A DNA stretch of 64,000 nucleotides, taken from NCBI RefSeq assembly GCF_009720365.1, contig NZ_ML769316.1:124001-188000 (forward strand). The letters run 5' to 3'. The notes under the pieces are model-generated. The model worked only from the letters and a program-made list of their open reading frames with translations, was not told the DNA's origin and ran no database searches. Position 1 is the first letter of the stretch; the number at the start of each line of letters is the position of its first letter. The translations under genes and the position numbers were made by a program. Positions 1-64,000 of this stretch are shown piece after piece. The DNA is from Catellatospora paridis. GTDB taxonomy: Bacteria > Actinomycetota > Actinomycetes > Mycobacteriales > Micromonosporaceae.

Positions 1-169
1 AACGTCCGACGTCGTAGCCTTTTTGGCGTAGCCACGCACGCATCTGCTCGCGCACCCGGATCGACGCGTCACGGTAGTCCAGGGGTGTCTCGAAGGCGGT
101 CCGATAGGGTACGAACCTTCGGCTGCCAGCATCACCGCTAGCACGGTCGACAGTCTCGGTGGCCGACAA
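1..169 (-). CDS. Partial unknown protein, N-terminal end only
   Basis: A minus-strand gene begins inside the window and runs off its left edge. The TTG at 169-167 lies six bases downstream of a GGAGG ribosome-binding site at 180-176, and 56 codons stay open to base 1. The peptide includes FVPYRTAFETPLDYRDAS followed by an amphipathic segment, RVREQMRAWLRQKGYDV, which reads like real protein rather than a chance frame. I do not recognise the family. The good ribosome-binding site and the absence of a competing frame support the call; the unusual start codon and the short visible length limit it. Confidence 0.5.
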   Translation of the reverse strand, partial: MSATETVDRASGDAGSRRFVPYRTAFETPLDYRDASIRVREQMRAWLRQKGYDVGR

Positions 170-581
170 GGCAGACCTCCGTTCAGGGCCGAATCGCGAA
201 AACGGCGCGGATGCAGATCACTCCAGCACACTAGAGCAGTCACGCTCCGCACACGAGTGTCAGGCGGCTAGTAGATCTCATGTGGCCCGATCGGTTAGTA
301 CGTACAGCCTCCCGTGGTGGCACGAAGGGTCAAGATCGGCGGCCTTAAGGTTGTGTCGCATTCGGAGTGAGTGCAACGGGCCAAAGCCAATCGGGGATCG
401 GCTAGTGGACCGCGGCTACCCAGCGGCGACCGGCCCCACCGCCGATCGAGCCCCTCGGCGCCAGACCTGCACCCCGCCCATGCCCGCGATCGGCGGGGAG
501 TCCAGACCTCTCCACTTCCCGGGTTCATCAAGGAAGCCGGTCCGCTAAGTTGGCGGGGCGTTGATGGACAAGGAGGCGAAT
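170..581. other. Intergenic, no gene seen
   Basis: About 410 bases without a convincing frame. It separates the divergent partial gene on the left from the membrane protein on the right, so it should hold both promoters, but I see no clear -35/-10 pair or strong hairpin. Confidence 0.5.
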
Positions 582-1073
582 GTGGCCGAGTGGGCCGGAG
601 TGGTTTCTGCGGCAGTGGCGGCTGTCGGCTTGCTGTTTGGTGGTTGGCAGCTGTTCCTCTTGAACCGCCAAGCTCGTTATGACCGCCGCGTGGCCGAGAC
701 CGGTGTGGTGGTGTCATGGCGCGCGGTCGAAGCTCCGGACCGCGGTGGCGATGATGGGCTGGCATACTGGGTGTATGAGGTGACCGCACAGAACCCGGGG
801 CGACTGCCCATAGACCATGTCAAGATCTTGTGGTCCTTTGGCGCTCCGGTGCGCCGCGTGCACAACACCGGACGCATCGACGATCCCGCATTACACCTTG
901 CCCTCGTGACGCCAGTCCTTGCCGGTGGTGAATCACGCCAGTGGCGGCGTCGGATCAGGTTCACATACGCCGACCAAGATGCGGTGCTGCACCCGATGTA
1001 CGCGGAGATCACGTTCATGAACATCGACGGCCAGATTCGGACCAACCGCTGGCCACGAGCACGGAGGCCCTAA
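582..1073 (+). CDS. Single-pass membrane protein of unknown function
   Basis: I place the start at GTG 582 because AAGGAGG at 570-576 is five bases upstream; an in-frame ATG at 564 lies before that site and is less likely. The product is about 163 residues. Residues about 4-25 form one hydrophobic helix (VVSAAVAAVGLLFGGWQLFL), followed by a basic stretch (NRQARYDRRV) that suggests the rest faces the cytoplasm. The remainder is a probable beta-rich domain with motifs such as VTAQNPGRLPIDHVKI. The same plan, one N-terminal helix plus a small beta domain, recurs in the genes at 14573 and 27547 of this window. No family is recognised and no function is proposed. Confidence 0.6.
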   Translation: MAEWAGVVSAAVAAVGLLFGGWQLFLLNRQARYDRRVAETGVVVSWRAVEAPDRGGDDGLAYWVYEVTAQNPGRLPIDHVKILWSFGAPVRRVHNTGRIDDPALHLALVTPVLAGGESRQWRRRIRFTYADQDAVLHPMYAEITFMNIDGQIRTNRWPRARRP

Positions 1074-1504
1074 TCTTGCGCAAACTCGGGTCTGTGCCGG
1101 GCCATGGCAGCCCCTTCTCGCACTCGTGGGAGGACGTTGAATCCGGCCCCCCACAGGCTGACGCCCCCGACCCCGTCGGTACGGCCGAGCCGATCCAATT
1201 CGCAATGATCGAGCGCCCCAACGGCAACGACCTCAGATTTAGGCCGCCCAGGGGCACGAGGTTCCACGGGCGCCGCCTTGTCTGACGGCGCACTGTGAGC
1301 ACGGATGCGGCCCGATCAAGCCGATGGGTGGTTCGACAGCTGGCGCTCCCTCTAGGCATTGACTGACTACGCCAGGTTGCCATCGGGAGCGAGTTCGTCC
1401 AGGTGCGGCGAAATCACAAGGCCAGGCGGAGTGACGCTTGATCAGCCTCAGTTAAGGACGTTCAGGTGATCGAGGCTCGCGCCGGCGCGCCGTAGCCTCT
1501 GCGC
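1074..1504. other. Intergenic with probable leaderless promoter at its end
   Basis: About 430 bases without a convincing gene. At its right end TAGCCT (1493-1498) fits an actinobacterial -10 box (TANNNT) six bases before the ATG at 1505. That spacing suggests a leaderless transcript for the next gene. Confidence 0.4.
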
Positions 1505-2176
1505 ATGGAGCGAAGCGAGCTGGTCAGGCTTTATCCTGTTCTGTTTCATATGGCCGAGGACGGCACATGGCCCTCAATACGTGCGAACGGGTTGCTGAGC
1601 ACGCGTGCGATCGTAGATCTGTTCGATCCAGCTGCAACAGTCCGCACGTCGATACTGGGCAGCGTGCGCAGCAAGCCCGTAGTGATCGAACATCCCCAGC
1701 ACGGTTATGCCGTCATCCGCGACCAGGCTCCGTTGAAGTTCTTGGATCAGTGTCTGACCGAAGGCACCGCAGCTCAGGACTACCTTAACGCTCTTAATGA
1801 GCGTGTTTTCTTCTGGCTCAGCTTCACCCGTCTGCGACGCCTGCTTGACGCGAAGCGCTATCGCAACAACGCGGCGACGGTTATCCACGTCGACACCGCC
1901 CGGCTGTTGGCCTGCCACGCCGACACAGTTCAGCTTGCGCCATACAACACAGGCAGCATGCACGTGCCGAGCGCGCCGAGACGCGGCACTGACGTGTTTG
2001 TCGATGTTGACCGTTACCCGCATGACCGATGGCAAGCAATGCGAGGTAAGGGCGCTGACGCGGTCGTCGAGCTCACGGTCAGGTACCAGGTGAAGGATAT
2101 CGGCGATCTAACCCGGCGGGTGGAGCGATGGGTTGGCGGCAGCCCGGTCGATGTTCTCTACGACGCTGACCGCTGA
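1505..2176 (+). CDS. DUF7002-like protein
   Basis: A 223-residue soluble protein. Motifs in order: an opening LFHMAEDGTWPSIRANGLLST, then VIRDQAPL, then LNERVFFWLSFTRLRRLL, then HVDTARLL, then YNTGS near residue 150. This order matches my memory of the DUF7002 family, whose biochemical activity I do not know. An early H...SI...GLLS motif also occurs in some ADP-ribosyltransferase-fold proteins such as DarT, but that resemblance is only a suggestion. The gene has no ribosome-binding site and probably starts leaderless from TAGCCT at 1493-1498. It converges on the methyltransferase gene pair, with a hairpin between them. Confidence 0.6.
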   Translation: MERSELVRLYPVLFHMAEDGTWPSIRANGLLSTRAIVDLFDPAATVRTSILGSVRSKPVVIEHPQHGYAVIRDQAPLKFLDQCLTEGTAAQDYLNALNERVFFWLSFTRLRRLLDAKRYRNNAATVIHVDTARLLACHADTVQLAPYNTGSMHVPSAPRRGTDVFVDVDRYPHDRWQAMRGKGADAVVELTVRYQVKDIGDLTRRVERWVGGSPVDVLYDADR

Positions 2177-2238
2177 CCTCGTCTGCCTGCTCGCTCGTTG
2201 GATCGCCCAAGTGGCCAGCGTAACTGGCGCGTCGCCGC

Positions 2239-2286
2239 GAACCCGCGGGTCCGTTAATGCACGCCTTTGAACGGATTCGCGGGTTC
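2239..2286. terminator. Hairpin between convergent genes
   Basis: Arms 2239-2255 and 2270-2286 pair over 17 positions with two mismatched positions, around a 14-base loop. There is no T-run. The position between the stop at 2176 and the minus-strand stop at 2306 suits a bidirectional terminator. Confidence 0.55.
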
Positions 2287-2305
2287 CAGCGAAGTCCCAC
2301 GTGAG

Positions 2306-3184
2306 TTAGAGCGAACCTGCGGGGTTTCTCGGCCTGCGGAACACGACCACGTCCTCGTGGGCGATGAGCGCTTGCGGCACTCCGCCGCCGATCGCCTTGC
2401 GGACTGAGTGCAGCTGGAAGAACGACGCCCGGTGCACCAACCGTCCGTCACGGACCGCGGCCAGCAGCGCCACGCATCGCTCCACAGGCTCGAGCCCTGC
2501 AGCGATCCCGCACGCGACCACCGCCGATGGCAGGTCGACGAGGCTGCCGTTCTGCCGCCACGGCCGGGCCGTGACCGCCACGTATCCACCGGGCTTGAGC
2601 AGTACGGCGCAGCCGGCCAGGATCTGGCTGAACCCCTCGGTGAGGCCGTGCCAGCCGGCGTGGGCGAGGTTGCGTCGGTCGCGGTTGTCGCTGTAGCGGT
2701 CGTGTCGCTTGTGTACCCCTGCGCCTGGCAGGGCGTCGACCTGCCCGTGCACGCCGGGCCCGTACGGCGGGGAGGTGACCACGAGCGAGACCTGCCCGAA
2801 CAGCTCCGCAGGGACGAGGTCGGTGAGCATGGTGGCGTCGCCGGTGTACACCTGCCCGCTGCCGGTGGCACCGTGGGTCGTGGCGTGGGCGAGGTTGGCG
2901 CGGGCGATGTCGGCCCAGGCGGGCTCCAGCTCGACGCCGACACCACGGCGGTCCAGGTATGCGGCCTCGACCAGGCTCGTGCCGATGCCGCACATCGGGT
3001 CGACGACGATTTCGCCCGGGTTGGTGTAGCGGCCGATGGCGTGCGCAGCGATCGCTGGCAGCATCCGCGCCGGATGCTTGATCGCCTCCGGCAGGTAGCG
3101 GTCCTTGCGCTGGGCGCGGGAGGTCTGCTGCGCGGTGATCCACACGGAGACTGGCAGCAGCCGCGTCGGCTCGTTGGCGTTCAT
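2306..3184 (-). CDS. SAM-dependent DNA methyltransferase, SPPY type
   Basis: A 292-residue methyltransferase. Motif I, which binds S-adenosylmethionine, is VVDPMCGIGT at about residues 60-69; the catalytic motif IV is TSPPYG at 137-142; LLKPGGYVAV forms the following core strand. The S-P-P-Y tetrad is typical of amino methyltransferases that make N4-methylcytosine or N6-methyladenine in DNA. Motif I precedes motif IV, as in the TRM11-like group. The ATG overlaps the TGA of the upstream gene by four bases (ATGA), so the two are translationally coupled. No endonuclease of a classical restriction-modification system is adjacent. The target sequence cannot be read from the protein. Confidence 0.8.
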   Translation of the reverse strand: MNANEPTRLLPVSVWITAQQTSRAQRKDRYLPEAIKHPARMLPAIAAHAIGRYTNPGEIVVDPMCGIGTSLVEAAYLDRRGVGVELEPAWADIARANLAHATTHGATGSGQVYTGDATMLTDLVPAELFGQVSLVVTSPPYGPGVHGQVDALPGAGVHKRHDRYSDNRDRRNLAHAGWHGLTEGFSQILAGCAVLLKPGGYVAVTARPWRQNGSLVDLPSAVVACGIAAGLEPVERCVALLAAVRDGRLVHRASFFQLHSVRKAIGGGVPQALIAHEDVVVFRRPRNPAGSL

Positions 3185-3804
3185 GAGGGGCCTCCCGCGG
3201 GGTTGAGGAACAGGTGCACGTCGCGGTGCACCGGTACGTGCACGGCGCCGCGCGGGCGGGTCTGTTCCGGGTGGGCGGTTATCGCGGTGTCGTGGACCGT
3301 GCCGGTAACCGCGACCAGGTGCTGCAGGTAGGTCAGGCCGACCTCGGCGGCGGCGCCGGTCAGGGCGCTGACGTCGCTGGCGTGGCGGCGGGGCTCCACG
3401 ATCGTGGCGAGCACGCCGCCGGGGGCCAGCAGCACGCGGGCTGCGGCCAGCAGAGCGTCGGTGGGCAGGTCGGCGGGCCAGTACGCGGCCAGCAGCCCCC
3501 CGTCGCCCGCCCCCGGGGCTGCGGTGACCTTGCGCAGGCGGGCGGGGGTGAGTCGGCGGTGGGTGCAGCCGACGACCGCGGCGGCGGTGCCGAACGCGCG
3601 GGTGCTAGTGGTGTCGTAGACGATGGCGCCGGCGCCGGTGTAGGCGACGGTGAGCATCATGGCCAGCCGGGTCAGGCCGAGGCCGTCGGTGGTGTCGGCG
3701 GGGTCGGATGGGGTGCGCAGGATCGCCAGGGGCACGGCGGGTTCGCCGGGTACGAGGTCGAAGCCTGCGGTGCGCAGTCGGTCGGCGGTGGGTTTCGGGG
3801 TCAT
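3181..3804 (-). CDS. Probable catalytically inactive methyltransferase-fold partner
   Basis: A 207-residue protein encoded immediately upstream of, and coupled to, the active methyltransferase. It follows the same strand order with the key residues lost. Where motif I should be, the sequence reads GAIVYDTTSTRAFGTAA with no DPxxGxGT; where SPPY should be, it reads LLAAYWPAD; the later LLAPGGVLATIVEP strand is conserved. I infer a paralogue that lost catalysis and may act as a second subunit, for example in target recognition. This rests on reading motifs by eye; a structure prediction would settle it. The promoter should lie in the motif-rich gap 3805-4148. Confidence 0.55.
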   Translation of the reverse strand: MTPKPTADRLRTAGFDLVPGEPAVPLAILRTPSDPADTTDGLGLTRLAMMLTVAYTGAGAIVYDTTSTRAFGTAAAVVGCTHRRLTPARLRKVTAAPGAGDGGLLAAYWPADLPTDALLAAARVLLAPGGVLATIVEPRRHASDVSALTGAAAEVGLTYLQHLVAVTGTVHDTAITAHPEQTRPRGAVHVPVHRDVHLFLNPAGGPS

Positions 3805-3833
3805 GGCCGTGGTGGCCCTCGCCCCCTGAGGCG

Positions 3834-4085
3834 TGGCGTGCTGACATCAGGTAATCGCGTCTGTCAGCGGAATCGAACGCGGCGATTTCCTGACAGCGGA
3901 GATCAACTTTCGTTCGCGCCGACGGCGCCGCTGACAGCGCCCGAATGCCATCCGCACCCCTGCATCAGCTCTGACCACCGGATATAGACCTGTCAGAGAT
4001 CGCGCGGTGGGAAGTGGGGAGATTGTCCCGCGCTGACCGCCGGCGAGTGCTCGGACGGCCGAGCTGGCCTGTCAGCGATTGTCAG
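3834..4085. promoter_or_regulatory. CTGTCAG cluster A, between methyltransferase pair and sigma-like gene
   Basis: This divergent intergenic region has exact CTGTCAG or its complement CTGACAG at 3861, 3890, 3931, 3990 and 4069, plus one-mismatch copies at 3841 and 4079. The segment 3850-3880 recurs in inverted orientation at 6459-6490. Probable roles are operator or promoter for the minus-strand methyltransferase pair and the plus-strand sigma-like gene. Confidence 0.6.
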
Positions 4086-4148
4086 CGTGGGCGGCTGCGC
4101 TGGTGGCACGTCGCGATCCGTGCGGCGTCCGACCCGCAGGAGACACCG

Positions 4149-4922
4149 ATGACCACCGAGACCGTCCTCACCCCGGCCGAGGATCGCCGTACCCGGACCC
4201 GTCCGCGGCCCGGATCCGCGCTGCGGGCGGCGCAGCGCGCGTTCCACCTTCTGGTCCAGCCGCCGGTGCCGCTGTCGCTGGACTGCCGCGACTTCGACCC
4301 CGAACTCGGCATTCCCGCGGCGATCGTGCCGTTGGACCAGCTGCAGCAGATACTGCTGTCGGCCGATACCTCCTACGCCGCCCGGGACGCGGTGTGGCGC
4401 AAGGTCTGCCGCGCCGCCCGCGAGTGGGGGCCGCAGTGGGTCGTGGCCGCCGCGGGTCTGGCACTGCCCGGACTCAAACGCGCCGCGCGTGAGCTGTATG
4501 AGGAGTACGGCGGCGACCGCGACGACATCGACTCGGAGGTCCTGACGGGGTTCCTCGAGGCCGTGCGCGGCGTCGACCTAGACAGCGACCGGCTGGCGGC
4601 GGCGCTGGTGTGGCGCGGCAGGCGGGCCGGTCACCGCCTCATCTGGGCCGACAAGCAGCACCGCCTGGCCCGGTCGACGACCCAGGAGTCGCAAGAGCCC
4701 CGGCCCTTGTACGGACACCCTGATCTGCTGCTCGGCCGTGCCGTGGCGCGTGGCGTCATCACCGTCAGCCAGGCCGTGCTCATCGCCGAGACCCGCCTGG
4801 AAGGCGCCTCCGTGGAGACGGTCGCCGACCGGTTCGGCCGGCCGGCGCAGGCGCTGCGCATGGTGCGGCGCCGAGCTGAACTGCGGATCGTCGCCGCGCT
4901 ACGGGACGGCACTCTCACCTGA
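4149..4922 (+). CDS. Sigma-factor-like helical DNA-binding protein
   Basis: I choose ATG 4149, a few bases after CAGGAGA; an upstream in-frame extension runs through the motif cluster and is unlikely to be coding. The product is about 257 residues and almost all helical. The C-terminal 60 residues (GVITVSQAVLIAETRLEG, then SVETVADRFGRPAQALRMVR) look like a region-4-type helix-turn-helix of sigma-70 proteins. The centre (EVLTGFLEAVRGVDLDSDRL) loosely resembles a region-2 helical bundle. I infer a sigma-like regulator of the element. The canonical -10-recognition residues cannot be confirmed by eye. Its upstream region is packed with CTGTCAG motifs, which makes it one candidate for their reader. 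Confidence 0.5.
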   Translation: MTTETVLTPAEDRRTRTRPRPGSALRAAQRAFHLLVQPPVPLSLDCRDFDPELGIPAAIVPLDQLQQILLSADTSYAARDAVWRKVCRAAREWGPQWVVAAAGLALPGLKRAARELYEEYGGDRDDIDSEVLTGFLEAVRGVDLDSDRLAAALVWRGRRAGHRLIWADKQHRLARSTTQESQEPRPLYGHPDLLLGRAVARGVITVSQAVLIAETRLEGASVETVADRFGRPAQALRMVRRRAELRIVAALRDGTLT

Positions 4923-5078
4923 GCCCCTCCCCCGGCACGACACGAGCTCTTGGTTCCCGCTGTTGATCGGCGAGGAAATAGGGGGCCGTCCGACTCCGCC
5001 ATTGAGACATAGCGTGAGCGCCGTGACCGTAGTCAATGGCCTTCACGGCCGCACGCACGTGAGGAACCCGACCGCCGA

Positions 5079-5111
5079 GAAGGCTCCCGGAAGCGAACCC
5101 CGGGGGCCTTC
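5079..5111. terminator. Hairpin after sigma-like gene
   Basis: Arms GAAGGCTCCCGG (5079-5090) and CCCGGGGGCCTTC (5099-5111) pair with one bulge. There is no T-run. Apart from this hairpin I see nothing in 4923-5238. Confidence 0.4.
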
Positions 5112-5238
5112 GCCTTGCTCCTGGCGAGCTACGGCACCCTGACGAACGGGGCGTCCGGCACCTCCAGCCAACCCCGGAAGTCCTTGCGCGCCCGCTCCAG
5201 GTCCGCGCCGAGCAGCGGTCGACGCGGCGGGAACGTAG

Positions 5239-5946
5239 TCACCGGGGCCGGTTAGGCCAGATAGGTCTCCAGCAGTCGGCCGGTGGCGCGGGGCGCAGGT
5301 TCTCCTGGTGGTCGAAGGTGGCCACGTAGATCACCAGCTTCCTAAGGATCAGCAGCGTCACGAGGGCGTGCTGCTCGACCTCGCCCTCGTCATACCCCAC
5401 GGCCTGCTGACTGTGGAAAACGTTGTCGATCGCTCGCTGTCCGATCGCCACCGTCGCGTTGGCCGGCGCTACCTTGCTGGTGAGCAGGTCACGCCGCATC
5501 TCCGGGGTGGTGACCGGCTCCCGGTTCCCGCGTTCCCAGTTCGACACCTCCAGCGTCCAGCTCACGAGCACCGCCCAGGTCGCAACCGCGCTCGCCTCCT
5601 CGGCGTTCAGGTCGACGCGGTGACCGGAGCCCACTGAGGCGGCCGCCACCAGGGACCTGATCGCGTTGCGGGAGGCCGCCTCGATCTCGTTCGTCCAGCC
5701 GCTGTTGCAGTCCCGGCAAACGGCCATGGCGACAATGTCGAGCAGCGGCCGGCTCCGATCGGTGCGCGGCTGATACTCCCTGACCTGGTACTGGTCGCCC
5801 GCGTACTCCGCGGTGTACCGGAGGGTGGTCCGGGACGGGTGGTCACCGAGAACGGGGTGCAGCGCCTGGCCGATCACGTGCGCCTTGGAGGAGCCGAACT
5901 GCCCGCAAAACTGACATACCCGCCGGTGCTGTGCTTTGGAGGACAC
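5239..5946 (-). CDS. HNH-like zinc-binding protein
   Basis: A 235-residue protein with two CxxC pairs: C11-x2-C14 (VCQFCG), H23 in SKAHVIG, and C77-x2-C80-N81 (CRDCNSGW). The spacing CxxC ... SKxHV ... CxxCN matches HNH-nuclease-like zinc folds, with His23 in the place of the first catalytic histidine. The C-terminal two thirds are helical and unrecognised. It starts at GTG 5946 after AGGAAG. Whether it cuts DNA is not shown, and no partner is adjacent. Upstream lies motif cluster B, whose inverted copy of the 3850 sequence points toward this gene. Confidence 0.55.
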   Translation of the reverse strand: MSSKAQHRRVCQFCGQFGSSKAHVIGQALHPVLGDHPSRTTLRYTAEYAGDQYQVREYQPRTDRSRPLLDIVAMAVCRDCNSGWTNEIEAASRNAIRSLVAAASVGSGHRVDLNAEEASAVATWAVLVSWTLEVSNWERGNREPVTTPEMRRDLLTSKVAPANATVAIGQRAIDNVFHSQQAVGYDEGEVEQHALVTLLILRKLVIYVATFDHQENLRPAPPADCWRPIWPNRPR

Positions 5947-6234
5947 CAGTTCTTCCTGCCCTGAAGAGATTTAAGGAGGTGAGTCTACCGTTCACACTGG
6001 GTGAGCAGCGACTCGATATCCACTGCGCAAAGTAATGGCCAACGGATAGGCAGGCGCCCGTCGCGCACTCCTCGTCGATCCCGTCCGAGATCACTGTTGC
6101 CACGGCCAGCCGGTACCTGGACGCTGATCGACTCGAACGGAGCTTGCGACCGGGTGCCGGCCACCATCACCATGGTCGCCTCCGCAGGGCAGGTCCCCTC
6201 GATCGTGTCCGCAGCCTCGCCCACCGCCGTGACG

Positions 6235-6490
6235 CTGTCAGCACTGTCGTGACGGGTCGGCGCTGACAGCAGATCCGCCGCACGCTGACAGCCGCGCACC
6301 GCTAGCTGTCAGAGCCCATAGGAACCGCGCGGATTTACCGGGCACTGGATCACTGTCCTACGCCTGCCAACGCCCCCGAGAGCTGCCCTGTCAGCGCTGC
6401 CCGCGGGTGCGCTGCGGCTGTCAGCGGCCACGCGCTGAGCCACTGTCAGCACGACACGGCGTTCGATTCCGCTGACAGCAGCTGATTACC
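6235..6490. promoter_or_regulatory. CTGTCAG cluster B, upstream of the secretion operon
   Basis: Eight exact CTGTCAG/CTGACAG copies start at 6235, 6263, 6285, 6306, 6388, 6418, 6443 and 6472. Neighbour spacings are 28, 22, 21, 82, 30, 25 and 29. The block 6459-6490 is a near-perfect inverted copy of 3850-3880. It lies between the divergent HNH-like gene and the type IV secretion operon and is the likely control region of both. Confidence 0.65.
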
Positions 6491-6783
6491 GGTTGCGTCA
6501 CCACCCTGCCCCATCGGCGGGACCGGTCGCGCAGTGCGGCAGGACAGCCCCTCTCAAGGTCACGCGGTTCGCCCGGCACTCCTGAACGGGCGTGCTGACA
6601 CGTGCCCCATCAGGTGACCAGCCAGGGAGGAGAGCCCTCACCGGCCGATCCGCCGACCGGGGGGGCTGACCTGCCGCACCTTCCACCAACTCGTAACGCC
6701 CTCCCCGGAGGCGAAGGTGCGAACGGCGCGCAAGCCGATGCCACCTGAGCCGCACCCCGGGGCCGGGCGGGGAAGGACCGGCA

Positions 6784-7203
6784 GTGTCTACCGCCTACCA
6801 GCTCACCGAACACCTTGCGGCCTCAACCGACGTACTAGCCGCCGTCAAACCACTCCCGGACATCATCGACGCGATTCAGACCTGGGTCATGAACCTGATC
6901 TTCGCGGTCGCGTCGGTGTTCGCGACCATCGGCGCGGCGTACTACACGATGGCCGGCGGCGACCCCGCGAAGATCGAGAAGAGCAAGGAGCACTTCAAGA
7001 GCGCACTGAAGGGCTACGCCCTGGCGCTGCTGACCCCCATCATCTTCGGGATCCTCAACAGCATCCTCGGGGTCGGCGCCGACGACAGCGACGGCGGCAG
7101 TACCGACAGGCCGAGCAACGGCATGAGCGCGGTCGTCGCGCTGCAGACCCACACCCCTGCCTCCGGCGCCGCCGCCGTGATGCCCGGGCCGATCGGGCGC
7201 TGA
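6784..7203 (+). CDS. Pilin-like small membrane protein of a type IV secretion system
   Basis: A 139-residue protein starting at GTG 6784 after a GGGGAAGGA site. Two hydrophobic helices, around residues 34-57 (LIFAVASVFATIGAAYYTM) and 78-98 (ALALLTPIIFGILNSILGV), are joined by a short charged loop (GDPAKIEKSKEHFKSA). Size, topology and first place in the operon fit VirB2/TrbC-type pilins or the T4SS-pilin family of actinobacteria. There is no clear signal-peptide cleavage site. It opens the conjugation operon, with one base before the next gene. Confidence 0.65.
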   Translation: MSTAYQLTEHLAASTDVLAAVKPLPDIIDAIQTWVMNLIFAVASVFATIGAAYYTMAGGDPAKIEKSKEHFKSALKGYALALLTPIIFGILNSILGVGADDSDGGSTDRPSNGMSAVVALQTHTPASGAAAVMPGPIGR

Positions 7204-7204
7204 C

Positions 7205-8182
7205 ATGGGCGCCGTACTGAACGCCGCCTTCGGCTGGCTCGTTGCCGCGCTGCTGACCTGCTGGGAGTTCGCGCTCGAACTGCTGCGCAGGTCGGCGTTC
7301 ACGATGCCCGACGTCACGCTGCTGCCGGCCGTGGAGGAGTTCTCCCGCAAGTGCCTGTGGATCGTCGACAGCGCCTACGTGCTGGCGATCCTGGCCTCCG
7401 CAGTGACGGTGATGACCTACGAGAGCTACCAGATCCGTTACGGGGTCAAGGAGCTCATGCCGCGGCTGCTGGTCGGACTGATGGCCGCGCACTGGTCGCT
7501 GCCGATGTGCCGACTGCTGCTGCAGGGCGCGAACTCGCTGACCATGGCCCTGGTAGACGCCAACCTCGACCCGTGGGCCGGGTGGGGCACCACCTACACC
7601 CGGATCAAGACCGACGTCGACGCCGGCAACATCTCGCTGCTGTCGGCGTTCCTGCTCATCGTCGTGATCGCCATGGCGGTGTGGATCTTCCTGCTGTGGG
7701 ACATCCGCATCGCGATCCTCATCGTGCTGTGCGGCCTCGCACCCCTGGCCATGGCCTGCTACGCGGTGCCGCAACTGGAGGGCGTGCCGCGGCTGTGGTG
7801 GCGCTCCACGTTCGGGGTGCTGGCAGTACAGGTCCTGCAAGGTGCCACGTTCACGCTCGGTGTCGCGCTGATCGTCAGCCCTCCCGACGACGTGAGCACC
7901 AGCGAGGCACCGATGCCGTTTCCGGACGGCGCCGAGGGGCACCTGCTGGCGTCGCTGGTCGTGCTGATGCTCACCGCGAAGATCCCCGCGCTGGTCGGCC
8001 GGTATGTGATGCAGCACCCCACCCGCAGCCTGCTCGGCTACATCAGCCAGGTCCTCATCGTGCAGCGGCTCACCCGCGCCAGCCGCGGCGGCCGCCGGCC
8101 GGTTGCGTCCGGCCGGCCCGCCCAGCCCCAGGGCCAGGCCCCACGGCCGGCGACGCCGGCCGAACCACCTGTCGTTCTCTGA
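7205..8182 (+). CDS. TrbL/VirB6-like polytopic channel protein
   Basis: A 325-residue integral membrane protein with about six hydrophobic segments, including residues 5-25, 55-75, 140-165 (LLSAFLLIVVIAMAVWIFLL), 170-190, 200-225 and 240-265. It ends in a Pro/Arg-rich cytoplasmic tail. Position between the pilin-like gene and the PrgI gene matches the inner-membrane channel (TrbL/VirB6 role) of Gram-positive type IV secretion operons. Sequence identity to those families is low by eye, so topology and context carry the call. Confidence 0.7.
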   Translation: MGAVLNAAFGWLVAALLTCWEFALELLRRSAFTMPDVTLLPAVEEFSRKCLWIVDSAYVLAILASAVTVMTYESYQIRYGVKELMPRLLVGLMAAHWSLPMCRLLLQGANSLTMALVDANLDPWAGWGTTYTRIKTDVDAGNISLLSAFLLIVVIAMAVWIFLLWDIRIAILIVLCGLAPLAMACYAVPQLEGVPRLWWRSTFGVLAVQVLQGATFTLGVALIVSPPDDVSTSEAPMPFPDGAEGHLLASLVVLMLTAKIPALVGRYVMQHPTRSLLGYISQVLIVQRLTRASRGGRRPVASGRPAQPQGQAPRPATPAEPPVVL

Positions 8183-8202
8183 CCCTGTTGGGAGTCATCG
8201 TC

Positions 8203-9090
8203 ATGTCCGATCACGGGCCCGGCGCGGTCATGCCCGCCGACATCGAAGCCCCCGACAAGATCGTCTGGGGCTTCACTTTCCGTCAGATCGCCGTCCTCGG
8301 CGCGACCCTGTCCACCTGCTACGGCCTGTGGCGCCTGCTGCACAACGTCGTACCCCTGCCGCTGCTGATCGTCGGGGCGGTCCCTCTCGCCGCACTGGCC
8401 TTCGGCCTCGGCTTCGGCCGCCGCGACGGCCTGCCGATGGACGCCTGGCTCGCCCACGGCGTCACGTTCAGGCTCAAGCCCCGCCGCCTGGCCACCAACA
8501 GGCCCGCGACAGGTCGCGGGCCGGCCAAGGCCCGGCCGGACGGGCTGCTGCGGTTACCCGCCACCGGCATCGACACCGACGGCGCCATCACCACGCCCAA
8601 GCACACCACGGTGCTGGTGGCCACCGGCACCGCCAACCTCGCCCTGCGTACCCCCAACGAGCAGGCCGGGTTGCTCGACGGGTTCGGCCGCTGGCTCAAC
8701 ACCCTGGCCACACCAGCGCAGGTCACGGTATCCACCCGGCCGATGGATTTGGTCGCCCACGCCGACGCCCTCGCCGTGCAGGCCGACGACCTGCCCTCCC
8801 CCGCGCTGCGCGCCGCTGCAGTCGAGCACGCCGCGTTCCTGCGCCGCCTCGACCAGGCGCGCCAGCCGCTACGGCGGCAGGTCCTGGTCGCGGTCACCGG
8901 CCGCGACGGCCTGTCAGCGGCCCGCACCGCCGCTGACAGCGCCCGCGCCCTGGCCGGTCTCGGTCTACCCGCCCAGGTCCTGACCGGTGACATCGCCGCC
9001 GCGGTGCTGGCCGCCGCGGCCGACCCCGGCTACCCGCCCGCATTCAGCCGCCGGGCACTGCCCGGCCAACCCATCCGGAGGAAGCCATGA
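8203..9090 (+). CDS. PrgI family type IV secretion protein
   Basis: I start at ATG 8203, 20 bases after the TrbL-like stop and after TTGGGAG; the much longer open frame upstream is the shadow of the channel gene. The product is 295 residues. IEAPDKIVWGFTFRQIAVLG near the start and two membrane helices by residue 75 are the PrgI signature (VirB3-like). A longer soluble C-terminal domain follows. It overlaps the VirB4 gene by four bases (ATGA). Two CTGTCAG-type sites 22 bp apart lie inside this gene at 8911 and 8933, the only paired ones in coding sequence. Confidence 0.75.
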   Translation: MSDHGPGAVMPADIEAPDKIVWGFTFRQIAVLGATLSTCYGLWRLLHNVVPLPLLIVGAVPLAALAFGLGFGRRDGLPMDAWLAHGVTFRLKPRRLATNRPATGRGPAKARPDGLLRLPATGIDTDGAITTPKHTTVLVATGTANLALRTPNEQAGLLDGFGRWLNTLATPAQVTVSTRPMDLVAHADALAVQADDLPSPALRAAAVEHAAFLRRLDQARQPLRRQVLVAVTGRDGLSAARTAADSARALAGLGLPAQVLTGDIAAAVLAAAADPGYPPAFSRRALPGQPIRRKP

Positions 9091-10943
9091 GCACCAAGAC
9101 CACCAAGACCACCATGACCGACGCCGGCACCATCACCGACGCTGCTGCGGACCTGGCCGGGCTCGGCCCGGCGGGAGCGCAGGTCAGTGCCTGGCACGTG
9201 CAGACCGACACCGGCTTCTCAGCCACCTACGCCGTGGTCGACTACCCCGCCGAAGTCGGCGCGGGATGGCTGACCGGCGTGCTGTCGCTACCGCTGCGCA
9301 TCGACGCCGCCGTGCACATCGAGCCCCTGGCCGGGCAGGCCGCCGCCGCGCTGCTGCGCCGCCAGCGCGCCCGCCTGGAGTCCACCCGCCGGCTCGACGC
9401 CGGCCGCGGCGCCCTGGACGACCCACGGGTCAACGCCGCCGCCGACGACGCCGCCGACCTCGCCGACCGCATCGGCCGCGGTGCCTCCCGGCTGTTCCGC
9501 GCCGGGGTGTACCTCACAGTCCACGCCCCCACCACCGCCGCCCTCGCCGACGCCGGAGCGCAGCTGTGCAGCGCGGCAGCGGCGACCCTGCTCGACTTGA
9601 AACCGGTCACGTTCCGTCACCTGCAGGGCCGCACCAGTACATTGCCGCTGGGCGTAGACGAGTTGCGGTTGCGGCGGGTGTTCGACACCGAAAGCCTTGC
9701 CGCGGCGTTCCCGTTCGCGTCCAACGACCTGCCCGCGCCGCTGCCTGGCCAGCCGCCGGCCAGCGGCGGGATCCTCTACGGCACCACCACGGGCGGGACC
9801 GGGGTCGTGTGGTGGGACCGCTGGTCCTGCGACAACCACAACTCCGTCATCATCGCCCGATCCGGTGCCGGCAAGTCCTACCTGATCAAGCTGGAGATTC
9901 TGCGCAACCTGTACCAGGGCGTGCGGATCGCGGTCATCGACCCCGAGCACGAGTACCAGGCCCTCGCCGCGCACGTGGATGGCAAGGTCGTCGCGCTCGG
10001 CGACCCGAAGGTCAAGGTGAACCCGCTGCAACTGCCCGCGGGGGATCGCCGACTGGATCTACTGTCACGCCGCGCGCTGTTCCTGCACACCCTGGTCAGT
10101 CTCATGCTCGCCGCCGTTGACGAGCAGCACGGCACCGGTCGCGCGGGCATGGACGCGGCCGGGCGTGCGGCGCTGGACCGGGCGATCCTCGCCACTTACG
10201 CCGACGCCGGGATCACCGCCGACCCGTCCACCTGGCAGCGGCCTGCGCCGCTGCTGGCCGACTTGGCCGCGCAGCTGGACACCGACCCGGCCGCGACCGA
10301 CCTGTCGACGCGGCTCGCGCCGTGGGTGTCGGGCAACTGGTCGCACCTGTTCGACGCACCCGACACCACCGACACCGACAGCCACCTGGTCGTGTGGTCG
10401 CTACGGCAGCTGCCCGACGAACTGCGGACCGTCGGCACGCTCCTGGCCCTGGACGCGATCTGGCGCGGCGTCGACCAGCCCACCGATCCCGGCCAATCCG
10501 ACGGCGGTAGCGGTCAGCGCACGCTCGTCGTCGTCGACGAGGCGTGGCTGCTGATGCGCACCGGCGAGGGCGCGAAGTTCCTGCTCAAGATGGCCAAAGC
10601 CGCCCGCAAGCGCCACGCCGGCCTCGCGGTGGTCACCCAGGACGCCGCCGACCTGCTCACCTCACCCCTGGGCACCGCCGTCATCTCCAACGCCGCCACC
10701 CAGATCCTCATGCGTCAAGCACCGCAAGCCATCGACGCCGTGAAGACGGCATTCGGGCTCACCGCCGGCGAGGCACGCAGCCTGGCCACCCTCGGCCGTG
10801 GACAAGCGCTGCTGGTCAGTGGTGCCAGCAGGGTCGCCTTCGATGTGGCTTCGTCCCCGGCCGAGCACGCGATCGCCCGCAGCGACGCACGCCCCACCGC
10901 CGCCAAGCCTGCCGCCGATCTCGGCGATGGCGACGACCTGTGA
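9087..10943 (+). CDS. VirB4-like conjugation ATPase
   Basis: A 618-residue cytoplasmic ATPase that energises pilus assembly and substrate transfer in type IV secretion. Walker A is ARSGAGKSYLIK around residues 257-266, followed by IAVIDPEHEYQ; Walker B is TLVVVDEAWLLM around residues 478-489; LAVVTQDAADLL and a later Gln-rich segment fit the RecA-like core of VirB4/TraC proteins. The N-terminal 230 residues match the usual VirB4 N-domain. It is coupled to the PrgI gene by an ATGA overlap and followed after 18 bases by the coupling protein. Length and motifs are complete, so it should be functional. Confidence 0.9.
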   Translation: MSTKTTKTTMTDAGTITDAAADLAGLGPAGAQVSAWHVQTDTGFSATYAVVDYPAEVGAGWLTGVLSLPLRIDAAVHIEPLAGQAAAALLRRQRARLESTRRLDAGRGALDDPRVNAAADDAADLADRIGRGASRLFRAGVYLTVHAPTTAALADAGAQLCSAAAATLLDLKPVTFRHLQGRTSTLPLGVDELRLRRVFDTESLAAAFPFASNDLPAPLPGQPPASGGILYGTTTGGTGVVWWDRWSCDNHNSVIIARSGAGKSYLIKLEILRNLYQGVRIAVIDPEHEYQALAAHVDGKVVALGDPKVKVNPLQLPAGDRRLDLLSRRALFLHTLVSLMLAAVDEQHGTGRAGMDAAGRAALDRAILATYADAGITADPSTWQRPAPLLADLAAQLDTDPAATDLSTRLAPWVSGNWSHLFDAPDTTDTDSHLVVWSLRQLPDELRTVGTLLALDAIWRGVDQPTDPGQSDGGSGQRTLVVVDEAWLLMRTGEGAKFLLKMAKAARKRHAGLAVVTQDAADLLTSPLGTAVISNAATQILMRQAPQAIDAVKTAFGLTAGEARSLATLGRGQALLVSGASRVAFDVASSPAEHAIARSDARPTAAKPAADLGDGDDL

Positions 10944-10961
10944 AAGGACGGTACCTCCACC

Positions 10962-13475
10962 ATGGCAATCAGCCCGCCCATCACCAGCGATTCCCTGCTC
11001 GAAATCACCCGGTGGGTGCTGGACCGGCCCTGGCTGGCCGCGGTCGCCGGCCTCGGCGTATTGGCGGCGCTCGGCGGCCAGCAACTGCTGGCCGACTGGC
11101 GCCACCGGCGCATGACCGACGGCGCGGGCCTGCTGACCATCGCCCCGCCGCCGCAGGTCGACCAGGGCACCGCCGCCGACCTGTGGCGCACCCTGGCCGG
11201 GGTTCTCACACCGTCGACCTGGCGTCGACTGCTCTACGGCATCCCGCACGTCGTGTTCGAATACTCCTGGACCGGCCGGCAGCTGCAGATCCAGCTGTGG
11301 GTACCCGGCAGCGTCCCCCGCGGCGCGGCCATCGCCGCGATCCGCTCAGCATGGCCCAGCGCGAGCATCACCGAAGCCGACGCTGTCCCGCCGCTGCCCG
11401 TCGAGGGCACCCTGGCCACCGGCGGGCGGCTGTATACGCGGCTACCTGACGTACTGCCGCTGCGCACCGACCACGACAACGACCCCCTGCGGCCGCTACT
11501 GGCTGCAGGTGCCGACACGCGCAACGGCGAGCACACCCTGGTGCAGATCCACGCCCGCCCCGCACGGGCGTCGCGGCTGCGCCGCGCCAGAGCCGTCGCC
11601 GCGCGGATGCGCGAAGGCGGCAGCGTCTCAGGCGGTGGGCCGGACCTAGTGGGGATAGCGGTGGCGCCGCTGCTGTGGCTGGTCGAGCTGTTCCTGCCCG
11701 GACCGTCGACCCGCTCGGCGACCGCCCGCGGGACGGCCGTGCGGCGGGACCCCGTCGCCGAGCGCGACATCCGCATGGTCGTCGACAAGGCCCTGTCCGG
11801 GGCCGTGTTCGAGGTCGACGCCCGCTACATCGTCGCCACCGCCGCGCCCCGCAGCCAGGACCCGCAGGTCGCGCAGCGGCTGAACAACCGGCTGCGCGGC
11901 CTCGCGCACGCGGTCGCCTCAGCGTTCGCAATCCACGCCGGGCGTAACAGCCTGCAGCGCCGCAAGATGCCCCACCCCCTGGCCGTGGCCGCCGGCCGGC
12001 GGATGAGCCACGGGTTCCTCGCCGGCGTCGACGAGCTCGCCGCGCTCGCGGCCCTGCCACAGGACCTGGCCGTGCCCGGCCTCGACCGGGCCCGAGCCAA
12101 GGCTGTTCCGGCACCGGTAACGATCCCCGCAGGCGGCGGAGGGACCAAGCCGCTGGGCATCGCGCAGGTCGGCGGCCACAGGCTGGCCATGCCCGTCGCG
12201 TCTGCCAGCGAGCACATCCACCTGATCGGCAAGACCGGGTCGGGCAAGTCGACGCTGATCACGCACATGGTCCTCGACGACGTCGCCGCCAGCCGCGGCG
12301 CGGTCGTCATCGACCCGAAGGGGGACCTGGTCAACGACATCCTGGCCCGGCTGCCCTACGAGGTCGCCGACCGGGTCGTGCTCATCGACCCGGAACAGGA
12401 GAACCAGCCGGCCATCAACCCGCTGGAAGGAGACGACAGAGAGCTGGCGGTCGATAACATCGTCGGGATCTTCGCCAAGATCTTCGCCCGGTTCTGGGGG
12501 CCGCGTATCGACGACGTGCTGCGGGTGTCGCTGCTGACGCTGCTCACCAAGGCCAACGCGACGCTGTCGCTGGTTCCGCCGCTGCTCAACAGCGACCAGT
12601 TCCGGGCCGAGTACACCGTCGACCTCGACGACCCGTCAGGTCTGCACGGGTTCTGGGCCTGGTACGACAGCATGAACGCCGCCGCCCGCGCCCAGATCAT
12701 CGGCCCGGTCCTGGCCCGGCTGCGGGCGTTCCTGCTGCGCGACTTCGTGCGGCGCACCATCGGCCAGCCGAAGTCGACGTTCGACCTCGGTGACGTGCTC
12801 GACGGCGGACTGCTGCTCGTGCGGCTGCCCAAAGGTGTGCTCGGCGACGAGACGTGCCGGGTGCTGGGAAGCATCATCCTGGCCAAGACCTGGCAGGCCG
12901 CCACCGCACGCTCCGCGCTCCCGGAGGCCAAACGCCGCCCGGCCATGCTGTACGTCGACGAAGCGCAGAACTTCCTCAATCTGCCCTCTCCGGTGGGCGA
13001 CATGCTCGCCGAAGCGCGCGGCTACCGCCTCGGGATGCTGCTGGCCCACCAGAACCTCGCCCAGCTGCCCAAAGACGTCGCCGAAGCCGTCAGCGCCAAC
13101 GCCCGCAACAAGATCTACTTCAACGTCGACCCGGGCGATGCCAAGGACCTGGCCAAGCACGTCGCACCGGAGGTCGACGAGCACGACCTGGCCAAGCTCG
13201 ACGCCCACACCGCCGTCGGCAGGATCGTGATCAACCACCGGGAACTGCCGGCGTTCACGTTCACGACCCTGCCACCAGTGGCGGCCGCGCAGTCGACCCT
13301 CGCCCTGCGGCAGCGGCTGTCGGCCGCGCACCCGGCACAGGCGCAGTCAGCGGCCGAGCGTAAGGCCCGCAACGACATGAGGGCCGAACGGGAGCGCCGC
13401 GCCGCGCGGTCCAGGGCCCAGTCGGGCGCCGGGCACCAGACCGACGACAGCGTCCAGCAGGCCGGCAAGCAGTAG
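10962..13475 (+). CDS. VirD4/TraD-type coupling ATPase
   Basis: An 837-residue protein that would bring DNA or protein substrates to the secretion channel. One N-terminal membrane segment lies at residues 25-45 (WLAAVAGLGVLAAL). Walker A is GKTGSGKSTL near 423-432, preceded by HIHLI and followed by AVVIDPKGDLV; Walker B is PAMLYVDEAQNF near 661-672; LLAHQNLAQLP is the sensor-like strand. These are diagnostic of TraG/VirD4/TraD proteins. The C-terminus is a basic, charged tail. It ends the contiguous operon begun at 6784; a short gap with three CTGACAG sites follows. Confidence 0.9.
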   Translation: MAISPPITSDSLLEITRWVLDRPWLAAVAGLGVLAALGGQQLLADWRHRRMTDGAGLLTIAPPPQVDQGTAADLWRTLAGVLTPSTWRRLLYGIPHVVFEYSWTGRQLQIQLWVPGSVPRGAAIAAIRSAWPSASITEADAVPPLPVEGTLATGGRLYTRLPDVLPLRTDHDNDPLRPLLAAGADTRNGEHTLVQIHARPARASRLRRARAVAARMREGGSVSGGGPDLVGIAVAPLLWLVELFLPGPSTRSATARGTAVRRDPVAERDIRMVVDKALSGAVFEVDARYIVATAAPRSQDPQVAQRLNNRLRGLAHAVASAFAIHAGRNSLQRRKMPHPLAVAAGRRMSHGFLAGVDELAALAALPQDLAVPGLDRARAKAVPAPVTIPAGGGGTKPLGIAQVGGHRLAMPVASASEHIHLIGKTGSGKSTLITHMVLDDVAASRGAVVIDPKGDLVNDILARLPYEVADRVVLIDPEQENQPAINPLEGDDRELAVDNIVGIFAKIFARFWGPRIDDVLRVSLLTLLTKANATLSLVPPLLNSDQFRAEYTVDLDDPSGLHGFWAWYDSMNAAARAQIIGPVLARLRAFLLRDFVRRTIGQPKSTFDLGDVLDGGLLLVRLPKGVLGDETCRVLGSIILAKTWQAATARSALPEAKRRPAMLYVDEAQNFLNLPSPVGDMLAEARGYRLGMLLAHQNLAQLPKDVAEAVSANARNKIYFNVDPGDAKDLAKHVAPEVDEHDLAKLDAHTAVGRIVINHRELPAFTFTTLPPVAAAQSTLALRQRLSAAHPAQAQSAAERKARNDMRAERERRAARSRAQSGAGHQTDDSVQQAGKQ

Positions 13476-13579
13476 CGGACAGTGACCGGGCATCGACGAG
13501 CGGCGTGTCGCTGGGCCGTCAGGTCGCTGTCGGGCTGGGCGTCAGGCTGCCGTCGGCCAAGATCGGCCGGCGGTGGCCG

Positions 13580-13617
13580 CTGACAGGCCCACGAGCTGCG
13601 CTGACAGGCCCTGACAG
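13580..13617. promoter_or_regulatory. CTGACAG cluster C, before the replication-relaxation gene
   Basis: CTGACAG occurs at 13580, 13601 and 13611, all in one orientation, with spacings of 21 and 10 bp. A further exact copy (14506) overlaps the stop codon of the downstream gene, and TTGACAG lies at 14546. Confidence 0.55.
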
Positions 13618-13678
13618 CCCGCGGATCGAAACCCCACTCCCTACCGGGAGTTCTCCCTGAGGGTAAAGGACCACTGAC

Positions 13679-14509
13679 ATGACTACATCGTCTTCCTCAC
13701 CCATCGCACACTCCGCCTACCTGGTCGCACGCAGCCACCTCACCCCTCGGGACCTGATCTTGCTGGATTGGCTGGCCCATCACCGTGCCCTGACCACCCC
13801 GCACGTCACCGCTGCCCTGTTCGGGTCCGAACGCCGCGCCCAGGCTCGCTTGGCCGTGCTGCGGCGGCTGCGTTTCATCGACTCGACCATGCTGCGGCCG
13901 AGCCTGGCCCGCAGCGCCCCGTACCTGCACACCCTCGGCCCATTCGGACACCAGTGGGCCGCCGCCCGCCGCGACGAACCGCCGCCCACCGCCCGACAGT
14001 GGCGCCGACAAGCCCACGCCATCATCGACAGCCCGTTCCTGGGCCACCAGTTGGGCGTCAACTCGTTCTTCATCGCCCTGGCCGCCCACAGCCGCACCCA
14101 CCGGCACGCCCGGCTGCGCCACTGGCTGAACCAGGCCCAGGCCGCGCAGCTCACCTCCGGGGTGCGTCCCGACGGGTTCGGCCGCTGGCACGTCGGCGAC
14201 CGTGACATCGGGTTCTTCTTCGAGTACGACACCGGTGAGGAGGAGCTGCACCGCCTGGTCACCAAGGTCCGCACCTACGCCTTGGCCGTCGACCTCGTCG
14301 ACACGGCACGCTGGCCGGTGGTGTTCTGGCTGCACTCCCGCCGCCGGGAGGCGAACCTGCACCAGCGTCTGACCGACGAGGGTGTCAGTCACCCGGTGGC
14401 CACCGGAGTGCACGCGGACAACCCTGCAAATTCGTGCCTCTTCCTCGTCGGCAGCGATCCAGCCCGGCGAATCCCGCTCATCGCTCTGGCCCGGCCGGAT
14501 GGGCGCTGA
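13679..14509 (+). CDS. Replication-relaxation family protein
   Basis: A 276-residue protein. The N-terminal winged helix (LTPRDLILLDWLAHHRALTT, then ERRAQARLAVLRRLRFID) and the later LGVNSFFIALAAHS and RPDGFGRW ... FFFEYDTGEEELHRL segments match the Replic_Relax family of actinobacterial plasmids and integrative elements. Members are associated with replication or relaxation of mobile-element DNA. The R-P-D-G ... E-x-D-T-G pattern resembles a nuclease-type acidic core, but this is inference. No classical MOB relaxase is visible in the window, so this protein is the best candidate for processing the transfer or replication origin. AAAGGA precedes ATG 13679. Confidence 0.75.
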   Translation: MTTSSSSPIAHSAYLVARSHLTPRDLILLDWLAHHRALTTPHVTAALFGSERRAQARLAVLRRLRFIDSTMLRPSLARSAPYLHTLGPFGHQWAAARRDEPPPTARQWRRQAHAIIDSPFLGHQLGVNSFFIALAAHSRTHRHARLRHWLNQAQAAQLTSGVRPDGFGRWHVGDRDIGFFFEYDTGEEELHRLVTKVRTYALAVDLVDTARWPVVFWLHSRRREANLHQRLTDEGVSHPVATGVHADNPANSCLFLVGSDPARRIPLIALARPDGR

Positions 14510-14572
14510 CAGGCCATCGCCAGCTTTGGCCTTGGCAAGGATTAATTGACAGCTGCCCATAGGCTTTCGCGC

Positions 14573-15205
14573 ATGGACGGTGCTGCGACGTGGCTGAGTG
14601 CGATTGCGACCGCCTGCGGCTCCCTCGGCACGATGGGCGCATTGCTACTGACCTACCTGCTGCTGCGCAGGGAAGCCGAACGCGACAGAGTGAACGAGGT
14701 CCGGCGCTCGTCGGAGGAGGCATCCGCGAGGCGGGCCCAGGCAGCGAAGGTATCGGCTTGGGCAAGGACTGAGCCGAAAACGGTCGACGCCGTGCCGACA
14801 GTCAGGATCCGTTACGGCGCCTATGTGCACAACGGCTCAGAATCACCGGTGTTCGACCTGACCGTCTTCTGGCTGCGGCAGAGGACGAGCGATGCCCGAG
14901 ACGCGAGCTGGGAGAACGTGCGCATCATGCGGGCCATATTTCCCGTATTCCCGCCAACCGCTGAACCGCGATTCATCCCCTGCATGAGCGAGGGGCGAAA
15001 GCTCGAACGAGCGGAGGCGCTGCCATCGGGCGAGGAGCCCACGGCCCTGGCAACGGCCATCACGTTCAGAGACTCAAACGGAGTGAACTGGCTTCGGCGG
15101 GTCGATGGCCGACTCGTTGAAGAACCGGCGGACGACGAGCCATTAGCGTCCGATCAGTGGATGCCCGTGGATTTAGATCCATATCCGATGATCAACTATC
15201 CATAG
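14573..15205 (+). CDS. Single-pass membrane protein of unknown function
   Basis: About 210 residues. One hydrophobic helix at residues 3-24 (LGTMGALLLTYLLL) is followed by a charged coiled segment (REAERDRVNEVRRSSEEASA) and a beta-rich domain with VRIRYGAYVHNGSESPVFDL. The plan matches the proteins at 582 and 27547. No ribosome-binding site is seen; TAGGCT at 14560-14565, seven bases before the ATG, fits a -10 box of a leaderless transcript. Function unknown. Confidence 0.6.
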   Translation: MDGAATWLSAIATACGSLGTMGALLLTYLLLRREAERDRVNEVRRSSEEASARRAQAAKVSAWARTEPKTVDAVPTVRIRYGAYVHNGSESPVFDLTVFWLRQRTSDARDASWENVRIMRAIFPVFPPTAEPRFIPCMSEGRKLERAEALPSGEEPTALATAITFRDSNGVNWLRRVDGRLVEEPADDEPLASDQWMPVDLDPYPMINYP

Positions 15206-15418
15206 TAGCCGTCGTACCTCGGGCGCCTAGCGGGCCGGGTTGTATGCGCTCATCGACACACACCACCTCCCGCGGCGCTCCGGAGGAGTGCTAACTCCGC
15301 TGGCTCAGTGTGAGCCAGCATTGACCGACGATCCCGTGATCGCCGACCCGACCCGTCAGGCTCTGGCAGGTGACCCCCCACCGGCAGCCACCGTTTGGCC
15401 CGCGAGCGTCGGCGCTGA

Positions 15419-16165
15419 TCAACCGGGAAGGTGTCGGACGCTCATCCATATGAGAATGTCGTAGAGACGCAGATGCGAAAGGCTGACGTCGCCGGGACCG
15501 CAGGCGAGCTGGTCGAACGCGGCGGCGAGGTCACGGAACTGCTCGGCGTGCGCATGGATCTCATCATGGATCTGCTGCCACGCCGTACAGCCCCGTGACG
15601 TGGCCGCCGTGTCGATCGGTGCGATAGTCCAGTTGTCGAGCAGCGGCACGAGCCGTGGCCGCTTGTGGTGCAGCACCTTGTGGACGCGAGCCACTTTTAG
15701 TCCGGGAGTGGCCGTGCCTTGCCGCCACGCCTCATGCAGATGCCAGCCTGCGGTGCCCTGCGGCGGGCTGTCACCCAGTTCGTCTCGCGGCAGAAGCAGG
15801 AAGTCCGGCTGTATGCGGTGTGCGGCTTCCAGGTGCTCGGCGGCTCGGTCGGCGAAGCTGCGAAGCCGTACGAGCGTGCGCACGTTCAGGTCAGCGTTGA
15901 GCCCGGCGCTCACCAGTAGGTCCAGGTCAGTGAATGCAGGGCCGGGCGAGCTGGGTACGCAGTCATAGGTGCGGTAGCCGTAACGGGGCACAGGATGCGG
16001 CGTGAACGCGTACGGGAAGCGTGGGCCCGGGTCGAGCGTCTCGGTCGCGAAAGCGTAGGCGCTGACCGTCTCCAGTGCCTGGGTCACCGAATATGTGACC
16101 CTGCCGCCCGCCAGGTTGAACTCCAGAAGCCACCTCCACCGAGGGCACGTCGCGCAGACCCTCAT
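15419..16165 (-). CDS. DUF6308-like protein of unknown function
   Basis: A 248-residue soluble protein read on the minus strand. Conserved-looking segments are RVTYSVTQALETVSAYAF, FTDLDLLVSAGLNADL, and KVLHHKRPRLVPLLDNW. This order resembles DUF6308 family proteins as I remember them. No catalytic signature is visible. The first 15 residues (MRVCATCPRW) contain a CxxC pair but may not be translated, since no ribosome-binding site precedes the ATG; a GTG at the RVTYSV segment is an alternative start. Confidence 0.5.
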   Translation of the reverse strand: MRVCATCPRWRWLLEFNLAGGRVTYSVTQALETVSAYAFATETLDPGPRFPYAFTPHPVPRYGYRTYDCVPSSPGPAFTDLDLLVSAGLNADLNVRTLVRLRSFADRAAEHLEAAHRIQPDFLLLPRDELGDSPPQGTAGWHLHEAWRQGTATPGLKVARVHKVLHHKRPRLVPLLDNWTIAPIDTAATSRGCTAWQQIHDEIHAHAEQFRDLAAAFDQLACGPGDVSLSHLRLYDILIWMSVRHLPG

Positions 16166-16218
16166 CGTAAGGCGAGCACTCAGTGTGCCAAGCTGCCCTG
16201 TCGACGGCCGGACAAGCG

Positions 16219-16319
16219 CTGTCAGCGCGTGCGATTCCTCTGTCAGCGATGTGCTCCGCGCTGTCAGCGGCCGGCCCCGCCGCCGGTCCGCTGTCAGCCG
16301 TCGCGGCTGAGCCTGTCAG
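16219..16319. promoter_or_regulatory. CTGTCAG cluster D, five copies in one orientation
   Basis: Exact CTGTCAG at 16219, 16240, 16261, 16291 and 16313, all in the plus orientation, with spacings of 21, 21, 30 and 22 bp, i.e. two or three DNA turns. The cluster lies between two minus-strand genes and touches the stop codon of the HTH-like gene at 16316. Confidence 0.65.
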
Positions 16320-16795
16320 CGCCGCTTGCCGCGGTCGCCGACTGCACGCCTGCCTGTCGCCGCAGCGCCGGTAGGCACCCCCTGGCGGTAGGGGGCTGTG
16401 AAATCGGAGTCCTGGGCTTGTTCCCGGACCTGGGCCAGGTCAGGCCAGCGCCGCTGCGCTCCCTGACGGGTCATCTTTACCGCCTGGCCCAGGTCCGGGT
16501 ACTCCGCACCCGCACGAGCCGAGGCATGGGCGAGCGCATCGACGAACCTCTCGCAGCTGCGGCGCAGCACGTCATAAGACGTGAGCATCCCGAGCCTGCG
16601 GCCGAGTTCGCCGTCGTGGGCAAGCCTGTCCGTACTGGTCAGCGTCTCTGTCATCGCCTCTGCCATCACGGTCAGCATGTCCTCGATCCGGAAGCACTCC
16701 TCCTCGGTGAATGGTTCTTCCACCTCACTCTCCTCGAATCCGACAATGGTGAAGATCCGACCGTCCCGCGCGCCACAGTCCGATGTCAAGACCAT
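16316..16795 (-). CDS. Small HTH-like protein beside the iteron array
   Basis: A 159-residue, mostly helical protein. The N-terminal half has an acidic patch (EESEVEEPFTEEECFRIEDM). Around residues 100-120, YPDLGQAVKMTRQGAQRRWP resembles the helix-turn-helix of small regulators of the GMSRQAARQRW type. The C-terminus is basic (TGRRAVGDRGKRR). It is transcribed away from five 31-32 bp direct repeats (16857-17005) that lie just upstream of its ATG, so the repeats would overlap its promoter. A repeat-binding autoregulator, partition protein or replication initiator accessory is a reasonable guess. The HTH call is by eye only. Confidence 0.5.
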   Translation of the reverse strand: MVLTSDCGARDGRIFTIVGFEESEVEEPFTEEECFRIEDMLTVMAEAMTETLTSTDRLAHDGELGRRLGMLTSYDVLRRSCERFVDALAHASARAGAEYPDLGQAVKMTRQGAQRRWPDLAQVREQAQDSDFTAPYRQGVPTGAAATGRRAVGDRGKRR

Positions 16796-16856
16796 TCCCC
16801 ATCAGACATGTCCAACTGCCGATCGAAGTCTCGGCACGCGCACGGGGGTTGAGGGG

Positions 16857-17005
16857 TGCAACACATGTTGACGCAAGATCAACCGGCTGCAACAGCCATT
16901 GACGCAAGATCACCTCCTTGCAACAAGCGTTGACGCAAGATCGCCCGACCTGCAACAGATGTTGACGCAAGATCGACTGCTTGCAACAGGTGTTGACGCA
17001 AGATC
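16857..17005. repeat. Iteron-like array of five direct repeats
   Basis: Each unit has TGCAACA, four variable bases, then TTGACGCAAGATC (one unit varies only in the spacer). TGCAACA starts at 16857, 16888, 16919, 16951 and 16982; TTGACGCAAGATC starts at 16868, 16899, 16930, 16962 and 16993. The period is 31, 31, 32 and 31 bp, about three helical turns. Within a unit TTGC-AACA and TGTT-(GAC)-GCAA form an imperfect dyad. Conserved blocks with helical phasing are typical of iterons at plasmid origins or of partition sites. Between units the linkers differ, so the array is maintained by selection at the conserved bases rather than being a fresh duplication. Confidence 0.8.
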
Positions 17006-17336
17006 CGCGACGTGTCCGCGCAGCCCTCCAGCACGCCGACCTGCCGCATGCCTCAGATGTCTGTCACAGCCAGGCGCGCCGCGCTCGCGGCCAACGAAGG
17101 CGTCCTGTCGACACATTTGCAGCCAGTAGCGCGGGCGGTAGGCGCCGTGCGGCTGCCGACAACCGCCACGCGCTCATTGCGCAGATGACGCCCAGCCTGC
17201 GGCCGACCGCGCCAGTCGAGCTCCCGGGCGTCGGCCGCGGCCATAGACGCGAGCCAGTTCTGCTGCCCCCTCTCTCGGCGTTCACAGGTGCTCGCACTCA
17301 GAGGCGCGGGGTGCTGGCCAGTGGCCGAGGCAAGCC

Positions 17337-17431
17337 CTGTCAGCGAAAAGTCGCCGACTTTCTGCTGACAGAAATCGCGGTTTCACTGACAGGGCAGCTC
17401 ACACCCCATCCGGCCGATCTTGGGCTGTCAG
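17337..17431. promoter_or_regulatory. CTGTCAG cluster E with a 35 bp dyad
   Basis: Sites at 17337, 17365, 17386 and 17425. The first two are head-to-head and bracket the palindrome AAAGTCGCCGACTTT, so 17337-17371 forms one extended dyad. It lies upstream of the gene at 17632 and downstream of the iteron array. I see no gene in 17006-17631. Confidence 0.6.
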
Positions 17432-17631
17432 CGGGCGGAGCCATGGTGAAGGCACTTGCACAGCAAGCCTCTCCGGCACCACCCCGCAACGCGCGGGATG
17501 TCGGGCGTACAGCCCCGGCCAGCGACCCTCCACGGGTGAGCAGACCGGCGCCTACGGCGCCTCAACGACCATCCCGCCCGGACCGGGCACCAACCAACCC
17601 CACAACCCCCACAGGGGAAGGAGCATCCCGT

Positions 17632-18345
17632 ATGACCGCAAAGCCAGGAACCACCGAGTTCACCTTCCGCACCTTCGTGGTGTGTGCGTCTCCGCGACCC
17701 GTCGCGGACTGGGAGGAGCTCGTAGAGCCCGCGCTCGAGCGCAACCCGAACGCCACGCCGAGCGTGCAGTTCCCGGTGAAGGCCGTCCGCCGTCTGGCAT
17801 GGCTGACCCGCCTGTTCGACCACGGTCTGGTCGGAGCCGAACGTGGCCGGATCCACGTGATCCGCGCCGCAGGAGGCCGCCGTTCCCGCCTGGACCTCAA
17901 GGCCGCACAGCGCAACGCCTTCACCCAGGCATCCCTTCGTCACGCCCGCTGGAGCGATGCCGTCGCCGGCACCGCGACCGCGCAGGGCTGGAGCCACTTC
18001 CAGAACCGCGCGAAGACCAGCAACGGCAAGCTGACGGAGCAGGCCGCCTGGGACATGTTTCTGGCTCAGCCGCGCATCGCGGCGATGATGACCGTCAGCA
18101 ACGGCCTGTCGGCCAACGACACCTTCGACCCGATGGATGTCGAAGCGTTCCAGGCCGGAAGCATCGCCTACTCCACCATGTGCCAGTACCGGGCACTCGC
18201 CGGCGACGTCGTGATCACCGAGTCCGGCCTGCGGCTGGAGCCCGCAGACGACAGCTACGCCGCCCGCATCGCCTTCCTGAAGAAGGCAGCCACCCATGTG
18301 GCCAAGCTCCCGCGGCACTGCGTGCTCGTCGCCATGACCATCTGA
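17632..18345 (+). CDS. Unknown soluble protein
   Basis: I choose ATG 17632 because GAAGGAG lies eight bases upstream; the longer open frame reaching back into the iterons has no other support. The product is 237 residues, without membrane helices. Segments are FRTFVVCASPRPVADWEELV, SVQFPVKAVRRLAWLTRL, and TQASLRHARWSDAVAG followed by WSHFQNRAKTSNGKLTEQAA. It is rich in Arg and Lys in the middle. I do not recognise it. Its place next to the iteron and CTGTCAG clusters makes a role in element maintenance or its control possible, but nothing in the sequence demonstrates this. Confidence 0.6.
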   Translation: MTAKPGTTEFTFRTFVVCASPRPVADWEELVEPALERNPNATPSVQFPVKAVRRLAWLTRLFDHGLVGAERGRIHVIRAAGGRRSRLDLKAAQRNAFTQASLRHARWSDAVAGTATAQGWSHFQNRAKTSNGKLTEQAAWDMFLAQPRIAAMMTVSNGLSANDTFDPMDVEAFQAGSIAYSTMCQYRALAGDVVITESGLRLEPADDSYAARIAFLKKAATHVAKLPRHCVLVAMTI

Positions 18346-18581
18346 CCCACCCGACCGGGCCGCCTCACGGCAGTCCGGCACCCGGTCCTCGCTCGAGGGC
18401 CATCGCACCCCGCCACGTTCGCGTGGCACAGCACCAACCGCACTACCGCCACTTCGTGTGGCGCAGCACCACCCCGCCGGACGGCGGGCGCGACCAAGGC
18501 AGCACCGCCACCGGCAGCCCCCTGGGGCAGCCGCGGCAATGCCGCTGAGGGTCGCACACCTCCCCTTCAACCCCGCACGAG

Positions 18582-18612
18582 GTGCGGGCCCGCTCATGCG
18601 GCGGGCCCGCAC
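18582..18612. terminator. Hairpin terminator candidate
   Basis: GTGCGGGCCCGC (18582-18593) pairs perfectly with GCGGGCCCGCAC (18601-18612) around a seven-base loop. It lies in the 407-base gap between the unknown gene and the wall hydrolase. No T-run follows. Confidence 0.5.
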
Positions 18613-18698
18613 CCAGCGTGCCGGCGCGACGCCCGGCCATTTTCCCGTTCACCGCCGGACCACCACCCACAGCGACCTGGCCCACCCAGGAGAGCCCA

Positions 18699-18766
18699 TG
18701 ACCTGTACTGCCGCACCGACCCGCGCAGCGCACAGCCAGAGCGGAGGCAACCATGTCAGCACGTAA
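18699..18766 (+). CDS. Possible 22-codon leader peptide
   Basis: ATG 18699 follows AGGAGAG and opens a 22-codon frame (starting MTCTAAPTRAA) whose TAA lies 14 bases inside the wall-hydrolase gene. The overlap could couple translation of the hydrolase. It may equally be chance: the sequence shows no special codons. Confidence 0.25.
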
Positions 18767-19907
18767 CTGGCCGCTGCTGACCAGCGTGGCCACCGGCGTC
18801 GTCCTCATCTGCTGCACCGGGTTCCTCACCGCGCTCAGCGGCGGCGCCTCCAACGCCGCCTGCCTAGCGGAACCCAGCACCGGCCCGGCTTCGTCGGGCG
18901 GCTCGACCGCCTCAGTGAGCCCAGCCATCTCGGTGAGCCCGAGCAGCGCCTCGCCCTCGGCAAGTCCGGCTGCGAGCCTGCCGGAGGGATTCGACGACAA
19001 GCAGGTCGCCAACGCCGCGGCGATCGTCGGTGAGGGGATGCGACGGCAAGTGCCCGCCCGCGGGTGGGTCATCGCGGTCGCGACCGCGATGCAGGAGTCG
19101 AGCCTGTACAACCGGGCCAACCCGAGGGTGCCGGAGTCGTTGCACGTGCCGCATGAGGGCACCGGCAGCGACCACGACTCGCTCGGGCTGTTCCAGCAGC
19201 GGCCCAGCCAAGGCTGGGGCACCCCCGCCCAGCTAATGCTGCCCACCTACGCGGCCGGCCGGTTCTACGACGCCCTGGCGCGCGTCGGCGGCTGGCAGAC
19301 GATGGCGTTGACCGAAGCCGCGCAGAAGGTCCAGAAGTCAGCCTTCCCCGGCGCCTACGCCAAGCACGAGGCCAAAGCGACCGCCCTCGTGCAGCACCTG
19401 GCCGCCCAGGCCAGCCTTTCCGTGCAGATCTGCACCCCGGTCGCAGGCGCATGGGTCAAGCCGGTCAACGCCGACGTCGTCTCCGACTTCCGCACCGAGC
19501 ACCGGCCCCGGCACAACGGCGTCGACCTCGACGCCGCCCGCGGCGACATCGTCGTGGCCGCCTCCGCCGGAACCGTCGTGCAGGTCCGCTGCGACATCAG
19601 CCCACAGTGGTGGGGCTGCGACCGCGACGGAAACCTGGCCACGCCAGGCTGCGGCTGGTACGTCGACATCAAACACGCCGGGAACTTCATCACCCGCTAC
19701 TGCCACCTCGGCAAGCGTCCCGACGTCACCATCGGTGACACCGTGCTGGCCGGGCAACCCATCGGCGTCGTGGGCAACAGCGGGCACTCCAGCGGACCCC
19801 ATCTGCACTTCGAGGTCCACGCCGACGGCGACCGGTCATCAGCCGGAGCCATCCCCCCGGTGCCCTACATGATCAATGTCGGGGCGGCGCTGGGCAGGAC
19901 CGGCTAA
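18753..19907 (+). CDS. Secreted lysozyme-like plus M23 peptidase wall hydrolase
   Basis: A 384-residue protein probably serving as the cell-wall opening enzyme of the secretion system (VirB1-like role). An N-terminal hydrophobic segment (residues 8-28) anchors or exports it; a Ser/Pro-rich linker follows. Residues about 75-215 form the lysozyme-like domain common in actinobacterial conjugation loci, with AMQESSLYN and SLGLFQQRPSQGWG. Residues about 235-370 are an M23 zinc metallopeptidase: H254-x3-D258 (HNGVDLD) and HLHFE near 350-354, the complete metal and catalytic set. Both domains look intact. Its location 4 kb from the ATPase operon supports the conjugation role. Confidence 0.85.
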   Translation: MSARNWPLLTSVATGVVLICCTGFLTALSGGASNAACLAEPSTGPASSGGSTASVSPAISVSPSSASPSASPAASLPEGFDDKQVANAAAIVGEGMRRQVPARGWVIAVATAMQESSLYNRANPRVPESLHVPHEGTGSDHDSLGLFQQRPSQGWGTPAQLMLPTYAAGRFYDALARVGGWQTMALTEAAQKVQKSAFPGAYAKHEAKATALVQHLAAQASLSVQICTPVAGAWVKPVNADVVSDFRTEHRPRHNGVDLDAARGDIVVAASAGTVVQVRCDISPQWWGCDRDGNLATPGCGWYVDIKHAGNFITRYCHLGKRPDVTIGDTVLAGQPIGVVGNSGHSSGPHLHFEVHADGDRSSAGAIPPVPYMINVGAALGRTG

Positions 19908-20511
19908 CCCTCCAGCGGCCGGACTCCGCCGGGACCCGGAGCGATCACGACCCTGCCCGGGGCGGTCCATGTCCGGCGAACCAGATCCGCGGACCACTCA
20001 CGTGGCCGCCGGACCACGCCGGCGGCTGCCCCGGACGGACTTCTACGCATTGCGCACATCACCGGTTCACCAACCACGGCGGCTCACCGTGCCGGCGCTC
20101 CCACCCATCCCTTGAGCAGTTAAGGAGCTGTTCCATTTTCACCTCTCGCGATCGACATGCACGCCGCTGAGGCGGTCAACACCCGCAATTGGCTGCTGCA
20201 GACCCGGTGCCGTCAGGAACTGCTCGACGCGGTCGTCGACGGCCGACGCACGCTCGACGATGCCAACAGCGCGCTTCGGCAAGCCGGCATCGACATGCTG
20301 CCCCAGCGGTGGCCGGCCGTATCGAGCGTCCGTATGCGGCTGTCCCTCGCCAGCTCTGCCGTGACATCCGCGACGCAACCGATCGCTGCCCAGGCTCGTG
20401 AGCCGCCGCCCGCAGCGACCCGCAGACCGGTCGCGACATCACCACCTGCTCGACGACGGCACACCGCAGACCGCCGTCTACCCCATCCCCACCATCAGCA
20501 AGGAGCTGCTC
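19908..20511 (+). other. Gap with a possible short gene remnant
   Basis: No complete gene. A frame from ATG 20157 gives a protein-like start (NTRNWLLQTRCRQELLDAVV, then DANSALRQAGIDMLPQRWP), then continues as a shadow of the next gene with no stop of its own before 20747. It may be a remnant fused by frameshift or a chance frame. TAAGGAG at 20120-20126 is too far upstream to serve it. Confidence 0.3.
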
Positions 20512-21420
20512 GTGGACGACAACGTGTTCTTCTTCGACCTGGAATGGGTGCTGCGGCTGACATCGCACGCCGAGGTCACCCCCGCCAGCGGGCCCTGCGG
20601 CGAGCACCCCGACGGTGGTTGCCCCGGGTCCCTGCTGTGGGTTTCCGACGACACCGGCGTCTACCTAGAGTCCAACGGGCTGCCGCCGGCCGAGTTCGGG
20701 CCAGGGATCAGCCCCAAGATCTACGCGCAGGGCTGGGAGCCCGGTAGCGGTCGGCAGGATCCCGACCACCCCTTCGACGGCGGCTTCTTCAGCCCGCTGC
20801 ACCTGCAGTTCCACGCCGAGACCGCCACCGCGTTCGTGCAGCGGATGCGTACCTCCGGCTGCCAGTACATGTACCTGCGCTTGATCGATGAGGACGCCGT
20901 GGACATCGGGTTCACCACAACCGCCGAACTGCCTCCGCAGCACCCGCTGTCGCCCGAGGAGATCGCGCAGCGGCGCCAGAAGCTCATCGAGGACATGCGT
21001 GCCCTCGTAGCCGACGGCAAGTTCGCCGTCATGAACATCCACCCCGACGAGCAGCTTCCCGCCTCGATGCTCTACACCGTCGGCCTGACCGCAGCGGGCC
21101 ACCCCGAGCTGGTCATCGTCGGCCTGGCCATCGACGCCGCCCATCACATCCTCAACAGCCTCGGCTCACAGATCCGCCCAGGCGAGCAGACGCTGGCCCA
21201 CGGCCAGATCCTGACCGACGTCATCGACGACTACGACCTGCACGTCATCGACGCGGACGGGCCCATCCCGACCAGGTTGATCCCCGGCATGGCGTACGAG
21301 ATCTTCGGCCACCGCAACGTACGGCTGCAGCAGATCGTCTGGCCCGACACGTTCCACCAGCTGCCCTGGGACAACAAGTTCGACCACAAGCTCATCCAGC
21401 CCGTCATCGGCCGCCCCTGA
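20512..21420 (+). CDS. DUF3085-like and DUF4262 fusion protein
   Basis: I start at GTG 20512, six bases after AAGGAG; in-frame upstream codons lack support. The product is about 302 residues. Residues 1-110 begin VFFFDLEWVLRLTSHAEV and contain SLLWVSDDTGVYLESNGLP, the DUF3085 pattern. After a linker, residues about 180-300 contain MLYTVGLTAAGHPELVIVGL, an IDAAHHILNSLG helix and QQIVWPDTFHQLPW, the DUF4262 pattern. Neither domain has a known activity. Fusion of the two is the notable feature. It is the first of a run of co-oriented accessory genes. Confidence 0.6.
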   Translation: MDDNVFFFDLEWVLRLTSHAEVTPASGPCGEHPDGGCPGSLLWVSDDTGVYLESNGLPPAEFGPGISPKIYAQGWEPGSGRQDPDHPFDGGFFSPLHLQFHAETATAFVQRMRTSGCQYMYLRLIDEDAVDIGFTTTAELPPQHPLSPEEIAQRRQKLIEDMRALVADGKFAVMNIHPDEQLPASMLYTVGLTAAGHPELVIVGLAIDAAHHILNSLGSQIRPGEQTLAHGQILTDVIDDYDLHVIDADGPIPTRLIPGMAYEIFGHRNVRLQQIVWPDTFHQLPWDNKFDHKLIQPVIGRP

Positions 21421-21435
21421 CCGCCTGACCCCGAG

Positions 21436-21681
21436 GTGAGCAGCGCCGCCGTTGGGTGTGGCACCACACTCGGCACCCTGACAGCGGCTAGTCCCGGTGA
21501 CACCCAACTCGGCGACGACGACGTCACCGAGCACATCGGCCTCAACGCCTCCAGCATGCCGCTGCTGGACCTGTGCCGCTACGCCCACCGCATGGGCGCC
21601 TGGTGGCTGACCCTCAACGTCATCAGCCTGACCGAGTACCGCGTCGAGTTCGCCCGCCGCGGTATACGCACCTCCCGGTAG
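21436..21681 (+). CDS. Small unknown protein
   Basis: An 81-residue frame starting at GTG 21436, 15 bases after the previous stop. The C-terminal half (LLDLCRYAHRMGAWWLTLNV, then TEYRVEFARRG) is protein-like with two predicted helices; the N-terminal 30 residues look less ordered, and a CTGACAG site lies inside at 21478. It fits the spacing of the operon, but no family is recognised. It could be a remnant. Confidence 0.4.
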   Translation: MSSAAVGCGTTLGTLTAASPGDTQLGDDDVTEHIGLNASSMPLLDLCRYAHRMGAWWLTLNVISLTEYRVEFARRGIRTSR

Positions 21682-21725
21682 CGCCACCGCACCACCCGGC
21701 CGACAGGGCCGCAGCGTTCCACGAT

Positions 21726-21747
21726 GCCTGCGGCCTCGGCCGCAGGC
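21726..21747. terminator. Short hairpin
   Basis: GCCTGCGGCC and GGCCGCAGGC pair perfectly around two bases, in the gap before the gene at 21797. There is no T-run. Confidence 0.4.
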
Positions 21748-21796
21748 CCCTACCTCCGGGAAACATACTCATGATCCTCTCGCATTCGGCCCGGCC

Positions 21797-22870
21797 ATGA
21801 GCCGCGCCGCCGACGCCGCCCGCGCGGCGATGACCGTCTACGACCACAGCCGGACCATCGCCCGGCGGCTGACCGCCATCGGCGTCCCGCCGTCGGAGAT
21901 CACCGACCTGGAGGCACAGGTCATCCGCGGTGCCGAGTTCGCCTACCCGCCGCGACTGCACCTGCTGTCGATCATCAACTACGAGAACGGCACCTGGGCC
22001 GAGCACAACGCGCACCTGTCCACCATGATCCAGCTGACCTGCTGGAACCAGCACAAGATCGCCTACTGTGTCGACGCCGACCTCGCCAACGAACTCGGAC
22101 GCGTCCGCGACAACGACCTCATCCACCGCGACGTCCTAACCCGGCTGCCCCATCCCGACCCGTACGTGCACCTGTCCCGCCAGGTCCGCTTCAGCGCAGT
22201 GGGCGGTCACAGCATCGGCATCAGCGGATTCTTCATCACAGGCACACGCCTGTTGCACGACCAGCCGATCCCCTGCAGCTCCCACCACCCGCAGCGCCAC
22301 GAGCTCGTGCTGCTGTTCCCCCGCGTCCACTACGGCCCCAACGGCCAGCCGATCGATGAGGCCGGCCAGCCGCTGGTGTCGTTCAGCCGGATCGTGCTGT
22401 CCTTCGACGGCCCCACCGCCACCCTGGCCGACCTCATCGCCAGCGTCCAGCGCCGCTTCCGCAACCAACTCGGCGGACAGGCCCACGACGAGATCAGCCG
22501 GCTGCTACGCGAAAGCGTCGGCGTGCTGCTCTACGTCTGCACCGCCAAGCCCGACCTGGTCCGTGCCCCAGGCGGCAAGTCCAAGAAGCAGCGCCGCAAG
22601 GGCACCGCGGTAGCCGCCTACGAGCTGGGCTACCACCTCGGCGCCGCAATCCGGTCGTGGAAGCAGCCAGCCAGCCAGCGCATTACGGCCGACAGTCCCG
22701 GCGGTGAGGGCGCTAGGCGCAGCCCACGGCCGCACTTCCGGCGCCCGCACTTCCACACCTACCGCGTCGGCGCCGGCCGCGCCAACACCGTCATGCATTT
22801 CATAACCGGCACCCCGATCAATGGCTACACCGGCGCCGACAAACCCACCGTCATCCCCGTCAGACCCTGA
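21797..22870 (+). CDS. AcrVA2-like family protein
   Basis: A 357-residue soluble protein. The N-terminal part is mostly helical (DHSRTIARRLTAIGVPPSEI). The middle has RVRFSAVGGHSIGISGFF and HELVLLFPRV. The C-terminal part has LLYVCTAKPDL, AYELGYHLGAAIR, and PRPHFRRPHFHTYRVG ending in FITGTPINGY, the order I associate with AcrVA2-like proteins, annotated widely on actinobacterial mobile elements. AcrVA2 from Moraxella blocks Cas12a production; most distant homologues are untested, and an anti-CRISPR role here is only inferred. A basic segment (GGKSKKQRRKG) may contact nucleic acid. Confidence 0.5.
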   Translation: MSRAADAARAAMTVYDHSRTIARRLTAIGVPPSEITDLEAQVIRGAEFAYPPRLHLLSIINYENGTWAEHNAHLSTMIQLTCWNQHKIAYCVDADLANELGRVRDNDLIHRDVLTRLPHPDPYVHLSRQVRFSAVGGHSIGISGFFITGTRLLHDQPIPCSSHHPQRHELVLLFPRVHYGPNGQPIDEAGQPLVSFSRIVLSFDGPTATLADLIASVQRRFRNQLGGQAHDEISRLLRESVGVLLYVCTAKPDLVRAPGGKSKKQRRKGTAVAAYELGYHLGAAIRSWKQPASQRITADSPGGEGARRSPRPHFRRPHFHTYRVGAGRANTVMHFITGTPINGYTGADKPTVIPVRP

Positions 22871-22992
22871 CTCCAGCTCGACCTCGCCGTCCGCGCCGAC
22901 GAGTTACGCGACCACATCTGACCCCCACACGCCGCTGCGAGCGCGGCCAGCCCGCATGAGCCCGCGCCCTCCGGTCAGGAAGGAGCATCTGC

Positions 22993-23205
22993 ATGGCAAC
23001 CCGCAAGATCCTTCTCACCATCGACGACCTCGACGGCACCCAGCCTGCCAAGACATTCACGTTCGGCTACCAAGGCCGCAACTACGAGATTGACCTCAAC
23101 GACGCCCACGCCGCCCAACTGCACGACGCGCTGGCCCAGTTCATCGCCGCCGCCCGCGCCATCGACCGCCGCCGCAAGGCCGGTACGCAGCGCGCCACGG
23201 CCTGA
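22993..23205 (+). CDS. Lsr2 N-terminal domain protein lacking the DNA-binding half
   Basis: A 70-residue protein starting ATRKILLTIDDLDGTQPAKT and continuing FGYQGRNYEIDLNDAHAAQL and ALAQFIAAARAI. These match the dimerisation/oligomerisation domain of Lsr2, the actinobacterial xenogeneic silencer (compare VDDFDGSGAADETVEFG and YEIDLS in the mycobacterial protein). The protein ends at RRRKAGTQRATA, where normal Lsr2 (about 110 residues) continues into the AT-hook-like RGR domain, so the DNA-binding part is missing. GGAAGGAGC precedes the ATG. A short version could bind host Lsr2 and antagonise silencing, as H-NS truncations do in proteobacteria. That is inference. Confidence 0.8.
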   Translation: MATRKILLTIDDLDGTQPAKTFTFGYQGRNYEIDLNDAHAAQLHDALAQFIAAARAIDRRRKAGTQRATA

Positions 23206-23233
23206 ACCCGTTCCCGACATCAGGCAGGAGACC

Positions 23234-23515
23234 ATGCCATTCAACGGGACGGCCGCGTCCCGCACCACCGACCCGCGCACCGAACCCGGCCCGCGCTACC
23301 CGATGCTGCTCGTCCGGATCCCGCCCGGACCCGTCGACGACGAGCGCCTCATCGGTCGCATCACCCACCAGCTGCGCGCGCATGCAGGCGCGAGCGCCGC
23401 AGCCGAGTTCGCCAGGACCGCGCTGGCCTGCCGCACCCCAGATGACGTGCTCGCACTGGCCCGCGCCACCGTGACGGTCCTGACCAGCACCCACCAGGGC
23501 CGCCAACACATCTGA
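23234..23515 (+). CDS. Small unknown protein
   Basis: A 93-residue protein from ATG 23234 after CAGGAGA. The sequence YPMLLVRIPPGPVDDERLIG is followed by helices (RITHQLRAHAGASAAAEFAR, then DDVLALARATVTVL). It lies 28 bases after the Lsr2-like gene and probably shares its transcript. No family is recognised. Confidence 0.5.
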   Translation: MPFNGTAASRTTDPRTEPGPRYPMLLVRIPPGPVDDERLIGRITHQLRAHAGASAAAEFARTALACRTPDDVLALARATVTVLTSTHQGRQHI

Positions 23516-23584
23516 CCACGCCGCTGCGCTCACGGGCCGCCACAAAGGCCGGCCCGCGATCACCCCTGCCCGGAAGGAGCCACC

Positions 23585-24636
23585 GTGGACAACAGACCCT
23601 GGCGGCTGCGTTCCATCGAGGCGACCAACAGTCTCGGCACGCTGCGCACCGCCATCACCTACGCCGACCTCACCATCCTGTACAGCGCGCACCCCGACCA
23701 CCTGGCCGCCCAACTGCGTCTGCCCGCCCACCTGCGTGCACTCACAGAAGGCCACCCCGACCGCCTGACGTGGTACAGCACCGACCCGCACACCAGCGTC
23801 GAGGTCAGCGTCTGCTTCACCGACCCCACTGGTGCCGACACACTCCACCTGGCCATCGGCCTGCAGCCCAGCGGCCGCGAGCGAGCCCACCTTCGCCAGG
23901 TCACGCTCACCCGGGCCACCGGCAGCCGACAGCAGCGGCTGTCCCTGGCCCGCGCCGAGCCCGGTCGCCCCGGCAGATGTCGAGCGGCGATGCCGACGTC
24001 CAGGACGCCGAGCCACAGTTCACCGGGGTCCTGCCCTGGCTCATGGCACTCGACCCCGCCGATCAGACATGGACTGCCGAGGTTGCCCGGTCCCTGCGGC
24101 ACGCCATCGGCCTCGTCGTCACCGCCACCACCGGTCCCCTGCCCGATCCTCACACCAGCGCCATCATCGAGGAGAACCTCGTCCAGCTGGAGGACAACCT
24201 CAACACCGGCGCCGACACGGCGCTGCGGCTGCTCGGTGGTCTCACCCGCCCGCCGAACGTCGCGCTCGCCCAGGCGGGCGGGCTGATCGTGCGTACCGGA
24301 GCCCTGACCGTGCCGCTGACCGACGCCTCACCCGGCACCCGGGCGCTGGTGCAGCTGGCTGCGGACCGCACCTGCCGCTGGCCGTACATCCACCTCGTCG
24401 AACAGCCCGAGCGCCACCTGCCGGGCCGCGACATGCCCGCACTAATCGAGTTCATGGCCGGCTGGGCATGTGACAACCGGATCGTGTGGTCTACCAGCGA
24501 CGACACGGTGCTCAGCCACCTGCGCCATCTCCGAACACTGGTCGACGTCGCGTTCTACGCCGACAACGGCACCGGACCCCAGCCCTTCGACTTGTGGCCC
24601 GCCCGCACCATCCGGTCCGCCGACACCGCGCGCTGA
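23585..24636 (+). pseudogene. Frameshifted, degenerate SMC/AAA-type P-loop ATPase
   Basis: Two frames together read as one ATPase. The first, from GTG 23585 (after GGAAGGAGC), gives WRLRSIEATNSLGTLRTAIT then YADLTILYSAHPDHLAAQL, which is the layout of the N-terminal strand and P-loop of SMC/OLD-like ATPases, but Walker A is lost. Near 23970-24000 the homology moves to another frame, which ends at 24636 and contains LTDASPGTRALVQLAADRT (signature-like) and IHLVEQPERHL followed by NRIVWSTSDDTVL (Walker B and switch-like). The first frame has no stop until 24286, so either a frameshift mutation, a sequencing error or recoding is needed. The missing Walker A lysine suggests a pseudo-ATPase even if repaired. 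Confidence 0.4.
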
Positions 24637-24775
24637 CCAACAGTCCGTTCTGCGCAATCGACGCCTGATCGAGCCGTGACGGCTCGACCGGCGGCCGCAC
24701 CACCACAACCCGATCTCGGGGTGGGCGGCCCGCCGGGCCGCTCACCCCTGCCCTCAACCCGAAAGGGAGCAGGCC

Positions 24776-25492
24776 ATGCGCCGTCACGGAATCACCCTCG
24801 AGCACCTGCTGCACATGCGATCGACCACCCTCCGCCGGCCCGAACCCGCCCAGTCCCGGCCCGCCGCGGGTGAGCCCGCCACGCCCGCCGGCCGTCGGCC
24901 CAAGGCCGTCGGCAATGCCAACGCCATCGCGCTTCGCGCCGCTCGGCTGCGCCGCGAACTCGCCGATCGCGCCGACACCCTCACCAGCGACGAACTCGAG
25001 CAGATCCTCACCGAACTCAAGGCCGCCGTCGCCGACCTCAACGCCACCATCGGCCTGATCGTCGGCACACCCGGCTGCGGCGCCGACACCGCCGTTCAGC
25101 AGGACGCGCCCACCGCCGCGGCAGGCATGGACGTCGACACCCCTCTGGCCCACACGCCCCGCGAGCACGCCATGCCTGCCACGACGAACCGCGACCGCGA
25201 CACCCCCGGCCAGGTGGCCACAGCCATCTCGTGGCGCACCGGTGGCCTGCGCCGCCATGTCGCCGGCCACGGCGTCGACAACATCGCCGACGAAGACCTG
25301 GCCCTGCTGGTCGACCTGCTGCACGCCGCGGCTGTCGACATCCACGCCAGCGTCGAACTGATCGCCGCCGCGACCGCCTCGGCCCGCCCCCGCGTCCGGA
25401 CCCGTCGCTACGACGACCCCACCGCCGACGGCAGCACCGCAGCGGCCGAGGGACAGACCGGGCCGGCCGCCGGGCTGCTGCAGACCACTTGA
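24776..25492 (+). CDS. Unknown protein with an internal duplication
   Basis: A 238-residue protein after GAAAGGGAGC. Two similar helical units are visible: ANAIALRAARLRRELADRAD with DELEQILTELKAAVADLNAT (about residues 48-97) and ATAISWRTGGLRRHVAGHGV with DEDLALLVDLLHAAAVDIHAS (about residues 147-195). They are joined by a Pro/Ala-rich linker. The duplication suggests two copies of one helical hairpin. No family is recognised; the spacing within a long co-oriented gene run suggests co-transcription. Confidence 0.5.
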   Translation: MRRHGITLEHLLHMRSTTLRRPEPAQSRPAAGEPATPAGRRPKAVGNANAIALRAARLRRELADRADTLTSDELEQILTELKAAVADLNATIGLIVGTPGCGADTAVQQDAPTAAAGMDVDTPLAHTPREHAMPATTNRDRDTPGQVATAISWRTGGLRRHVAGHGVDNIADEDLALLVDLLHAAAVDIHASVELIAAATASARPRVRTRRYDDPTADGSTAAAEGQTGPAAGLLQTT

Positions 25493-25523
25493 TAGCAGTG
25501 CCGATCAGAGCGCCCATGTGACT

Positions 25524-25598
25524 CTGGCGGCCCCTGCCGCCAGCCCTGTTCATAGCCCGAAGGCGGCAGCCAGCCTGGAAAACTCCTGCCGCCTTCGG
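25524..25598. terminator. Two adjacent hairpins
   Basis: CTGGCGG and CCGCCAG pair at 25524-25543. CCGAAGGCGGCAG (25557-25569) pairs perfectly with CTGCCGCCTTCGG (25586-25598). They lie just before the GGDEF gene and could terminate, or reduce, transcription entering it. Confidence 0.5.
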
Positions 25599-25626
25599 TG
25601 CTCCTAGCTGAGAGGAGCACCATCCA

Positions 25627-26328
25627 ATGTCTCACACCCTGTACCTGTTCGGGCTGCTGGCACTGGCCGCCTTCGGCGGCTGGCTCACCGGCCGCCGCCA
25701 GCGCAACACCGCCCTGCAGACGCAGGTCAACGAGTTGAACGGCCAGCTGTGGCAGGCACGTCACGTCAACCCGCTCACCGGGCTGCGCAACCGCGCCGAC
25801 GCCGAGACCCGCATCGCCGCCATGATCGCCGCCCGTGGGCCGGTCTGCGTCGGGTTCGCCGACCTCGACCGGTTCAAGGAACTCAACGACTCCTACGGAC
25901 ACGCGACCGGCGACCGCGCCCTGCAGCACTTCGCCACCGTGGTGCGCGCCCTGCTGCCGGACCTGTTCGTCTGGCACCTGCACGGCGACGAGTTCGTGTT
26001 CGCCTGGCGGTCCACCCTCGACGAAGGCCTGATACACGCCCAGTACCTGCGCCACCTCGTCGGCGTGAACCCGATGCCGTTACCCGACGGCGGCAGCATC
26101 GCCCTGAAGATGTCGATCGGTCTGGCCGCCCCGGCGGCGGGCATCGACGTCGCGCTGCTGCTGCACCAGGCCGACCTGGCCATGCATGACGCCAAAGGAC
26201 GCCCGTCCGGCATCGCGTCCTACGACCCCCGCCACGGCGCGACCACCCTCGCGGTCAGGCCCGCACGGCGTGCACGCGACCAGCGCCACGACCTCGCCGA
26301 TGCCGCCGTCCACGAGCCGGTCGTCTGA
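25627..26328 (+). CDS. Membrane-anchored GGDEF protein with an HGDEF signature
   Basis: A 233-residue protein. Residues 4-21 form a membrane helix (LYLFGLLALAAFGGWL), a short coiled segment follows, and residues about 47-205 are a GGDEF domain. NPLTGLRNRADAE, FADLDRFKELNDSYGHATGD and MSIGLAAP are all present. The active-site loop reads HGDEF at 119-123 instead of GGDEF/GGEEF. GGDEF domains make cyclic di-GMP; the first Gly is often tolerated as Ser or Ala, but His is unusual, so activity is uncertain. No inhibitory RxxD is seen at the usual spacing. GAGAGGAGC precedes the ATG. Confidence 0.8.
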   Translation: MSHTLYLFGLLALAAFGGWLTGRRQRNTALQTQVNELNGQLWQARHVNPLTGLRNRADAETRIAAMIAARGPVCVGFADLDRFKELNDSYGHATGDRALQHFATVVRALLPDLFVWHLHGDEFVFAWRSTLDEGLIHAQYLRHLVGVNPMPLPDGGSIALKMSIGLAAPAAGIDVALLLHQADLAMHDAKGRPSGIASYDPRHGATTLAVRPARRARDQRHDLADAAVHEPVV

Positions 26329-26343
26329 CCCGCCTCCGACCTA

Positions 26344-26371
26344 CGGTCGCCGACGCCGCTGTCGGCGACCG
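26344..26371. terminator. Hairpin after the GGDEF gene
   Basis: CGGTCGCCGAC (26344-26354) and GTCGGCGACCG (26361-26371) pair perfectly around six bases, 15 bases after the stop codon. Confidence 0.5.
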
Positions 26372-26391
26372 CCTCATCTGACGGGAGTCGC

Positions 26392-26842
26392 ATGTCCCCC
26401 AAGCCTTCCACCGATACCGTGTCGATGGAGACCCAGCACCCCCACACCGGTGGCGTACACACGGTCCTGGTATGCGTGCCCGGCCGCTACGTCTACGGGG
26501 CGCAGCTACTCACCGCGCTGCGGTGCGCTGGCAGAACCGCGGTAGGCCAGGCTCAGCGACCACAGCGACTACCTACTCGCCCGGACCCAGCACGTCCCGC
26601 CATCCAGGTCGTGGTGCCCGCGCGGCCAGGCGCCCCGGCCGTGGACGGCCTCACCCCACGGCTGCCCGCGCACGTCGCGCAGGCCGCCGCTGACACCCTC
26701 TACGCCGTCGACGTGAGGGGGTTTGGACGACGCCGACCTCATCACCACTTGGCAGCAGGCCCAGGCCGTTGCCACGCTGCTGAACCTTGCCGACGGCATC
26801 GGCGTCAACGATCTGTTCGACGACCGGCACGTCATCGAATGA
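26392..26842 (+). pseudogene. Broken short gene, probable frameshift in a G-run
   Basis: ATG 26392 (after CGGGAG) opens a frame with GGVHTVLVCVPGRYVYGAQ; near 26690-26710 it reads AQAAADTLYAVDV, then enters GGGGGTTT and becomes Arg-rich nonsense. One base later in phase, LDDADLITTWQQAQAVATLL followed by NDLFDDRHVIE and a stop at 26840-26842 is clearly protein-like. The two parts probably were one gene of about 150 residues broken at the G-run. The stretch 26530-26640 may contain a second shift. The family is not recognised. Confidence 0.4.
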
Positions 26843-26875
26843 CCGCCGACGGGTGGACGCTGCAACCGGCGAGTC

Positions 26876-27547
26876 TCAGACGTCAGCGTCCAGTGCGAGG
26901 TGCGGCGCGGCGAGGGAGAGGGCGACCTGCAGCCGACGCATCGAGTCCTTCCCGGTGCCAACGCTCGTCACCAAAGCACCCGTCGGACCGACCGGTCCGG
27001 TCCGAAATCGGCGGCGTAGGGAAACGGGCAGGTACCTGAGCCACGGCCTGCGGCGGCTGCTCGCGTCCAAGGCCGCCATCAGGTCCTCGCCCGGGGCGGG
27101 CGCTCGCCACTCCACGTGGCTCCAGTTCCGATTGTGCGGTTGCGGAGAAGACCACCAGATGAGGACCCACGCTGCGGCCTGGTCGCATGGCTTAGCGAAC
27201 AGCCGTACAGACTCGCCGGCCTTGATGCTCCCGACCACAGGGAAGTCGTCGCTGAACACCAACTCGCAGTTGACCGGGATCAACTGCAGCACCCGGGCGT
27301 CGGACGTGCCGTTGTTGGCTAGCTCCCAGATGTGCCCGACGAGCGACTTGTCGGAGTTCTGCCGCGTCTCGCCGATCGCGCGAATGAAGAACTCGACGTG
27401 CGGCAATCCGCGCAGGGTGCGTGCCTCGCCGCGGATGACGAACGCAAGCGTCACCACCGCCACTACCAGCGACGAGAGCGCGATCCAGTCCGCGCGCGTC
27501 CACGGCGTCTCCGCGGCTACGGCCGCGATCACCTCTACACCGTTCAT
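26876..27547 (-). CDS. Single-pass membrane protein of unknown function
   Basis: I start at ATG 27547; TACGGT (27560-27555 on the minus strand) is a -10-like box seven bases upstream, so the transcript is probably leaderless. The product is 223 residues. Residues 22-38 form a membrane helix (IALSSLVVAVVTLAFVI), followed by basic GEARTLRG and a beta-rich domain with IWELANNGTSDARVLQLIP, a small-domain pattern also seen at 582 and 14573. It is the only minus-strand gene within the accessory run from 20.5 to 33.7 kb, which suggests separate insertion. Confidence 0.6.
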   Translation of the reverse strand: MNGVEVIAAVAAETPWTRADWIALSSLVVAVVTLAFVIRGEARTLRGLPHVEFFIRAIGETRQNSDKSLVGHIWELANNGTSDARVLQLIPVNCELVFSDDFPVVGSIKAGESVRLFAKPCDQAAAWVLIWWSSPQPHNRNWSHVEWRAPAPGEDLMAALDASSRRRPWLRYLPVSLRRRFRTGPVGPTGALVTSVGTGKDSMRRLQVALSLAAPHLALDADV

Positions 27548-27605
27548 GCCCCACACCGTACCGACGAGCACACCATCCCCCACCGACCTGATCAGAGGAC
27601 CACGG

Positions 27606-27809
27606 TTGACCACCGAACAGAACGAGATTGAGCAGCAAACTCCGCGGCCCGGCGTCCAACAGCGGCGTGTCAGGTCCGAGATGGCCGGTCCGCGTGTCTA
27701 CGACGCCGACGACGGCTCCGTGCGGGCCCGCAGCGACCGGGCCATCTGGCGGGTCGAGCGCGAGCTCGTCGATTCGATGGTCGCGGCCGGGTGGGCCGCA
27801 CCTGACTGA
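27606..27809 (+). CDS. Small unknown protein
   Basis: A 67-residue frame from TTG 27606, after AGAGGA, with LTTEQNEIEQQTPRPGVQQR and VRARSDRAIWRVERELVDSM. The second part looks like a genuine amphipathic helix. It is divergent from the membrane protein ending at 26876. The alternative start, ATG 27680, would leave 42 residues. No family is recognised. Confidence 0.4.
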   Translation: MTTEQNEIEQQTPRPGVQQRRVRSEMAGPRVYDADDGSVRARSDRAIWRVERELVDSMVAAGWAAPD

Positions 27810-27814
27810 CCGCC

Positions 27815-28350
27815 ATGTGCGGTCACGCCCTGCTACCGGTGTCGGGGCCGCTGGTGCGCAGCGGAGCAGGCCTCCCGCACGCCGACCGTCTGCCCCGCCG
27901 CAGAGCCTACGCCGTGGCCGCCGCCGACTACCTCACCTGGCTGCGCGAGACCACCGTCCTGACCGGCCACCACTATGCCCGCCGACCGGCGCCGGGAGCC
28001 GGCTGCGGCCACGCCGGGACTGGTCCTGCTCGGCCCAGCCATCAGCACTAATGGGGCGCGGCTGCTCGACGAGGACTTCGGCACGATCGACAGCAAGTAC
28101 CACCTGGCTGACCCTCGCGCTCTGCGAGCACACGCTACACGTCACCGTTCACCGCGGCCCTTACCCGTTCCAGTCGCACGCCCACGTCGACATCCTCAGC
28201 GGCGCAGGCACGTGGTCTCGACTGCTGGCCAGTTCCGCATCCTCGTGGTGGCAAGACACCAGCCCCACGCTCAAGACCCGCAGCCAGCTCGACCCGTCGC
28301 CGCAGCGCTATTGCTGCGCGCCACATCGTCCTGTCAGCCCACGCCGCCTG
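27815..28350 (+). pseudogene. Remnant of a protein gene spread over three frames
   Basis: Protein-like pieces occur in succession in different frames: RRRAYAVAAADYLTWLRETT near 27900, LVLLGPAISTNGARLLDEDF near 28020, and LHVTVHRGPYPFQSHAHVDI near 28135 followed by SRLLASSASSWWQD. No single frame spans them. I read this as an old gene of roughly 170 residues with at least two frameshifts. A CTGTCAG/CTGACAG pair (28331, 28348) follows, just before the AAA ATPase gene. Confidence 0.4.
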
Positions 28351-28354
28351 ACAG
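28331..28354. promoter_or_regulatory. CTGTCAG pair F, before the AAA-VWA operon
   Basis: CTGTCAG at 28331 and CTGACAG at 28348 face each other in a 24-base inverted pair, 130 bases before the AAA ATPase start. It is the only paired occurrence of the motif to the right of 17.5 kb. Confidence 0.45.
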
Positions 28355-28484
28355 GCCCCGCCGCTGCCTTTGCCAGCACAGCGCCAGAACCCATCTCGGT
28401 GGACCGGCTCCCGCAGCCGGGAGCCGGCCCGCCACTCCCTTTCACCGGCCCCGCACGATCGGGGCCGCTACGGAAGGCACGCCG

Positions 28485-29654
28485 ATGACCACACCACAAC
28501 CAGCTGCGTCAGCACTGTCGCCGGCACCCGCCGCCGCGGCCAACGCCGCCGGCGACCAGAACCAGGCCGCCACCACGCTCGGCGCCCGGGCGCTGCAGTT
28601 CCTGCAGGACCACCCCACCAGCGCCTACACCGTGCGTGACCTGAACACCCAGCTGAGCATCACCACCGCCTCAGGCGGGCTGCACGCCGCGCTGGTGCGG
28701 CTGGCCGACGCTGGCTACCTGCTGCGCGACAGCACCGTGAACCCGCAGACGTTCGCCGCGCACCCGAGCCCGCCGGCCGACCCTCCGCAGTTCGGCGCCG
28801 CCAACCGCGCCCCCACCTCATCCGGTCTGCCGCGGCGCACAGCCGCGGCCGGATCAGTCGTCAAACGCCCCAACGGCAGGGACTACCACACCCGCATGCT
28901 GGCCGGGGGCCGTGACGTCGATGTGCTGCGCAACCTGCGCCAGCACGACATCCCAGTGCTGCTGTATGGCCCGCCGGGCACCGGCAAGACCTCTATGTTG
29001 GAGGCCGCCTTCGGCGACGACCTGTACACCGTCAACGGCGACGCCGACACCGTTGTCGGTGACTTCGTCGGCGACTACATCGCCAACGGCGACGGCACCT
29101 ACTCCTTCGTCGACGGCCCGCTGGTCCTGGCCATGGAGACCGGTGGAGTTCTGTTCGTCGACGACGCGACGATCATCCCACCGCAGGTCATGCCCGTGAT
29201 CTACCCGGTCATGGACGGCCGCGGTGTCATCACCATCAAGTCACAGAACCGGCAGGTCACCGCCAAGCCCGGCTTCTACGTCGTGGCAGCGCACAACCCG
29301 TTCGTGCACGGCGCGGTGCTGTCGCCGGCGCTGGCCAGCCGGTTCAGCATCCAGGTCGAAGTCCCCACCGACTACCACCTGGCCCGCCGCCTCGGTGTGC
29401 CCGCACCGATCGTCGCCGTCGCCAAAGCCATGGCCGACAACGACGCCTGCACCTGGGCACCGCAGATGCGCGAACTCACCGACTACGCCCGCGTCAACGA
29501 CGCCCTCGGCCGCACCGTCGCTGTCAACAACCTCGTCTCGGTGTGCCCGGAGGACGACCGGCCGGAACTGATCCGGCTGCTCGCCGACAAGATCCCCGGC
29601 GTTGCCGCCGATCCCCTAGCTGTCGGCGGCACCCGCAAGAAGGCCACACCGTGA
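28485..29654 (+). CDS. MoxR-type AAA+ ATPase
   Basis: I start at ATG 28485 after CGGAAGG; the longer open frame is a shadow. The product is 389 residues. Residues about 28-80 look like a winged helix (TVRDLNTQLSITTASGGLHA). The AAA+ module follows: Walker A LLYGPPGTGKTS near 159-170, Walker B GVLFVDDATIIPPQVMP near 221-237, then a sensor-1-like VVAAHNPFVHGAVLSPALAS and arginine residues beyond. It has the layout of MoxR/RavA/CbbQ chaperone ATPases, which remodel partner proteins with VWA-domain cofactors. It overlaps the next gene, exactly such a partner, by four bases (GTGA). Confidence 0.8.
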   Translation: MTTPQPAASALSPAPAAAANAAGDQNQAATTLGARALQFLQDHPTSAYTVRDLNTQLSITTASGGLHAALVRLADAGYLLRDSTVNPQTFAAHPSPPADPPQFGAANRAPTSSGLPRRTAAAGSVVKRPNGRDYHTRMLAGGRDVDVLRNLRQHDIPVLLYGPPGTGKTSMLEAAFGDDLYTVNGDADTVVGDFVGDYIANGDGTYSFVDGPLVLAMETGGVLFVDDATIIPPQVMPVIYPVMDGRGVITIKSQNRQVTAKPGFYVVAAHNPFVHGAVLSPALASRFSIQVEVPTDYHLARRLGVPAPIVAVAKAMADNDACTWAPQMRELTDYARVNDALGRTVAVNNLVSVCPEDDRPELIRLLADKIPGVAADPLAVGGTRKKATP

Positions 29655-31279
29655 ACCTCGCCGACCTTGCCACCTTGCTGAACAGCCACAGCCACGGTCC
29701 CCGGATCACCTCTCAGCACCCCGCCTGGGAGGACTGGTCCAAGGCGTTCACCGCCCACATCCCGACCCTGACCGGGCTGACCGGGCTGAGCGTCGTGGTG
29801 ACCCCCGGCGGTGGTGCAGGAGCACCCGGCTGCCACTTCCCGCACCTGCACCGCATCGAGATCGACGCCGACATCATCAAGGTCCCGCCATTCGCGGCCA
29901 ACCCGCACAGCAAGAAGATCAAAGAGCGGCAGCTGTACGCCGCCGCGTACGGCGTGCTCATCCACGAAGGCGCCCACGCCCTGCACAGCCGCTGGAACCC
30001 GCCTCCGGACACACCCGACCTGCTCGCCGAAATAGCGATGATGCTCGAGGAGTCGCGGGCAGAGGCCCTTCACCGCAACCGCAGGCCCCGCGACGGCCGC
30101 TGGCTTCGTGCCGCGGCCGCCGAACTGATCATGCCGAACTTCGCCACCACCGCCAGCGCCTGGGACGCAGGCGTAGCAGCGGCACTGCTACTCACCCGCG
30201 CCGACGCCAAGATCCTGCGCCAGCGCGACGTCCGGCACCTGCGCAACGCGATCGTCGCCATCATCGGCACCAAACGGCTGCGCCGGCTACGCGACATCTG
30301 GCGCCAGGCGCACCAGTGCGCCGACACCGACGCCACCACCATGATCGACCTCGCGCGGCAGTGGCTCGAAGTCCTGGACATCGACCCCGACAGCCCCGAC
30401 CCGACAGACAGCGCCCCCTACAGCCCGACCCTGCCCGCCGCCATCGCCGGCGCGCTCACCTCCGCCACCAGGCTGCCCGTCAAAACACCGCCTCCGCCGC
30501 CCGATCCACGGCACAAGGCCGCCGGACGCGTGTTCGGCCGAACCAAAGTCACCTGGACAACCAGGCCACCGACACCGCAGGAGCGCACCGCCGCGCACCA
30601 GCTGCGCCAGCAACTGGTCAAGGCCAGCACCCGCGACAAGACCGTCACCCCGATCCGGCGGCCCACCCCACCGGGCCGGCTGATGGTCCGCGCCGCGCTG
30701 GCCGCAGACGCCGCCCGCGCCCACGGCCAGCAGATCAACGCCGAACCGTTCCGCGCCAACAAGACCCGCAAGCCGCCCGTGCCGCCGCTTCGCGTCGGCA
30801 TCGCCGTCGACGTCTCCGACTCCATGAGCGGCTTCGCACCGCAGGTCTCATCACTGGCGTGGATCATCGCCCAAGCCAGCCACAGCCTCGACGCCAAGAC
30901 CGCCACCGTCGCGTTCGGCCCCACCGTCCAACCACTGACCCGCCCCGGCCAGGCCCACCCCGCCGTGCAAGAACTGGACCCCGGCGGCGGCACCAGCTAC
31001 TTCGACCAGGCAGTGCTCGCCCTCGACGGGGCACTCGGCCTGTCCGGCAAAGGCGCCGCCCGCCTACTGGTGATCATCTCCGACGGCGACATCCCCGACC
31101 TGCGGGCCGTGAAACTCGCCCTGCACCGCATCACCCGCGCCGGCGCCGCCCTGCTCTGGCTGACCCCGCCGGGCACCACCCTGCCGATCAGCGGCCAGAA
31201 CCAGATCCAGGTCACCGACCCGGCGCAGTGCATCGCCATCGTCGGCCAAGCCGCCGTCGACGCCTGGGCCAAAGCCTGA
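29651..31279 (+). CDS. Metallopeptidase-like and VWA domain protein, partner of the AAA+ ATPase
   Basis: A 542-residue protein from GTG 29651, overlapping the ATPase stop codon. The N-terminal half has a zinc-peptidase motif HEGAH (105-109, HExxH) with a following MLEESRAE (Glu at 133), as in the DUF2201-N metallopeptidase-like domain. After a Pro-rich linker the C-terminal part is a VWA domain with VDVSDSM (MIDAS DxSxS near 387-391), GGGTSYFDQAV and IISDGDIPDL, so metal binding looks intact. AAA+/VWA pairs act as metal- or substrate-insertion chaperones or as stress modules. Whether peptidase activity exists is untested. Confidence 0.75.
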   Translation: MNLADLATLLNSHSHGPRITSQHPAWEDWSKAFTAHIPTLTGLTGLSVVVTPGGGAGAPGCHFPHLHRIEIDADIIKVPPFAANPHSKKIKERQLYAAAYGVLIHEGAHALHSRWNPPPDTPDLLAEIAMMLEESRAEALHRNRRPRDGRWLRAAAAELIMPNFATTASAWDAGVAAALLLTRADAKILRQRDVRHLRNAIVAIIGTKRLRRLRDIWRQAHQCADTDATTMIDLARQWLEVLDIDPDSPDPTDSAPYSPTLPAAIAGALTSATRLPVKTPPPPPDPRHKAAGRVFGRTKVTWTTRPPTPQERTAAHQLRQQLVKASTRDKTVTPIRRPTPPGRLMVRAALAADAARAHGQQINAEPFRANKTRKPPVPPLRVGIAVDVSDSMSGFAPQVSSLAWIIAQASHSLDAKTATVAFGPTVQPLTRPGQAHPAVQELDPGGGTSYFDQAVLALDGALGLSGKGAARLLVIISDGDIPDLRAVKLALHRITRAGAALLWLTPPGTTLPISGQNQIQVTDPAQCIAIVGQAAVDAWAKA

Positions 31280-31462
31280 CCCCTGCCCGCCCCGGACCCG
31301 CAGTCTGACGCTCGCCGCATCCATGGCCGCCCAGCCCGGCAAAGGACCCTCGCCGGTCGACCGCTGAATCTCGCCCGCCAACCGGCCCGCCGCAAGGTTT
31401 CTTACCCGGCGGCGGGTCCCTGCCTGCGCACGCCGGGCACACCCGGCAGCCAGGAGCACACC

Positions 31463-32419
31463 ATGACCAAAAGCTTCGACGTCATCGCGGCGCAGATCGG
31501 CCACGATGTCGTCGTCAGCCGATTCGGCTACCTACTCCCCTTCGACCCGCTGATCGCCGCGGACCGGATCGCCGCCGCATGCGCCACCGCACTGGCCGGC
31601 ACCGCCCTGAGCATCAGCGCCACCGACCGTGATGCCGCTAGCCTCAGCGGCGCCGGCTTGGCCGGGTCGGCCACCGACCTGACCGCCGTCCATGACCACG
31701 CCCTCGACCTGCTCATCCGATGGATCGACCTGCGGCTGCCACCCGACATCACCTGGCGTCCAGCCGCCGTGACCTGCCCTGGCTCGCCCGCCAGCGGCGC
31801 CTACCCCGCCCAGGTCCGCACCGACATCCTCGGCCGGATCCTCGACGCCCGGTTCACCTGCACCGTCGCCTCTGATATCGGCGAGGACCTGCGTACCACC
31901 GACGGCCACGATCCGGTCGGCTGGCAGCGCGACTGCGACGGCATGGTGCACGCCGCAGTGGGCGTGCGCTGGCGGCGCTACGCAGGCGGGCTTCGCCGCC
32001 GGATCCGCACCGCGCAACCGGCCGATCCCGAGCTGTGCCGTATCGACGACGAGATCGTCAGTCGGCAGCTGGCCAAACTCGAAAGCGCCGCGATCGACGA
32101 CGCCGCCGAAGCACTGCGGATCTGGCTGCTGGCCTACGACCGCGCGAGCGGCCACGGTCTGCACGGACGCGGGCTGCTCGACGCCGGTGACCCGGCCGCG
32201 CTGGACGTGATGTCGCCGCTGAGCACCGATCACGATCCCGCCCGTCACGTCGCACAGCGCTGGAACGCCGACGCCGGCCGGCAGGGCCTGCGGTTCTGCG
32301 ACCTCGACCCGGTCCAGGCCGAAGACGCGGTGCACCTGTATGTCAGCACGTACACCGATGTGCTCCTACGGCTCGGCGCGATGCAGGTCCGCGGGCAAGT
32401 CCCCGACACCACGCGATGA
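31463..32419 (+). CDS. Unknown protein
   Basis: A 318-residue soluble protein after CAGGAGC. Helical N-terminus (AADRIAAACATALAGTALSI); the centre has VRWRRYAGGLRRRIRTAQPA; the C-terminus has QRWNADAGRQGLRFCDLD and LYVSTYTDVLLRLGAM. The even hydrophobic spacing and lack of membrane helices suggest a globular protein. No family is recognised. It follows the AAA-VWA pair after 183 bases. Confidence 0.55.
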   Translation: MTKSFDVIAAQIGHDVVVSRFGYLLPFDPLIAADRIAAACATALAGTALSISATDRDAASLSGAGLAGSATDLTAVHDHALDLLIRWIDLRLPPDITWRPAAVTCPGSPASGAYPAQVRTDILGRILDARFTCTVASDIGEDLRTTDGHDPVGWQRDCDGMVHAAVGVRWRRYAGGLRRRIRTAQPADPELCRIDDEIVSRQLAKLESAAIDDAAEALRIWLLAYDRASGHGLHGRGLLDAGDPAALDVMSPLSTDHDPARHVAQRWNADAGRQGLRFCDLDPVQAEDAVHLYVSTYTDVLLRLGAMQVRGQVPDTTR

Positions 32420-32511
32420 CACCCGCGGGCCGGTCGCATACCGCACGGGCGGCGACCCCCGCCCCGCTCGCCCGCCCGGCCCCAGCATCCGACCCTCCAG
32501 GAAGGACACCG

Positions 32512-33081
32512 ATGGGCTACACCCGCTCGTTCACGCTGCAACCCGGCAGTGCCGCCTACGCGGCCGCGTGGCCGCAGATGCTGGCCGACACCGAACTCAT
32601 CCTGCAAACCGTCAGCCGCCGCGGCATCGCGCTGTGCGGCCCCCTCGGCACCGGCAAGCCACAGCTCGACCCTGCCGTGGGCATCGGGTTCAACGGCAAC
32701 CTCGACTCCGGCCACGGGTGCGACTCGCTGTGGCTGCCCGCACCCGGCCCGGTCGCCGCAGGCGCACCCGACGACGCCAGGGTCTGGCGATACACCAAGA
32801 CCATCGGCCTGCCCTACGACCTCGCAGTCACGAGCGTGCTACTGCGCTGCCACCTGCTGGCACCCGACGCGTTCACCATCGGCGGCAGCGGCACCTGGCA
32901 CGACTGGACCACCCCGGTCGGCCACAACCCCCGCGACCTCGTCACGGACCTGTTCGGCACCCACGTCGCCGACAGCCCACTGGTCGACACCACCGAAGGA
33001 TTCGCGCTGACCCAGTCCGGCGGCTGGGTCGACCCGCGCCTGGCCACCGAACCCATCGTCGTGACCCGGCCCCCACGTTGA
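32512..33081 (+). CDS. Unknown protein of a phage/element-associated type
   Basis: A 189-residue protein starting MGYTRSFTLQPGS after GGAAGGAC. Motifs are IGFNGNLDSGHGCDSLWL, RVWRYTKTIGLPYDLAVTSV and TIGGSGTWHDW. I recall relatives with the same FNG ... KT..PYD pattern from phages and integrative elements, without a known function. The GPLGTGKPQLD segment looks like a P-loop but is not one: Lys is followed by Pro and no Walker B exists. It overlaps the next gene (TTGA). Confidence 0.5.
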   Translation: MGYTRSFTLQPGSAAYAAAWPQMLADTELILQTVSRRGIALCGPLGTGKPQLDPAVGIGFNGNLDSGHGCDSLWLPAPGPVAAGAPDDARVWRYTKTIGLPYDLAVTSVLLRCHLLAPDAFTIGGSGTWHDWTTPVGHNPRDLVTDLFGTHVADSPLVDTTEGFALTQSGGWVDPRLATEPIVVTRPPR

Positions 33082-33641
33082 ACACCAGCCAGCCACAACC
33101 CCCGTCCACTCCGAAGCTGTCCGACAGCCAGAAGACCGTCCTGAACTGGCTGCGCCACTGCGGGCCGGGCACCGCCGCCCAGATCACCGCAGTCACAGCC
33201 CTGGCCTACCCCACCGTCACCCTCGCCCTGCGCCGCCTGCACACCGCCGGCCTCGCCACCTCCAGCGGCCGGGCATGGACAGCGACGCCCAGCAGCCCGC
33301 ACACTCCCGAGGACCCGACACCGCTCGACGAGTTCCCGCAACGCCAACCCGGCCTCGCGCCTGACGGACCAGAACAGCCTGACGTCGACCCGCCAGCGCC
33401 CAACGGCCGTCGGCCCTACCGCCGGACCGGCACGCCTCGGCTGGCCAAAGGCGAGCTGCGCGGCCTGGTCCTGGACTACCTGCGCGAACACCCGGACCTG
33501 GAGTTCGGGCCGACCGCCATCGCCAAGGCACTCGGCCGCGCCGACGGCGCGGTGATCAACGCCTGCAACAAACTCGCCGCCAACGGCCAAGCGCTGCGCA
33601 CCCAGGACGCACCCGCGCGCTTCAAAGCGACTCCGAGCTGA
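33078..33641 (+). CDS. Double winged-helix protein
   Basis: A 187-residue protein from TTG 33078, overlapping the previous stop codon. The N-terminal winged helix is SDSQKTVLNWLRHCGPGTAA then YPTVTLALRRLHTAGL (residues about 14-60). A Pro/Asp linker follows, and the C-terminal domain starts PYRRTGTPRLAKGELR, then FGPTAIAKALGRADGAVINA and ANGQAL. The gene at 38783 has the same plan and the same RRxYxR...P.L.KG.LR start of domain two, so the two are paralogues. Domain two looks like the replication-associated or nucleoid-type winged helix, with function unknown. Confidence 0.6.
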   Translation: MNTSQPQPPSTPKLSDSQKTVLNWLRHCGPGTAAQITAVTALAYPTVTLALRRLHTAGLATSSGRAWTATPSSPHTPEDPTPLDEFPQRQPGLAPDGPEQPDVDPPAPNGRRPYRRTGTPRLAKGELRGLVLDYLREHPDLEFGPTAIAKALGRADGAVINACNKLAANGQALRTQDAPARFKATPS

Positions 33642-33654
33642 TACCCGACGCCAT

Positions 33655-33689
33655 GAGGCCGGATGCGCACGTCCTGCGCATCCGGCCTC
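33655..33689. terminator. Perfect 15 bp hairpin
   Basis: Arms 33655-33669 and 33675-33689 pair perfectly over 15 bases around a five-base loop, 14 bases after the stop codon. No T-run follows. Confidence 0.6.
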
Positions 33690-33748
33690 ACCAGTCGCGC
33701 CTCCGGCATCACGCCGCGGCCGACGCGTCCCATCTGAAAAGGACTGCC

Positions 33749-33982
33749 ATGCGACTCATCCACCCCGACGGCTCAGCCGACCACCGCGTGCACCTGGACC
33801 CGCTGCACACCCACCCTGTCGGCGAGCACGCCCTGATTGTCTGCCAGCCGGGCACGTATCGTGATCTTGGTGATCTGCTCAACGAACTCGACACCCGGCT
33901 GCGGCTGCAGGTCGGACCCATCGACGAGCTGCCCGAGATACTGTGCGACGAGCACATGCTCAGCCCCGCTGACATCCCTTGA
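33749..33982 (+). CDS. Small unknown protein
   Basis: A 77-residue protein after AAAAGGAC: MRLIHPDGSADHRVHLDP then GEHALIVCQPGTYRDLGDLL and a helical acidic C-terminus. It is the last plus-strand gene before the divergent STAND locus. No family is recognised. Confidence 0.5.
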   Translation: MRLIHPDGSADHRVHLDPLHTHPVGEHALIVCQPGTYRDLGDLLNELDTRLRLQVGPIDELPEILCDEHMLSPADIP

Positions 33983-33992
33983 AATAGATCGT

Positions 33993-34121
33993 CTAGCGGC
34001 CGTTGGTTAGGTGGTCGAGCAGCCAGTCGGCTACCGCACGGGTGGCGCCAGCGACGAAGCCGGTGATGACGGCAAGGGTGATTCGGGTACGCCGGTCGGG
34101 CTGGTCCTGAGTTGGTGTCAT
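33993..34121 (-). CDS. Small hydrophobic protein, divergent from the STAND-like gene
   Basis: A 42-residue frame from ATG 34121 (GGAG lies nine bases upstream on the minus strand). The peptide has a charged start (MTPTQDQPDRRTR), a hydrophobic helix (ITLAVITGFVAGATRAVADW) and a basic tail (LLDHLTNGR). One membrane-inserted or amphipathic helix is likely. The gene diverges from the STAND-like gene 83 bases away; between them lies the palindrome AGCCGGCGCCGGCT (34154-34167). The start signal and clean frame argue for a real small gene. Confidence 0.55.
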   Translation of the reverse strand: MTPTQDQPDRRTRITLAVITGFVAGATRAVADWLLDHLTNGR

Positions 34122-34204
34122 TGGATGCTCCATCGGTTTGAGGTGAACGCGGGAGCCGGCGCCGGCTGTGTGTTCAGAATCAGGCCACCGAAAGGTGGCG
34201 TGCT

Positions 34205-36649
34205 GTGGTGCCGATGAGAGCCGCCGAGATGTCGGTGGAGCGGATAGGGCATGCTGGTTTGGCGATGGATGCCGATGAGTCCCGACAGCCGATCCGCCGT
34301 GTCAGGCCGGTGGAACGCGTGCTGCTGCCCGCAGGGGCGACCCATGATCTGCAGGAAAAGATCTATTGGCTGTACGCGGAGGCCGACTGTCCCCGACTGG
34401 GCGACCTCGCCGCGATGATCTACGCCGACGAGCGGGGTACCCTGCCCGGGGCGCCGAAGAAGGACGTCGTCCACGCCATCATCAGTGGTGACGGACTAGC
34501 GTCGCAGCAGGACACGATCACCGTCGCGATGACCCTGGCCCACATCGCTGGCCGCAGCGACATCGCCATGGTGGCCGAGCTAGTTCGTGAGTTGTGGATC
34601 GCGGCCCGTGCAGCGCCTCCAGTCCCGCCACCGGTCCGAATGGGTCGGCCGGTCGGTGACTGTGATCCGTTCGTGTTGGAGGTGCACCCCGCGATCCATG
34701 GCTCCAGCGAGCATGGCGAGCGGCTGGACCCCTTACCCCGGTACGTGCCGCGGGCGCACGACGGGCGGTTGCGGACGGTGGTCCACGAGTTGCTGGCTAG
34801 CGGGATGTCGCGGTGGGTGACTCTGGTGGGCGGGTCGTCGACGGGCAAGACCCGAGCCTGCTGGGAGTTGGTTCGATACCTGGAGCAGCAGCAGCCGGGC
34901 CGATGGCGATTGTGGCATCCGTACGATCCGACCCGCCCGGAAGCTGCTTTGGCAGATCTGGAGCGGGTTGGCCCGAACACGGTCGTGTGGTTTAACGAGG
35001 CCCAGTTCTATCTCGGGCCAACCGATCCAGGACTCGGTGAACGTATCGCGGCGGGGTTGCGCAGCTTGCTCGGCGATCGAGGGCGGGGGCCGGTGCTGGT
35101 GTTGGCGACCTTGTGGCCGGAATGGTGGAACACGCTGACCGCACGACCCGCAGGCGGGGAGCCTGATCGGTTTGCGCAATCCCGGTATCTGCTGACCGGG
35201 ACCAGGATCGGAGTGGCGGACGGGTTCACCCCAGAAGAGGTCGCCGGGTTGCGGGATGCGGGTGTGGATCCGCGGCTGCGGCAGGCCGCCGCCCGCGCTG
35301 AGGGCGGCAGGATCACCCAGTACCTGGCCGGCGCACCCGAACTACAGGACCGCTACGACACCGCGCCACCGGCCGCCCGCGCGATCATCCAAGCGGCGAT
35401 GGACGCCCGCCGGCTCGGCCACCCGCTTCCGGTGCCACACGCCCTACTGGAACGGGCGGCAACCGGCTACCTCCACGATCACGACTGGGACAGCCTCGAT
35501 GAGGACTGGCTGCAACAGGCCCTGGCCTACACCGCCCGACCGTGCAAAGGCGCCCGCGGGCCGTTGACCCGCATCCGGGCCCGCGACGGCGACCCGATCG
35601 GCGGCAGCGGGCAGCCGCACTACCGGCTGGCCGACTACCTCGAACAGACCGGCCGCCGCGAACGCGCCTCGATATACCCTCCCGCCAGCTTGTGGACCGC
35701 GTTCATCACCACCGTCACCGACCCCAGCCTGCTCCGGCAACTCGGCCACCAAGCCCGCGACCGGGGCCGCTACCAGCAAGCGATCCCGCTGTACACCCGA
35801 GCCGCCGATCACGGCGACACCAACGCCCTGCGGAACCTGGCCGAAATGGCAGAGAGGTCCGGGGACACCGCCTGCGCCGAGGCCCTGGCCGTGCGGGCCG
35901 CCGAGCTCGGCAACACCAATGCCCTGCGGGACCTGGCCGTAACGCGGGAGCGGGCCGGGGATACCGCCGGTGCCGAGACCCTGTACCAACGGGCCGTCGA
36001 CCACGGCGACAGTGACGTCCTGCCGAAACTGGCCATTATGCGGGAGCGGGCCGGGGACGCCGTCGCCGCCGAGACCCTGGCCGTGCAGGCCGCCAACAGT
36101 GGCCGCTCCTACGTCCTGTGGGACCTGGCTGTGATGAGGGAGGAAGCCGGGGACACCCTCGGCGCTGATGCCCTGGCCGTAAAGGCCGCAGCCCACGGCA
36201 ACTACTCCGCCCTGAAGCGCCTGGCCAAACTGCGGGAGCAGGCCGGGGACACCGCCGGTGCCGAAGCCTTGCACCGGCAGGCCGCCGCCGTCGCCCCTTT
36301 TGACGTCCCCCCAGATCCCAAGATAGATATCTTGGTCCTGGCCGAGGCACGGGAGCGGGACGGGGACACCGAGGGTGCCGAAGCCCTGTACCGGCAGGCC
36401 GCCGCCGTCGCCCCTTTTGTCGGCATGGACAGCCTGGCCAAATGGCGGGAGCGGACCGGGGATACCGCCGGTGCCGAGGCCCTGTACTGGGAGGCCACCG
36501 ACCGTGGCTACTCCGCCCTGTACGCACTGGCCAGAATGCGGGATGAGGCCGGGGACGCCACCGGCGCTAACAGAATACGGAGGTTCGGGCTTACCGAGTC
36601 CGGCGAGATCGCGACCACGCTGAATTTCGGACCTCTGGACCTGGGCTAA
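34205..36649 (+). CDS. STAND-like NTPase with N-terminal HTH and C-terminal TPR/Sel1-type repeats
   Basis: An 814-residue protein; GTG 34205 follows AAAGGTGG, with ATG 34214 as an alternative. Residues about 45-135 form an HTH-like helical domain of the kind found in actinobacterial signalling NTPases. The NTPase has Walker A VGGSSTGKTRA near 208-218 and Walker B NTVVWFNEAQF near 258-268. The C-terminal 290 residues hold about eight repeats of roughly 33 residues (NALRDLAVTRERAGDTAGAE), TPR/Sel1-like, two with a shared AAAVAPF insertion that suggests recent duplication. STAND proteins often sense a signal through such repeats and trigger a response, including in phage defence. No separate effector domain is visible. 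Confidence 0.65.
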   Translation: MVPMRAAEMSVERIGHAGLAMDADESRQPIRRVRPVERVLLPAGATHDLQEKIYWLYAEADCPRLGDLAAMIYADERGTLPGAPKKDVVHAIISGDGLASQQDTITVAMTLAHIAGRSDIAMVAELVRELWIAARAAPPVPPPVRMGRPVGDCDPFVLEVHPAIHGSSEHGERLDPLPRYVPRAHDGRLRTVVHELLASGMSRWVTLVGGSSTGKTRACWELVRYLEQQQPGRWRLWHPYDPTRPEAALADLERVGPNTVVWFNEAQFYLGPTDPGLGERIAAGLRSLLGDRGRGPVLVLATLWPEWWNTLTARPAGGEPDRFAQSRYLLTGTRIGVADGFTPEEVAGLRDAGVDPRLRQAAARAEGGRITQYLAGAPELQDRYDTAPPAARAIIQAAMDARRLGHPLPVPHALLERAATGYLHDHDWDSLDEDWLQQALAYTARPCKGARGPLTRIRARDGDPIGGSGQPHYRLADYLEQTGRRERASIYPPASLWTAFITTVTDPSLLRQLGHQARDRGRYQQAIPLYTRAADHGDTNALRNLAEMAERSGDTACAEALAVRAAELGNTNALRDLAVTRERAGDTAGAETLYQRAVDHGDSDVLPKLAIMRERAGDAVAAETLAVQAANSGRSYVLWDLAVMREEAGDTLGADALAVKAAAHGNYSALKRLAKLREQAGDTAGAEALHRQAAAVAPFDVPPDPKIDILVLAEARERDGDTEGAEALYRQAAAVAPFVGMDSLAKWRERTGDTAGAEALYWEATDRGYSALYALARMRDEAGDATGANRIRRFGLTESGEIATTLNFGPLDLG

Positions 36650-37439
36650 CGTCTGGTTGGGGTACACCTCGACACAACATCCACGAGTGCGCCGATGGGC
36701 GTGACAGTTGCTCGCGGCCACGGTCGCCGCTGGACCAGCAGGGATTCAGTCCGAAATCAGCCGGGGATCAGGTCCGAAATCACGCCCGAGCCCTGGCGGG
36801 AACCGCTGTCATCTAGTCTAGACGGTCTAATCCAAGGAATCAGTGGTCGTATGCGGTCAGCGATCGCATGATCGGTTGCCCGGTTCGCCAGTTGAACCAG
36901 ATCGCGGCGGTCAACGCGAGGATGCACCTCGGGACACGTACGACCACTCCCTCGACCGTGCGTCGTCCCTCACGCCCTCGACGACGTCCTCGCACAGTTT
37001 CTCGCCCGGCCACGCATCCACAAGGTCCTGCGCCACGGTGCGGCGCTGGGTAACCCACGTCCGGACTGGCTCCGCGCCGCGATCGAAGCCCACCAGCAAC
37101 TCGACCCTGGTGCCTACGTCCACGGGCTGGCGCACAACACCCTGCTCGGGCAGGCCTACTCCGACCAACACGGACTGCTCAATCCCCGGCCCCACACGCT
37201 CGCCGCTGTACAGCATGGCCGAGTTGCGCACGTTCTGGACCGCCGCGATCGAGCGGATCAACGCGCTGCGTTCCGGCAGCGTGCTCGCCGTTCTGGACGC
37301 CGGTCTGCTGAGCGATCCCGCATCCGTCAGCCGCCCCTGACACGAATTCCGGGTGCGCACCTATCGGCGCACCCGGGGTCACGGCAGGCCGACACCTTGG
37401 CAAGGGCATCAGCCCCGACCTGCGAAAGAGCACGCCACC
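36650..37439 (+). pseudogene. Gap with a frameshifted gene remnant
   Basis: Near 36990-37190 one frame reads HALDDVLAQFLARPRIHKVL, then DWLRAAIEAHQQLDPGAYVH and LLGQAYSDQHGLLNPR; just before 37200 a different frame continues with AELRTFWTAAIERINALRSG and ends at 37340. The two parts look like one gene interrupted by a shift. The rest of the gap has no gene. The TCTAGTCTAGACGGTCTA segment at 36814-36831 is a small AT-rich palindromic patch. Confidence 0.4.
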
Positions 37440-38081
37440 ATGGGAAAGAGACAACGGCGGCGGCTTCGTGGACAAGCCCTCGCCCGCACGGCGGCAGTAG
37501 CGGCGCTGCGCGCCCATCGAATGCTGGTCCGTCTGAACACGCTGACCCTGCAACTGGTCTGTGGGCACACCGTCGAGCACCACGGCGACGGCACCTGGCT
37601 GCCCGCCGCAGCCGACTGCCCCCGCCACGACACCCAGCTGATTGCCCACATCGACGCCGTCACCTGCCAGATCGCCCGCGCACCCGACCCGGGTGCAGCC
37701 ACGGCCTGGCACCTCGGTCAACTGCGCGCCACCACCTGGCGGCAGCGGCTCGGCCGCCTGCGATACCGGCGCACCGCCTACACGATCACGATCACCGGAC
37801 CCGAGCGCCTCGACGGCGAGAAGCCTTACGACTACGTCCTGACTGCCCGACACCCCGCCCATACGATCGCCGCCGCGGCCCGGACCCACCTGTTCAACCA
37901 GGAAGAACCGATCACCGCGCTCACCGAACCCGGCCCCGACAAGCTGCCGATGATCCACATCACAGCCATCCAGCCCGGCACTCCCGCCTACGGGCCTGAC
38001 ACCCCAGGGCTGTTCTGGAACGACCTGCGCACAAGGAGAACCTGCCGATGGGCCAAGACGCTTCGCAGCCGATCATCCTGA
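37440..38081 (+). CDS. Unknown basic protein with a Cys/His knuckle
   Basis: A 213-residue protein from ATG 37440, with an Arg-rich start (MGKRQRRRLRGQALARTA). Residues about 41-66 contain CGHTVEHHGDGTWLP and DCPRHDTQ, a C-x-H ... C-x2-H arrangement that could bind zinc. The rest is mixed alpha/beta (YTITITGPERLDGEKPYDYV). No family is recognised. It overlaps the next gene by 34 bases, so the two are probably co-translated. Confidence 0.5.
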   Translation: MGKRQRRRLRGQALARTAAVAALRAHRMLVRLNTLTLQLVCGHTVEHHGDGTWLPAAADCPRHDTQLIAHIDAVTCQIARAPDPGAATAWHLGQLRATTWRQRLGRLRYRRTAYTITITGPERLDGEKPYDYVLTARHPAHTIAAAARTHLFNQEEPITALTEPGPDKLPMIHITAIQPGTPAYGPDTPGLFWNDLRTRRTCRWAKTLRSRSS

Positions 38082-38665
38082 TCATCGACGGCAGCAAAGC
38101 CGCACGCTACGGAGAACGTGCCCACGCCTACGACGCCGAGCACGACGCCGCCTACGAACGCGAGCGCGTCCGCGGTGACGTGTCCGCATCCAACTGGCAC
38201 GCCATGACCGGCCTTGCCGAGGAATTCGCCGGCGACTGCGCCCACTTGTGCACCGGCGCGCTGCCCGCCCTGCCCCAGCACATCGGCGACGACGGGCGCC
38301 CGTGCCCGTGGTCCGGGGCATTGTTCGACGCGGACGAGATCGTGTGCCCTCGCCGATGCCGCACCATCTCACCTGCACCATCGGATGAAAGGGCCGTGAG
38401 CCTGCACGGTGCCCTCGACCGGGTCACCGCGATGGAGAGCGACTACGCCGAGGGCTCCGACGAGTTCCAACTCGTCCAGCTGGTCGGCGTCGATCTGAGC
38501 GACGGCGTCTCCCACGTCATCGAGGGCTGGCGGGAAGCCGCTGAAGACCTCGGGCACACCCTCGGCTGGCTCGCCGACAGCGGACAGACGCCCGAAGCGG
38601 TCGCACGGCTGCGCGCCCTGGTCGAACAGGTCCGCGCCGGCATCCTGCGCGACCTGCCCAACTAG
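38048..38665 (+). CDS. Unknown protein with Cys pairs
   Basis: A 205-residue protein from ATG 38048 (AAGGAGAAC lies just upstream). It begins IILIIDGSKAARYGERAHAY and has Cys residues at CAHLCTG and CPWSG ... CPRRC, a possible zinc site, then a helical C-terminus (VIEGWREAAEDLGHTLGWLA). No family is recognised. Confidence 0.5.
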   Translation: MGQDASQPIILIIDGSKAARYGERAHAYDAEHDAAYERERVRGDVSASNWHAMTGLAEEFAGDCAHLCTGALPALPQHIGDDGRPCPWSGALFDADEIVCPRRCRTISPAPSDERAVSLHGALDRVTAMESDYAEGSDEFQLVQLVGVDLSDGVSHVIEGWREAAEDLGHTLGWLADSGQTPEAVARLRALVEQVRAGILRDLPN

Positions 38666-38782
38666 CACCTAGACCCGAGACCAGCACGCGGAGCCTGGCT
38701 GCCGCTCCCCCGGCGGCCACCACCCCCGCATCCCTGCGCGGTGCTCGTCACCGCATCCGTGTTGCACGAACAGGAGCACCAC

Positions 38783-39496
38783 ATGAAACTGACCGAACGG
38801 CAATCACTGGTCGTCGACCACATCCACGATCACGCGCCCATCACTGCCAAGGACCTCGCCACCCAGACCGCCATCGCCTACTCCAGCCTCACCCCGATCC
38901 TGCGCGGCCTGGCTAACCTCGGCCTGATCGCCAAGAACGGCGACAGCTGGACCATCGCCACGACCGACCAGGCCACCGACCTCGCCACGATGCCAGACGG
39001 ACACGACGGCTCGGTCGAAGCCCCGAGCGCCGACACGACCGCAGACGAGCCGGCCACCGACCCCGAAGCCGAAAGTGAGGCCGGAGGCAGCGCCACGGAC
39101 GAGCCGAGCGATACCGAGTGCACCGGCAGCACGGACGCTTCCGCCGAAACCGGGCTCGGCACCACCGCTGACGAGCCGATCGCCACTGAACCAGGTGCGC
39201 CCGACGGTGATGAGGCCGACGAGCAGACCACCACGCCGGCGGCCAAACGCCGCTACAACCGCAGCGACATCCCGGCGCTGGGCAAGGGCAAGCTGCGCGA
39301 GGCCGTCGCGGCCTACCTGCACGGCGTGCCCGGCGAGCAGCTGACCGTGCCCCAGATCGCCGCCGGTGTCGGCAAGCAGCTGGGCCGAGCCGTCGGCAAC
39401 GGCGCGGTCCAGAACGCCGTGCTCAAGCTGATCGAGCTCGGTCAGGCCGTGCACCTGCCCGGCAAGCCGAACAAGTACCAGGCCGCCACCAAGTAG
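38783..39496 (+). CDS. Double winged-helix protein with acidic linker, paralogue of the gene at 33078
   Basis: A 237-residue protein after CAGGAGC. Residues 1-55 are a MarR-like winged helix (TAKDLATQTAIAYSSLTPIL, then LANLGLIAKNGDSW). Residues about 65-160 are a disordered linker rich in Glu, Asp, Ala and Thr. Residues about 160-235 repeat the second domain of the 33078 protein: KRRYNRSDIPALGKGKLREA, then LTVPQIAAGVGKQLG and LIELGQAV. The shared two-domain plan with different linkers suggests one duplicated regulator or nucleoid-type protein. Confidence 0.6.
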   Translation: MKLTERQSLVVDHIHDHAPITAKDLATQTAIAYSSLTPILRGLANLGLIAKNGDSWTIATTDQATDLATMPDGHDGSVEAPSADTTADEPATDPEAESEAGGSATDEPSDTECTGSTDASAETGLGTTADEPIATEPGAPDGDEADEQTTTPAAKRRYNRSDIPALGKGKLREAVAAYLHGVPGEQLTVPQIAAGVGKQLGRAVGNGAVQNAVLKLIELGQAVHLPGKPNKYQAATK

Positions 39497-39560
39497 CTGA
39501 CCGCGTCGCGGAAGCCGGGCCCGCCGGCTCCCGCGACACTTCCGATGCAAGGAGGACCCG

Positions 39561-40277
39561 GTGAACCTGCTACCGCACCGCGCCACGCCCTGTCCCCGAT
39601 GCCCATGGCGCACCGACATCTCCGCCCGTGCCCTGACAACCGACCGTGTTCGCCTGTTGCGTGCCGCGTGCGGAAGCCGCGGCCACGAGGCGGCCCCGTA
39701 CGCGCCGATGGATTACTGCGACCAGCCGGCCGCAGGCCCGCAGCTGATCTGCGCGGGCTGGCTGGCCGTACACGGACTCGACCACCTCGGCGTACGCATC
39801 GCCGCCAGCTTCGCCAGACTGCCCGCCGCAGTGCTGCGTCCCGACCCGACACGACCACCGCTGTTCACCGACATGGCCGCGATGCTGGCGGCACTGCCCG
39901 ACCCCGAACCGCCACAGTCCCTCGACGTCGAGACCTACCCAGCCGAAGACCGGTCCCTCGACGTGGCCGACCCTGCCACCGGGTTGCCCCGAGTCCTGTC
40001 CCGGCGCTGCTCGACCTGTGTACTCGACCCGGCCGACCTCATGCACCTGGGCACCGAGCACCGTCGCGACTTCCTGCGTGACGTGCGCGCCCGCGACGGC
40101 TACGTGGTGTGCCACCAGACCCTGCCCGCGACAGCGCCACCCGGCTTCGCCCCCGCGGTCTGCCGCGGCTCCTACGACAAGATCCACACCACGACGGTCG
40201 CCGCTATGAAGCTCTTCGGCGTCGTAGAGGTCGAACCCCCGTCACCGGCCGATCCCACCGACTCCGCGGGAACGTGA
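39561..40277 (+). CDS. Two-part cysteine-rich protein, DUF6283-like N-terminus
   Basis: A 238-residue protein after AAGGAGG. The N-terminal part has CPRCPWRTDI, then DYCDQP and LICAGWLAVHG, a DUF6283-like pattern. The C-terminal part has CSTCVLDPADLMHLG, YVVCHQTLP and AVCRGSYDKI, a second CxxC ... CHxT ... CRG unit. The two units look like diverged copies of one zinc-binding fold. Function unknown. Confidence 0.5.
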   Translation: MNLLPHRATPCPRCPWRTDISARALTTDRVRLLRAACGSRGHEAAPYAPMDYCDQPAAGPQLICAGWLAVHGLDHLGVRIAASFARLPAAVLRPDPTRPPLFTDMAAMLAALPDPEPPQSLDVETYPAEDRSLDVADPATGLPRVLSRRCSTCVLDPADLMHLGTEHRRDFLRDVRARDGYVVCHQTLPATAPPGFAPAVCRGSYDKIHTTTVAAMKLFGVVEVEPPSPADPTDSAGT

Positions 40278-40420
40278 CCGACGGCATCGGTTAAACGATC
40301 CGCCAGCCCCGGATCACTCCGGCCGACCGCCAGCACCACCACTTGCTCAATGGCGCGGACCACGGGTCGATGGTCGCGGCCGCCCGGCACCCCGCCGGGC
40401 ACAACCGCTCCGGAGGCATC

Positions 40421-40813
40421 ATGCGCACCGCACTACACGAACCCGACACCGACCGGCAGGACCCCGCCGCAGAACCCGCGCCCGCCGCACCCGCGGACGC
40501 GCCCACCGGTGTTCCCGACCCGGCCACGGAGGTCGCGCAGGCCCTGCGCCTGCTAGACACCGCCGCCGGTCAGGCCCGCGACCTGCTGCACGAGAACGCG
40601 GCCGTCCTGCCCAAAGCCATGCTGGCCACCGCCCGGACCCTGCTCGCCACGGCCGCGCACCTCGTGCGAAACCTCGACGGCTGGGTCCTGGACATGGCCC
40701 GCCCCACCCACAACGACGTGGCGCAGGTGCTGGCCAGCACTTGCGACGCGATCCGGCACACCGGCGCCGCCCAGGCGCTGGTCGAGCTGGCTCACCCCGA
40801 CGACCGCGTGTGA
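40421..40813 (+). CDS. Small unknown helical protein
   Basis: A 130-residue protein from ATG 40421 after CGGAGG. A Pro/Ala-rich acidic N-terminus is followed by helices VAQALRLLDTAAGQARDLLH, LATARTLLATAAHLVRNL and VAQVLASTCDAIRHTG. No family is recognised. It is followed by a strong terminator. Confidence 0.5.
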   Translation: MRTALHEPDTDRQDPAAEPAPAAPADAPTGVPDPATEVAQALRLLDTAAGQARDLLHENAAVLPKAMLATARTLLATAAHLVRNLDGWVLDMARPTHNDVAQVLASTCDAIRHTGAAQALVELAHPDDRV

Positions 40814-40825
40814 CCCATCGCCAGA

Positions 40826-40865
40826 CCCTGGGTGGGCGGCTCATGCCGCCCACCCAGGGCCCTTT
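40826..40865 (+). terminator. Intrinsic terminator
   Basis: CCCTGGGTGGGCGG (40826-40839) pairs perfectly with CCGCCCACCCAGGG (40846-40859), followed by the T-rich CCCTTTGTCTTT. It lies 12 bases after the stop codon. Confidence 0.75.
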
Positions 40866-40915
40866 GTCTTTCAGCGCTCAAACGCCCGGCCCTGGCCGGG
40901 CAGGAAGGACACGAC

Positions 40916-41977
40916 ATGCGTGTGATCCCTCTTCGCGGCGGCGACATCGACGCCATCAACGCCGCAGCCCACCAGGCCTACCGCCACTGGGTCCTCACGG
41001 CCAACCACGGCCCCGGCAGCGCCCAAACGCAGCTGCGTCACGAGCTGAAGGACCACCCGCAGCTGCGCCAGCAGCTGATCGCCTGCGCCCTGCACTCCGA
41101 ACACGTGCCCGGCGCGCTGCTCGACCGCCACCGCCACCCGGACCAGCCCGGCATGGTCTGCATTCCCGAGACCGACATCGCCGCGATGACCGAACTCGCC
41201 ACCGCCTGGCAGAGCGCAGCAGCCGACGCGGTCGCCGCCCTGCAACCGCTCTACCCCGCCATGTCGGCCCACGACCTGCACGGCGGACATGTCGCCGTCT
41301 TCGGCGAGCTGATGCACGACGCGGCCCAGATACCGGCGATCGACATGCCAGCGATCAACGCCCCCGAGCCCGGCATCTGGTACACCGACGGGGGTTGGAC
41401 CCAGTTGATGCACTACCTGCACAACACCGACCCCCGCCCGGACACCACCACCTACATCGGGTTCCATCCCGGCCGGGCCATCACCGTCAGCCAGCACCGC
41501 GCCGACGGCGAGCCCCAGTGGCTGACCGGCCCGTACAGCCATCTCGACGTCCCAGCGGTGGCACCCCGGCCGCTGCAGTTCTGGACCAGCCACCTGCACG
41601 CCCGATTCACTGCCGGCGGCCAGCCCGTCACGGTCATGGACTGGAACCCGCACCTGATCAACATCGGCCGCAACGCACACGCGCTCGCCGCGTACGCCTT
41701 GGGCCGTCGCGCCACCGATGAGACCCCTGACTACGCTGCCGACCCCGTGCTGCGCCTGGGTCTGGGCCACACGGCCTACGTCGAGTTCCTGCCCGCGCTG
41801 CGCCGCGACCACACCCCAGCCGAGCAAGAACGCCTCAACAACACCGACGGCGAGCAGACCCCGGCGTCCGACGACATCCACTGCACCGACCTGGCCATGC
41901 TGGACCGCCAGCTGTCCAGGCTGTACGGCTGGCTCGCTGCCGACCTGGTCCTCCCGGCCGGATCCACCGCACGGTAG
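40916..41977 (+). CDS. Unknown protein
   Basis: A 353-residue soluble protein from ATG 40916 after AGGAAGGAC. Segments include INAAAHQAYRHWVLTANHG, ELATAWQSAAADAVAALQP and PGIWYTDGGWTQLMHYLHN, then YGWLAADLVLP near the end. No catalytic motif or membrane segment stands out and no family is recognised. Its own terminator-flanked position suggests an independent transcript or a processed boundary. Confidence 0.5.
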   Translation: MRVIPLRGGDIDAINAAAHQAYRHWVLTANHGPGSAQTQLRHELKDHPQLRQQLIACALHSEHVPGALLDRHRHPDQPGMVCIPETDIAAMTELATAWQSAAADAVAALQPLYPAMSAHDLHGGHVAVFGELMHDAAQIPAIDMPAINAPEPGIWYTDGGWTQLMHYLHNTDPRPDTTTYIGFHPGRAITVSQHRADGEPQWLTGPYSHLDVPAVAPRPLQFWTSHLHARFTAGGQPVTVMDWNPHLINIGRNAHALAAYALGRRATDETPDYAADPVLRLGLGHTAYVEFLPALRRDHTPAEQERLNNTDGEQTPASDDIHCTDLAMLDRQLSRLYGWLAADLVLPAGSTAR

Positions 41978-42014
41978 TCGTCGGACTCACCGCACCCGGC
42001 GATAGGCCCGGCCG

Positions 42015-42040
42015 AGCGCCGTCCCGCGCGGGACGGCGCT
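42015..42040. terminator. Perfect hairpin after the gene at 40916
   Basis: AGCGCCGTCCCGC and GCGGGACGGCGCT form a 26-base perfect palindrome, 37 bases after the stop codon. No T-run follows. Confidence 0.5.
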
Positions 42041-42167
42041 TCCGCCTGCCCCAGGCATGCGAGCACCTCTGACCCAACAGGACGGGGTGCTCTGGCTGCC
42101 AATCGTCCAGGTCGGCACCGGCGGCACCCGCCATCGCATTGCCCTGCCCTGAGGGAAGGCGTGCCCC

Positions 42168-43373
42168 ATGACCACCTCACCCACCCCCACTACCGTCGAC
42201 CTGACCCCGGCCGAGCGCACCGCCATGCGGCACATCGCACGGCTGCAGACAACGCTGCTGGCCGCCCGCGCCCGACGCGTCGCGATCGCAGCCGTACGCG
42301 CAGGCTGGTGGCAGCACCACTCCGCCGACGTGGCCCTAACCGCCAACGGCCTGCCCGGCCTGCCCATGATCTGGCCCATCCACCTGCACCTGCCGCTACG
42401 CCGCACACTGTTGGCCGCCGACGCCCAAACCGCGATCGCCGACGCCCGACGTGACATCACCGCGACGATCGGCCGTGTCTTCGACCACGACCAGCCGCTA
42501 CTACACCTGACCATCACCAGCGCCTCACCCGACACCACCGGCCCCGCCGAGACCAACGGCCACCACTATCTGATCGACGCCACCGCCGTGCTCGCCATGC
42601 CCACGATCGCCACCAGCGACCGCGACGCGTACGCCCAAGCCCGGGCACTGGCCGCCGAGCGGCTGGCCGGCCAAGACGACCTCGCCCTCCGCGGGGCTCC
42701 GGCCTGCTACCTGCCCGCCGACCACAGCGTCCACGACCTGGGCGCCCCGGTCCTCGATCCCGACGTCGACGGCCCCGACAGCACCGGCCTTCAGTGCGCA
42801 CTGGCCGGTGACTCTCTACAAGACACCCCCGAACCGGACGCGGTCGCCGCAGCTACTTCAGTTCTGGAGCGGCTACGGCGAAGCCTGCGCCGCCACATCA
42901 TCGACGCCATCGGCGACGGCATCGGCAACCAGCGCGGCGACGACGGCCATCACTACGCCGACCAGATCCTCACCGCCATGGGCCTGGACCCGCTTCCCCG
43001 CTCCTGGCAGTACCACGTCACGGCCACGATCACCCACACCATCACCGCCGACTCGCCCCAGCACGCGCGGACAGCTAGCTTCCGGCAGCTGCGCGACATC
43101 AGCCCGACAACCCCCCAGCGGGCGCTGCCGCTCACCTACCCCGACGACCTCGACCCCGGCCCCCGGATCGATCAGGTCGGGCCGGGCCGCTACCGGGTGA
43201 CCCTCGAGATGACCTACCTCGTGTGCCTGCGCGGTGCCAACTGCCCGGTGCTCGCCGAAGCCGCCGTACGTGAGCAGCTGACGACCTTCGAACCCGCCCA
43301 CGCGGCCTTGCCGCTCCGCCTGACCGCGCTGGGCCGGCGGGTCGACAGGATCCTGGACCGCGCAATCGACTGA
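42168..43373 (+). CDS. Unknown protein
   Basis: A 401-residue protein from ATG 42168 after GAGGGAAGG. The N-terminal helix is LTPAERTAMRHIARLQTTLL; later segments are LIDATAVLAMPTIATSD, SWQYHVTATITHTI and YRVTLEMTYLVCLRG. It ends the long accessory run, before the strong terminator. The family is not recognised. Confidence 0.5.
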   Translation: MTTSPTPTTVDLTPAERTAMRHIARLQTTLLAARARRVAIAAVRAGWWQHHSADVALTANGLPGLPMIWPIHLHLPLRRTLLAADAQTAIADARRDITATIGRVFDHDQPLLHLTITSASPDTTGPAETNGHHYLIDATAVLAMPTIATSDRDAYAQARALAAERLAGQDDLALRGAPACYLPADHSVHDLGAPVLDPDVDGPDSTGLQCALAGDSLQDTPEPDAVAAATSVLERLRRSLRRHIIDAIGDGIGNQRGDDGHHYADQILTAMGLDPLPRSWQYHVTATITHTITADSPQHARTASFRQLRDISPTTPQRALPLTYPDDLDPGPRIDQVGPGRYRVTLEMTYLVCLRGANCPVLAEAAVREQLTTFEPAHAALPLRLTALGRRVDRILDRAID

Positions 43374-43657
43374 CCTGTGCCTGGCCGTGGCGCAGCCCCC
43401 CGCTCAAACTGTCACATCTCAAAGACGAACAAGGGTCGCTCTTCGTACCATCGTGTGCTGCGACCTCGGATGCCATGGCCCGACAGCTGAAGCGCCCTAC
43501 ACGGATGGAGCATCGCACCCGGCACCGGACGACACCCGCGCCCGGTTCGGCCCAGATGCCACCGCCATTCGGCCCGGTCCGTCGGCTACGCCGCCGCGGC
43601 ATCGGCACGCCCGGCCGCTGGAGCCGACAAGGCGCTCCGGTTAACCTATCGATGAAC

Positions 43658-43708
43658 GCGTGTTCGGCTTGCTTCCCCCGTGGCAAGCCGAACACGCCTT
43701 CTTTTTTG
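43658..43708. terminator. Strong intrinsic terminator
   Basis: GCGTGTTCGGCTTGC (43658-43672) pairs perfectly with GCAAGCCGAACACGC (43683-43697), followed by CTTCTTTTTTG. It lies between the convergent genes 42168-43373 (plus) and 43777-44319 (minus) and may serve both. I see no gene in 43374-43776. Confidence 0.85.
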
Positions 43709-43776
43709 CTTTCCGGACGCGGCGGTGTTGGCGGCGTCACCCAGCGCTCTGGCCGATGGCACCTGCAGCCCAGCGA

Positions 43777-44319
43777 TCATCCGAGCAGCTGGACAACCCT
43801 GTCGGGCAGGTGTGGCGGGTCGAGCTCAGCCAACGGCAGCCATGCGAAGGCGCCGACCTCCGCTGTCTGCAGCGTGACCGCGGTGCCATCAGCCACGGTG
43901 AGCAGAAACCGAAAGTCGAAGTGGAGGTGCGCCGGCTCGTAGCGCGCCGCGTTGGCAGGAATCGCGTACACACCGATGTCGGCCGGGATGTCGTCCACCA
44001 GCACCAGCTGGTCGGCGGGAATGCCGGCTTCCTCCACGGCTTCACGTACCGCGGCGTCGACCAGGCTGAGGTCGCCAGGTTCGAGGTGACCTCCCGGCCC
44101 GAGCCACTTGCCCAGGACGTTGTGACGAAGGTGAAGGGCACGCCTGGCCGGATCGACCACGATCGCCGAGGATGTCAGATGCCCGGGAAACGTGCCGCGG
44201 AAGGTGATGTCGTCCGACTCGGCCAGTGCGGAACCGATGGGCGCGAGCCTGTCGGCCTCACCCGGATGACGCTCAAGGTAGGCCGACATCGTCTTGGCGA
44301 TGTGGTCGTAGTGGATCAT
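43777..44319 (-). CDS. Nudix hydrolase
   Basis: A 180-residue protein. The Nudix box is GGHLEPGDLSLVDAA followed by REAVEEAGI near residues 77-98; the only deviation from GX5EX7REUXEEXGU is Asp at the first Glu. The REAVEEAGI part keeps the metal-binding Glu residues. LTSSAIVVD and GKWLGPGGHLEPG are standard flanking strands. Nudix enzymes hydrolyse nucleoside diphosphates linked to another group; the substrate cannot be deduced. GGGG is the only weak ribosome-binding element upstream of the ATG at 44319. Confidence 0.85.
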   Translation of the reverse strand: MIHYDHIAKTMSAYLERHPGEADRLAPIGSALAESDDITFRGTFPGHLTSSAIVVDPARRALHLRHNVLGKWLGPGGHLEPGDLSLVDAAVREAVEEAGIPADQLVLVDDIPADIGVYAIPANAARYEPAHLHFDFRFLLTVADGTAVTLQTAEVGAFAWLPLAELDPPHLPDRVVQLLG

Positions 44320-44538
44320 CCGGTCCCCCTTTCGTAGTGCCGGCCGCCGGACGCCGCCGATGCGGCCGCCCTACTCGACAACGATCCACGGCCCACCGGG
44401 CGGCACCCCCGACGCCGTCACCATCATGCGACGCACCCTGCGGCCGTAGCCAGATGTGGCTGGCCCGAGCTGCTCGCGAACCACCCCCGACACACACCAT
44501 TGCCGGAAGCAAGGCACCGGCACCGGCTGGTTCACACA

Positions 44539-44656
44539 CGTAATACGACCTGGTCGCCACAAACGCAACCCAGAGACCGAGTATTCCCAGTACCTAGGCG
44601 GTCCAGGACCGACGCCAAGTCCAACCATCAGGGGTGTCATTCCAAAACGTAATACG
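44539..44656. promoter_or_regulatory. Two CGTAATACG sites
   Basis: The odd palindrome CGTAATACG occurs at 44539-44547 and 44648-44656, 109 bp apart, in the gap between the divergent Nudix and peptidoglycan-binding genes. A third exact copy is at 59833-59841, before the RHH-like gene. No other feature is seen in 44320-44977. Confidence 0.45.
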
Positions 44657-44977
44657 CTAGGCTTCCTTTGTGCCTGGCGGGGGCGCGTTCTGTCGATGTG
44701 CCGAGCAGACGCCCTAGGAGTGCCAGTGCCTCACTGTAGAGACGGCGCGAGCGCGCCGTGCGCGGGTCGCCGCCGTTGCGCGGCCAGATCTCCCTCCGCC
44801 TGTCGATGCCGCCCAAGGCAGCGGGCTCCGCCGCAAACGGCGCAGGACCGCGCTCCATCGGGCGCCGAACGATCTCCACCGCGCTATCACGCCGTCGCGA
44901 TCCATCACGTGAGGGCATCGCACGACCCAACTCACTCGCCGGCCGCACAGGCCGACAGATCCCGAAGGAGGATCGGT

Positions 44978-45712
44978 GTGCAAGACACGCAAAAGCAGGC
45001 ACGAACTGCGCTCGGGCTACGGCAGCCGACGCGACCCGCGCCGCGCCGCGCCGCGCCGCGCCCATCAGCTGACCGTCACACCGCACAACGCCTGGTTGGC
45101 GCAGCCGACGGGCAGCCCACGCGTAACAACTGGCACGGTCAGGCGGCAGCCATGACCGCACTCGACAAACCGGCCGACCCTCATGAGGCCACGCAGGCTC
45201 GGCAGCGGCGCAGGCCGCAGCGGGCTATGGCTGCGGCGCTGGCCGTCACGCTGCAGACCGCGATGTTCGCTCTGTCGGCCTCGCCGGCCCAGGCGGCGAC
45301 CCCGCCGTGCAACGGGTACGGCTACATCGTCGGGACCTACTACTACGACTGGGACATCCCCGCGGCCATGACCAGCCTGGCGCCGGTCGCCAACCCAGGC
45401 CCCAGCATGACCTGGAAGTGCACGATGTCGCCCGGTGCCAACCACTTGGGAGTGCGGGCACTACGGGACACCCTCAACAAGTGCTACGCCACGGTCATCG
45501 GCAAGCCGCTCAAGGTCGACGGCAGCTACGGCAGCCTGACCCAGGCCGCCGTGGCCAAGGCCCAGAAGTGGCACAAGATCAAGCAGGATGGTATCTACGG
45601 ACCCCAGACCGCCGGCGCCATCTACCACAACAGCTACGCCGCCAGCCTGACCGCAGGCAGACCTGGCATTTGGGGCTGCGCACGCCTCGGCGTTCCAGGC
45701 CACGGCTTCTGA
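44978..45712 (+). CDS. Secreted peptidoglycan-binding protein
   Basis: I favour GTG 44978, seven bases after AAGGAG; ATG 45152 is the alternative. In the longer form a basic, Pro/Arg-rich leader of about 58 residues precedes the signal. QRRRPQRAMAAALAVTLQTA then MFALSASPAQA is a signal peptide with a possible Tat-like double Arg, cleaved after AQA. The mature part has GYGYIVGTYYYDW and, at the C-terminus, LKVDGSYGSLTQAAVAKAQK then DGIYGPQTAGAIYHN, a PG_binding_1 repeat. It probably binds or modifies the cell wall. The GC-rich GCCGC microsatellite at 45038-45062 lies in its leader. Confidence 0.65.
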   Translation: MQDTQKQARTALGLRQPTRPAPRRAAPRPSADRHTAQRLVGAADGQPTRNNWHGQAAAMTALDKPADPHEATQARQRRRPQRAMAAALAVTLQTAMFALSASPAQAATPPCNGYGYIVGTYYYDWDIPAAMTSLAPVANPGPSMTWKCTMSPGANHLGVRALRDTLNKCYATVIGKPLKVDGSYGSLTQAAVAKAQKWHKIKQDGIYGPQTAGAIYHNSYAASLTAGRPGIWGCARLGVPGHGF

Positions 45713-46568
45713 CCCATCTACTACCCCCCTTCACCCCCACCCAGCACGTCGGCCGCGACCCCCAACCCGGCCGCACCGCACCCCTTCTTACCGGAGGTTG
45801 TGAGCCTCCTCCTCGCTCGGGCGAGCCGTGATGTAGGCGTCCGTCTCCAATATCTGATCGCAGGTCCCGCCTTCAGCGACCTCAGGACACGGAAGCAACT
45901 CCTTGTCACCGGTCGCGTTGAGACGAGCAGCGCTCGACGGGCCGTAGCCCGGACAGGGTGATCCGCGAAACGGAACCTAGACCCTGCGGGCGACGGCGGG
46001 CCGCAGCATTGCTGGACCGACCTGTTGCTTCCACGGTCGCACGGCTCAGCCTAGGCCGGCACAGTCTGACAGCCAGCAAGATCACTAGTGACATGTTGCA
46101 CCGCGCCAGAGAGCGGCCGAGGATGTTCTCAGCTACTTCCGCACGAGTCGGCCAGACCGCGACCCCCAGCTGCACACGATCCGGTCGTTAGCGCCGGCGC
46201 TAGCCTAGCTGCGCCTGAGGCTGGGGCTGGCGACTCACGAGCGCGCTGGTTACCGAAGGTCACGCGTGTGGCGCGTGAGGTGGGTTCGGAGGGCAAGCTC
46301 GGCGGGGCCCCGGTGTGTGCTACCGGCGGAGGCCGCGGCCCAGGGCTGGCACGGTAGCCGCAGGCGTCTTGTGGCTGGATGGGGGCTTGGGGCCATCCAG
46401 CCCACGTCCAATCCCGGCAGATGTCCAGGCGGAGCCAGGCAGGGCCAGTACCCGCGTCCACGGTGTGTAGGTTGACGGGTCCGGACGCCATGCTTGTCAC
46501 GCATCGGACTGCCCGGGCAAGCCGGTTGGAGGTGCCTGACCCGTGCGTTGGTTGGCTACAACTACGGC
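45713..46568. other. Intergenic, no supported gene
   Basis: About 850 bases without a convincing frame. Short frames exist, including one from GTG 45801 of 52 codons, but none has a family or good start signal. One isolated CTGACAG lies at 46066. Confidence 0.45.
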
Positions 46569-48239
46569 GTGACTCTTCCAAGTTGGCTCAAGCGCGCCGA
46601 ACCGACCAAGCCTGTGACGCTGCTGCAGTTCTGGGTGGCGTTGACGGGTGTGATCATCGCCGGGATCGCGCTGTTTGCCAGCGCGGCAGTGCTGCTCTGG
46701 CTCGGTCTCGACCGCCCCGACCTGGGCACGGGGATGCCGCTTGAGCCCAAGGACCAGTTGGATCTAGTGCGCATCGCCCTGATCGTGACAGGTGGCATGG
46801 GCGGGTTGGTCGCACTGGTGGTCGCCTATCGAAAACAGCGCATCGCCGAAGACGCCAACCGACGGGCCGAGACAGAGATCCGCTGGGCTGAGGAGGCAAA
46901 CCACCGGGCGATCGAGGCTGGCCAACGCGACGTGACCAAGCTGTTTAACGAACGCTATGCCTCAGCAAGCGCTCAGTTAGGCCATGACGCAGCAGCAGTT
47001 CGGCTGGCTGGCGTCTATGCCCTCGCCGGCTTGGCCGACGATTGGGAGGCTGGCCGCCAAACCTGTATAGACGTGCTTTGTGCCTACATGCGCATGCCCT
47101 ATCAGCCCGACCAGCAGCAGCCTGATTGGGTGAAGGGGGAGAGGGAGGTTCGGCTGTCACTCATCCGGGTTGTCCGAGATCACCTCCTTGACCCGGGCGA
47201 TTATCGAAGCTGGTGTGGCCGAGACTTCGACTTCACCGGTGCCACTTTCGACGGCGGCGATTTTGGCGGCGCACACTTCTCCGACGGCACCGTCATATTC
47301 GCCTCGGCGAAGTTCATCGGCGGCGACGTTGGGTTCTACGAGGCGGAGTTCTCCGGAGGCACGGTCAGGTTCGACGAGGCAGAGTTCTCCGGAGGCACTG
47401 TCAGGTTCTATACGGCGAAGTTCTCCGGAGGCACGGTCAGGTTCGACGAGGCAAAGTTTTCTGGGGGCACAGTCAGGTTCGACAGGGCCCAGTTCTCAGG
47501 AGGCACCATCTCATTCGACGAGGCGGAATTCTCAGAAGGCAGGGTCGCGTTCAACAGGGCTCAGTTCTCAGGAGGCACCGTCTCATTCGACGAGGCGCAG
47601 TTCTCAGGAGGCAGGGTCGCATTCGACGACGCGCAGTTCTCAGGAGGCACGGTCGCGTTCAACGAGGCGCAGTTCTCTGGAGGCATGGTTGCCTTCAACA
47701 GGGCGGACTTCTCCGGGGGCACGGTCGCGTACGACGCCGCGCTGTTCTTCGGAGGCACAGTCGAGTTCAACCTGGCGCACTTCTCTGGTGGCACGGTCAG
47801 GTTCGACAGGTCGGAGTTCTCTGCAGGCGCGGTTGCTCTCGGCGGGGCGCAGTTCTCCGCAGGCATTGTCGCGTTCGACAGTGCACTTTTCTCCGGCGGC
47901 TCGGCCTGGTTCCGCGCGGCGCAGTTCCATGGTGGCATGGTTGCCTTCGACAGGGCGAAGTTCTCTGCGGGCATGGTCGCGTTCGACAAGGCGCAGTTCT
48001 CCGGGGGTACGCTCTCCTTCAATGGCGCACACTTCTCCGGCGGTTCAGTCGGGTTCGACGAGGCGGAGTTCTCCGGGGGTACGGTCAGGTTCGACACCGC
48101 GGAACTGAGTGATCTGCTACTACCTTTGGGCAGCGCAGCAGCGATGCCCTCTAGCGGACCACCAGCAGCTGCACCAGAGGTCATCCAGAACAACTCACAT
48201 CGGCAAGCTCAGCCATCGGGCGATTCAGAAGCGCTCTGA
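46569..48239 (+). CDS. Membrane protein with about 24 tandem 12-residue pentapeptide-type repeats
   Basis: About 556 residues if started at GTG 46569; an ATG at 46494 gives 25 more. Two membrane helices (FWVALTGVIIAGIALFASAA and LVRIALIVTGGMGGLVALVV) are followed by a charged coiled segment, then about 24 tandem units of FDEAEFSGGTVR type from about residue 225 to near the end. The F-x-x-A-x-F core fits pentapeptide-repeat beta-helices with a 12-residue turn pattern. In DNA the 36-base unit keeps all three plus frames open, which is why other long frames appear there. Such repeats form rod-like right-handed helices; function unknown. Confidence 0.7.
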   Translation: MTLPSWLKRAEPTKPVTLLQFWVALTGVIIAGIALFASAAVLLWLGLDRPDLGTGMPLEPKDQLDLVRIALIVTGGMGGLVALVVAYRKQRIAEDANRRAETEIRWAEEANHRAIEAGQRDVTKLFNERYASASAQLGHDAAAVRLAGVYALAGLADDWEAGRQTCIDVLCAYMRMPYQPDQQQPDWVKGEREVRLSLIRVVRDHLLDPGDYRSWCGRDFDFTGATFDGGDFGGAHFSDGTVIFASAKFIGGDVGFYEAEFSGGTVRFDEAEFSGGTVRFYTAKFSGGTVRFDEAKFSGGTVRFDRAQFSGGTISFDEAEFSEGRVAFNRAQFSGGTVSFDEAQFSGGRVAFDDAQFSGGTVAFNEAQFSGGMVAFNRADFSGGTVAYDAALFFGGTVEFNLAHFSGGTVRFDRSEFSAGAVALGGAQFSAGIVAFDSALFSGGSAWFRAAQFHGGMVAFDRAKFSAGMVAFDKAQFSGGTLSFNGAHFSGGSVGFDEAEFSGGTVRFDTAELSDLLLPLGSAAAMPSSGPPAAAPEVIQNNSHRQAQPSGDSEAL

Positions 48240-48388
48240 CAGAATCCGTTTGGCAGGGAAGAGTCCGTGGTGCTTCAGCGCGTGTCAGTGACCGGCGGCT
48301 TGCGCTGGCGATGCGACGTAGATATGCGGGACGCCATCGGCGCAGAAGTCGACTGGCAATAATTCGCCTTACCGAAGATGATCCGTCT

Positions 48389-51178
48389 CTAGGGCCGGTG
48401 CTGGGTGCGCAGCTCCCGGGCCAGTTGCAAGGTCTGTTCGCCGGGTTCGGCGCTGATCTCGGCCAGCGCCGCGGTCGCCCGGCGGACGGTGCTGTTGACG
48501 GCGGCGATGTCGCCGAGGGCGTGGTGGGTGCGCATGAGCATCCGGTAGAGGTGCTCGTCGTAGGGGTCGTGTTCGAGCGCACGGGTCATGAGTTCGACGA
48601 CGGTGTCCGGTTCGGTGTCCAGGAGGAGTTCGGCGAGGGTGGCGTGGACGTCGACGGTGCGGCGTCGGACGGTTTCGGTGTAGCCGTCGGCGAGCCAGTC
48701 GGCGTCGTGGTCGGTGGCCAGCTGCGGTCCGCTGATCTGGCAGGCGTGGCGCAGCAGTTCGATGCGCTCGGTGGGGTCGGTCGTTGCCGCGGCCAGGTCA
48801 CGTAGGTACATGAGCTGCCACCAGTCGACGTCGACGCGGCCTGGGTCGAGGCGGTAGACGTCGCCGGTACGCAGGATGCAGTCCTCGTCGTTGCCTCGGG
48901 CGTAGGCGAGGACTTTGCGCAGGTTGGACACGCACTGCTGGACGGACACGGCGGCCTGCTTGCGCCGGGAGGCCGGGTAGAGGGCGGCGCCGAGGGTGTC
49001 GGTGCTGACACCGTCGCGTTTGAGCGCGAGGTATGCCAGCAGCTCGGCGGCCTTGGCCCGAAAGTGCGGCGCGTCGTCGTCCAGGCCGAGTACGCGCACC
49101 GCACCCAACACCGTTACCTGCGCCTTCACCTCTGGCGTCGAGTTATCCGCAGGGTTTTCAAGATCTGTGGACAGGCGCTGGTCGTCTGCTCCGGATGGGC
49201 GGGGCGCGGGGTGGGCGGGGTCGCCGGTGTGGGTCTCGTGCAGCATCCGCAGCGCGTCGAGGGTGTTGTCGGCGCTGAGGGTGGCCATGGTGCGGGTCGC
49301 GGCTTCGAGCTCGCCTGCGAGCTGTGCGGCGCCGTCGGCTTCTACGTGCCAGGTCTTGGCGGTCGGCCACTGGCCGAGCAGCAGTGCCGTGGTGTCGAGG
49401 GTCGCCGCGACGGTGATCAGCGGGGTGAGCAGCCTGCCTTCACGGGAGTCGGGCGATGGGGCGTCGAGTAGGAGCAGCAGCGGTGGCACCGGTTCGGCGC
49501 TGGGGTGTTCGGCGTGTAGTGCCTGCAGGTCGGCGGCGTCGTAGTCGTAGAGGGCGCGGTTGCGGGCTAGGAGCATGGCCTGCACGGTGCTGCTGGCCTC
49601 GTACAGGTCGGCGGCGATGACCAGTCGCGGGCTGGCGGTGACGTCGAGGGCTTCGGTGCCGAGCAGGCTGGCCAGGGTGGTGGCGGTGGTGACGGTGACG
49701 GTCTGCTCGTCGGCTTCGACGCCGGCGGTCAGGGCTGTGATCAGTGCGGCGCGGGCTGCGCCGTGCGCGCCGGGTCCGCTCAGCGCGGTGCCGCCGGGAC
49801 TCGTCGTGGGGTCGTCGGCATCCTGCACCTCGTCTACCCCGGCAGGTTGGGCGTCGATGCTGGTGTCGGTGTCGCGGCCGGTGCGGCGGGCCAGCCATGC
49901 CTTGATCTCGGTGATCAGTGACGGCAGGGGTGCCAGGTCGGCGTCGGGGCGGGCGGTGTGGGCGGGGTTGTGCAGGCCGGGTTCGTAGCGGCGCCTGCGG
50001 CGCATCAGCAGCAGTGCAGCAGCGGCGAGCAGCCCGAGTGCGGTCGCGGCGGGCAGGATCGATCCGTCGGGCAGGTGGATCCCGTCGAACACCGAGCCCT
50101 GCGCAGTCTGGTCGGCGCCGGCCGGCGCGGACGGCGACTGCGCTGTCGGTTCTGTCTGCTCGTCGATGACGCCGTCGGGGTCTTCGGGCAGGGCTGTGCC
50201 GGTCGGCTGTGGCATCGGGGTCTTCGCCTGGCTCGGTGCCGCCGGTGCCGGCGCGGCTGGCCCGGACATCGCTGGCGGGCTCGGTGTGATGCTGGGCGAC
50301 GTCGGAGCGGGAGTCCTGGGTGCGGCGGTCGGTGGGGCTTCGGCAGGGCCGGGTGCCCGGGGGCTCGGCTCGGGCTGGCTGGGCGGTGGTGGCTGCTGGG
50401 CGGGCCGGCTGGCTGGGCGCGGCTGGGCGCCGGTCGGTGGTTTGGCGTCGTCGGGCAGTCGCAGGTCCCACCGTGGGTAGATCAGGTCGCAGTCACGCAA
50501 GGTACCGCCGACGCGCGGGAAGTGGCGGTGCCAGTTGAGTTTGCAGATCTCCGGCCAGCGGTCCGAGTCGCCGAGCCACTGCTTTGCGATCTTGGATAGC
50601 GTGTCGCCCTTGCGGACGATGACGGAATAGGTGTCGCCTTTGACGACGAAGCGGATCGTGTGGTCGCGGCCGGATGCCGCAACGGTGTGCGGCGAGGGCT
50701 GGGCAGGAGCTTGCTGCTGCGCCACCGGGGCCACCGCGACCTGCTCACCGACGCCGGACACGGCCGCCCGCACCGGAGTTCCGGAGGTGATGGCCGGTGC
50801 GGCTGCGGCGGGCGCGGCCGTCGCCGCGCCGGTGGGCCATGCCAGTACGCCGGCGACCAGGAGCGTGGCGAGTGTCCGCAGCGGCCCACCGCCCAGCGCG
50901 GGGCGGGGAGTGGAGCTGCGGCTGTAGGCGGCCTCGAGTACGACATGGGCTGTGAACCAGACCCAGGCCGCCCAGCCCGCCAGCGCAGCGGCGTCGAGGT
51001 GAACGTGGTCCGGGAGCGGCCCGGACAGTGTGTCGCCGAGCTCGGTGAGGGTGGGGACGTGGTCGGGAAGGGGCCATCCTGCCGTGGTCGCCAGCAGCCA
51101 CGGGACGCCGGCGAGCAGCGCTGCCAAGGCGGTGATGCAACCGATGCGGGTCAGTGCCCGGGTGATGGTGGTCGGCAT
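48389..51178 (-). CDS. LysM and BTAD domain membrane protein of the Tad locus
   Basis: A 929-residue protein that ends the Tad operon. Residues 10-30, 70-90 and 105-125 are hydrophobic. Residues about 170-225 form a LysM module (DTYSVIVRKGDTLSKIAKQW), a long Pro/Ala-rich stretch follows, then another membrane helix near 395-415 (AATALGLLAAAALLLM). The C-terminal 250 residues form a bacterial transcriptional activation-like domain (AKAAELLAYLALKRDGVS, AAVSVQQCVSNLRKVLAYAR). LysM-BTAD proteins commonly accompany actinobacterial Tad loci and may link wall sensing with regulation. The BTAD sits on a membrane protein, so DNA binding is uncertain. Confidence 0.8.
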   Translation of the reverse strand: MPTTITRALTRIGCITALAALLAGVPWLLATTAGWPLPDHVPTLTELGDTLSGPLPDHVHLDAAALAGWAAWVWFTAHVVLEAAYSRSSTPRPALGGGPLRTLATLLVAGVLAWPTGAATAAPAAAAPAITSGTPVRAAVSGVGEQVAVAPVAQQQAPAQPSPHTVAASGRDHTIRFVVKGDTYSVIVRKGDTLSKIAKQWLGDSDRWPEICKLNWHRHFPRVGGTLRDCDLIYPRWDLRLPDDAKPPTGAQPRPASRPAQQPPPPSQPEPSPRAPGPAEAPPTAAPRTPAPTSPSITPSPPAMSGPAAPAPAAPSQAKTPMPQPTGTALPEDPDGVIDEQTEPTAQSPSAPAGADQTAQGSVFDGIHLPDGSILPAATALGLLAAAALLLMRRRRRYEPGLHNPAHTARPDADLAPLPSLITEIKAWLARRTGRDTDTSIDAQPAGVDEVQDADDPTTSPGGTALSGPGAHGAARAALITALTAGVEADEQTVTVTTATTLASLLGTEALDVTASPRLVIAADLYEASSTVQAMLLARNRALYDYDAADLQALHAEHPSAEPVPPLLLLLDAPSPDSREGRLLTPLITVAATLDTTALLLGQWPTAKTWHVEADGAAQLAGELEAATRTMATLSADNTLDALRMLHETHTGDPAHPAPRPSGADDQRLSTDLENPADNSTPEVKAQVTVLGAVRVLGLDDDAPHFRAKAAELLAYLALKRDGVSTDTLGAALYPASRRKQAAVSVQQCVSNLRKVLAYARGNDEDCILRTGDVYRLDPGRVDVDWWQLMYLRDLAAATTDPTERIELLRHACQISGPQLATDHDADWLADGYTETVRRRTVDVHATLAELLLDTEPDTVVELMTRALEHDPYDEHLYRMLMRTHHALGDIAAVNSTVRRATAALAEISAEPGEQTLQLARELRTQHRP

Positions 51179-51191
51179 GGTTGGTCCTCCT

Positions 51192-51617
51192 TCAGGGCGC
51201 TGCCGTGAACGGGCTGGCGGAGGCGGTTTCGGTGATCGTCACGGAGCCGACCCCGAGGGTCGCCAGCAGTGGGATCCGCTGCCGGGTGGTCGCGGACACG
51301 GTGGCGGTGGCGGTGGCCGGGTCGATGCTGATGTCGCCGGTGGCGCCGGCCGAGGCGAGGTGGGCGCGGGCCGCGGCGGTGGCTGTCGCGGGTGCCAGGC
51401 GCAGCTGGCCGGTGTCGCGGTAGGTGGGCTCGTCGATGTGCTGCACGGCGGCGCGGGCGGCTTCGGAGGCGACCGCGTGCGTGGTGGCGCGGGCGGCCTG
51501 GACCTGGGCGATCGCGACGAGGGCGAGAGCGAGGATCGTGGCGAGGGTGCACATCAGGGCGGTCCACGCCGATACCGCGCCGCGGTCACTGGCTCCCGAT
51601 CGTCTGGGGCGTTTCAT
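51192..51617 (-). CDS. TadG-like membrane-secreted pilus protein
   Basis: A 141-residue protein from ATG 51617, which overlaps the TGA of the upstream gene. GASDRGAVSAWTALMCTLAT followed by ILALALVAIAQVQA is the TadG/pseudopilin N-terminal pattern with a hydrophobic helix at about residues 12-38. The rest is Thr/Ala-rich beta strands (GDISIDPATATATVSATTRQ). It belongs to the minor pilus components encoded after the TadE-like genes. The long open frame around it is a shadow. Confidence 0.65.
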   Translation of the reverse strand: MKRPRRSGASDRGAVSAWTALMCTLATILALALVAIAQVQAARATTHAVASEAARAAVQHIDEPTYRDTGQLRLAPATATAAARAHLASAGATGDISIDPATATATVSATTRQRIPLLATLGVGSVTITETASASPFTAAP

Positions 51618-52027
51618 GTTCGGCTGCGCAGGGTGTCGATGGGACTGGTGGCCGAGCTGTGGCTGGTGACGCTGCCGGGCAGCGTCACCGCGGCGAGGGT
51701 GCGGATGCTGACGGTGCAGGTCAGGCTCACGGTGACGGAACCCCCGGGTCGGAAGTCGGCGGTGTCGACCGTGACGGTGGCGCTGTCGCAGACGCTGCCG
51801 AGGTGGGCGCGTGCTGTCTGTTCTGCGGCTGCGGCTGCTGCTACGGTTGTTCGTTGCGCGGAGGCGGCGCGGGCTGCCGCGCCTGCGGCGGAGGTGACGT
51901 CGATGTGGACGGCACCGGCCCGGTAGGACACGAGCATCAGCAGCAGGCCGAGCAGAAGAATCGGCACGGCGAGGGCTAGTTCGACGGCGGTCGCGCCGTG
52001 ATCTGGCCGGCTTGGCCGGTGACGCAC
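51614..52027 (-). CDS. TadE-like pseudopilin
   Basis: A 137-residue protein from GTG 52027. DHGATAVELALAVPILLLGL is the TadE signature with a type IV pilin-like hydrophobic helix (residues 10-32). The C-terminal domain is beta-rich (VTVDTADFRPGGSVTVSLTC) with two Cys that may form a disulphide. It overlaps the next gene by four bases. Confidence 0.7.
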   Translation of the reverse strand: MRHRPSRPDHGATAVELALAVPILLLGLLLMLVSYRAGAVHIDVTSAAGAAARAASAQRTTVAAAAAAEQTARAHLGSVCDSATVTVDTADFRPGGSVTVSLTCTVSIRTLAAVTLPGSVTSHSSATSPIDTLRSRT

Positions 52028-52085
52028 GATTTGCCTCCTTCGGTTTCGTTGCGAGTCGCCTGACCATTTCGGTGTGCTGGCGCGC

Positions 52086-52460
52086 CTACGGGGACCAGCG
52101 CTCGGTGGGGGCGACGGCAGTGAAGCTGACCGGCAGTGACCCGAACGGCGTGCTGATCGTGGTGGTCACCGTCGCTGTCGTGGTCTGCTGACCGCGGTCG
52201 ACGACGACCTGTACCTGCGCGGTGCCGGAGCGTTCGCGCATGGTCTGCGTGGCTGTGGCCTGGGCGGTGGCCGGGTCACCGTTGACGACCCGTGCGCTGT
52301 TCACCGCCTGCTGGGCAGCCGATCTGGCGGCATAAGACGCGTTCGCCCACGCGAATCCGTAGATGAGCGCGATCAACAGCAGGACCAGGATCGGCGCCGC
52401 GAGGGCAAACTCGGTCGACACCGCGCCCCGGTCGGCCGCCAGCTGCCGCCGTGTGGTCAT
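52086..52460 (-). CDS. TadE-like pseudopilin
   Basis: A 124-residue protein. DRGAVSTEFALAAPILVLLL followed by IALIYGFAWAN is a second TadE-type signature, with Glu at the position needed in pilin-like processing or assembly. Its stop lies 58 bases before the next gene, and its ATG overlaps the TGA of the Flp-like gene (ATGA). Confidence 0.75.
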   Translation of the reverse strand: MTTRRQLAADRGAVSTEFALAAPILVLLLIALIYGFAWANASYAARSAAQQAVNSARVVNGDPATAQATATQTMRERSGTAQVQVVVDRGQQTTTATVTTTISTPFGSLPVSFTAVAPTERWSP

Positions 52461-52645
52461 CAGAAGAAGTCCCAGCTGTTGACGACTTCCATGACCTTCT
52501 GCCGGTAGATGGCCATGATGACCAGGACGAGGGCCGCGGCCAGGCCGACGCCGATGGCGTACTCCGTGGAGAACGCACCCTCGTCGGGGGCGCGTCGGAT
52601 GTGGCGCAGTGTGGCACGCAGTCGGCGGATGGCGCGGTGGGTCAT
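52460..52645 (-). CDS. Flp-type pilin-like small protein (DUF4244-like)
   Basis: A 61-residue protein with DEGAFSTEYAIGVGLAAALV followed by LVIMAIYRQKVMEVVNSWDF. The G/F-S-T-E-Y pattern followed by a hydrophobic helix is the Flp/TadE-type pilin pattern, in the position where the major pilin lies in Tad loci. Related actinobacterial proteins are annotated DUF4244. GAGGCAACC precedes the ATG. Confidence 0.75.
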   Translation of the reverse strand: MTHRAIRRLRATLRHIRRAPDEGAFSTEYAIGVGLAAALVLVIMAIYRQKVMEVVNSWDFF

Positions 52646-52658
52646 GGCGGTTGCCTCC

Positions 52659-53507
52659 TTATAGGGCGGTGAGGTTGGCCAGGGCCGCGCCGGCCAGGAA
52701 CACGGCCAGCAGCGCGGCGAGGATCATCAGCGGGCCGGACATCTTCTCGGTGTCAGCCGCGGCCCGGGCCTCCAGGTCTGCGGCTTGCCGGGTGGACAGC
52801 GCGTCGGCGCGTACGGCGATGGCGTCGCGGATGCGGGTTCCTTCGTCGGCGGCCAGGCGCAGGCTGGTGGCAAGTTGTCGCAGCTCGATGACGCCGAGTT
52901 GGGTGCCGAGGTCGTCCAGGGGCTGCCATAGGGGCAGGTAGCCGAGCCGGGCGCGGTGCAGGGCGTCGCGGATGCGGTCGGCGGCCCAGCCCTGGGCGAT
53001 GCCCGCGCCGTCGCGCATCGCCTGCTCGACGCCCGCGCCGGCGGCCAGCGCCGGGCCGATCAGGTCTAGGAGCGCGGTGAGGGTGTGGGTCATCTCCTCC
53101 CGGCGCTGACGGGCCAGGCCGCGTACGCGCCAGGTCGGGATCATGAACGCGATCAGCGCGCAGGCGGCGCACAGCCAGGCCGGCAGCAGCCAGCCGAGGC
53201 CGCCGCCGGTGGCGTTGAGCGCCATCGCCAGCGCGGCCGGCGTTGCCAGACCGGCCAGCGCGCAAGTGAGCTGGCGGGCCACGTGGCCGGTGGGGTCGAT
53301 GCCACACACCCGCAGGTCGTCGAGCAGTTTCGGGGTGGGCCAGCCGCGCGCTTGCAGGCGGTCGAGAAGCATGTCCCGGCGGTTGCGCAGGCCGTCGTCG
53401 CGGCGGGCGAGGACGTGGGCCAGGGGCCGGGCGGGCGGGAACACGCCCCAGGCGATGACTGCCAGCCCGAGGCCGATCCCTGCGCCGATGCCGATGCCGG
53501 GGTTCAC
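52659..53507 (-). CDS. TadC-like type II secretion F protein
   Basis: A 282-residue inner-membrane protein with hydrophobic segments at residues 5-20, 80-100, 108-125 and 258-278, and a cytoplasmic type II secretion F domain between (MTHTLTALLDLIGPALAAGA, then ATSLRLAADEGTRIRDAI). Together with TadB it forms the platform on which the TadA ATPase acts. It overlaps the TadB gene by four bases. Confidence 0.8.
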   Translation of the reverse strand: MNPGIGIGAGIGLGLAVIAWGVFPPARPLAHVLARRDDGLRNRRDMLLDRLQARGWPTPKLLDDLRVCGIDPTGHVARQLTCALAGLATPAALAMALNATGGGLGWLLPAWLCAACALIAFMIPTWRVRGLARQRREEMTHTLTALLDLIGPALAAGAGVEQAMRDGAGIAQGWAADRIRDALHRARLGYLPLWQPLDDLGTQLGVIELRQLATSLRLAADEGTRIRDAIAVRADALSTRQAADLEARAAADTEKMSGPLMILAALLAVFLAGAALANLTAL

Positions 53508-54379
53508 CGCGGGCCTCCTACCAAAATTCTGGGGAGATCGGGGGTGCGGGCCAGCCGATGCAGCCAGGCCAGACAGGCCCCGTATCCGACGCCGAGCGCG
53601 GCGAGCGCGGCCTGGCCGGTCGGGGTGCGGTAGGGGGCGAGGAAGTCACCTGCGAGCAGGGCGGCGCCTGCGGTGACAGTGATGACGACGGCGGTGACCA
53701 GCCGGGCGGCGGTCTTGTTGCGGGCGCGGGACGCGGCGATGCGGGCGCGGGCCGCGGCCTGGCGGCGGGCGACGGCCGCCACGGCCGACAGACTCGCGGC
53801 GACGTCGCGGGCACCGTGGTCGGCGGTGAACAGCAACACCGCCACCACCAGGTCCGCGGTCGGATCGGCGGTCTGGTCGGCGAATGTGCGCAGCGCCGTC
53901 GGCAGCGGCGTGCCGTGGCGCAGGTCGGCGGCCAGGGTCTGTAGCGGTGCGGCCAGTACGGTCGGGGCGGCAATAGCGGTCTGGGTGATGGCCTGCTCGA
54001 CGCCGCGGGCGGCGCGCATCGTGCCGGCCAGGTCCTCAGCCCACGCCGCGACCGCCTCGATCCGGGCCACGGTCGTGGTGTGCTGCCGGTCGGGGCCAAG
54101 CACGCGCGGCAGGGTGACAGCACCGATGGCGGTGAGCAGCCCGGCGACCGGCCAGCCGGTCACCGCGGCCGCGACCAGCCCGCAGCCAGCCGCCAGCAGC
54201 AGCGTGGTCAGCGACAGCCCCAGCTGCGGCAGCCGCCGGCGCAGCCGCTCCAGCAGGCTAGGTCCTGGTCTGGTCGCGGATCCGCGGCCGCGTAGTGCCC
54301 CGGCCAGCAGCATCAGCCCTGTGCTGAGCGTGATCGCCCACAGGACCACGAGCGGTTCGATGGCGCGCATCGTCGTCAC
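53504..54379 (-). CDS. TadB-like type II secretion F protein
   Basis: A 291-residue inner-membrane protein. Hydrophobic segments lie at residues 8-25, 55-90 and 220-270; the cytoplasmic F domain has AWAEDLAGTMRAARGVEQAI and HGTPLPTALRTFADQTADPT. It pairs with the adjacent TadC-like gene. The ATG at 54379 overlaps the stop of the ATPase gene. Confidence 0.8.
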   Translation of the reverse strand: MTTMRAIEPLVVLWAITLSTGLMLLAGALRGRGSATRPGPSLLERLRRRLPQLGLSLTTLLLAAGCGLVAAAVTGWPVAGLLTAIGAVTLPRVLGPDRQHTTTVARIEAVAAWAEDLAGTMRAARGVEQAITQTAIAAPTVLAAPLQTLAADLRHGTPLPTALRTFADQTADPTADLVVAVLLFTADHGARDVAASLSAVAAVARRQAAARARIAASRARNKTAARLVTAVVITVTAGAALLAGDFLAPYRTPTGQAALAALGVGYGACLAWLHRLARTPDLPRILVGGPR

Positions 54380-55671
54380 CGATCTTGTGGTCGCAGCACG
54401 GCCGGGTCGAGGCCTGCGGCGATGAGGTCGTCGAGCATGTCGGCGCGGATCGGCGCCGCCGGGCGGGCGAGCTTGTCCGGGCCGGGTTCGTAGACCTCGT
54501 TGGACACCACGTCGCGGCCTTGGGCGTGCAGGACTTGGCGGATGCTGGACACCACCCGGCGGTCGCCGGGCAGTTTGCTCAGCTGCACGACGAAGTCCAG
54601 GGCGTTGCCGACCAGCATCGCGGTGGCGTCGAAGTCCAGCCTCTCGGCGGACTGAGCTGCGTAGGTGAGCAGGCGGCCGAATGCAATCTGGGAGCTGGAG
54701 GCGTGCACGGTGGCCAGGCTGCCGTCGGTGCCCTGAGACATGGCGTTGAGCAGCGGGACGACTTCACCGCCGCGGGCCTCGCCGACGATGACCCTGTCCG
54801 GGGACATGCGCAGCGCCCACCGGACCAGCTCGGCCTGGTCGATGCTGCCGGAGCCTTCGACGTTGGGTTCGCGGACCTGCATCGCGATGCAGTCAGGATG
54901 ATCGGGATCGGTGTCCAAACCCAGCTCATACGTGTCCTCGATCGTGATGATCTTCTCGCTGGCGGGGATGGCCTTGGCCATCGCCCGCAGCAACGTCGTC
55001 TTGCCCGTGTCGGTCCCGCCGGTGATCAGCACGTTCTTGCGCGCCTTCACCATCGCGGTCAGCAGCAGCGCGATCGGCTCGGTCATGGTGTGGGTGCCGA
55101 TGAGGTCGTCGAGGGTGGCGTGCATGAGCCGGTGCCGGCGCACCGACACCGTCGGGCGCTCGGTGACCGCCATCGTCGCGAACAATCGCGATCCGTCGGG
55201 CAGCTGCATCGACAGCCGCGGCACGCCGTGGTCGAAGCGGCGTTCTTCTCCCCCGTCACGGGCCGCGGCCAGTAGCCGCAGCATCGCCACGAGGTCGGCG
55301 TCGGAGTCGGCCACCGCGGGCATCTGGCGTTTGGTGCCGTCGGCGTAGCGGACCCACACCCGGTCGCAGCCGATGATGGAGATGTTGGTGATCTCGGGGT
55401 CTGCCAGCAGTGGCTGCAGCCCCTGCAGTTCGGTCAGTGACCGCACCGCCAACTCCTGGGCCTGCAGCAGCAGGTCCGGGTCGGTGGGTCCGCGGCGGGC
55501 CACCAGGTCAAAACGCAGCACCCCGTCGGCGGCGGCCCGTACATGCAGACGGATCTGCTCCAGGCGCGGCCTGCCGCCGGCGGTGTTGGTGTCGGCGGCG
55601 ATCGCGGCCAGGGTCTGCTCGCGCAGGTGGCCGGCCAGGACCTGGACGCTGCTGCGGTCAGGCTCGCTCAT
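54376..55671 (-). CDS. TadA/CpaF pilus assembly ATPase
   Basis: A 431-residue cytoplasmic ATPase. The N-terminal domain is typical of CpaF. Walker A is LITGGTDTGKTTLL near 213-226, followed by the acidic box ITIEDTYELGL and the Walker B-like RVIVGEARGGEVVPLLNAMS, then the HASSSQIAFGRLLT region. All catalytic elements are present. It should energise pilus assembly or, as in other Tad systems, both extension and retraction. I start at ATG 55671, which overlaps the stop of the CpaE-like gene. Confidence 0.9.
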   Translation of the reverse strand: MSEPDRSSVQVLAGHLREQTLAAIAADTNTAGGRPRLEQIRLHVRAAADGVLRFDLVARRGPTDPDLLLQAQELAVRSLTELQGLQPLLADPEITNISIIGCDRVWVRYADGTKRQMPAVADSDADLVAMLRLLAAARDGGEERRFDHGVPRLSMQLPDGSRLFATMAVTERPTVSVRRHRLMHATLDDLIGTHTMTEPIALLLTAMVKARKNVLITGGTDTGKTTLLRAMAKAIPASEKIITIEDTYELGLDTDPDHPDCIAMQVREPNVEGSGSIDQAELVRWALRMSPDRVIVGEARGGEVVPLLNAMSQGTDGSLATVHASSSQIAFGRLLTYAAQSAERLDFDATAMLVGNALDFVVQLSKLPGDRRVVSSIRQVLHAQGRDVVSNEVYEPGPDKLARPAAPIRADMLDDLIAAGLDPAVLRPQDR

Positions 55672-56417
55672 GAGACTTCTCCTTCTCCGCTCTCGGCGGT
55701 GGCCGGTGGGCTGCTGTTGTCGGTGCTGCTGGCCTCGTGCAGGCGCCGGGCGAGCACAGCGGCATGGGCGGGCAGCCGCAGCCGCCGCCACAGCCACGTC
55801 CACATCCGGCCGCTGACCACCGACGCGCCCCACCGGTCTTTGGGCAGGTGGCCCAGGTGCGGCAGGTCGAGACTGGCCAGGACCTCGGGGCTGCTGTAGC
55901 GGCGCTTGCGGGTCGTGGCCAGCCACACCGTCGCGTCCGTCGACTGGCGCAGGCTCGGGGTCCGGGCATGGACGGCGGCCAGGTCGACCTCGGTACAGCG
56001 GCTGACGATGACCACGTGGTCGGCCGCGGACAGGAAACCTGCGGCCGGGCCGTGCCGGTCCAGGCGCCCGATGTCGACGATCACGATGTCGTCGGCGGGG
56101 GTTCGGGCGGCGGCTTCGGCGACGATCGCCACCGATTTCGGGTCTTCTCCGGCGGGGCAGGCGACCACGTCGAGGTCCAGGCCCAGGCGCATGGCGTGCT
56201 CGCGGGGCCGCCACGCCTCGGCGCGGTTGACGTCGGCCGCCAGCGACCACAGGCCGGGGAACTCGGTGAAGTGCCACCAGGCGCCGATCACCCCACCAGC
56301 GGGGTCGGCCTCGATGAGCAGCGGCCGCGGTCCGAGCCTCGGCCAGGTCGCCGCCAACGCCAGCGCCAGGCTGGTCGCCCCGGGTGAGCTGCGGTAGCTA
56401 CCTACGACGATCAGCAT
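55668..56417 (-). CDS. CpaE/TadZ-like protein with a degenerate P-loop
   Basis: A 249-residue protein from ATG 56417 (MLIVVGSYRSSPGATSL); the longer frame adds Arg-rich codons without support. The fold follows MinD/ParA: LLIEADPAGGVIGA, LDVVACPAG, DDIVIVDIGRLDRHGPAAG. The deviant Walker A of active homologues (KGGxGKT/S) is replaced by SSPGATS, with no lysine, so ATP hydrolysis is doubtful. TadZ/CpaE proteins localise the pilus at the pole; some subfamilies are ATPase-dead. The gene is coupled to both neighbours by short overlaps. Confidence 0.7.
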   Translation of the reverse strand: MLIVVGSYRSSPGATSLALALAATWPRLGPRPLLIEADPAGGVIGAWWHFTEFPGLWSLAADVNRAEAWRPREHAMRLGLDLDVVACPAGEDPKSVAIVAEAAARTPADDIVIVDIGRLDRHGPAAGFLSAADHVVIVSRCTEVDLAAVHARTPSLRQSTDATVWLATTRKRRYSSPEVLASLDLPHLGHLPKDRWGASVVSGRMWTWLWRRLRLPAHAAVLARRLHEASSTDNSSPPATAESGEGEVS

Positions 56418-57064
56418 CAGCCGGCCTCCACCACGATCGACACCTCGCCGCCGGTCGCGGCGATCACCCGGGACGCGTCGGCGCTGTCGCACAGCACGGA
56501 CACCACCCAGCCGGACATGTCCGGCGCCGGCGACACGGCCACCACCACTGCCCGCACCGGTCCGCCGTCGCCGGGCACCCCGGACGCTGCCGGGGCCGGG
56601 GACGGCTGGGTTTGCTGACCGGCGGCGGGTGCGGGGTGGATGGTGACGGTGGCGCCGGCGGTGACGTCGGCGGGCATCCGCCCGGCGGGAACGCCGACGG
56701 CCAACCGCACCTTGCCGGCAGGCGGCCAGCCGCTGTCGCCTAGCTGCGCCGCCGACAGCAACGAACCTGCCTTCAGCGGCACCGCCGCCGGCCTGCCCAC
56801 CACCTGCGGCATCCGCTCTACCGGCACCAGGTCCAGCCCGGCGTCGGCAGTCACCCGCGCCTGGGACAGATCCGCGGCGGAAAGGACCTGGCCAGCGGCC
56901 ACATCACGAGTCAGCGCGAGGACGGCGGTGCGATCGTCGAGCCGGCCGATGACCTGCACCGCGGTCATCACGCTGACCGCTACCAGCAGCAGCCCGGCGA
57001 CCAGGTGCGCCACCGGCAGCCGCCGCCCACGCGCAGTCGGCCGCGGGACGGCCGTCGGGCTCAT
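56417..57064 (-). CDS. CpaB/RcpC-like SAF-domain protein
   Basis: A 215-residue protein from ATG 57064. One N-terminal helix (HLVAGLLLVAVSVMTAVQV) is followed by a SAF domain (LTRDVAAGQVLSAADLSQAR) and a later beta domain with VRLAVGVPAGRMPADVTAG. SAF-domain proteins of Tad loci are envelope-spanning assembly factors. Its stop overlaps the next ATG by one base. Confidence 0.75.
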   Translation of the reverse strand: MSPTAVPRPTARGRRLPVAHLVAGLLLVAVSVMTAVQVIGRLDDRTAVLALTRDVAAGQVLSAADLSQARVTADAGLDLVPVERMPQVVGRPAAVPLKAGSLLSAAQLGDSGWPPAGKVRLAVGVPAGRMPADVTAGATVTIHPAPAAGQQTQPSPAPAASGVPGDGGPVRAVVVAVSPAPDMSGWVVSVLCDSADASRVIAATGGEVSIVVEAG

Positions 57065-57951
57065 GGGCGGGTCCCGGTGTTGAGGCCCTGCACCTCGGCG
57101 ACCCGCACCGCGATCGTCGTCGTGGTTGTCAGGGTGCCTGCGGTGCCGGACATGCCCGACCCGGCCCAGGTCACGTTCCAGGTCACCGTCGCCGACAGCG
57201 GCATACTGCCGCCCGGGGCGTTGACCGACGCCCGCTGGTAGGTGTGCTGGCAGGCCGGTGACCCCAGCGGGGTGTCGGCGCCGGTCCAGGCGGTGCCGGG
57301 CCCGTCGCAGACCAGGCGGGTGCCATCGCCGGGCAGCCAAGTGACTCGCACCGGGGTGGCCGTCGCTGTGATCGACAGGCCGCCGGCCGACGCGGTCGCC
57401 GACCGCGGCTGCCAGCTGACCGGCTCGACCCACAGCCAAGTCGGCACCCCGACCAGGGCCTGTACCGGCGGACGTGGGCTCAGGCCCACCACTGGGGCCG
57501 GTGGCCGCAGCCGGGCCAGTGCCCGGTCGATGACAGGGCCGATGACCGGGGCGTCGCGGTCGGCGTGCCAGGTTCGGCTGACGCCCATCGCGCCGCCGAA
57601 GAAGGGGCAGGTGCGCTGGTACCAGGCCCCCGGCTGTGGTGCGCCGGGCGGCGGGTCGGCGGAGGTCTGGCGGATGTAGCGACATCCGTCGGAGTTCAGC
57701 CACCCGAACCCCGGCAGGTAGCAGGGCACCTGCACGCCGTCGTCCCAGCAGCGCATCTGCCCGCCGCCGGTGTTGTCATCGTCGTCACCGTCGATGACGA
57801 CCACGACGATCACTTGGCATTCGGGCGGCTGGGGACGCACGTTGCACGACACTCCCGAGCCGATGTCCGCGCCTGCGGGCGCAGCGAGCGCGGCCGCGGC
57901 GGCCACTGCCGCACACAGCAGCAGGGTTGCGCGGCGAACTCGGCTCAGCAT
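57061..57951 (-). CDS. Secreted protein of the Tad locus
   Basis: A 296-residue protein with a signal peptide (TLLLCAAVAAAAALAAPAGA, cleavage near residue 28). The mature part has several Cys (SCNVRPQPPEC, MRCWDDGVQVPCYLPG, TCPFFGGA) that could form disulphides, and a beta-rich C-terminus (VTWNVTWAGSGMSGTAGTLT) resembling surface or PKD-like folds. The exact family is unknown. Operon context suggests a pilus-associated surface or assembly protein. Confidence 0.6.
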   Translation of the reverse strand: MLSRVRRATLLLCAAVAAAAALAAPAGADIGSGVSCNVRPQPPECQVIVVVVIDGDDDDNTGGGQMRCWDDGVQVPCYLPGFGWLNSDGCRYIRQTSADPPPGAPQPGAWYQRTCPFFGGAMGVSRTWHADRDAPVIGPVIDRALARLRPPAPVVGLSPRPPVQALVGVPTWLWVEPVSWQPRSATASAGGLSITATATPVRVTWLPGDGTRLVCDGPGTAWTGADTPLGSPACQHTYQRASVNAPGGSMPLSATVTWNVTWAGSGMSGTAGTLTTTTTIAVRVAEVQGLNTGTRP

Positions 57952-58490
57952 GTGCCCACCTGCCCGAGGCCGAACGAGACCACCTTCCAGCCGCCGTCTA
58001 CCAGCCGCACGGTGGCGACCATCTTGCGGCGCCCGCCGGGGCTGTCGGTGTACTTCGACCCATCGACCTTGACCAGGCGGGTCCCGGAGGTGTCCATGCA
58101 GTCGTCGACCCGCACCTCGGCTGGCACGTCGACGCCTCTGACCTCGGTCGCACGTGGCGCCAGCACCGAGGTGCCCTGCGCGCGCAGCCCGTCTTTGACG
58201 ATCTTTTGCACCGCACGGTTGATCAGGTCCAGGGCGTCGCCGGTGGCGTACCGGGCCGCCTGCGTGCCGCTGGTGTCACCGGCCGCGGCGGCAGTCTCGT
58301 ACGCCCGCCACATCCCGACGTAGGCCACGACGGCGTCACGTTGCGCCGACGCCCGGTCGGTTGCGGGGGACGCGACGGCCGGTGGGCTGCCGGATGCCTG
58401 TGGCGGTGCCGAGGGCGGCTTGTCGCGGGGCGAGCACGCCGCCAACGCCGCTGCGGCAAGGACGGGCACGGCGAGGAAACGTAGTCGCAT
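57945..58490 (-). CDS. Lipoprotein, first gene of the Tad operon
   Basis: A 181-residue protein from ATG 58490. The signal ends in the lipobox LAAC (FLAVPVLAAAALAAC), so the mature N-terminal Cys should be lipidated. After a Pro-rich segment the domain contains AVVAYVGMWRAYETAAAAGD and VRVDDCMDTSGTRLVKVDG; two further Cys could pair. It overlaps the next gene by seven bases. It may be a pilot or anchor lipoprotein; the family is unrecognised. Confidence 0.65.
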   Translation of the reverse strand: MRLRFLAVPVLAAAALAACSPRDKPPSAPPQASGSPPAVASPATDRASAQRDAVVAYVGMWRAYETAAAAGDTSGTQAARYATGDALDLINRAVQKIVKDGLRAQGTSVLAPRATEVRGVDVPAEVRVDDCMDTSGTRLVKVDGSKYTDSPGGRRKMVATVRLVDGGWKVVSFGLGQVGTC

Positions 58491-58660
58491 CGGTGGCTCC
58501 GAAGGCTCCGAGAAGTGGGGTAACCCAGCAACCGGGTAGGCAACCCCCGGTCGGCTGTGGCCACGACGGGCCGGCGGCCCGCCGCGCTCTCCCGGAGCCC
58601 GCCACTCAGGGAAGCGACCTCCCGATACTCCCCAATATGGATCCATAATGTCAATACGTT
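58491..58660 (-). promoter_or_regulatory. Probable Tad operon promoter
   Basis: An unusually AT-rich stretch. On the minus strand TTGACA (58654-58649) is a perfect -35 box; no perfect -10 lies at 17 bp, but GAGTAT is at 18 bp. The palindrome TATGGATCCATA (58636-58647) overlaps the spacer and could be an operator. The remainder up to 58807 has no gene on either strand. Confidence 0.45.
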
Positions 58661-58807
58661 TTGGTCATCTTTCGCTGCTGCGGGCGCGCCGGAAAGGTCC
58701 CGGCCACCACGCCCCGCGACACAAGAGCGCTAAGCGCGAGCCACTTGACCTCTATCGATAGCCGAGCGCCCATGGACGCTGCGCCCTGACGACCTAGGGA
58801 GGAATGC

Positions 58808-59380
58808 ATGCCTGGCATGCCCCACGACAAGTACTACGCCGACGCTAACGCGCTGCTGGCGCTGCACCGCCCCGCACCGGGCGCCAACACCTGCGACCAG
58901 CGGCGATGCAGCGGCGAGCAATGGCCCTGCTCGGCCGTCCAGGTGGCCGAGAAGGTCATCGCGATGTATGACGAAACGCCGACACCGACGTCGACGCCGC
59001 CTGCGCCATGCGCCACGTCGCCGGTTCCCGCGCCTGCGGCCGCCCTGGCGGTGCCCGCACCGCCCTGGTCCGGCGAGGTGGCGATCCCGCATGCCCCACT
59101 GAGACCAGCGGCACAGGTCCCGGCGCCAGCTGCGTTGACGCCGTGGGTGACGGCCGAGGTCGTGCCCGCGTCGGGCTGGCAGTTGACGGCCCTGGGCCAT
59201 TCGCTCCCGTCGACGCTGCCGATGGCCCGCGACGTCGGCAACGTCATGGACCTGATCTTCCGGCTGGGATTCGCCACGATCAAGCAGCTCGCGGTCCGGC
59301 TGGGCCGCTCACAGCAGGAGATCTCGCCGAGCCTGGCTGCGTTGCGGGAGGTGGGCTGGATCGCCCACACCGGGGGTTGA
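58808..59380 (+). CDS. Winged-helix protein
   Basis: A 190-residue protein after AGGGAGG. The N-terminal part has NTCDQRRCSGEQWPCSAVQV, a Cys-rich zinc-like segment; a Pro/Ala-rich middle follows; the C-terminal 60 residues form a winged helix (LIFRLGFATIKQLAVRLGRS, then EISPSLAALREVGWIAHTG). It is transcribed divergently from the Tad operon, with about 320 bases between, so a Tad regulator is a reasonable inference. Confidence 0.55.
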   Translation: MPGMPHDKYYADANALLALHRPAPGANTCDQRRCSGEQWPCSAVQVAEKVIAMYDETPTPTSTPPAPCATSPVPAPAAALAVPAPPWSGEVAIPHAPLRPAAQVPAPAALTPWVTAEVVPASGWQLTALGHSLPSTLPMARDVGNVMDLIFRLGFATIKQLAVRLGRSQQEISPSLAALREVGWIAHTGG

Positions 59381-59503
59381 GCCGAGCCCAGCACCCGCCG
59401 ACAGTTGTCGCGAGTAGGCGTGGCATCAGGTCGGTCGGTGAATCGGTCACTCGCCGTCCGCGCCCGGTCAGTCCGCGGCCATCATGACGCTCTTCGCACG
59501 CAA

Positions 59504-59540
59504 GGGCCCTGGTGTTGCAATCGCTGTAGCGCCAGGGCCC
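59504..59540. terminator. Hairpin in the 59.4-59.9 kb gap
   Basis: GGGCCCTGG (59504-59512) pairs with CCAGGGCCC (59532-59540). CGTAAGACG at 59633, a one-base variant of the CGTAATACG site, also lies in this gap. I see no gene in 59381-59855. Confidence 0.4.
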
Positions 59541-59832
59541 GGCTCATGCAGGTCGCGGAGGTGCTCAACGTGCTGCCAGGCCAGAGCTCTCCTTTCTGGG
59601 TCGGCCACGGACGCCACACCAAGAGCGTTTTTCGTAAGACGTTCCGGTAACGTTGAGGGTCACTCCCCCCCGATTGCCAGCCGATGTCTGGATGCACCGA
59701 CATAGCGGCAGCTTGGTGATATCAACGCAGTTCATGGGCGCGAGGTGGGCGAGAAGATGGTGGGCCGGAGGTTTGTTCCGGCGCGTCGCCACCCCTACTA
59801 TTACCCGAAACCGAAACTCGTCACAGTAAGTG

Positions 59833-59841
59833 CGTAATACG
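59833..59841. promoter_or_regulatory. CGTAATACG site before the RHH-like gene
   Basis: An exact copy of the 9-base palindrome found twice at 44.5-44.7 kb, 14 bases before the ATG at 59856. It overlaps the expected transcription or translation start, as an autoregulatory operator would. Confidence 0.4.
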
Positions 59842-59855
59842 GCTCGGGGGAGATC

Positions 59856-60356
59856 ATGGCGCGAGCACGCGCGAGCGGGAAGTACAGCCAGCCCCATGAG
59901 ATCAAGTCGGTCGACGACGTGTCGCGCCAGCCAGGGCGCGGCCCGGTCACCGAGCAGGAGGCCCTGTTCTTCCACCGCGAGCTCAAGCGTCGCCAGCTGG
60001 AAAGGACCGGCGACACCCCGGTGGGCGACGACCAGCTGCCGACCGAGCTGCCCGCCGGCGATGCGACGAAGATCGTCATCTCGCAACGTGTCTCCGAGCG
60101 TCAGCGTGCCTACCTGGAGGCGCTGGCACACATCCAAGGCACCACCGCAGCCCGGATCATCGACGTGATGATTTACGAGGCGATGCTGGGCGAACCGCAG
60201 TCGCCGGCCGAGTTCGACGCGCGCCGTCGCGAACTCGAAAGGTCGGTGCGTGGACGTGATCGCGTCACCGACCTCCGCCGAGACCGAGCCAAGCAGCAGC
60301 GCATAGCGCGGTTGCGCGCCGAGCTCGCCGAGCTCGAGGGCGAAGGACCGCGCTAG
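59856..60356 (+). CDS. Ribbon-helix-helix-like DNA-binding protein
   Basis: A 166-residue protein after GGGGGAGA. Residues about 70-115 read TKIVISQRVSERQRAYLEAL then GTTAARIIDVMIYEAML, a strand-helix-helix pattern typical of MetJ/Arc repressors. The N-terminal part is charged and helical; the C-terminus is a coiled-coil-like Arg/Glu stretch (QQRIARLRAELAELEGEG). Such proteins are often autoregulators or relaxosome/partition accessories. The candidate operator CGTAATACG lies just upstream. Confidence 0.55.
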   Translation: MARARASGKYSQPHEIKSVDDVSRQPGRGPVTEQEALFFHRELKRRQLERTGDTPVGDDQLPTELPAGDATKIVISQRVSERQRAYLEALAHIQGTTAARIIDVMIYEAMLGEPQSPAEFDARRRELERSVRGRDRVTDLRRDRAKQQRIARLRAELAELEGEGPR

Positions 60357-60647
60357 GTTCTGGCTCGCGGTCCGTGAATCTGGCACCGGCACGGTAGGCA
60401 AAGGTCGGCTCTGATCCGCGGTCACGGAACTGTTCGGCCGCCGTAGGGACGCTGAGTCCATGTCGACGACCGGCCCGCATCCAGGTGCCGCCATACATCG
60501 ATCACCATGGATATATTTGTGTAACTGGTGGTTTGTTCCCTTGATCGCGCTGGCGGACCAGGCTTGTGAGTCGAGCGCGGATGTGTGCAGCACACACGTC
60601 CTGGGTCCGCTGCCGCATCTGGCAGGCGGTGTCGAACGGGGAGCATC

Positions 60648-61208
60648 GTGCATCACGAGATACGGGCGCAAAAAGGCCAGCCTGGCGAGCCTCACGGCGA
60701 GGCGACCATCCGTTCTCGGTACGATGAGTCGGCCTCCCCGCCACCACGGGCCTACGGCAACCAGACCGCACCGGACAGCCACGGCCGGCGTGAAGGCGCA
60801 ACTGGTCAGTCTGATCAACCGGCGTGGCGGCTGTTGGCGACCTGGTGGCCTCACGATGAACCACTGGTCGTCGCGCTACTGGATCACGACAACGTTGACC
60901 ACCTCACCGGGTTCCTCAGCGATGTGTGCCGCGAATGGAACCTGGAAGCATGGGATGGGGACGGAACGACGTTTGGCGCCGTGACCGCGGTGCACGTCGC
61001 GGTCACCCACGACACGATCGCGCTGACCACATCACAGCGGGCTGTCGCTCAGGTCCGAAGGCCGGCCGCCTGGCAGCCTGCAGGTCGTTGCCAACTGCTT
61101 GTCATGGCGGCCCTGCCCTCAGATATCGACCCGGTTCAGGCGCTGCTGGACCGGACCTACGATGGTCTCGCATACCTCGGCGACCTGGCCGTCACATTCC
61201 TGGCCTAG
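60648..61208 (+). CDS. Unknown protein
   Basis: A 186-residue protein from GTG 60648 after GGGGAG; the frame is open further upstream without start support. The N-terminal 60 residues are charged and probably disordered. The globular part has PAWRLLATWWPHDEPLVVAL then LTGFLSDVCREWNLEAWDGD and FGAVTAVHVAVTHDTIAL, with a C-terminal YLGDLAVTFLA. No family is recognised. The AT-rich patch 60505-60535 may hold its promoter. Confidence 0.5.
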   Translation: MHHEIRAQKGQPGEPHGEATIRSRYDESASPPPRAYGNQTAPDSHGRREGATGQSDQPAWRLLATWWPHDEPLVVALLDHDNVDHLTGFLSDVCREWNLEAWDGDGTTFGAVTAVHVAVTHDTIALTTSQRAVAQVRRPAAWQPAGRCQLLVMAALPSDIDPVQALLDRTYDGLAYLGDLAVTFLA

Positions 61209-61237
61209 CGCAGCACCCAACCCATGGGGTCACGGGT

Positions 61238-62080
61238 TCATCGCCCCTCGGGAAGGATCGCAAAGAGTTGCACCCCGGGGTTTGCTGTGAGCTCCAGCGA
61301 GATGTGGTGCACACTGACCGGCTGATCGATACCTGCGACGATCATCTGCCGAATGGCATGTCCTGGGTGAACCCGCACCTGCGGGAGTTCATCCCATGCC
61401 GCCTGCAGATCGGGCCTCGCGGACAGCACTGCCGCCAGCACCGCTCGAACTTCCGCGTCATTCGGACGTTCTGCCAGCGCGGCCCGAAGCTGCGCCAGTG
61501 CCGGCACCGCCCATCCGTCCCGCCAGTCCAGCAGCTGTTGCCGCGCTGAAGGCGATGTGCAGACCCACAGCGGGAAGTTGGGCTGCTGCATTTCCACAAG
61601 AGTGGGCAACCATCGTCCAGTCGCCGTGTTGGCGGCGCGGATGTCGCCGGCTGCGGTCATGCACCATGCAGGCGTTGGCACCTGCTCGACGAACCGTGCG
61701 GTCGAATCATCGACGGTCGGCAGTCGCTGCAGCGCTCGCGGCGCTGGATTTCGGCCCGCGGCAAGCCGGTACAGCACGATCCGCTCGTGGTAGTTGAGCC
61801 GCAGCACGACTGACACGCGGTCGAGAAAGGCGTCTGAATAGCCGGGATCACGCTGGCCTCGTTCGAGCCGGGCATACCAGACCGCCGAGTAGCCGACAAG
61901 TTCAGCGGCTTCCGACTGTCTGACGGTCTGTCGCGCGCCGACGCGCGCCGGAAGGCCAGCACGTCGCCTGTTGAGGCGTAGGCGCCAGGCGCGGGTGAGG
62001 TTGCTGAGTTCGGCTGACGGACTCGGCAGGCTGTTGCCAGCCGTCCGACTGAGCCCTGCTGCTCGCGCTTGGCTGGTCAT
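61238..62080 (-). CDS. XRE-type HTH regulator with MmyB-like ligand domain
   Basis: A 280-residue protein. The HTH covers residues about 25-95: RQTVRQSEAAELVGYSAVWY then ARLERGQRDPGYSDAFLDRV, the XRE signature. The C-terminal domain (VEQVPTPAWCMTAAGDIRAA, LVEMQQPNFPLWVCTSPSAR, then VSVHHISLEL) matches the PAS-like ligand-binding domain of MmyB regulators. It is the most standard-looking regulator in the window. ACGTCC-GAA-GGACGT at 62179-62193, about 100 bases upstream, is a possible operator. Confidence 0.8.
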   Translation of the reverse strand: MTSQARAAGLSRTAGNSLPSPSAELSNLTRAWRLRLNRRRAGLPARVGARQTVRQSEAAELVGYSAVWYARLERGQRDPGYSDAFLDRVSVVLRLNYHERIVLYRLAAGRNPAPRALQRLPTVDDSTARFVEQVPTPAWCMTAAGDIRAANTATGRWLPTLVEMQQPNFPLWVCTSPSARQQLLDWRDGWAVPALAQLRAALAERPNDAEVRAVLAAVLSARPDLQAAWDELPQVRVHPGHAIRQMIVAGIDQPVSVHHISLELTANPGVQLFAILPEGR

Positions 62081-62314
62081 CGTTCATCCCGTACATGGTC
62101 CAGCGGACCTGCTTGTCCCCCGGCCGCAGCGCTTCATCGCCTCCACCGAAGATCGCATAGAGCCAATGCTATACGTCGACGTCCGAAGGACGTAACTCGC
62201 TACCGCTGGAAGCCGTCCGCCCGGGGGCGACATCTGTTGCCGGGGCCTGCAGCGGCGTGCTAGCGCAAAAGGGCGAGGTTTCAAATACGACCGTCGTCAG
62301 CGGCGCGATGTGAA

Positions 62315-62342
62315 GGTCCTCCAGGACTATGCCTGGAGGACC
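62315..62342. terminator. Hairpin between the XRE-type gene and dnaE2
   Basis: GGTCCTCCAGG (62315-62325) pairs perfectly with CCTGGAGGACC (62332-62342) around six bases. On the minus strand it follows the dnaE2 stop codon by 136 bases. I see no gene in 62081-62477. Confidence 0.5.
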
Positions 62343-62477
62343 GGCCGGCGATCCTGGGGAGGGTGGCCGGCCGCGTCCAGTCTACCGGGGGCCGTCTATC
62401 TCTTGAACATGGCGTGGTCGGTAGCTGTGCGGCAATCGGGTCAGGCAGCGGTCAGCCATGCTGCCGCGTGCTACGGG

Positions 62478-64000
62478 CTAGCGAAAGTCGCGGCTGGCTG
62501 GCCTAGTGGCGATGCGTAGCGGCGTGACCCTGTCCGCGACGAGGTTGAGCACACCTGAGGCTGACTCCAGTTGGCCGCGCACGACCAGCGCGTTGTGGCG
62601 GGTCAAGATCGGCCGGAAGCGCGCGTACATGCCCGGCGAGCAGACCACATTGAGCATTCCGGTCTCGTCCTCGAGGTTGAGAAACGTGACGCCCTGCGCG
62701 GTCGCGGGCCGCTGCCGGTGGGTAACCAGCCCACCCACCAGTACCCGGGTCCTGTCCGGAACACTGCGCAGCCGCTCGATGGGCACGGCGCCGTCGGCGT
62801 CCAGGTCCGCGCGGACAAGTTTGATCGGGTGGTTGTCCGGTGACAGACCGGTGGCCCACACGTCCGCGACGAGCAGATCGGCCTCGTCCATGCCGGGCAG
62901 CGGCGGGGCGTGCAGGCCGGCGATGGTGCCGGCGAGCTTGTCCGGGGTGTCCTGCGCGGCCGCACCGGCAGACCAGAGCGCGGCGCGGCGGTCCAGGCCG
63001 AAGCACGCGAACGCGTCCGCGGTCGCCAGGGCCTCCAGGTGAGCCGTGGACAGCCCGGCCCTCCGCGCGAGGTCAGCCATGTCCAGGTAGGGGCCGCCCG
63101 TGTCGCGTTCGGCGACGATTCGGGTGGCGACGTCGCTGCTGAGGGTGCGAACCTGGTCCAGGCCGAGCCGCACCTCAGGGCCGCCGATCCCCCAGCGGCT
63201 GGGCAGCTCCCCGGGTTCGGAGCCCCACCTGGTCGCCGGGCCGTGTTCGAGGGTGGCTTTGACTCCGCTGCGGTTGATGTCGGGACGGTGGACGCTCACG
63301 CCGTGGCGGCGAGCGTCGTCGACCAGGCTCTGCGGGGAGTAAAAGCCCATCGGTTGGGCACCGAGCAGCGCGGCGCAGAACGCCGCCGGGTGGTGGCGCT
63401 TGAGCCACGCCGAGGCGTACACCAGGAACGCGAAGCTAATCGAGTGCGACTCCGGGAAGCCGTAGCTGGAGAAGGCCTCCAGCTTTGCGTAGACGTCGTC
63501 GGCGACCGGGCCGGTGATGCCGCGCTCAGCCATGCCGTCATACAGCCTGCCTTTGATCTTGGCCATCTTCTCCATCGAGCGTTTCGAGCCCATCGCTCGG
63601 CGCAGCTGATCCGCCTCGGCGGGGGTGAACCCGGCGACGTCGATGGCCAGCTGCATCATCTGCTCCTGGAACAGCGGCACCCCGAGCGTCTTTTCGAGAG
63701 CGTTGCGCATCAACGGGTGCCCGTACTGCGGTTCTTCCAGTCCGTTGCGGCGGCGGATGTACGGGTGGACCGAACCGCCCTGGATCGGTCCGGGCCGGAT
63801 CAGCGCGACCTCGACCACCAGGTCGTAGAACTCGCGCGGCTTGAGCCGCGGCAGCGTCGACATCTGCGCCCGGGACTCGACCTGGAACACGCCCACGGAG
63901 TCCGCGCGGCACAGCATCTCGTACACCTCGGGGTCGTCGCAGCGCAGCTCGCCGAGATCGAGGTCGTCGCCCAGGAACTGGTGGGCGTAGCGCAGCGCCG
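62478..64000 (-). CDS. dnaE2: Error-prone DNA polymerase DnaE2, C-terminal part
   Basis: The last 507 residues of a C-family DNA polymerase, cut by the right edge. DSVGVFQVESRAQMSTLPRL, IRPGPIQGGSVHPYIRRR and PLFQEQMMQLAIDVAGFTPA are polymerase-core motifs; SYGFPESHSISFAFLVYASA is a standard segment; an OB-fold domain near the end has GLVTHRQRPATAQGVTFLNL then EDETGMLNVV. This matches DnaE2 (ImuC), the damage-inducible mutagenic polymerase, rather than replicative DnaE1, judged by the short OB-fold ending. ImuA/ImuB partners, if present, would lie outside the window. Confidence 0.85.
   Translation of the reverse strand, partial: ALRYAHQFLGDDLDLGELRCDDPEVYEMLCRADSVGVFQVESRAQMSTLPRLKPREFYDLVVEVALIRPGPIQGGSVHPYIRRRNGLEEPQYGHPLMRNALEKTLGVPLFQEQMMQLAIDVAGFTPAEADQLRRAMGSKRSMEKMAKIKGRLYDGMAERGITGPVADDVYAKLEAFSSYGFPESHSISFAFLVYASAWLKRHHPAAFCAALLGAQPMGFYSPQSLVDDARRHGVSVHRPDINRSGVKATLEHGPATRWGSEPGELPSRWGIGGPEVRLGLDQVRTLSSDVATRIVAERDTGGPYLDMADLARRAGLSTAHLEALATADAFACFGLDRRAALWSAGAAAQDTPDKLAGTIAGLHAPPLPGMDEADLLVADVWATGLSPDNHPIKLVRADLDADGAVPIERLRSVPDRTRVLVGGLVTHRQRPATAQGVTFLNLEDETGMLNVVCSPGMYARFRPILTRHNALVVRGQLESASGVLNLVADRVTPLRIATRPASRDFR

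Follow-up and report, generated by a model that had tools for sequence, protein, structure and literature searches.

The 7-mer CTGTCAG, read on either strand, is a real motif of the mobile element carried by the window (the whole 64-kb stretch of DNA analysed here), and it probably serves as operator for a DNA-binding protein that the element itself encodes. The product of gene 4149 is the likeliest reader, and would thereby regulate its own gene and set expression across the element. In this model, which is built on comparison of sequences, the element would be an integrated, conjugative one with a T4SS and would encode a protein with a predicted sigma-factor-like fold. Arrays of the word lie upstream of gene 4149 itself, of the T4SS operon, of Replic_Relax, of gene 17632 and of neighbouring genes, and by binding them this protein would regulate its own synthesis and determine expression throughout the element. 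Related lineages have another word across these places, the replacement apparently having gone along with a change of the 4149 protein. With respect to the sign of the control, we consider repression with negative feedback more likely than activation or a true sigma function, because the copies occur in arrays and in both orientations. What has been computed is the motif, where it lies across the element, how it is replaced from lineage to lineage, its partly conserved geometry and the predicted fold.

Table 1. Copies of the word and genes of the element, with positions in the window
Feature	Position	Strand	Context
DNA methyltransferase (N6_N4_Mtase/UPF0020 match)	2306..3184	-	frequent neighbour
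Methyltransferase partner gene	3181..3804	-	no family
Cluster A, 5 exact CTGTCAG/CTGACAG (3861+, 3890-, 3931-, 3990+, 4069+)	3861..4085		between divergent genes 3181 and 4149
Composite site CTGTCAG-N4-ATCGAA	3861..3877	+	
Candidate regulator, 257 aa	4149..4922	+	predicted sigma-factor-like fold
Cluster B, 8 copies	6235..6478		312-549 bp upstream of gene 6784, which opens the T4SS operon
Composite site CTGTCAG-N4-ATCGAA	6462..6478	-	before the T4SS operon
Opening gene of the T4SS operon	6784..7203	+	conserved
PrgI-family T4SS protein	8230..9090	+	
Inverted pair 8911/8933	8911..8939		in 3' part of PrgI gene, 154-176 bp before VirB4 start
VirB4-like ATPase	9087..10943	+	
VirD4/TrwB-like coupling protein	10962..13475	+	
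Cluster C, 3 copies	13580..13617	-	68-99 bp upstream of Replic_Relax start
Replic_Relax (replication-relaxation) protein	13679..14509	+	
Single copy	14506..14512	-	at Replic_Relax gene stop, overlapping coding sequence
Cluster D, 5 same-strand copies (spacings 21, 21, 30, 22)	16219..16319	+	upstream of minus-strand DUF6308 gene
Cluster E, 4 copies	17337..17431		207-295 bp upstream of gene 17632
Conserved gene 3' of cluster E	17632..18345	+	
Further inverted pair	28331..28354		possible member of the motif set

Distribution of the word in the window and the host genome

A search of both strands of the window returned 34 copies of CTGTCAG, compared with 9.47 expected by chance (s.d. 3.04; 0 of 100 shuffles reach 34), where an earlier note on this DNA had estimated an expectation of about eight. 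The first 20 kb hold 28 copies, 24 of them wholly non-coding (binomial P = 2e-9), the non-coding bases being the 6,118 of 20,000 left by a gene finder written for the present analysis; the intergenic enrichment that the note had proposed to look for is thus present. Its count by eye of about 22 copies in five non-coding segments becomes exactly 25 (5 + 8 + 3 + 5 + 4 for clusters A to E), and its list lacked the copies at 8911/8933 and 14506 as well as a TTGTCAG at 4079 within cluster A. The last copy of cluster D overlaps the 3' end of the 16316 ORF. A separate 31-bp array is located at 16867-17005.

In the 8.97-Mb host genome CTGTCAG occurs 364 times and the reversed word 459 times, so that the host is not enriched. 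The rate in the first 20 kb is 38 times that in the rest of the genome, and the word is therefore not equally dense elsewhere. A genome-wide search for close pairs, with copies separated by 3-33 bases and a pattern that does not cover CTGACAG followed by CTGTCAG, gave 24 rows, all within the window save one place with two rows (C1:1055314), while the reversed-word control gave 2 and 2.

Within the window the word mostly carries a CG extension, CTGTCAGCG. CTGWCAG is nearly palindromic, yet the 3' extension is one-sided and depends on the lineage, being CG in the window and often GTC in relatives. The further pair that the note had placed at 28.33 kb is found at 28331/28348, within the long ORF of an AAA_5 gene but ~140-150 bp before the gene-finder start at 28485. 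It has no CG extension, yet such pairs are rare in the host genome. The composite site CTGTCAG-N4-ATCGAA occurs twice in the window; among 35 loci of the CTGTCAG class, with duplicated elements counted separately, 25 have at least one.

The helical spacing described in the note holds weakly, and for the window only: of 18 spacings, eight measure 21-22 bp and six 28-30 bp, with a Rayleigh R of 0.55 at 10.5 bp and 0.62 at 10. Across 20 relatives (82 spacings up to 45 bp) no helix-turn preference was found, R being 0.29-0.31 at all eight periods from 9.5 to 14, and helical phasing as a general rule was rejected. Replication iterons, which are regular tandem direct repeats at one origin, were likewise rejected, as orientations and spacings are mixed and several loci are involved.

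Words and their placement in related elements

Twenty relatives, whose 4149 homologues are ~42-46% identical, carry CTGTCAG at intergenic places corresponding to those of the window. The count in related elements that the note had called for gave 189 copies in 91,868 non-coding bases and 28 in 304,465 coding bases, in loci extended mostly because their 3.7-kb stretches showed copies. They belong to a set of 29 (L006-L034), of which 26 have at least one copy and 20 have three or more; among the nine loci left unextended, seven have 0-1 copies and two have 4-5. Four of these nine, fetched later (L207, L210, L211, L216), yielded CCAACAG twice, a weak TGTCAGG once and another word once. More divergent relatives carry different words at such places, e.g. 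TGTTCAA, TGTTGGG, CTGTGAG, TTGTCAGA and CTGTCCA, and among 40 more divergent loci, hand-picked from the less similar matches, other words are enriched there in most, not all.

The 4149 homologue was detected in 61 of 80 VirB4-centred named loci. Placement of each locus' own word was scored on distinct upstream sequences, with motif classes assigned by hand from word-enrichment tables and loci of no clear class left uncounted. For the 4149 homologue, 70 of 72 loci have the own word upstream (reversed word, 10); the figures are 52 of 69 for the T4SS operon (6784 homologue; reversed word, 12), 33 of 57 for Replic_Relax (reversed word, 3) and all 35 for the 17632 homologue (reversed word, 4). As a control, words of unrelated classes are present in 5-10% of locus-word pairs. 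No family match was returned for the ORF 6717-7220, which encloses gene 6784, and no NCBIfam or PHROG match for the 17632 product. These comparisons favour the note's proposal of one DNA-binding protein coordinating the element, the binding itself being putative. Its second proposal, a recognition sequence for transfer or segregation, is less likely, since copies lie at several promoter regions with recurring offsets.

Some loci depart from this pattern. L104, L119, L122 and L148 have the motif and no 4149 homologue in the fetched stretch, outside which it may lie, and several loci from outside Micromonosporaceae have a 4149 homologue and show no clear word. Evidence for 4149 as the reader comes from the element of L077, which has integrase, HTH_17 (xis-like), Replic_Relax and pPIWI-RE genes. 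Clusters of CTGTGAG surround its 4149 homologue and also lie 299/354 bp ahead of the xis-like gene, while its genome gave no VirB4 or TrwB match; of the two queries, TrwB had positive controls in two genomes and VirB4 had none. The data do not support, as a strict rule, that incompatibility drives the diversification of words: words differ between some elements of the same genome (L039/L057, L046/L090, L049/L065, L054/L067) and are shared by others (L043/L204, L205/L206, L209/L210).

The methyltransferase 2306 has a match in the fetched stretch of all 20 extended loci, usually near the 4149 homologue, and the motif might be its recognition site, marking or switching element promoters. We consider this very unlikely: 13 of 55 representatives with an enriched word lack a homologue in the fetched stretch (locus truncation is possible), L151 and L154 have the enzyme with neither a detected 4149 homologue nor a clear word, and within one clade the enzyme does not follow a C/G switch in the word (rho 0.07, n = 14; see below).

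Predicted fold of the 4149 product

The 4149 product has no match in Pfam, NCBIfam or PHROG. Its AF2 model has a pLDDT of 92, and a search of the PDB with this model returned 335 matches, of which the 50 listed are all, by title, entries of sigma factors or sigma-containing complexes. The Foldseek scores are weak (E of 2.5e-3 or worse; query-normalised TM-score 0.20-0.29, target-normalised no higher than 0.43). An hhalign comparison with host sigma region 4 gave E = 0.0028 and a probability of 11%, and no recognisable Sigma70_r2/r4 sequence profile was found. Helices are predicted at residues 124-141 and 149-175, and a helix-turn-helix (HTH) at 222-229/233-252. Sliding windows of 4149 were compared with motif similarity in 55 representatives; a strongly enriched word is present in 89 of 122 loci, and dereplication reduced these to the 55. 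Peaks appeared near residues 148-171 and 223-243, both with a partial rho of 0.55, corresponding to the helix and the HTH that would contact DNA in a sigma-like fold.

The same regulon could then be run by a true element-encoded sigma factor, with CTGTCAG as a -35-like element that redirects host RNA polymerase. The predicted fold, the titles of the PDB matches and the covariation of both putative recognition helices with the word agree with this, and so does part of the promoter geometry. Before the 4149 gene, 31 of the 72 distinct loci, spread over six classes, have an [AG]AT[CG][GA] block exactly 19 bp after the start of the core hexamer, against a mean of 2.8 for each distance and 1 for the reversed core; the block was picked after viewing the promoter sequences, and the other 41 loci, window included, have none at 19 bp. 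In 16 CTGTCAG-class Replic_Relax promoters, positions +24 and +25 from the word start are A in 81% and C in 88%, respectively. However, regions hold up to 8 copies in both orientations, 4149 lacks a Pfam match, and ~13 bp from hexamer to block is short for a -35/-10 pair. Moreover, at the 4149 promoter the nearest copy is sense in 44 loci and antisense in 38, and at the T4SS operon 54 of 64 loci have it antisense; duplicated elements (e.g. L036/L128, L044/L102, L072/L135) count twice in these orientation figures and in those for the composite site. A genuine sigma factor thus seems a distinctly weaker candidate than an operator-binding regulator.

Covariation of proteins and words

The tests across lineages used the 47 of the 55 representatives that hold all core genes. 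Whole-protein identity follows the motif better for TrwB (rho 0.76) than for 4149 (0.61), windows in TrwB, VirB4 and PrgI reach partial values similar to those of 4149, and nearest-neighbour prediction of the word did not single out 4149. A 7-mer-vector test within one clade was significant for no protein. The broad Mantel and nearest-neighbour tests were not decisive for naming the reader.

Within the clade we turned to a C/G switch in the word. The base-fraction metric is exploratory, having been chosen after a residue table and following the broad tests; several tests were tried, p values are uncorrected, and comparison proteins cover 14-17 loci at n = 18. For 4149 at n = 18, the helix 148-172 gave rho 0.41 (p 0.001), the rest of the protein 0.27 (p 0.0025) and the HTH 0.17 (p 0.03); at n = 23 the values were 0.39, 0.28 and 0.25, respectively. 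The HTH follows the switch less well than the rest of 4149. None of VirB4, TrwB, PrgI, 7205, 6784, the methyltransferase and 3181 reaches p 0.05.

Of the three proteins that the note had named as possible binders, 4149 is the best candidate, 16316 has no homologue among the matches listed for the 20 extended relative loci, and Replic_Relax (13679) is still a rival. The last, or another replication or relaxase factor, might be the reader, using the motif in replication or nicking or to repress transfer: it is also present in L077, the motif adjoins its gene, and it too follows the C/G switch (rho 0.32, p 0.005, n = 15; 0.18, p 0.015, n = 20). This is nevertheless unlikely, its own-word count falling well short of that for 4149 and its whole-protein correlation across lineages being the lowest of the seven core proteins compared (0.43).

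Least probable, and in our view hardly to be expected, are partition (centromere) or transfer-origin repeats with TrwB or another segregation or coupling protein as their reader. Across lineages TrwB identity is a good predictor of the motif, but within the clade it is not significant (rho 0.12, p 0.095; 0.11, p 0.058); furthermore, the copies occupy five cluster places instead of one locus, with recurring promoter offsets, and the L077 genome has no TrwB match.

Significance and comparison with known systems

We see even chances that these elements form a large actinobacterial family with a sigma-factor-derived regulator and a private code, in which each lineage has a word of 7-10 bp over its element promoters and the word changes together with two DNA-reading helices. 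If so, nature would have supplied a whole series of switches in how a sigma-fold protein recognises DNA. The proposed regulation would explain the control of widespread T4SS-type conjugative elements in Actinobacteria, of which the matches listed from the open-licence literature contain no description. As the word differs between lineages while the module stays constant, there would be many such natural switches, and residue-to-base reading by a sigma-like protein is directly testable. The word may also serve as a marker for such elements, including the integrase-bearing one of L077 with its defence system and without detected VirB4 or TrwB.

Any likeness of 4149 to the sigma-70 family lies in the predicted fold, with weak match scores; unlike members of that family, it lacks a Pfam sigma domain, and its putative site arrays run in both orientations. 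The Streptomyces clt/TRS repeats read by TraB are likewise copies of a short word, recognised in an element-specific way during conjugation of actinobacteria, and they belong to one locus and an FtsK-type translocase. In contrast, the present element has five clusters and a VirB4/TrwB-type (VirB4/VirD4) T4SS. In the R388 StbA/ArdK/KorA network, element-encoded repressors control several operons and their own promoters (PMC3937220). The present element would resemble it in element-encoded control of several operons and of the regulator's own promoter, and differs in that one word serves several modules. The KorA and KorB operators (OA, OB) of RK2 are short and element-wide and silence replication and transfer genes, with OA adjoining core promoters (PMC11790492). 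The present word is also short and found at several operons of one element; 4149, however, has no Pfam match and is recognisable neither as a ParB/KorB relative nor as a KorA protein, and unlike the RK2 operators, the putative operators described here are multi-copy arrays that differ by lineage.

The CTGTCAG word in the window and the host genome

The excess of CTGTCAG proposed in an earlier note is real: the window contains 34 copies on both strands, compared with 9.47 (s.d. 3.04) expected from dinucleotide shuffles, none of 100 of which reached 34. The first 20 kb hold 28 copies, 24 of them wholly non-coding (binomial P = 2e-9, with 6,118 of these 20,000 bases non-coding by our own gene finder). 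Across the 8.97-Mb host genome there are 364 copies vs 459 of the same letters reversed, so the word is not generally abundant there; its rate in the first 20 kb is 38 times that of the rest of the genome. Close pairs of the form searched for occur at a single place in the host outside the window. The word is followed by CG in the window, mostly by G-T-C in relatives and by C-Y-C in two loci; the pair at 28.33 kb, a possible further site, lacks the CG extension but has a pair form that is rare in the host genome. The spacings had been read as helical. Distances of 21-22 bp (8/18) and 28-30 bp (6/18) are indeed frequent in the window, but no 10.5-bp preference was seen in the relatives.

Pfam matches in the element comprise a DNA methyltransferase, PrgI, a VirB4-like ATPase, a VirD4/TrwB-like coupling protein, Replic_Relax and an M23 peptidase. 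Gene 4149, named like the others by its window coordinate, has no match in Pfam, NCBIfam or PHROG. Of 200 genomes from the family, 106 encode a homologue. Because the plasmid collection returned one 4149 match (30% identical) and several relatives sit within single contigs of 6-9 Mb, a mainly chromosomal location is probable. Most of the relatives belong to Micromonosporaceae.

Coordinates of features in the window and in related loci
Feature	Location	Remark
DNA methyltransferase gene	window 2306-3184	Pfam match
Composite CTGWCAG-N4-ATCGAA	window 3861 and 6462	
CAAGATC	window 13558	before Replic_Relax
Short inverted repeat ACTCCCTACCGGGAGT	window 13636-13652	just 5' of Replic_Relax start
Iterons, five copies of GACGCAAGATC; 31-bp tandem array, consensus GTTGACGCAAGATC...GCAACA	window 16867-17005	upstream of gene 17632
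L077 element	L077:1-14001	
DUF932 gene	L045:12636-13607	region beyond methyltransferase
DUF932 gene	L048:12190-13158	region beyond methyltransferase

Words of related elements

Related elements carry the word as well. Twenty such loci, about 20 kb long and chosen mostly because shorter stretches already showed copies, have 4149 homologues about 42-46% identical and contain 5 to 19 copies apiece; 189 of the copies fall in 91,868 non-coding bases and 28 in 304,465 coding bases. The recurrent cluster positions are the stretch beyond the methyltransferase, the one separating the methyltransferase/3181 side from 4149, the region preceding the T4SS operon, and the intervals TrwB to Replic_Relax and Replic_Relax to 17632; any given locus may miss some of them. 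The region beyond the methyltransferase also holds a DUF932 gene in two loci. The composite listed in the table is found in 25 of 35 loci of the CTGTCAG class, window and duplicates counted.

Among 40 loci with 4149 homologues 33-42% identical, most show other words enriched at such intergenic places (TGTTCAA, TGTTGGG/CCCAACA, CTGTGAG, TGTCAGA, TGGCAGA). Retrieval through VirB4 gave 80 named loci, extending to Streptomyces, Actinokineospora, Prauserella, Pseudonocardia and Kineosporia; their further words include TTGTCAGA, CTGTCCA, CCGTTAGAG and TGATGGA. A 4149 homologue was detected in 61 of the 80 (two were too short for examination), and in some of these 61, above all outside Micromonosporaceae, a clear word was not found. 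The Streptomyces locus L160 has other very strong non-coding repeats, GAGCGGA (47 copies) and GGAGGTA (23 copies). In L078, L080, L086, L120 and L164 the 4149 homologue is oriented oppositely relative to the T4SS genes, and the enriched words, weak in L078 and L120, mix GATGTCA/ATGTCAC and CTGTGAG forms.

Position of the word upstream of element genes

Non-coding stretches of up to 600 bp 5' of a gene were searched for each lineage's own word, duplicates of a locus being counted once. It was present in 70 of 72 loci before the 4149 homologue (reversed word, 10; own word with duplicates, 82/84), in 52 of 69 before the 6784 homologue (12; 64/81), in 33 of 57 before Replic_Relax (3; 36/66) and in all 35 before the 17632 homologue (4; 37/37). 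Words of unrelated classes occurred in 5-10% of locus-word pairs. In 54 of 64 loci the nearest copy before the T4SS operon points antisense, and 24 of those copies lie at -205 to -221. Before Replic_Relax, 18 of the 25 nearest sense copies fall within -99 to -111. In 31 of 72 distinct 4149 promoters, from six classes, an [AG]AT[CG][GA] block, picked after inspection of the sequences, starts exactly 19 bp after the start of the core hexamer (mean 2.8 loci per distance; reversed cores, 1); the window's own 4149 promoter has no such block at 19 bp.

Other repeats share these regions. CAAGATC is enriched in several loci of the TGTTCAA lineage. Repeats similar to the inverted repeat (GACTCCCTnnnGGGA..., GACACCCTCC...GGAGGG) precede Replic_Relax in many relatives examined; that of the window, a candidate nick site or leader hairpin, has a folding energy that is not unusual (z 0.23).

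Candidate readers of the word

The predicted structure of the 4149 product (pLDDT 92, pTM 0.64) returned 50 listed PDB rows that, judged by entry title, are all sigma factors or sigma-containing complexes; these matches are weak (E-values from 2.5e-3 upward, low TM-scores). Compared by profile with 15 sigma factors of the host, its HTH aligned with region 4 (E 0.0028, probability 11%; VirB4 control, E 0.23).

When 15-residue windows of 55 representative 4149 proteins were correlated with motif similarity, the rest of the protein being removed, peaks appeared at about residues 148-171 and 223-243 (partial rho 0.55 each), corresponding to the predicted helix 149-175 and the HTH. With VirB4 as reference, windows of TrwB, VirB4 and PrgI reach similar partial values, and whole TrwB does better than 4149. 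Nearest-neighbour prediction did not separate the element proteins as readers, and a 7-mer-vector test inside one clade was null for every protein. Cross-lineage covariation is dominated by common descent.

Within the L103 clade, an exploratory test with uncorrected p values followed the share of CTGTGAG vs CTGTCAG. It tracks the 4149 helix 148-172 (rho 0.41, p 0.001), the rest of 4149 (0.27, p 0.0025) and the HTH (0.17, p 0.03; n = 18), or 0.39, 0.28 and 0.25, respectively, under looser dereplication (n = 23). Neither VirB4 (0.00) nor TrwB (0.12, p 0.095; 0.11, p 0.058 under looser dereplication) is tracked, nor are PrgI, 7205, 6784, the methyltransferase or 3181. Replic_Relax is a possible reader, because it too tracks this share (0.32, p 0.005, n = 15; 0.18 under looser dereplication). 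On these sequence comparisons, the C/G switch leans towards 4149.

The L077 element leans the same way. It comprises an integrase, a xis-like gene whose HTH_17 match is below Pfam's cut-off, two Replic_Relax genes, pPIWI-RE defence genes and a 4149 homologue, and neither VirB4 nor TrwB queries, of which only the latter was verified (in two control genomes), found a match in the 99% complete genome. CTGTGAG clusters lie either side of the 4149 homologue and 299 and 354 bp upstream of the xis-like gene. L077 may represent a mobilizable element with the same regulatory module.

Discussion

CTGTCAG is a putative operator of an element-encoded regulator, most likely the 4149 product. Such a regulator would control its own gene and, through the word, the transfer, replication and accessory genes of the element. 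Since word arrays occur in both orientations, repression or an architectural role seems likelier than a plain sigma function. Among the matches listed in the open-licence literature, neither such a word nor sigma-like regulators of such elements are described. In function, the closest known parallels are the KorA/KorB network of RK2 (PMC11790492) and the repressor network of R388 (PMC3937220).
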